This document shows, piece by piece, positions 1 to 21,071 of a DNA stretch of 21,071 bases. Both the position numbers and the translations under genes were made by a program. The DNA comes from a virus: positions 1-21,071 of IMG/VR virus record IMGVR_UViG_3300022929_000268; one strand, written 5' to 3'. The notes beneath the pieces were generated by a model. That model was given only the letters and a program-made list of their open reading frames with translations, made no database searches and was not told the DNA's origin. Positions within the stretch are counted from its first letter, which is position 1, and each line of letters starts with the position of its first letter.

Positions 1-3000
1 GCTGGAAGCGCTGGTGATGTACTTGATATTGAAGTCTCACCAATTCCCACTTTTGTTGGCGCTGGATCTAGCATCTTTATCGGCAATGAAACATTTAAAG
101 TTCTGAATAAGATCGCTACTCAGAACCTTTTGAGGGTAGAAAGAGATGGCACTGGAATCAGCACCACAGGTGTTGCAGTAACATTCCTACCAAATCAATT
201 CACAATTTCCCTGACTACAGATGATTTTGAATCTTCTAAGCAAGATACAATCTTCTTCAATCCATCTGAGCAAGTCAGCCTTGCCGCTACGGCAGGTATT
301 AGTTCTACTCTGACATATACTCAGGGTGGTATCACCACAGAAAGAGATGTACCTGCTCAAGCAATCTATATTCCAAATCACCCATTCAAGACTAATCAGA
401 GCGTCCTGCTGACCGCTCCTACCAGCGCTGACCCACCATTGATGGTCAGATCTGGATATGGTGATACACAGTTCCTCCCAGCGACTGTAGGCGGTGCTAC
501 GACGGTATTCGTAGTCAATATTGGTAAAGACCTTATTGGACTCAAAACCACTCGTGGTGGAGATCAACTTTACTTCCTCGAAAACGCAGCAAACACAGAT
601 CAATATACTTTTGTTTCTGAATTTGCAAATGTTACTGGTAGTGTACGCAAAGTTGAAACAACTGTATCAACAGCTGCAACTCATGGTCTTGACAATGGAG
701 ATAAGGTAACTTTCACTGTTAAACCTGAGGGTAACTTTGGTATTGGTAATTCCACTGATATCAATCTCTCATATAACACTCTTACTGAAAGTGTCATTGT
801 TAATAACATTGGGTTCAATTCAACTGGAATCAATACTTCTACTAACAGAATTACGCTTGTTAATCATGGACTTGAAACTGGTGACAAGGTTGTCTATGAC
901 GCTGTAGAAGTTGCAACTGGTCTTGTTGCTGGTGCATACTTTGTCTTTAAAGTTGACGATAATAATTTCAGTCTCGCACAAAGTTATGTTGATCTGATCA
1001 ACAATCCTCCCAGACTCGTTGATATGACTGGGATTGGAGCAACTCACACAATTGGACAGATCAATCCACAGATTCCTGTAACTAGAAATAAGAGTCTTGT
1101 ATTTGATACTAGTGACAGTTCTCTAACTGGTTTCAAACTCAAGTTCTTCTACGATAAAGAATTTAACAATCCTGTAGTTTCTGTAGCTAGCAGCGCTATC
1201 TTTAATATCCAAGAAACTGGTGTACCAGGTACAACTGGTGTTACTACCGTTGGATTCAGTTCTGCATGGCCAACTAAGTTGTACTACAACCTTGAGAAGA
1301 CTGGATATCTGAGCACATCTGATAACTCAGTTTCTTCTTATAATGAAATCAATTACTTTGATAGTAAGTATAACGGAACATTCACTGTAGTTGGTGTTGG
1401 ATCCACTGTTTTCACTGTTTCTCTGGTAGATGAACCTGAAGAAACAAGATATCTTCAAAGTGACTGTGCTGTTCTCAAGTATTCCACAACTTCTGGCACA
1501 GCTAACGGTGGTATTTCCAGAACTAGAATTGTTTCTCCTGGTTTTGGATTTGAAACTAGACCCGACTTTGTTGGTGTTGGAACAACCTCTAACGGTATCA
1601 ATGCAATTCTCGAAACAGAGTCAACAACAATTGGTCAGATTCTTTCTACTAGAGTTGCTAACCAAGGATTTGATTATCCCAGTGATAAGACACTGACACC
1701 TGCCGCACTGATTCCTTCTTGGTCTCAGATTGAAGAGAACTTTACCGTCAGCGACGGTGGCATTGATGTTCTCAGTGGTGGTCAAGGATTTAGTGGTCCA
1801 CCTATTCTGACTCTTGTCAATAGTTTGACAGGTGAGGAAGCTGGTGGCGGATCATACATCCCCGTGATGAATGAAAACTCTATCAATGGCGTTGAAGTAA
1901 TTAAGCAACCATCTGGTATTGCAGGTGTTGCTCATACTCTGTATACACTCAATAATACCAATGGTATTGTTATTACAAGTGTTGATAGTGTTCCTACAGG
2001 TATTGTAACTTGCACTATTCAAACACCCGTTCTTGGATTCACAACTTCTCCAATTCTAATTGGCGATAAGGTCTTTGTGGATGGTATTGGTAACTATGAT
2101 GGAGATGGTTTTGATGGGCATAATTCTAAGGATCATAAGTTTAACTTCTTCACTGTTCAAAATGTAAATGCATCAGTCAATCCAGTAACAGTAACATATA
2201 GTCTTGCTGGTATTGCAACTCAATCTGTTGGTACGGCTGTGACCAACACAAACAATCTAGCATCTATGGTTAAGGTGCAAGATTATCCAACTTTTGATGT
2301 TACCGTCTCTCGTGTTGAATTTGCTCTCAATCAGAGTATGCAAGTCAGCACTGGTGGTGCATTCTTTAATACTGATCTTGTTGTTACCAAGTCTGTTGGT
2401 GATGTCCTGAAACTGAAGGGAACTTACGAACTTAAGGTTGGTGATAAACTTCGTGGTGTATCTGATGGATTCATCTGCACCATTGTTAAGCATGAGAGCT
2501 ATGAGGGTGTATTTAAAGTAAGACATGACGTTCAACAGTCATTTGGTTGGTCTGACAAGATTGGATTTACCAATGATGATCTGTCTGTTCTGCCTGATAA
2601 CGATTACTTCCAGAACCTATCCTACACCGTTAAGACTCCTTTAGAGTGGAAGGATGCTTCTGGTCCTATGAACCGTCTTCTTCACTCCTCTGGAATGAAG
2701 AACTTTGTGGACATGGAGATCACTTCTCCCGTAAACGCAGCTGCTCCTGTCGGTATTCAATCTCACATAGTTACACAGGATATTAGACTGGACTATGTTG
2801 CAGAACTGAGAGCAGATCAAATCAATGCATTTGACTTGGCTGTTGATACAGATGTCACCGCCAATGTATCTCCTGCTATTGAATTTGCAAACAAAAAACT
2901 TTCTTCTTTCATCAAGTGTGTAACAAATAGAGTTCTGTTGCTTGATGATATTTCCAGACAATTCTCCAGTGAAGAACTTAACGATTCTGTAAATCAGACT

Positions 3001-6000
3001 CTCGTAACTTATCCCACCAATGTTCCCACACAAAGGATCTTGGTTCTTTCTAAGGATACTCGCAACCCAGTCAGTTACCAATTCAATGAGTTCATTCTCA
3101 TGAATACTCTTGAGGGTGCATATATCTTGGAGAAGGGACAGTCTACAAGCAATGGTGAAATTGTAACTATTGATACTACAATTGATCCTGTAGAAAACAC
3201 CATTGACGTTAATGCTTCTCCTGTCAGAACAGATATTGATTATGAGTTCAAAGTTGTTCGCCAACTTTATGGATCTTCCATCGGAGTAGGCACTCTAAGC
3301 GTTGGTATTGCCTCTGTAACAGGAGTAACAACATCTGTAGGTGCTGCGACAACTACAACTCTGTTTGACGCTGCTGCGGTTGATCTGGAAGGATTTACTG
3401 CATCTGTGTCCATCATTAGAAATAGCGATCAATATGGAAACTATCATGAAGTAGTTGCTGATCGTGGAAATGGTGATGATGTATCCATGGCTGAATTTGG
3501 TTTCGATACTGGATACAGCGAAAGTGGAATCACCACAGCATTCATTGGCACATTCAGATCTTATATTGAGAGTGGTAGACTTAAACTTGATTATACAAAC
3601 AATGGTGACGAAACTATTGACGCAAAGGTCAGAATTGTAGGACTGCATAAAGCAGGAGCTGGTGTTGGCACTGCATCATTCAAACTGACTAACCAATCTG
3701 AAGGATCTGAGAGATCTGCAAGATATGAAAGTAGCGATGTAACTGATTCTCACATTGCTGGTACTGGTTATGCTGCTACTGTTATCGGTGTAAGTTCTGA
3801 AACTCACCTTGCAGGTAAGTCTATCGTTAGAGTTGCTATCGGACAAAGTGTCAATGTTTCTCAACTGATCTTTAGTGGTGATTATCTTACCAGTCAAACT
3901 GAACTGACCGAATATCCTCAACTGACTATTGCTGATACTCCTGACGAGGTTGGCCTTGGTACATTTGGAACTCGTTATAATGGAAGCAATCTTGAAGTTA
4001 TGTTCTACCCAGGTGTCACCTCTGGTGTCGCCACAATCACTGGTTATCATGAACTCTTCTACAGAGATCAAGATGCTAACGCTGATGCTGTTAACAACAT
4101 CACATATAATGTTGGTATTGATGAATATGTTGAAGATAGTTTTACAACTGGTGATAAGTTAGACTTTGAACTGACAAGTGACGGATTCCCTGTTTACGCT
4201 CATGTATTCAATCCAAATACTGCTTCTGTTCTCGATCCAGCAACAGGTATCTTCACTATTAAGAATCACTTCCTGAACACAGGACAAGACCTGGTTTATA
4301 CACCAGAGAGCACAATCATTGGTGTTTCATCTGTATCTGTAGGTATTGGATCAACTCTTGTTGGTGGTGGATTTGGTACAGGTGATGCTATTGCTGGATT
4401 CAACACGGTATCCGGCCTCAGTACAACCTCTGGTATGGTTGTTGGTCAACTGTTCCGTGGACCAGGACTTTCTCCAGAAACTCCAACCACATTTGTTGTT
4501 GGACTTGGTAACAGCGTTACATGGTTCACTGCAAACAGTGATGGAACTAAGGTTTTGACTGGTGTTGGAAACACAGTAGTCTTAGAACTTAACGAAACCA
4601 TTGAAAGTGATCATGATTACACTGGATTTGGTACTATCACAAATATTGGATTCAACTCGATTACTGTTTCCAATAATGTCCCAGCTGGTGTTGGTAGTGT
4701 CTATCACTCCACTAGACTGAGACCTTCCGTTACCATTGGACCACCCGTACAAGTTGGTGTTACTACATTCCGTCAACAGTATAGATCTGGTATTAATACC
4801 GACACTATGCCAGAGAATGTTTATGCAATTAAACTGACTGAAGATACATTCAAACTGGCAACTAACGAGGCTTTTGCAAATGCTGGAATTGGTGTTACAT
4901 TCACAAGTCTTGGTAGTGGTAATGCTCACGTCCTTGATACTACTAAGAAACTTGAGAAGTCTCTGATTACGCTGGATGGTATCAACCAAGCACCTATTAC
5001 CGGAGCAGATCTTTCGTTTGAACTTAGACAGTCTCTGGGTCTTGGACAAACTTCATTCCCCATAAGCGGTATTGCTTCTGTTCAACCAGGAGATTTGATG
5101 AAGGTTGGTGCAGAAATCATGACCATCAACAACGTTGGTCTTGGAACAACTGCTGGTGATATCTCTGGTATCGGTACATTTACCGTTGTCAATGTAACTA
5201 GAGGTGCTGTTGGAACTGCAGTATCATCTAAGACTGACGGAGATAATATAGAAATCTACAGAGGTTCTTACAACATCGTAAGAAACAAGATTCACTTCAC
5301 AGAGGCTCCTGCAGGTGCTGGAACAGATGAAACTGTTGATGAAAAGAATCTCACAATTCAAAATGCCAAGTTCGGTGGACGAACATTCTTGAGAAAGAAT
5401 TATCAGAAGAATGCTCTGTTTGTTGATATCTCCAATCAATTCACTGGTCTTGCAAGAACCTTCACTCTGGTCACAGAGGGTGATGCTAATGTTGGTTTTG
5501 AAACAGGATCTGGTGTTCTGTTCCTGAACGGTATCTTCCAGGCTCCTACAACTGCTAACAATACAGAAAATGCCTATGAGACTATCTCAAGTCCTGTAGG
5601 TGTCACGAGCGCACAATTCAATGGCGTAAGACTCCTAGATGGTTCTCCTTATATTGATGAGGATGATGTAAACCAGAACCAGATTCCTAGAGGCGGTCTG
5701 ATCGTCTCCTTGGGTAGCACAGGTGGTAAGGGTATTGCTCCTCTGGTAGGTGCAAAATTCAGAGCAGTTCTTAGTGAAGGTGGTGGTATCTCACAGGCTG
5801 TTGGTGTTGGCACAACTCTTGGTAGACCAGGACTTGGAATCGTCACAGCGTCTTATAATGAATCCACTGGTATCATGGAAGTTGAGACGAACACTCCCCA
5901 TAAGTTCGTAGGGACAGGTGAAAATGTCTACATGATTGGCCTTGAGTTCTCTTGTTCTACTGAGCACGCAGGAGTTACAACAACAATCTTCCCAGATGGA

Positions 6001-8472
6001 TCACAACCTGGTGGATATGTCTTTGAAGTAACTGGTGTTGGATCAACTACCATCTTCAGAGCAGACGTTGGAATCTGCACTATTCCTCATGTCTATGAAG
6101 GATCTGGTGAGGTATTCAAGTTTGATACTGAGATCAACACTGGATCTGGATACAGAGAACCAGTTGCCATCGCGATTACAGATCCTGGATATGTACATAG
6201 ATTTGTAAGTGCTGAAGATGATTCCATCTCTGTAACTTCTTTCACAGGATCAACTCTGACTCCTACGAATGCAACTTATGAACCCACAACTGGTGAGTTT
6301 ATTCTTACAATTCCAGACCATGGATTGACAACTTCAGATAGCATCGGTATTAAGACTGGATCTATCGTATTCACATGTGATTCTGATAACTTTGCTGATA
6401 AGCAATCTTATCCAAGAGCAACTGACCCAATTGCCGGTGTCATTACTCCTGTCACATCTTACACATCTGGTAGTATTACTGTTAATGTTGGCACTAACGC
6501 TGGATTTAACGCTGTTGCCATTGCAACCGTTGGTGCTGGTGGAACACTGCATGTAACTGTTTCGGCTGCTGGAACAGGATATGTAAATCCCCAGTTCATT
6601 ATTCCTGATCCCTCTTACTCTAATCTTCCTATTGAAGGTATTTCAAGATTGGGTGAGGGAGCAACAACTGAAACTGGATTTGGTGCAAGAATCACTTGTG
6701 AAGTTGGAGCTGGTCAAACTAATGTAATGAGTGAGCATCATTTCGTTACTGGATTCAAACTTGATAATCGTGGTTATGCATTCAGAAAAGGTGATGTCTT
6801 CAGACCTGTAGGACTTGTAACTGCAGTGGGTGTTGGAGCAACTAACTTTGAAGATTTTGAACTGACTGTTCTCGAAACCTTCACAGATTCCTTCTCTTCT
6901 TGGCAGTTTGGTGAACTTGATTATATTGACAGCATCAGAGATCTCCAGAATGGACTCAGAAGGAGATTCCCACTGAGACAGAACTCTCAGTTGATCAGTT
7001 TCCAGAAAGATCCAACTGTCACTGCTTCTTCTCAACTTGATCTGAAGAATGTACTTGTTATCTTCATTGACGGTGTAATTCAGATTCCTGGTGAGGCCTA
7101 TGAGTTTGATGGTGGAACCAGCGTAGTCTTTACTGAACCACCTTCAAATACCTCAGAAGTTGACATATTCTTCTACAGAGGAACATCTGGAGATGATAGT
7201 TTCCAAGCGTCTGTTCCTGAGACAATTAAGAAGGGTGACTCTGTAACACTCAATAAGAAAGATGGTGATGATAATACCGAGACTCAAGCAAAGAGACTCG
7301 TTAGCGATGTTGCTTCTTCTGACAAGATTAACACCACAATATACAGTGCTCAAGGTGTAAATGATGAAGTCTTTAGACCTCTCGATTGGAGAAAGCAAAA
7401 GGCTGATAAACTGATCAATAGTGAAATCGTTACTAAGGTCAGAGATTCTATCGAACCTCAGATCTATCCTGTCGCTAGATTGATTGGTGATATTTCTGAT
7501 GGAGACACTGATTTATTTGTAGATAGTGTAAGATTCTTCCAATATGAAGAATATGCTGCTGGCGCACCAGCAAGCAACAACATTCAAGTTGATGCATTTA
7601 TTATTGATGGTACAGAAAACGTTGGTGCCGCAATAACTGCTGTTGTTGGAAGTGACACCACTTTAACATTCGATGTTACTTCTGGTGGATCAGGATATGC
7701 GGGTACATCTGTAACCTTGGGTATTGCTGCTCCTCCTAGAGTTGACAACGCTAAATATGGAATCGTAGGTGTTGGCACCACAGCTATTGCTAGAGGTATC
7801 CTTACTAACGGAGTTATCACTAGTGTTACAATTGATAACGCTGGTGGTGGATACAATGTCGATGCACCTCCTCAGGTTATTGTTACTGACAATGCAGTTA
7901 AGACAGATACCATTGACAACTCTGACATTATTATTGGTTATGTCGGTGTAATCACTGGCATCTCTACTACTGGCGGTGGTTCTGATCCAACAAGCATTGT
8001 CTTTGAAACAGATCTTACAGACTCCATCGTATCCACTGCTGAACTCGATACATTGATTGCTGGATATCCAATTTATGTTTATGACACTACTGTAGGTCAC
8101 GGTGTAACGGCTGTTCAAGGCACTACTGGTTCAACATCCCTCGATGACATGATCGTCGGTATTGGTACCACATTTGCTGATGCTGTTTACAAAGTCGCTG
8201 ACATTACTAGAAGTTCAAATGTTGGTGTGATTACATGTCACATTCAATCCACCACTAACACTGTGGGTCTTGCCTCAACTGGAACACGCGCTGTTCCTAT
8301 TGGAAGATTCTCATGGGGTAGACTTGGCCAAGTATCAAGATCTGCTTCACCTGTTGCCTTTGCAGTTTCCTCCTATACTGCCAATTCTGGATTATCAACT
8401 TATCCAATTGTTCAGAGAAGAGGATTTGGATTGAGAGACACTGGTGCTCTCAAGAAGCAAGTGGCAAATTAA
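1..8472 (+). CDS. Giant virion structural protein, 5'-partial, at the T4 gene 7 (baseplate wedge) position
   Basis: The frame is open from base 1, so the gene starts upstream; at least 2,823 residues are visible. An internal TTG at 130 is not a credible start because the preceding 43 codons read as the same kind of protein. The sequence is rich in Gly, Thr, Ser and Val with many GVG/GIG turns and no membrane segment, as expected for a beta-rich secreted-particle component. Landmarks (residues counted from base 1): repeated 'H-x-L/F-x-T-G-D' turn units near 126, 228, 289, 1423, 1967 and 2107; a more conserved-looking block with NRLLHSSGMKNF (about 891-902), an LRADQINAFD stretch (about 936) and NRVLLLDDISRQFS (about 976); two 'L/I-(N/D)-G-(I/V)-x-Q-x-P' fibre-type modules near 1810-1905 and 2314-2400; two GxGY modules near 2560-2630; and a GRFSWGRLGQ-type C-terminal end near 2768. 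It lies just before gp8, where T4 has gene 7 (about 1,030 residues). Orthology to gp7 is inferred from position only. It is far longer than T4 gp7. Confidence 0.85.
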   Translation, partial: AGSAGDVLDIEVSPIPTFVGAGSSIFIGNETFKVLNKIATQNLLRVERDGTGISTTGVAVTFLPNQFTISLTTDDFESSKQDTIFFNPSEQVSLAATAGISSTLTYTQGGITTERDVPAQAIYIPNHPFKTNQSVLLTAPTSADPPLMVRSGYGDTQFLPATVGGATTVFVVNIGKDLIGLKTTRGGDQLYFLENAANTDQYTFVSEFANVTGSVRKVETTVSTAATHGLDNGDKVTFTVKPEGNFGIGNSTDINLSYNTLTESVIVNNIGFNSTGINTSTNRITLVNHGLETGDKVVYDAVEVATGLVAGAYFVFKVDDNNFSLAQSYVDLINNPPRLVDMTGIGATHTIGQINPQIPVTRNKSLVFDTSDSSLTGFKLKFFYDKEFNNPVVSVASSAIFNIQETGVPGTTGVTTVGFSSAWPTKLYYNLEKTGYLSTSDNSVSSYNEINYFDSKYNGTFTVVGVGSTVFTVSLVDEPEETRYLQSDCAVLKYSTTSGTANGGISRTRIVSPGFGFETRPDFVGVGTTSNGINAILETESTTIGQILSTRVANQGFDYPSDKTLTPAALIPSWSQIEENFTVSDGGIDVLSGGQGFSGPPILTLVNSLTGEEAGGGSYIPVMNENSINGVEVIKQPSGIAGVAHTLYTLNNTNGIVITSVDSVPTGIVTCTIQTPVLGFTTSPILIGDKVFVDGIGNYDGDGFDGHNSKDHKFNFFTVQNVNASVNPVTVTYSLAGIATQSVGTAVTNTNNLASMVKVQDYPTFDVTVSRVEFALNQSMQVSTGGAFFNTDLVVTKSVGDVLKLKGTYELKVGDKLRGVSDGFICTIVKHESYEGVFKVRHDVQQSFGWSDKIGFTNDDLSVLPDNDYFQNLSYTVKTPLEWKDASGPMNRLLHSSGMKNFVDMEITSPVNAAAPVGIQSHIVTQDIRLDYVAELRADQINAFDLAVDTDVTANVSPAIEFANKKLSSFIKCVTNRVLLLDDISRQFSSEELNDSVNQTLVTYPTNVPTQRILVLSKDTRNPVSYQFNEFILMNTLEGAYILEKGQSTSNGEIVTIDTTIDPVENTIDVNASPVRTDIDYEFKVVRQLYGSSIGVGTLSVGIASVTGVTTSVGAATTTTLFDAAAVDLEGFTASVSIIRNSDQYGNYHEVVADRGNGDDVSMAEFGFDTGYSESGITTAFIGTFRSYIESGRLKLDYTNNGDETIDAKVRIVGLHKAGAGVGTASFKLTNQSEGSERSARYESSDVTDSHIAGTGYAATVIGVSSETHLAGKSIVRVAIGQSVNVSQLIFSGDYLTSQTELTEYPQLTIADTPDEVGLGTFGTRYNGSNLEVMFYPGVTSGVATITGYHELFYRDQDANADAVNNITYNVGIDEYVEDSFTTGDKLDFELTSDGFPVYAHVFNPNTASVLDPATGIFTIKNHFLNTGQDLVYTPESTIIGVSSVSVGIGSTLVGGGFGTGDAIAGFNTVSGLSTTSGMVVGQLFRGPGLSPETPTTFVVGLGNSVTWFTANSDGTKVLTGVGNTVVLELNETIESDHDYTGFGTITNIGFNSITVSNNVPAGVGSVYHSTRLRPSVTIGPPVQVGVTTFRQQYRSGINTDTMPENVYAIKLTEDTFKLATNEAFANAGIGVTFTSLGSGNAHVLDTTKKLEKSLITLDGINQAPITGADLSFELRQSLGLGQTSFPISGIASVQPGDLMKVGAEIMTINNVGLGTTAGDISGIGTFTVVNVTRGAVGTAVSSKTDGDNIEIYRGSYNIVRNKIHFTEAPAGAGTDETVDEKNLTIQNAKFGGRTFLRKNYQKNALFVDISNQFTGLARTFTLVTEGDANVGFETGSGVLFLNGIFQAPTTANNTENAYETISSPVGVTSAQFNGVRLLDGSPYIDEDDVNQNQIPRGGLIVSLGSTGGKGIAPLVGAKFRAVLSEGGGISQAVGVGTTLGRPGLGIVTASYNESTGIMEVETNTPHKFVGTGENVYMIGLEFSCSTEHAGVTTTIFPDGSQPGGYVFEVTGVGSTTIFRADVGICTIPHVYEGSGEVFKFDTEINTGSGYREPVAIAITDPGYVHRFVSAEDDSISVTSFTGSTLTPTNATYEPTTGEFILTIPDHGLTTSDSIGIKTGSIVFTCDSDNFADKQSYPRATDPIAGVITPVTSYTSGSITVNVGTNAGFNAVAIATVGAGGTLHVTVSAAGTGYVNPQFIIPDPSYSNLPIEGISRLGEGATTETGFGARITCEVGAGQTNVMSEHHFVTGFKLDNRGYAFRKGDVFRPVGLVTAVGVGATNFEDFELTVLETFTDSFSSWQFGELDYIDSIRDLQNGLRRRFPLRQNSQLISFQKDPTVTASSQLDLKNVLVIFIDGVIQIPGEAYEFDGGTSVVFTEPPSNTSEVDIFFYRGTSGDDSFQASVPETIKKGDSVTLNKKDGDDNTETQAKRLVSDVASSDKINTTIYSAQGVNDEVFRPLDWRKQKADKLINSEIVTKVRDSIEPQIYPVARLIGDISDGDTDLFVDSVRFFQYEEYAAGAPASNNIQVDAFIIDGTENVGAAITAVVGSDTTLTFDVTSGGSGYAGTSVTLGIAAPPRVDNAKYGIVGVGTTAIARGILTNGVITSVTIDNAGGGYNVDAPPQVIVTDNAVKTDTIDNSDIIIGYVGVITGISTTGGGSDPTSIVFETDLTDSIVSTAELDTLIAGYPIYVYDTTVGHGVTAVQGTTGSTSLDDMIVGIGTTFADAVYKVADITRSSNVGVITCHIQSTTNTVGLASTGTRAVPIGRFSWGRLGQVSRSASPVAFAVSSYTANSGLSTYPIVQRRGFGLRDTGALKKQVAN

Positions 8473-8474
8473 AG

Positions 8475-8482
8475 TATAAATA
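8475..8482 (+). promoter_or_regulatory. T4-type late promoter box TATAAATA in front of gp8
   Basis: TATAAATA begins two bases after the stop codon of the giant gene, in the 34-base gap before gp8. This is an exact match to the T4 late promoter element, which is read by RNA polymerase carrying the phage sigma-like gp55 and clamp-linked gp33. Transcription would start about 6 bases downstream, near 8488, giving a leader of roughly 19 bases that just contains the ribosome binding site. The expected target is gp8 and the genes that follow. Confidence 0.8.
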
Positions 8483-8489
8483 TCAACAT

Positions 8490-8495
8490 AGGAAA
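8490..8495 (+). promoter_or_regulatory. Ribosome binding site for gp8 (AGGAAA)
   Basis: AGGAAA lies 11 bases before the ATG at 8507, in a short AT-rich leader. It supports this ATG as the gp8 start and sits almost at the predicted 5' end of the late transcript. Confidence 0.6.
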
Positions 8496-8506
8496 GCGAT
8501 TTAAAA

Positions 8507-10072
8507 ATGCCTGCGCTGGTAACCGATCAATTTAGAATCTTCAATGCTAACAATTTAGTTAGTTCAATTGAAGATACTAGTAACTCTTTCTATATCTTCC
8601 TCAGCTTGCCGAACCCGACTTCGCCTGCTTTGGGATATGGAAGGACTGATACTTGGAATACGTCAACTTCTGGAGCTCCCTCTCCTATTGACAATTTCAA
8701 TTATAACAATCACACCTATGATGTGATGTTGTTTGGTAAGAAGGTTACCTCTTCTAATGTAAGAAGACTTGTTCGTAAGGTTAACTGGGCTCAAGGCACC
8801 ACTTACGAAATGTATCGCCATGATTATAATGTGAACAATCCAGCACCGATCACAGGTGCTACAAGACTCTACGACGCACGCTATTATGTCGTCAACTCGG
8901 ACTTCAAAGTCTACATCTGCATCGACAACGGATCTAGCGGAACAAACACGAGTGGCAATGCTTCTCAAGACGAACCCACTTTCACTGACCTCGAGCCTTC
9001 AAAGGCTGGCGATTCAGGAGACGGGTATGTTTGGAAGTATCTCTATACCGTTGACCCATCGGACATTATCAAGTTTGATTCGGTAGAATATATTTCTGTT
9101 CCTGGTAACTGGAGTAGTTCTACAAATGCACAGATTCAATCTGTTAGAGAAAACGGAGATTCTGATTTAAATAATAACCAATTGAAAAAAGTCTATATCG
9201 AAGACCAAGGATTTGGTTATGGTATTGGTCTTGATAGAGAAGTTGATATTTTAGGTGATGGAACTGGTGGTAAGTGTGTTGTTAGCACTGATACCTCAGG
9301 TAGAATCATTGATTGTCAGATTTCTCAGGGTGGTAAAGGTTATTCTTACGGAATCGTTGACCTCGGACCATTACAAGGAAGCACACTTTCGAGACTTGCA
9401 AAACTGGTTCCGATTATTCCTCCTTCCAGAGGTCATGGTTATGATCTTTACAAAGAACTTGGATCTGACAAAGTTCTTATGTATGCTCGATTTGATGATT
9501 CGACAAAAGACTTCCCTGCTGACACTACGTTTGCACAGATTGGTCTAGTTAGAAATCCAACTTCTTTTGGATCTACAACAGTATTCACAGCAAACCAGTT
9601 CTCTAGTTTGAGAGCTCTCAAACTTTCTGGTAAGTCTGGAACCATTGCTGTTGGTGATGAGATTCGCCAAGTTGTTGGAACATCAACCGCTGTGGCATAT
9701 GTTGCATCATATGATACTGAGACTAGTGTTCTGAAGTATTTCCAAGACAGATCACTTTATTTCAGTCCTGTAACTGGCGATCAAAAAGACTATGTTGGTG
9801 TATCCAGTGAAGGTAAAGTTCTAGCTTTTGATTCTTCTGCGGAACCAGTTACAACAGTTTCTGGATTCTCTGGTAATATTGATACGAACTTCTCTGGTAT
9901 TACTACAATTATTAACAACAAGACCATCAATCTTGGCGTGAACTTCACTGATGGACTTGCCGATCCTGAAATAAATAAGAGGACGGGAGAGGTCTTGTAT
10001 CTGGATAACAGAACTGAGGTCACTCGCAACTCTCGCCAAAAAGAAGATATTAAGGTAATTCTGGAATTCTAA
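8507..10072 (+). CDS. gp8: Baseplate wedge subunit gp8, enlarged form
   Basis: This is the T4 gp8 family. In T4 gp8 is a dimer in each of the six wedges, bound to gp7, gp10 and gp6. Family signs seen here are an N-terminal VTDQFRIFNANN stretch matching the T4 'VTSKFR...NFYNS' start, a V-R-K-V-N-W segment at the place of T4 'IPRRDW', GDGYVWKYLY at residues 171-180 (T4 GDGYVWEYLF), a following EYISVPGNW, and a C-terminal GEVLYLDNR...IKVILEF (T4 GEMIYMENR...INILFTF). The protein has 521 residues against 334 in T4. The extra length lies between the GDGYVW region and the C-terminal strand: a GxGY glycine-rich module at about 225-287, then a 'VGDEIRQVVG...' module at about 375-430. The start is supported by the AGGAAA site and late promoter upstream. 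GC drops from 48% (8881-9060) to 32% (9121-9240), near where the insert begins. Confidence 0.93.
   Translation: MPALVTDQFRIFNANNLVSSIEDTSNSFYIFLSLPNPTSPALGYGRTDTWNTSTSGAPSPIDNFNYNNHTYDVMLFGKKVTSSNVRRLVRKVNWAQGTTYEMYRHDYNVNNPAPITGATRLYDARYYVVNSDFKVYICIDNGSSGTNTSGNASQDEPTFTDLEPSKAGDSGDGYVWKYLYTVDPSDIIKFDSVEYISVPGNWSSSTNAQIQSVRENGDSDLNNNQLKKVYIEDQGFGYGIGLDREVDILGDGTGGKCVVSTDTSGRIIDCQISQGGKGYSYGIVDLGPLQGSTLSRLAKLVPIIPPSRGHGYDLYKELGSDKVLMYARFDDSTKDFPADTTFAQIGLVRNPTSFGSTTVFTANQFSSLRALKLSGKSGTIAVGDEIRQVVGTSTAVAYVASYDTETSVLKYFQDRSLYFSPVTGDQKDYVGVSSEGKVLAFDSSAEPVTTVSGFSGNIDTNFSGITTIINNKTINLGVNFTDGLADPEINKRTGEVLYLDNRTEVTRNSRQKEDIKVILEF
9179..9371 (+). other. GxGY glycine-rich module inserted in gp8
   Basis: Residues about 225-287 of gp8 read as DQGFGYG...DGTGGKCVV...IIDCQISQGGKGYSYG. 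This pattern is a GxGY turn, then G-x-G-G-(K/A), a short 'I-x-x-x-x-I' strand and another GxGY. T4 gp8 has no counterpart. The same pattern is seen near the 3' end of the giant upstream gene (about 7680-7875) and in the downstream large gene (about 15465-15680). Confidence 0.65.
9970..9977 (+). promoter_or_regulatory. Possible internal late promoter box AATAAATA within gp8
   Basis: AATAAATA fits the relaxed NATAAATA late motif proposed for T4-like cyanophages. It lies 100 bases before the start of the large DUF4815-type gene and so could add transcripts of that gene. It is inside coding sequence (codons for E-I-N-K), so a chance match is quite possible. Confidence 0.3.
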
Positions 10073-10076
10073 GACG

Positions 10077-13000
10077 ATGCCACAAAAGACGAATCTGAAT
10101 GTTAGTCCTTACTATGATGACTTTGGCATTGATAAGGATTTTTATCGAGTTCTATTCAAGCCTGGATTTCCTATTCAATCCAGAGAACTGAACAATATTC
10201 AGTCTGTTCTGCAGAATCAGATTGAACAGTTTGGTAATCATATTTTTAAGGATGGTTCTGTCGTCATCCCTGGTGCGGCTTCGTTTGACAATCAATATTA
10301 CGCTGTAAAAATTGACCCCATTCACTTGGGTATTGATGTATCAGTTTACATCGATGATTTTATTGGCAAAACAATTAAGGGACAAACAACACAAGTTACT
10401 GCAACTGTTGTAAATGTCTTGAGTTCAACTGATTCTGAAGAGAATCAACTCACGATTTATGTAAAGTATAAAGAGTCTGGAGACGCTCTGAGTGTAGCTA
10501 GTTTCCAAGACGGAGAAATCCTGATCGCTCAGGAAGACGTAGTATATGGAAACACCACAATTACTGGTGGTTCTACTTTTGCTCAATGTATTGCTTCTGA
10601 CGCAACTGCAATTGGTTGTGCAGCTCACATTGATGCAGGCATCTACTTTGTCAGAGGCATCTTTGCTCAAGTTGCAAAGCAAACTCTGATCCTTGATCAA
10701 TATAGCAATCAACCAGAATACAGAGTTGGTCTCGATGTTATTGAGACTATCGTTACTGCAAAAGACGATCCATCACTTTATGACAATGCGAGAGGATTTT
10801 CTAATTTCGCTGCTCCTGGAGCAGATCGATTCAAAATCGAACTCAAACTCTCTAAGAAATCTATATCAGATAGAGACGACAAAACTTTTGTTGAGATTCT
10901 ACGACTTACAGAAGGAAGAGTCGAGAAGATCGGACTGAAGACGCAATATAATCTCATCAGAGATTACTTTGCAGAAAGAACTTATGATGAGTCTGGTGAC
11001 TACTCAGTAGAAGCATTTGATATCGGACTCAGAGATTCATTGAACGACCGTCAAGGAAATGGTGGTTTGTTCTATGATAATCAAACCACATATAGCGGTA
11101 ATAATCCTAGTGATGATATTGCATCACTTACCGTTGGACCTGGTAAGGCATATGTTAGAGGATTTGATATTGAAAACTTCGGAACAGAAGTTATTGATGT
11201 CGAAAAACCAAGGGATACAAAAGCAACTACAACTGCTGTTCCCTTCAACATGGGTAACATCCTTAAAGTTAACCATGTCGTAGGACAACCTGTAATCGCC
11301 CTGAACACGACTCAGGTAGTCAACCTATACAATACGCGAAAGACCACCACTGTCGCCTCTGCTGCTCCTACAGGAGGCACTCTGATCGGTCAAGCAAGAG
11401 TTTATGCTCTGAATGCCGATGAACAGAACTATGTTGGCAATGAAACTGTATTCAATCTACATCTGTTTGACGTACAGACTTATACACAGATCACACTGAA
11501 TGTAGCTGGAGATTCAGTAACCATCCCTGCAACCTCTTTCATTGAGGGTCTTAGCAGTGGCGCCACTGGTTACACCGTCAATGCTGCTACGACTGATAGA
11601 ACGCTCTCTCTTACCGAAGTAACTGGTAACTTCCAAGAAGGTGAGAATATTAGAATCAACGGATTGACTGTAAATCCCAGATCAATCATTAATATCAGAA
11701 CTTTCACTACTGCAGATATTCACTCCGTATATCAAGATACTTCTGCAGTATCTGGGTATTCCGTTGATTTCTCGGCTGATGTTGTAATGGCTTCATCTGG
11801 TCCTCTTCCTGGATTTGGACTTGGTGAGACTGTTATTTTCAGTAATAACGGCCCTACTGGATTAACTACAGTTCGAGCTCCTGGTAAAACTTTTACTGGT
11901 ATCTCAACAGATACTATTGTCAAATATACTGACACTAACAAAACTCAATCAACATTTGCAAGAGTCACAGACATATCTGCAAATGGTTTGGTAATGACTC
12001 TGGTTGGTGTTCTTACCGTAGGTAACATCTGCGATGGTGGTCTCCCTGCATCTGGAGCATCATTTGAGTTAGAAAGGAATCTTCCTCAATTTACCAATCC
12101 AGAAGATGCTTATCTCTTTGCTCCTATTGGTAAACCAAACGTTGGATCTGTAGATCTTGGCAGTTCACAGTTAGCAGTCAATCACCAATTTACTGGTGAA
12201 AGCACTGATGGCTCTGGAAGCATGGAAATTGATGTCTCCGCTTCTGGAATCACTAGTGCATTCTTTGAAGTATATGATCCCGATAGATACGTTATTTCTT
12301 ACAGTGGAGGTACACAAGCACCTCTATCTGCAGGTCAGTTTACTCTGACCAATGATTCATCAACTCTGACCATCACTGGTCTTGATGCATCACAATCTAA
12401 TGTTGTTGTCAATGCAACTCTCAAGAAGAGAGGAATCAAGAGTAAGATCAAGAATCTTGCTAAGAGTCAAAAAACTTTTGTAAGACTGTCCAAGTTTGAA
12501 AGTGCTGGCATCTCTACAGGTGTCAACAATGGATTGACTTACAACAAGTTCAATGGATTGAGAGTAGAAGACGAAGAAATCTCACTCAATACCGCTGATG
12601 CTATCAATATCGTAGCAATTCACCAATCCAAGGGTTCGGCTGATCCATCCTTTGATAGTCTTGTTTTCCAGACAGGTCTTGATCTGGATACAAATTCTGT
12701 TCTTGGTGAGTATCTGCTTGGTGGAACAAGTGGAGCACTTGCACAACTTGTCACAAGATCAAGTGCAACAACTGTAGAATTTGTCTATCTCAACTCTACA
12801 ACTTTCCAAGTTAACGAGGATGTCAAGTTCTTAGAATCAAATATTACTGGAACTGTCCAAACAGTAAATCTTGGATCTTATATTGATCTGACCGATAAGT
12901 ATAGTCTTGATACTGGTAACAGACAGCAGTTCTGCGACTTCTCCAGAATTAAGAGAAAGACTGGTAGACCTCCTGCTAATAAGAGGATGGTCATTGTCTT

Positions 13001-16000
13001 TGATAAGTACAATGTTCCTAGTGTAGATACTGGTGATATCTTCACTGTTCAATCTTATCAGGCATCACAATTTAAAGATGGTGTTCCCTCTTCTGAATAT
13101 TTTGACAGACAAACTGGCCAGTTCAGAGAAATTAGATTAACTGATACTCTTGATTTCAGACCTAGAGTAACTGATTTTAGTGTAACAACATCTTCACCAT
13201 TTGCCTTCACGAACAGATCTTTTGATGGATCTGGAAATACAACGACTTTGGTTCCCAAGTCTGGCGAAACCTCTATCGTTGATTACGAATATTATCAGGG
13301 TAGAAACGATCTTCTTGCTCTGGGTAAAGACGGTAAGTTCCAAGTTATCAAGGGTGCTCCTAGCGATAACCCAAGAACACCTACAAACGCAGAGGAGGCG
13401 ATGAATATCGCCACTATTGAATATCCTCCATACCTGTACAATGTACTGGATGCAAAGATTACTGAGATTGATAACAAGCGTTATACAATGCGCGACATTG
13501 GTGATCTTGATGATCGTCTCACAAACTTAGAACTTACAACTTCTCTGTCTCTTCTGGAACTGGATACATCCTCTTTCCAAGTAATTGATGCACAAGGCCT
13601 GTCTAGATTCAAGTCTGGATTCTTTGCAGATGACTTCAAGAATCAGGACTTCATTGACTATGGGATGGAAGACACTCGTATTACCGTAGACGAGGGATTC
13701 AACCATCTGATCGTTGAGCAAGACACAGTAACCATTCCTGTTCAGGTTGCAACTGCTAGCACTGCAGCTGATTCTCTGATTGATTACAGCGCTGATGTAG
13801 ATCTACTTGATTCCAATGTAGTTAAGAAGGGGAATAGAGTTCAACTTGCATACAATGAAGAAACTTACATTGAACAACCTCTTGCAACTAGAGTTGAAAA
13901 TGTAAACCCATTCAACTTGATCGAGTGGGTTGGTGCAATTACACTTACTCCTGCAATCGATAGTTGGGTAACCACTATTCGCAGAAGTGGTGGAAACAGA
14001 ATGATTCCAAACCCTGGACGCCGTGGACAGTCGTTCTCATCTACCTCTGTTTCTTCGGTCGGTGATCCTTGGATCAGATCTAGAAACGTTAAGAACCATA
14101 CCACTGGATTTAAGCCTTTCACCAGATATTATCACTTCCTTGATGGGGTTGGTGGTATCGATTGGATTCCAAAACTGATTGAGGTTACTCCTGTATCTGG
14201 AACCTTTGTTGTTGGAGAAACCGTTGATGGTTTCGACTCTGCAGGAAATAGAACAATTAGTTTCAGAGTAGCACAACAAAACCATAAGGAAGGTCCTTTC
14301 AATAATCCAACCAGAAAGTATCAAGTAAGTCCTTACGACAGAACACTCCTGATGAGTGCTCTCGATTCTTACAATAGTTCTTCTGTCCTACTTAATGTTG
14401 ACATTGATGCTCTTGCAGCACAGGCTGGTGGATCTTACTCTGGATTCATCACTCCTGGTGGTAGACTCATTGGTAGAACAAGTCAGGCACAAGCAACTAT
14501 CGATGATAGTCGTCTGGTAACTGATAACTGGGGTACTGTTATTGGATCATTCTTCTTCAGAAATCCAAACAGCACACCTGCACCTGCTCTCAGATTCCCA
14601 ACAGGAACTAAGACTTATAAGATGACTTCCAGCTCTACCAACGCAGAGCCTCTCCCCGGAAGTCTGCTGATCAGTTCTGCAGAAACTACCTACAGAGCAA
14701 CTGGTATTATCAGAACGGTAACCACAAGTTCTGTTACTTTCTATGATCCTCTGGCACAGTCCTTTACTACAGATTCTACAGGTGGATTTATCACTTCTGT
14801 AGATATCTTCATGGGTAACAAGGATACTGCTTCTCCTCTGGAGATTCAGTTGAGAACCATGGAACTGGGAACTCCCACAACAACTTTGGTTTCTGATGAT
14901 TCTAAGATTACTCTCGAACCAGACCAGGTAAACACCTCTAGAACTGCCGATGTACCCACTAGGGTTACATTCCCATCACCAATCTTTGTAGAACCCAATA
15001 CAGAGTACGCTATCGTCCTCCTGTGTCCTTCTTCGGACCAATATGAAGCCTGGGTCGCAAGAATGGGTGAAAAGACTGTCAATACGACAACCCTACCTAA
15101 TGTTGAGGGTGTCATCTATGCTAGACAGTATGGTGCTGGATCTCTGTTTAAGTCTCAAAATGGATCTATCTGGACTGCATCTCAGTATGAAGATATGGCA
15201 TTCAGAGTAAACAGAGCTAAGTTTACTTCCCAGAAAGGATCTGTATTCTTCTATAACCCAATTATTGATGAAGAGTCCAACATCATTGAAGGATTGCAAA
15301 ACAATTCTGTTACCACTCTTCCCAGAAAACTGACTGTTGGTATTACAACAATCGAAGATGATGCAATTAATAATATTCTGCGCATCGGTCAAAAGGTTGG
15401 AACCACTGGTGTAAGTACAGATATCACTGGATTCATTGAGCAATTTGGTGGTCCTATTGAAACACTGTCTGTAAGTGGAGTTGGTACAAACTATACTAAT
15501 GGAACTTACAACAATGTAACTCTGATCAATGAGTCTGGAGGTGGAACAGGAGCTACTGCATCGATCGTTGTATCAAACGGTCAGGTTAGCGGTGCTACAG
15601 TCTCCGCTGCTGCTACTGGTAATGGTTATGTTGTTGGCGATACCGTTGCTATTACAACATCAATGGTTGGTGGACGTGGTAGTGGTGGTCAGGTAACGAT
15701 CTCTGCCATCTACAACTCCGATACCATCTACGCGACTAATGTACAAGGTGAGCAGTTTACAGAAACTCAGAATCTTTACTGGTATCCTGATTCTGGAGAA
15801 GTTGGTGTCGCTATCACCAACATCCTGATTAGAAGCTCTTCTTTGACATCGAACTTGAATGAAGGGAATGTCTTTGAAATCGACAGTGATTCTCATGGTA
15901 ATGTAACTTCTGCAAACCATGTTTCTATCAGAGGACTTCAACCTGATACAGATCCTATCAAACTGCAGAGTGATCTTTCCGTAAGTGCCACTGCAATCTC

Positions 16001-17141
16001 TGTTGCAAGCACTGCTACCTTCACTGAGTTTGAAGGACTCACAACATTCAGAGGATATCTGAAGGTTGGATCTGAGATCATCTACTATGACAGCATTGGT
16101 GCTGGAAACCTTGGTATTGCAACCAGAGGTGTAGATAATACAACCGTTCAGACACACTCTGCTGGTGCTGATGTCTACAAGTATGAACTCAATGGCGTTT
16201 CGCTGACCAGAATTAACACTGATCATAAGATGCCTACAGACGCTGGACTGCAAGGTCTGAAGACATTTGACAAGTATTACCTGGAGGTCGATAGACCTGC
16301 TGGAAGAAAGACTGGCGAAGAGCAATTGTCCTTTGCTGATGAGAAGACTGCTGGTGGAAATGGTTCTTGGGCTTCCAAAAACATCCAGTTCAGTTCCATG
16401 GTTCCCAACATGGTGTTCACCACTCCTGGTGATGGAACTTCAATTAGTGCAAGTGTCAGAACTACTTCTGGTACCAGTCAGAGTGGAACAGAGGCATCCT
16501 TCGTAGATCAAGGATTTGAACCTATCCAACTCAATGAAGTTAACTTCTTCTCCGATCCTCGTATCGTTGCTGGTAGAGTTAACGAGACAACATATCTGGC
16601 TGAACTACCTAAGAGCAGATCCTTCACTCTCGCATTAAACCTTGAGAGTCTTAATCCTTACTATTCTCCTCAGGTAAGAACTGATATTACAAGTATTGTT
16701 CTTCAGAGAAATAGAATTGACGCTCCTGTTGGAGATTACTCCATCGATGGAAGAGTCAACAGCGTATCCAATGATCCTCACGCAAGTGTCTACATTGGCC
16801 CAAGGATTGAACTTGATAATCCTGCAACCTCACTGAAGGTTCTTGCGGGTGTCAACAGACCTCAGAGTAGCGATGTTAGAGTTCTCTACAGACTCTTCAG
16901 AACAGATTCTGGAGAAACTGATCCCACATTTGAATTGTTCCCTGGATTCTCTGTCGGTCTTCCCGATGGAACCCCTGATACCAGAATTGCTCCTGCCTTT
17001 GGTAATGAATTCCTTGAGCATGTTTATACAGCAGATGGTCTTGATAAGTTCAACGCTTTCCAAATCAAGATTGATTTCTCTGGTACAAACGAATCCACAC
17101 CTCCTTCACTCCAAGACCTTAGAGTAATTGCACTGGCATGA
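10077..17141 (+). CDS. Large baseplate/tail-fibre structural protein with N-terminal DUF4815-type domain
   Basis: This 2,354-residue virion protein starts four bases after gp8. The start is an ATG with only a weak upstream GGAA (10063-10066). The N-terminus (NVSPYYDDFGIDKDFYRVLFKPGFPIQSREL...Q is typical in sense, followed by LQNQIEQFGNHIFKDGSVVIPG) is characteristic of DUF4815 phage tail proteins. Further landmarks are a 'DFSRIKRKTGRPPANK...VFDKYNV...GDIFTVQSY...LTDTLDFRPRV' block at about 955-1035, a helical MRDIGDLDDRLTNLE segment near 1137-1151, DPLAQSF near 1557 opening a beta-sandwich that runs to the EAWVARMGE segment near 1660, a GxGY module at about 1797-1868, a 'VGSEIIYYD...TRGVDNTTVQTHSAG...NGVSLTRIN' module at about 1990-2048, and a C-terminal PPSLQDLRVIALA. 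In T4 this place is held by gp9/gp10, and no clear similarity to those is seen. A role at the baseplate rim or as a fibre anchor is inferred. Its stop overlaps the next start (ATGA). Confidence 0.88.
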   Translation: MPQKTNLNVSPYYDDFGIDKDFYRVLFKPGFPIQSRELNNIQSVLQNQIEQFGNHIFKDGSVVIPGAASFDNQYYAVKIDPIHLGIDVSVYIDDFIGKTIKGQTTQVTATVVNVLSSTDSEENQLTIYVKYKESGDALSVASFQDGEILIAQEDVVYGNTTITGGSTFAQCIASDATAIGCAAHIDAGIYFVRGIFAQVAKQTLILDQYSNQPEYRVGLDVIETIVTAKDDPSLYDNARGFSNFAAPGADRFKIELKLSKKSISDRDDKTFVEILRLTEGRVEKIGLKTQYNLIRDYFAERTYDESGDYSVEAFDIGLRDSLNDRQGNGGLFYDNQTTYSGNNPSDDIASLTVGPGKAYVRGFDIENFGTEVIDVEKPRDTKATTTAVPFNMGNILKVNHVVGQPVIALNTTQVVNLYNTRKTTTVASAAPTGGTLIGQARVYALNADEQNYVGNETVFNLHLFDVQTYTQITLNVAGDSVTIPATSFIEGLSSGATGYTVNAATTDRTLSLTEVTGNFQEGENIRINGLTVNPRSIINIRTFTTADIHSVYQDTSAVSGYSVDFSADVVMASSGPLPGFGLGETVIFSNNGPTGLTTVRAPGKTFTGISTDTIVKYTDTNKTQSTFARVTDISANGLVMTLVGVLTVGNICDGGLPASGASFELERNLPQFTNPEDAYLFAPIGKPNVGSVDLGSSQLAVNHQFTGESTDGSGSMEIDVSASGITSAFFEVYDPDRYVISYSGGTQAPLSAGQFTLTNDSSTLTITGLDASQSNVVVNATLKKRGIKSKIKNLAKSQKTFVRLSKFESAGISTGVNNGLTYNKFNGLRVEDEEISLNTADAINIVAIHQSKGSADPSFDSLVFQTGLDLDTNSVLGEYLLGGTSGALAQLVTRSSATTVEFVYLNSTTFQVNEDVKFLESNITGTVQTVNLGSYIDLTDKYSLDTGNRQQFCDFSRIKRKTGRPPANKRMVIVFDKYNVPSVDTGDIFTVQSYQASQFKDGVPSSEYFDRQTGQFREIRLTDTLDFRPRVTDFSVTTSSPFAFTNRSFDGSGNTTTLVPKSGETSIVDYEYYQGRNDLLALGKDGKFQVIKGAPSDNPRTPTNAEEAMNIATIEYPPYLYNVLDAKITEIDNKRYTMRDIGDLDDRLTNLELTTSLSLLELDTSSFQVIDAQGLSRFKSGFFADDFKNQDFIDYGMEDTRITVDEGFNHLIVEQDTVTIPVQVATASTAADSLIDYSADVDLLDSNVVKKGNRVQLAYNEETYIEQPLATRVENVNPFNLIEWVGAITLTPAIDSWVTTIRRSGGNRMIPNPGRRGQSFSSTSVSSVGDPWIRSRNVKNHTTGFKPFTRYYHFLDGVGGIDWIPKLIEVTPVSGTFVVGETVDGFDSAGNRTISFRVAQQNHKEGPFNNPTRKYQVSPYDRTLLMSALDSYNSSSVLLNVDIDALAAQAGGSYSGFITPGGRLIGRTSQAQATIDDSRLVTDNWGTVIGSFFFRNPNSTPAPALRFPTGTKTYKMTSSSTNAEPLPGSLLISSAETTYRATGIIRTVTTSSVTFYDPLAQSFTTDSTGGFITSVDIFMGNKDTASPLEIQLRTMELGTPTTTLVSDDSKITLEPDQVNTSRTADVPTRVTFPSPIFVEPNTEYAIVLLCPSSDQYEAWVARMGEKTVNTTTLPNVEGVIYARQYGAGSLFKSQNGSIWTASQYEDMAFRVNRAKFTSQKGSVFFYNPIIDEESNIIEGLQNNSVTTLPRKLTVGITTIEDDAINNILRIGQKVGTTGVSTDITGFIEQFGGPIETLSVSGVGTNYTNGTYNNVTLINESGGGTGATASIVVSNGQVSGATVSAAATGNGYVVGDTVAITTSMVGGRGSGGQVTISAIYNSDTIYATNVQGEQFTETQNLYWYPDSGEVGVAITNILIRSSSLTSNLNEGNVFEIDSDSHGNVTSANHVSIRGLQPDTDPIKLQSDLSVSATAISVASTATFTEFEGLTTFRGYLKVGSEIIYYDSIGAGNLGIATRGVDNTTVQTHSAGADVYKYELNGVSLTRINTDHKMPTDAGLQGLKTFDKYYLEVDRPAGRKTGEEQLSFADEKTAGGNGSWASKNIQFSSMVPNMVFTTPGDGTSISASVRTTSGTSQSGTEASFVDQGFEPIQLNEVNFFSDPRIVAGRVNETTYLAELPKSRSFTLALNLESLNPYYSPQVRTDITSIVLQRNRIDAPVGDYSIDGRVNSVSNDPHASVYIGPRIELDNPATSLKVLAGVNRPQSSDVRVLYRLFRTDSGETDPTFELFPGFSVGLPDGTPDTRIAPAFGNEFLEHVYTADGLDKFNAFQIKIDFSGTNESTPPSLQDLRVIALA
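15465..15680 (+). other. GxGY glycine-rich module in the large DUF4815-type gene
   Basis: Residues about 1797-1868 read VSGVGTNYTNGTYNNV...GGGTGATASIVVSNGQVSGATVS...GNGYVVGDTV. This is the same layout as the modules in gp8 and in the giant upstream gene: a glycine turn with aromatic residue, G-x-G-A-x-A, a beta strand, then G-x-G-Y. It sits between the DPLAQSF domain and the C-terminal modules. Confidence 0.6.
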
Positions 17142-17380
17142 CGATTAATCCACATTCACTGCTTCTTGAATATCACTACGGCAACAGAGCTCAGGTCGAG
17201 GGTAAACCCGACCTGAAAAAAGATACCAAGACTGGAGCCGTAGTTAATACTAATAAAACAGAGTATGAAGACTACATCAGGAATAGAGATCAAAAACGTG
17301 CTGACAAGGCAGAAATTGAGTCTTTAAAAGGAGAAATTAGCGAGTTAAAAGAACTGTTATATCAGGTTTTGAATAAATAG
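17138..17380 (+). CDS. Small coiled-coil protein of unknown function
   Basis: This gene encodes 80 residues and its ATG overlaps the stop of the large upstream gene (ATGA), which suggests translational coupling; no strong ribosome binding site is visible. The N-terminal two thirds are polar (S-L-L-L-E-Y-H-Y-G-N-R then a Lys/Asp-rich stretch). The C-terminal part from about residue 57 is a clean short coiled coil with hydrophobic residues at heptad a/d positions: I60, L63, I67, L70, L74 and V77. I do not recognise a named family. Its place between a baseplate/fibre protein and neck genes, together with the coiled coil, fits a small oligomeric linker or accessory virion protein. T4 encodes the coiled-coil whisker protein (wac) just before gene 13, but there is no sequence basis for equating the two. 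The stop codon overlaps a possible late promoter box. Confidence 0.75.
   Translation: MTINPHSLLLEYHYGNRAQVEGKPDLKKDTKTGAVVNTNKTEYEDYIRNRDQKRADKAEIESLKGEISELKELLYQVLNK
17191..17216 (+). other. Strong inverted repeat (RNA hairpin) inside the 80-residue gene
   Basis: TCAGGTCG (17191-17198) is perfectly complementary to CGACCTGA (17209-17216), giving an 8-bp stem. Two more G-C pairs inside are possible if A17199 bulges (G17200-C17208, G17201-C17207), leaving a GTAAA loop. It is followed by six A residues, not T residues, so it does not look like an intrinsic terminator of the + strand. Confidence 0.55.
17372..17379 (+). promoter_or_regulatory. Probable late promoter box AATAAATA before the 118-residue gene
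   Basis: AATAAATA overlaps the last codons and stop of the 80-residue gene and lies 26 bases before the ATG at 17406, almost the same distance as the TATAAATA box is from gp8 (24 bases). It fits the relaxed NATAAATA late motif. It would start a transcript near 17385 covering the small genes, the fibre-like gene and the neck genes. Confidence 0.5.
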
Positions 17381-17398
17381 TTCAAACTTGGTTTGACT
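17379..17398 (+). other. Short hairpin between the 80- and 118-residue genes
   Basis: TCAAAC (17382-17387), loop TTG, GTTTGA (17391-17396) form a 6-bp stem. It can be extended by two pairs (A17379-T17398 and G17380-C17397) around a bulged T17381. No T-run follows, so a terminator is unlikely. It occupies the place where a ribosome binding site for the next gene would be expected. Confidence 0.4.
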
Positions 17399-17405
17399 AG
17401 TAGTA

Positions 17406-17762
17406 ATGGCTGTATACGTCGCCAACCTTAATATTGAGCAAGGCGCTAATTTTAAGGTATCCTTTAATATTGAAGACCCTGGCACTAATTCTCCGTTAAG
17501 CTTGGTAGGGTATGCTGCATCTGCACGGTTGAGAAAGACGTATTCCAGCACTGGATTTACATCCTTTACTACTACAGTTTCCGATCCTTTGAATGGTGTG
17601 ATCACTATCGCCCTTTCTCACGAGGAAACCGCTGCTATTAAAGCAGGCCGACATGTCTATGATGTAATCATTTTATCGCCCATATCTTCCGATCCCCCGA
17701 ATTATACAACGAGGGTTGTGGAAGGCAGTGCGATAGTTCGACCTAGTGCAACCAGATTTTAG
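17406..17762 (+). CDS. Small beta-rich putative virion protein
   Basis: This gene encodes 118 residues. The start M-A-V-Y-V-A-N-L-N-I-x-Q-G looks like a natural N-terminus, and no in-frame start lies just upstream, so the ATG is accepted although no Shine-Dalgarno sequence is visible. The pattern is alternating hydrophobic strands: NFKVSFNIED, YAASARLRKTY, 'G-V-I-T-I-A-L-S-x-E-E-T', 'I-K-A-G-R-H-V-Y-D-V-I-I', and a final R-V-V-E-G-S-A-I-V-R-P. This layout is common in small Ig-like or receptor-binding-protein N-terminal domains of phage tails (for example the BppU N-terminal type), but that match is by pattern only. It lies at the head of a short run of small genes (8 bases before the polyglycine gene) leading to the fibre-like gene, so a fibre-attachment or decoration role is plausible but not shown. 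Confidence 0.78.
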   Translation: MAVYVANLNIEQGANFKVSFNIEDPGTNSPLSLVGYAASARLRKTYSSTGFTSFTTTVSDPLNGVITIALSHEETAAIKAGRHVYDVIILSPISSDPPNYTTRVVEGSAIVRPSATRF

Positions 17763-17770
17763 GTAGATAT

Positions 17771-18022
17771 ATGACGAACTACTCTGTAAGACTCGGATCT
17801 ACCAACGCCATTAAAGTCAGATCCACCACGCTTGGTTCAGGCGGCGGAGGAGGCGGCGGAGGCGGCTCGATCCGAACCCTGTCCGATGTTGATATTACAT
17901 CCAATGGTTTGGCAGATGGTATGGTTCTTGTTTATGACGCATCTACAGCAAAGTGGAAATCGTCAGCGGAAATCACCGTTGGTAACACTAGGAACATGAC
18001 CATCAACGGAGGAACCTTTTAG
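17771..18022 (+). CDS. Polyglycine-linker protein with fibre-type C-terminal motif
   Basis: This gene encodes 83 residues. A short N-terminal region (about 1-22, two 'V-R-(L/S)' strands) is followed by nine consecutive glycines flanked by serines (residues 24-32), then a motif common at the ends and joints of phage tail fibre proteins: L-S-D-V-D-I-T, G-L-A-D-G-M-V-L-V-Y-D, T-A-K-W-K-S. It ends in I-N-G-G-T-F. The following fibre-like protein also ends in A-G-T-F. The start follows the TAGG of the previous stop region. The polyglycine tract would be a flexible hinge. I infer a structural linker or small fibre component; enzymatic function is not suggested. The last codons also carry the ribosome binding site of the next gene. 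Confidence 0.78.
   Translation: MTNYSVRLGSTNAIKVRSTTLGSGGGGGGGGGSIRTLSDVDITSNGLADGMVLVYDASTAKWKSSAEITVGNTRNMTINGGTF
17840..17866 (+). repeat. GGC/GGA tract coding for nine glycines
   Basis: This is a 27-base run made only of GGC and GGA codons (GGC GGC GGA GGA GGC GGC GGA GGC GGC). It is much richer in GC than its surroundings. Slippage in units of three would change the linker length without breaking the frame. Confidence 0.85.
18008..18013 (+). promoter_or_regulatory. Ribosome binding site for the fibre-like gene, inside the previous gene
   Basis: GGAGGA ends 11 bases before the ATG at 18025 and at the same time encodes the two glycines of the C-terminal G-G-T-F of the upstream gene. It is the strongest Shine-Dalgarno match of the window and supports the ATG at 18025. 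Confidence 0.65.
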
Positions 18023-18024
18023 AC

Positions 18025-19608
18025 ATGGCGTCGATTATTAAAATTAGGAGGACGCTAGGATCTAGCGTACCCGATCTAGCACCTAGCGGTGAAGGTACCG
18101 CGCAAGGTGAACTTATCTACGTTTACGACAGTAGTAACGTAGGATCAGGAAAGACATACAAGAAACTGTATATTGGTCACCCAGACGGCACAGGAGACGC
18201 TCCTATCCCGATCGGTGGTGAATACTATACAGACCTTCTACCTGCCAACACAGCGCTGCATGGGACGCTGATTGCGAACCAAGCGATCGTTGTAGACGCA
18301 AACAAAAAGATTGATGAACTGCGAGCAGACAATATTCAGATTGCTGTAAGTGGTACTAATGAGATTGATACAGAGAGTGGTAACTTAACTCTTGACTCGG
18401 CTGGTGGTATTGTCATCATCGATGACCAGGCAACCATCAACGATGGATTGAGAGTAGAAGGTGATCAGACTTATCTGAATACAGCTCTCCAAGTTTCCGG
18501 CATCTCCACCTTTAACGGTGAGGTGATGTTCAATACTGGAATGATTCCAGATACGGACAAAGGAGCTTACATTGGTACTTCTGGTAGAGCGTTTGCTAAC
18601 GCTTATATCAATGATGTTACCATTGGTGCAGCAAATACAACAGTCATCACCACAAGAGCAGGTGAACTGTTCCTGACTGCATATGAAAACTTAGTTGTTG
18701 TTGATGACGATCTGACAGTTACTGGTTTGACCAGTTTCGCAAGTGGCGCAACCATGTCTGGTGTTGCCACCATTACAGGTCAGTTAGAAGTTGATGATAT
18801 CATCATCAATGATAATGTCATCGCGACCAAGAATACAACTGGTATCTTGTACCTGGATCCACATCCTGGTGCTCTGAGTGCTGATGGTATTGTTGTTATT
18901 AAGGGTGACCTGCAGGTTGATGGTTCTACGATTTCCGAGAACGCAACCACAGTTACCGTTAATGATCCTGTTATCAGATTGGGTGATACATCAACAGAGA
19001 AGACTGTCGAGAATGAAGTTTCTCTTGGTACCACATCTATCACATTCGATAACGTTGTAGGTGTTAACACAGATGACGTTGTAAGTGCTGCTGGTATTGT
19101 CACCAATACCACTGTTTACTCTGTAAACACAGCAACTAATGTTGTTATAATCAATACCCCAACTGATGCAGTCGTTGCTGCTGGTGCAACTGTAACCTTT
19201 GCACAAGGTAGAGCAGATACGGCAGACAGAGGTATTGAATTTGAATATATTTCTGCTGGTGTCGGAACAACCGCTGTAACAAGTCGTGGTTACTTCGGTG
19301 CTATCGCTGATGAAAGTGGTGGTACGATTAGCACGACTACACTTTGGGCCTACATTCCTAACGCAGAAGTAACAGGTAACAGCTTTACTGGCGTCAGAGG
19401 TTTCCTGGATATCGCTGGTATCTACTATCAACCAGATGGTGAGAATCCTTACGATGGTCCCAACGGTGTTGCATACTTCGATAGCACTGGATTGGTCAAA
19501 TCTGGTGTTGCTACAGATAGCGGCATTTCGACTTCCAACTACGTCTTGACTACCGGTACTGACGGCATTCCCATCTGGACTGATACGCTTGATGCTGGTA
19601 CATTCTAA
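18025..19608 (+). CDS. Tail-fibre-like structural protein
   Basis: This gene encodes 527 residues and starts two bases after the polyglycine gene, with GGAGGA upstream. The N-terminus (I-K-I-R-R-T-L-G-S, then A-Q-G-E-L-I-Y-V and L-Y-I-G-H-P-D-G) is the usual attachment-type start of phage fibre proteins. A repetitive beta shaft follows (S-G-N-L-T-L-D-S, L-T-V-T-G-L-T-S-F, T-I-T-G-Q-L-E-V-D-D). Residues about 270-320 have the cyanophage-style G-I-L-Y-L-D-P, V-I-K-G-D-L-Q-V-D-G and V-N-D-P-V-I-R-L-G-D pattern. An apparent insert follows (about 328-394), then T-A-D-R-G-I-E-F-E-Y with R-G-Y-F-G-A and W-A-Y-I-P-N-A-E. The C-terminus is I-W-T-D-T-L-D-A-G-T-F. The first 240 bases counted (18061-18300) are 51% GC, and the next 60 are 35%. 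It lies directly before the neck genes, so it may be a fibre or a neck decoration; which one is not decided by sequence. Confidence 0.85.
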   Translation: MASIIKIRRTLGSSVPDLAPSGEGTAQGELIYVYDSSNVGSGKTYKKLYIGHPDGTGDAPIPIGGEYYTDLLPANTALHGTLIANQAIVVDANKKIDELRADNIQIAVSGTNEIDTESGNLTLDSAGGIVIIDDQATINDGLRVEGDQTYLNTALQVSGISTFNGEVMFNTGMIPDTDKGAYIGTSGRAFANAYINDVTIGAANTTVITTRAGELFLTAYENLVVVDDDLTVTGLTSFASGATMSGVATITGQLEVDDIIINDNVIATKNTTGILYLDPHPGALSADGIVVIKGDLQVDGSTISENATTVTVNDPVIRLGDTSTEKTVENEVSLGTTSITFDNVVGVNTDDVVSAAGIVTNTTVYSVNTATNVVIINTPTDAVVAAGATVTFAQGRADTADRGIEFEYISAGVGTTAVTSRGYFGAIADESGGTISTTTLWAYIPNAEVTGNSFTGVRGFLDIAGIYYQPDGENPYDGPNGVAYFDSTGLVKSGVATDSGISTSNYVLTTGTDGIPIWTDTLDAGTF

Positions 19609-19610
19609 GA

Positions 19611-19617
19611 GAGGTGA
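19611..19617 (+). promoter_or_regulatory. Ribosome binding site for gp13 (GAGGTGA)
   Basis: GAGGTGA lies in the 12-base gap after the fibre-like gene, with its GAGG six bases before the ATG at 19621. It is a strong site that fixes the gp13 start. Confidence 0.7.
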
Positions 19618-19620
19618 AGA

Positions 19621-20460
19621 ATGGCAAAGCCAACAACAAAACAAGAGTTAATTGATTATTCTCTTAGACAACTAGGTGCTCCCGTATTAGAGATTAACGT
19701 CGCTGATGAGCAACTGGATGACATCGTTGATGATGCCATTCAGTTCTTCAACGAGAGACATTACAATGGTGTTGAGAGAGCTTATCTCAAGTACATCGTA
19801 AGTCAAGACGATATTGATAGAGGTAGAGCAGGTGGTCCTGGAGCGGCTGGTATTACAACTCATACCACTTCGGCAACCATTGCTGGAATCTCTTCCACTT
19901 TTTCTTACTACGAAAATGGAAACTTCTTACAAGTTCCAGATGCAGTTCAAAGTGTCGTAAGAGTATTCAAGTTTGATGCCAGTGTAATTAACTCTGGCAT
20001 GTTCAGTATCAAATACCAATTATTCCTGAACGATCTTTACACTTTTAATAGTGTTGAACTTCTTCAGTATTCAATGATCAAGTCATATATTTCAGACATT
20101 GATCATCTCTTGACACCAGATCGTCACTTGAGATTCAATGTTCGTCAGGGTAGACTCTATCTAGACATGGATTGGGCGGCTGCAGCTGCTGGAACATACA
20201 TTGTTCTAGATTGCTACAGAGCAGTAGATCCGGCTGACTTTAGTAAAATATATAATGATGGTTGGTTGAAGAGATATGTTACTCAATTGATTAAGCGTCA
20301 GTGGGGTCAGAATCTTATCAAGTTCCAAGGAGTCAAACTGCCTGGCGGTATTGAACTCAATGGGCGTCAACTATATGACGATGCAGTGACTGAAATTAAT
20401 GCTCTCATGAGCGAGTTCCAGTCCACATACGAACTCCCACCCATGGATGACATTGGATAA
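19621..20460 (+). CDS. gp13: Neck protein gp13 (head completion)
   Basis: This is the T4 gp13 family. In T4 gp13 and gp14 assemble on the portal vertex after DNA packaging, close the head and form the neck to which the tail is joined. The start A-K-P-T-T-K-Q-E-L-I-D-Y-S-L-R-Q-L-G-A-P is typical of gp13 in marine T4-like phages, followed by V-A-D-E-Q-L-D-D-I-V-D-D-A-I-Q-F-F and E-R-H-Y-N-G-V-E-R-A-Y-L-K-Y. Further on are F-L-Q-V-P-D-A-V near residue 100, an aromatic-rich F-L-N-D-L-Y segment near 135, and Y-I-V-L-D-C-Y-R-A-V-D-P near 195. The length of 279 is close to the T4 protein (309). The gene has its own strong ribosome binding site, and its stop TAA overlaps the gp14 start (TAATG), as expected for two proteins of one complex made in step. 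Confidence 0.93.
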   Translation: MAKPTTKQELIDYSLRQLGAPVLEINVADEQLDDIVDDAIQFFNERHYNGVERAYLKYIVSQDDIDRGRAGGPGAAGITTHTTSATIAGISSTFSYYENGNFLQVPDAVQSVVRVFKFDASVINSGMFSIKYQLFLNDLYTFNSVELLQYSMIKSYISDIDHLLTPDRHLRFNVRQGRLYLDMDWAAAAAGTYIVLDCYRAVDPADFSKIYNDGWLKRYVTQLIKRQWGQNLIKFQGVKLPGGIELNGRQLYDDAVTEINALMSEFQSTYELPPMDDIG

Positions 20461-21071
20461 TGGCACTGAACCCGTTCTTTCTTCAGGGAACTGCGAATGA
20501 GCAGTTCCTAGTACAGGATCTCATTAATGAGCAACTGAAGATTTATGGCGTCGATGTATATTACCTTCCCAGAAAAATTGTAGACCAGACGGACATCTTG
20601 AAAGAGATTTCAATGTCCAAGTTTGATGATAACTTTATCATCGAAGCATATATTAATAATTTTGAGGGATATGGTAGGAACTCTGATATTCTCACAAAGT
20701 TTGGTCTCAAGTCTACAAACGAAGTTTCTCTGACACTCTCCAAAGAGAGGTTTGATAACTTCATTGGAGAGTTCTTAGAGACTGGATCCGACAGTGAGTA
20801 TATCATCGATGGTCGTCCCAGAGAGGGTGATCTAATCTTCTTCCCACTGGGAGAGAGATTGTTTGAGATCAAACATGTTGAGTTTGAGAATCCTTTCTAT
20901 CAACTAGGAAAGAACTATATCTACGAACTGTCTTGCGAACTCTTTGAGTACGAAGACGAGATCATGGATACCAGCATCGAGTCTATTCAAACCGCGATGG
21001 ACGATGTTGGTTATATTACAAGAATTGTTCTGAATGGTATTGGACAAACTGCTGCTGGAGCTGCACAAGCA
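20460..21071 (+). CDS. gp14: Neck protein gp14, 3'-partial
   Basis: The ATG at 20460 overlaps the gp13 stop (TAATG), and the frame stays open to the last base, giving 204 residues of a family that has about 256 in T4. The N-terminus A-L-N-P-F-F-L-Q-G followed by E-Q-x-L-V-Q-D-L-I-N-E-Q-L-K-I-Y-G-V-D-V-Y-Y-L-P-R-K is characteristic of gp14. Later features are S-K-F-D-D-N-F near residue 53, L-T-K-F-G-L near 78, a G-D-L-I-F-F-P-L segment near 123 and Y-E-L-S-C-E-L-F-E-Y near 155, all in the usual gp14 order. gp14 binds the gp13 ring and offers the surface for joining the tail. The visible part ends in the glycine/alanine-rich Q-T-A-A-G-A-A-Q-A. The missing part is cut by the window edge, not by a mutation. 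Confidence 0.92.
   Translation, partial: MALNPFFLQGTANEQFLVQDLINEQLKIYGVDVYYLPRKIVDQTDILKEISMSKFDDNFIIEAYINNFEGYGRNSDILTKFGLKSTNEVSLTLSKERFDNFIGEFLETGSDSEYIIDGRPREGDLIFFPLGERLFEIKHVEFENPFYQLGKNYIYELSCELFEYEDEIMDTSIESIQTAMDDVGYITRIVLNGIGQTAAGAAQA

Follow-up and report, generated by a model that had tools for sequence, protein, structure and literature searches.

A recurrent GxGY beta module in virion proteins of marine T4-like phages, possibly related to gp18 domain I

The locus and its three module copies

The window, by which we mean the whole stretch of 21,071 nucleotides analysed here, is the gp7-gp8-DUF4815 stretch of a marine T4-like cyanophage. Its giant first gene occupies the place upstream of gp8 that is taken by gp7 in P-SSM2 and by a wedge gene in S-T4. 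The giant, gp8 and DUF4815 proteins have a glycine content of 8.5-10.7%, and each hosts a copy of a small module, as follows:

1..8472, + strand: giant gp7-like baseplate wedge gene whose 5' end lies beyond the window (PHROG 2885, baseplate wedge subunit, E 0); hosts module copy 1
7666..7860, + strand: module copy 1, amino acids (aa) 2556-2620 of the giant gene; GSGY at 7687-7698, GGGY at 7843-7854
8507..10072, + strand: gp8 baseplate wedge gene (Pfam PF09215, 1.4e-9; PHROG 438, 1.5e-160); hosts module copy 2
9170..9370, + strand: module copy 2, aa 222-288 of gp8; GFGY at 9209-9220, GKGY at 9332-9343
10077..17141, + strand: DUF4815 virion gene (Pfam PF16075, 1.2e-62; PHROG 358, E 0); hosts module copy 3
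15444..15668, + strand: module copy 3, aa 1790-1864 of the DUF4815 gene; the first site reads GTNY (15483-15494) and not GxGY; GNGY at 15618-15629

The module covers about 65-80 residues and runs as a strand, a GxGY motif, a strand, a GxGA with a beta hairpin, a strand, a second GxGY and a last strand. Across 23 copies drawn from the three families, the glycines and tyrosines of the two GxGY sites vary little or not at all. The first-pass annotation had described this layout in all three genes. That description stands for the giant gene and gp8, whose copies carry both sites, and for the second site of DUF4815 (GNGY), but not for the first DUF4815 site, which reads GTNY. Among 11 other DUF4815 rows, this first site is GxGY in nine and a GxGF- or GTNY-type variant in two. 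The strict GxGY string is at chance level in the DUF4815 protein, with one site observed where 0.66 are expected.

Two GxGY strings in gp8 lie beyond the module. Neither counts as a module site: the one at 9017 belongs to the part of the protein matched by T4 gp8, and the module profile stops short of the one at 9431. A GSGY segment near 6142 (giant aa 2011-2090) was also rejected as a copy, as hhalign never exceeded 36% for it with just six sequences.

The core of T4 gp8 (PDB 1N7Z, Pfam PF09215) is kept in the window's gp8; the structural comparison with the model gives Z 20.1 and an rmsd of 3.8 over 277 residues. The sequence match to T4 gp8 comprises aa 35-199 and aa 485-521, and between these two stretches lie 85 residues in T4 but 285 in the window. 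These roughly 200 additional residues hold a second beta domain besides the GxGY module. The AlphaFold2 model of gp8 has a pLDDT of 87-92 per ten-residue block for residues 231-290 (72 for block 221-230) and places the strands of the module at 228-233, 244-250, 256-261, 267-274 and 282-284. Strands and motifs follow one order in the models of the gp8 and giant copies, although the model of the giant gene is of poor overall quality (pLDDT 66.7). When this giant-gene model was used for fold searches, the best Foldseek E was 1.2 and the best VIA Z 3.2, and gp18 was not among the matches. The weak structural matches of this poor model (Z 2.2-3.2) have fibronectin as the best and are mostly antibody-type sandwiches.

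Profile kinship of the copies

The profile comparison proposed in the first-pass annotation does find similarity beyond glycine content. By hhalign, copies 1 and 3 match at 95.4%, copies 2 and 3 at 93.9% and copies 1 and 2 at 80.0%. In a comparison of 140 tiles of the three proteins, the module tiles rank top as non-self matches, and the rest of the three proteins mostly scores unlike the modules. An alignment of just the three window segments is uninformative (three of 186 columns invariant), and orthologs are therefore required.

A profile of 20 relatives, built without the three window rows, recovers DUF4815 aa 1790-1864 (3.9e-18, 54.5 bits), gp8 aa 222-288 (1e-16, 49.9 bits) and giant aa 2556-2620 (2e-9, 26.6 bits), with 6.4 bits as the best score among 100 shuffled windows. 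Because this profile contains orthologs of all three families, it shows the good membership of the copies and not the kinship of the families. The strictest cross-family test, in which one family at a time is left out, has a modest outcome: gp8 scores 13.6 bits (best shuffled window 8.1), DUF4815 10.7 bits (best shuffled 6.1) and the giant protein a marginal 9.9 bits (best shuffled 9.6). A phmmer search with the DUF4815 copy alone gives 86 matches among gp8 ORFs at iE < 1e-3. In a control of 3,496 composition-matched reversed ORFs, there are zero matches at iE < 1e-3 (best 0.12), against 749 domains in the forward direction. Judged by sequence, the kinship of gp8 and DUF4815 is firm, and that of the giant protein and gp8 rests on the profile-profile comparison together with the intermediate DUF4815 copy. 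We take the three segments on these comparisons to be copies of one small beta module.

By profile-profile comparison, the giant gene holds two further copies:

1501..1680, + strand: weaker extra copy, giant aa 501-560, with GFGF and GFDY; single profile 6.8 bits, iE 0.003
6535..6870, + strand: divergent extra copy, giant aa 2179-2290 approximately, from hhalign of the region aa 2166-2300

By hhalign, the region around the weaker copy (aa 486-620) matches copy 1 at 91.1%, copy 2 at 93.4% and copy 3 at 1.9%, and that around the divergent copy (aa 2166-2300) matches copy 1 at 96.7%, copy 3 at 84.4% and copy 2 at 6.3%. The single profile gives the divergent copy a weak score (2.2 bits and iE 0.083 on aa 2152-2196). 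Given these extra copies, the first-pass description of three families in a row, while correct in that all three carry the module, is an undercount for the giant gene.

Spread, inheritance and copy number

The module profile has between one and 23 matches in nine of 12 hand-picked phage records, and the matched classes comprise wedge, head closure, hub and tail fibre proteins and one tail sheath. S-T4 has 12 matches, of which four are in its gp7-like wedge gene and three in head closure, with single matches in gp8, the DUF4815-type gene, the hub-lysozyme, a tail fibre and a 'major tail' protein. The sheath is that of Yut3 (aa 238-301). Profile searches also match PHROG 460 and 3465 (head closure), PHROG 5342 (tail fibre) and PHROG 6005, 701, 4406 and 19630 (virion structural proteins), families that are annotated as differing virion parts and in which the match is short relative to the profile length. 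Since neck, hub, fibre and sheath proteins carry the module too, the trio in the window is not special, and the observation that drew attention to it holds but was framed too narrowly.

Scans of 23 module members against Pfam and NCBIfam gave no convincing model. The Pfam matches included neither an Ig-like family (best unrelated E 0.031, in a search that does not address fold) nor a carbohydrate-binding family. Sequence searches of solved structures returned no chain better than E 0.15, with antibody light chains first in both searches. Among open-licence PMC papers, none describing the module was found by the GxGY or GGxGY spellings or by title or abstract start, and passages of PMC10966104 (on the sheath) and PMC3037559 (on a cyanophage genome) contain nothing on it. 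All told, the module looks like an old, recurrent building block of tail, neck and fibre proteins in T4-like and other contractile-tail phages.

The first-pass annotation had also suggested that modules are exchanged within the cluster. As a recent process, such exchange is not supported by the sequences, because copies from the same genome are not more alike than copies from different genomes (p 0.875 for copies 1 and 2, 0.176 for copies 1 and 3, and 0.21 for copies 2 and 3, over 68, 29 and 33 shared loci with related loci unthinned) and because the nearest relative is the ortholog at the same site for all 275 of 275 copies. The divergent giant copy shows a small same-genome excess, with p 0.005 against copy 1 and p 0.0065 against the DUF4815 copy.

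The module is present in 316 of 322 gp8 ORFs. A single profile match is found in 270 of the 322 ORFs, two to six matches in 46 and none in six. The multiple matches often overlap, adjacent modules sharing one GxGY half in the manner of a chain of half-units. The corresponding slot in 86 DUF4815 genes differs between clades: 32 genes have the module, 53 have another beta segment, similar in length, and one is intermediate.

The possible tie to gp18 domain I and the likely role of the module

The predicted fold and a set of bridging sequences point to a kinship of the module with domain I of gp18, the sheath protein of T4; we consider this kinship supported but not proven. Residues 226-306 of the gp8 model resemble gp18 98-188 with boundaries that agree (Z 5.7-6.1, rmsd 2.7-3.0, 69-75 residues), at a Z of about 6 that is below the trust level of the tool and, by its own caution, may reflect a common arrangement only. 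A T4-type domain I profile matches ORFs that lie immediately upstream of gp8 (iE 1e-7 to 4.2e-5, against 0.77 for the best reversed control), and these bridging ORFs, which are of two kinds with three loci each, match the module profile too (iE 1.7e-4 to 1e-3). PHROG 26741 resembles T4 gp18 100-146 (E 4.8e-4). Direct comparison is weak. Values of hhalign for gp18 domain I against the module families are 0.5-49%; the best tile reaches 70% over 19 columns, and from rank 6 non-module tiles are mixed among the module tiles. The module profile has no match in T4 at E 0.01 and scores 3.8 and 0.1 bits on gp18 alone.

The register of the alignment is in conflict as well. Domain I of L298 aligns with the module from the first GxGY, whereas elsewhere (Yut3-type ORFs, T4 gp18 and the best tiles) its GSNY-type site pairs with the second GxGY. 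The Yut3 sheath copy lies off the domain I position in a pairwise alignment. The second GxxY of T4 gp18 is present in none of the 16 other aligned sheaths. This second motif, GKNY, was dropped as support for the tie; three relatives with 98-99% identity read AKII, and the T4 record differs from them there by one inserted and one deleted base, some ten bases from each other.

In T4, gp18 domain I protrudes and binds the baseplate and the retracted long tail fibres, and the gp18 changes G106S, S175F and A178V inhibit fibre retraction, according to PMC3004832. If the numbering used there omits the first methionine, then G106, S175 and A178 all fit, and G106 would be the glycine of GSNY.

We favour, with a probability of roughly 0.52, the reading that this is a recurrent virion beta module, inherited in place, that most likely acts as an exposed docking knob and is apparently kin to gp18 domain I. 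The module would sit in loops of older core virion proteins, and each copy would be inherited in place together with its gene. As a surface-exposed knob it would, like gp18 domain I, dock to adjoining virion parts, for instance tail fibres or proteins of the baseplate. By this analogy docking by the modules, which the first-pass annotation had raised for the three proteins, is possible, and we consider its interpretation partly supported overall. A bolder extension, which we hold to be rather improbable, is that one ancestral knob with the gp18 domain I fold was copied into most T4-like marine virion classes (wedge gp7 and gp8, DUF4815, neck gp14, hub, fibres and sheath) as a common fibre/wedge socket, with a shared docking code wiring the tail and not protein-specific interfaces.

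Other roles have to be weighed against the docking knob. The modules might be weak adhesins that, like Ig-like decoration domains, touch sugars of the host surface and not virion partners. Such a role has been proposed for the additional, often Ig-like, domains of sheaths (PMC9230969), and it would agree with the presence of the module in tail fibre and baseplate families and with the weak likeness of the poor giant model to fibronectin and antibody-type sandwiches (Z up to 3.2). We nevertheless find it doubtful, given that copies are present in head closure (neck) proteins too, that the Pfam matches of the 23 copies are free of carbohydrate-binding families and that the possible T4 relative, gp18 domain I, binds virion parts (PMC3004832). 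The near-invariant glycine and tyrosine at both GxGY sites exceed what would be needed by a passive spacer, meaning a generic stable beta fold that lengthens and stiffens giant proteins and has no partner of its own. A constraint of the fold could explain this conservation also, and the one to six, often overlapping matches per gp8 ORF with their shared GxGY halves, as well as the DUF4815 slot that tolerates another beta segment of similar length, would suit a spacer. Even so, we think this role unlikely.

Considerably further from our expectation is a local explanation, in which modules are exchanged among the three adjoining genes and let exactly these proteins dock to one another. The genes lie side by side, wedge genes make up two of the three, the modules are profile-related and the divergent giant copy has its small same-genome excess. 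However, the three copies themselves show no such excess, every nearest relative is at the same site, the module extends beyond the trio, and 53 of 86 relatives lack it in the DUF4815 slot when nearly all gp8 ORFs have it. Convergence, by which chance or a fold constraint and not common descent would have produced the same glycine-rich beta layout, also seems very improbable to us. The glycine content of the three proteins and the giant result barely above the shuffles would be compatible with it, but the reversed ORFs without a match below the threshold, set against the 749 forward domains, and the unlike scores of most of the remaining protein sequence argue for descent.

In marine T4-like phages the giant virion proteins are largely of unknown function, and a profile that detects the module genome-wide allows their division into domains. 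Should the kinship with gp18 domain I be real, G106S, a classical T4 mutation, would point at the glycine loop of a module that is present in several copies per cyanophage, and a docking function would thereby become testable.

Known systems offer further comparisons. Ig-like and other additional domains of sheath and tail proteins are accessory beta domains on a conserved core, as is the module, and they increase with genome size (PMC9230969). The module differs from them in that its 23 members have no convincing Pfam or NCBIfam match and solved chains match it only at E of 0.15 or above. Domain I of gp18 (PDB 3FO8, 3FOA) is, like the module, a small beta domain inserted in another domain, and its motif of GSNY followed by GD is shared with the module. 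It is a six-stranded barrel with a helix, as given in PMC3004832, whereas five or six strands are predicted for the gp8 module, with no more helix than a turn of three residues at 287-289.

A beta module in three virion genes

The 21,071-base virus fragment holds a T4-like cyanophage structural cluster with three consecutive genes of interest.

1-8472, giant gp7-like baseplate wedge gene, 5' end cut off (PHROG 2885)
8507-10072, gp8 (Pfam PF09215)
10077-17141, DUF4815 virion gene

The order wedge gene, gp8 and DUF4815 homolog is also found in S-T4 and P-SSM2. The S-T4 gene between gp6 and gp8 spans 14,250 bases, and T4 gene 7 has a length of about 3.1 kb.

The first-pass annotation had placed one GxGY-bearing unit in each of these genes. 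GxGY strings do stand at the positions it proposed, except that the first DUF4815 site reads GTNY. The number of strings is above chance in gp8 (four, two of which fall outside the module) and in the giant gene (five), and the single DUF4815 string is at chance level. Such counts are too weak to carry the claim, and therefore ortholog sets were built from 80 IMG/VR loci around gp8. Query included, the sets number 59 (giant copy), 65 (gp8) and 32 (DUF4815) sequences. Comparison of these profiles by hhalign gave 95.4% for giant-DUF4815, 93.9% for gp8-DUF4815 and 80.0% for giant-gp8. When full-length ortholog alignments were divided into 140 tiles as a null, module tiles were the best non-self tiles for all three profiles, and the first tile outside any module or own flank reached 37% with the giant profile.

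With a whole family left out, a single profile still found the module as its best match in the left-out protein, at 13.6 bits for gp8, 10.7 for DUF4815 and 9.9 for the giant gene (best of 100 shuffled windows: 8.1, 6.1 and 9.6, respectively). Profiles from one family match the others weakly: 10.8 bits for DUF4815 to gp8 (9.5 for shuffles), 4.8 for gp8 to DUF4815 and 2.2 for giant to gp8. A single DUF4815 copy used as a phmmer query yielded 86 matches in gp8 ORFs. Given the hhalign, tile and left-out-family scores, the kinship of the three segments, as judged from sequence, exceeds composition, as had been proposed; the gp8-DUF4815 link, also supported by phmmer, is firm, and the giant copy is weaker though consistent. 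The finding is real but its original frame was too small: the segments are copies, three of them visible, of an old module of virion proteins.

T4 gp8 aligns to residues 35-199 and 485-521 of the window gp8 (whole-sequence E 0.0015), and the two matched stretches are separated by 85 residues in T4 versus 285 in the window protein. An AlphaFold2 model of gp8 built from 37 aligned sequences (mean pLDDT 83.3) contains the T4 core (Z 20.1 to 1N7Z). Its module has pLDDT values of 87-92 by ten-residue block over 231-290, with 72 just before. The giant-copy model, from 35 sequences, is poor overall (66.7), with 71-92 by block in the module stretch and one dip to 57; compared by order alone, it has the same succession of strands and motifs as gp8. 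The gp8 model has a second beta domain at about residues 367-453. This inserted domain (window 9605-9865) resembles aIF2-gamma and F1-ATPase beta barrels at Z 5.0-6.4, and tail chains of phages JBD30, Chi and T5 fall in the same range; on the model, it may be a barrel that tail proteins have in common.

Spread and inheritance of the module

Further copies are present in the giant gene. By hhalign, residues 486-620 match the giant, gp8 and DUF4815 copies at 91.1%, 93.4% and 1.9%, and residues 2166-2300 at 96.7%, 6.3% and 84.4%; region 2011-2090, also considered, gave no hhalign match. Among PHROGs, 23 module sequences touched 19 families at E 0.01. Besides the modules' own families, these include several of baseplate wedge and several of virion structural proteins, as well as head closure and tail fibre. 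In the copies of Pfam and NCBIfam that were searched, no model names the module or matched it convincingly.

The module profile was scanned at E 0.01 or better over 12 phage records, T4 taken by accession and the others hand-picked from gp8 listings. Matches, some overlapping or partial and thus not certain domains, turned up in nine: Syn33 23, S-RIM44 15, S-T4 12, P-SSM2 9, ACG-2014f 8, Stenotrophomonas phage Yut3 4, BUCT-ZZ01 2, and pf16 and Rhizobium phage RHph_I1_18 1 each. T4, Aeromonas phage Aeh1 and Vibrio phage K491 had no match at E 0.01. In S-T4, the gp7-like gene has four matches and head closure three, with one each in gp8, the DUF4815-type gene, hub-lysozyme, tail fibre and a 'major tail' protein whose PHROGs include tail fibre families. 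One Yut3 match lies inside the tail sheath, the only clear match among 12 sheath ORFs. This copy (residues 238-301) is clear, but is off the domain I position in a pairwise alignment with T4 gp18.

In the fetched loci, matches at iE < 1e-3 occur in 316/322 gp8 ORFs, 42/303 DUF4815 ORFs (only a minority of the 303 span the slot) and 238/2,871 other ORFs, the gp8 and DUF4815 counts being partly by construction since most profile rows came from these loci. None of 3,496 reversed ORFs matched at this threshold.

If modules had recently been traded within the cluster, copies from the same genome should be more alike than copies from different genomes. No such excess was found for giant-gp8 (51.9 vs 52.7, 68 loci, p 0.875), giant-DUF4815 (72.8 vs 71.3, 29 loci, p 0.176) or gp8-DUF4815 (68.3 vs 67.0, 33 loci, p 0.21). 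M5, a divergent extra copy in the giant gene, shows a small excess with the main giant copy (60.4 against 57.9, p 0.005) and the DUF4815 copy (59.5 against 55.9, p 0.0065), and none with the gp8 copy (p 0.61). These statistics ignore kinship of loci, and giant- and DUF4815-site loci come nearly all from a window-like search. With identical sequences set aside, the nearest relative of all 275 copies at four sites is at the same site. Because of this, and the lack of excess for the three pairs, the sequences indicate that the module spread among the sites long ago, on this scale, and that each site is inherited in place. The suggested exchange within the cluster therefore finds no support as a recent process, and the module, though related by profile in the three genes, is neither confined to them nor a sign of trade among neighbours.

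Local change does occur. Two to six profile hits were found in 46/322 gp8 ORFs, distant relatives with visible tandem repeats, and 44 of the 46 belong to the 72 ORFs collected with Yut3 gp8 as query. Several hits overlap, with adjacent modules sharing one GxGY half, giving the stretch the look of half-units linked in a chain. Chains of four to six overlapping hits are seen in distant homologs such as L284, L286 and L302 (the last at residues 153-221, 199-260, 237-304, 274-341 and 322-381). Both flanks of the DUF4815 slot are present in 86 ORFs. The module occupies the slot in 32 of them and another beta segment, similar in length but with at most 16% profile similarity to the module, in 53; P-SSM2 is intermediate. 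The 32 all trace to S-T4 or the window-like search and the 53 all to Syn33 or the Syn33-like search, so the clade difference may reflect a single event.

A second recurrent beta segment, with a pattern of about GxFxxGExVxG..SGA, lies at about 2428-2535, 9608-9745 and 11490-11657 of the window. By hhalign, the Syn33-like slot segment matches the giant gene at about residues 810-845 (74.9%), gp8 at about 368-413 (67.5%) and DUF4815 at about 472-527 (84.5%).

A putative docking role and the T4 sheath

The shared module, its place in a stretch by which gp8 exceeds T4 gp8, the wide virion spread and the stability of sites are observed steps of a possible mechanism, in which the module would sit on the surface of virion proteins and its glycine loops would be offered for docking. 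Docking to virion parts is our leading reading, to which we assign a probability of about 0.4. Host adhesion and passive spacing by the module are both serious rivals.

The module might be related to domain I, the protruding small beta domain of T4 tail sheath protein gp18. A T4-type domain I profile run against 3,496 ORFs matched those directly upstream of gp8 in L298, L300 and L303 (iE 1e-7 to 5.2e-7) and in L254, L255 and Yut3 (3.6e-5 to 4.2e-5), six ORFs that represent two kinds rather than independent cases; the best reversed control was 0.77. The module profile also matches these ORFs (iE 1.7e-4 to 1e-3). The Yut3 ORF, between a wedge gene and gp8, matches the gp7 family at 1.8e-30, and its family, PHROG 26741, matches T4 gp18 100-146 at 4.8e-4. 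However, direct hhalign of domain I with module families gives 0.5-49%, and module and non-module tiles are mixed from rank 6 on. The differing register also counts against kinship, falling at the first GxGY in L298 and the gp8 alignment and at the second in Yut3-type ORFs, T4 and the best tiles; as a guess, a chain of half-units could explain both.

At gp18 residues 146-153, the T4 reference reads PTGKNYAK and three records of 98-99% identity (L344, L345 and L352) read PTAKIIAK. The two versions are separated by a single-base insertion and a single-base deletion that lie about ten bases from each other, and the T4 reading is either a peculiarity of T4 or an old sequencing slip.

In structure comparisons, of 50 listed entries those matching gp8 226-306 at domain size were three T4 gp18 entries and one Klebsiella phage KP1 chain from a tail and sheath structure. 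The fit to sheath residues 98-188 (Z 5.7-6.1, rmsd 2.7-3.0, 69-75 residues) is by itself weak evidence, since Z is near 6. The poor giant model matched fibronectin and antibody-type folds alone, at Z up to 3.2. PMC3004832 reports that the T4 gp18 mutations G106S, S175F and A178V inhibit fibre retraction. In the T4 record, with the first Met counted, G, S and A stand one position higher, at 107, 176 and 179. If the published numbering omits this Met, all three residues fit and G106 would be the glycine of GSNY, a correspondence that is ours rather than the paper's. A GSNY-type GxxY site is kept in some form by 16 of 17 aligned sheaths. We consider the tie to gp18 domain I the most useful lead.
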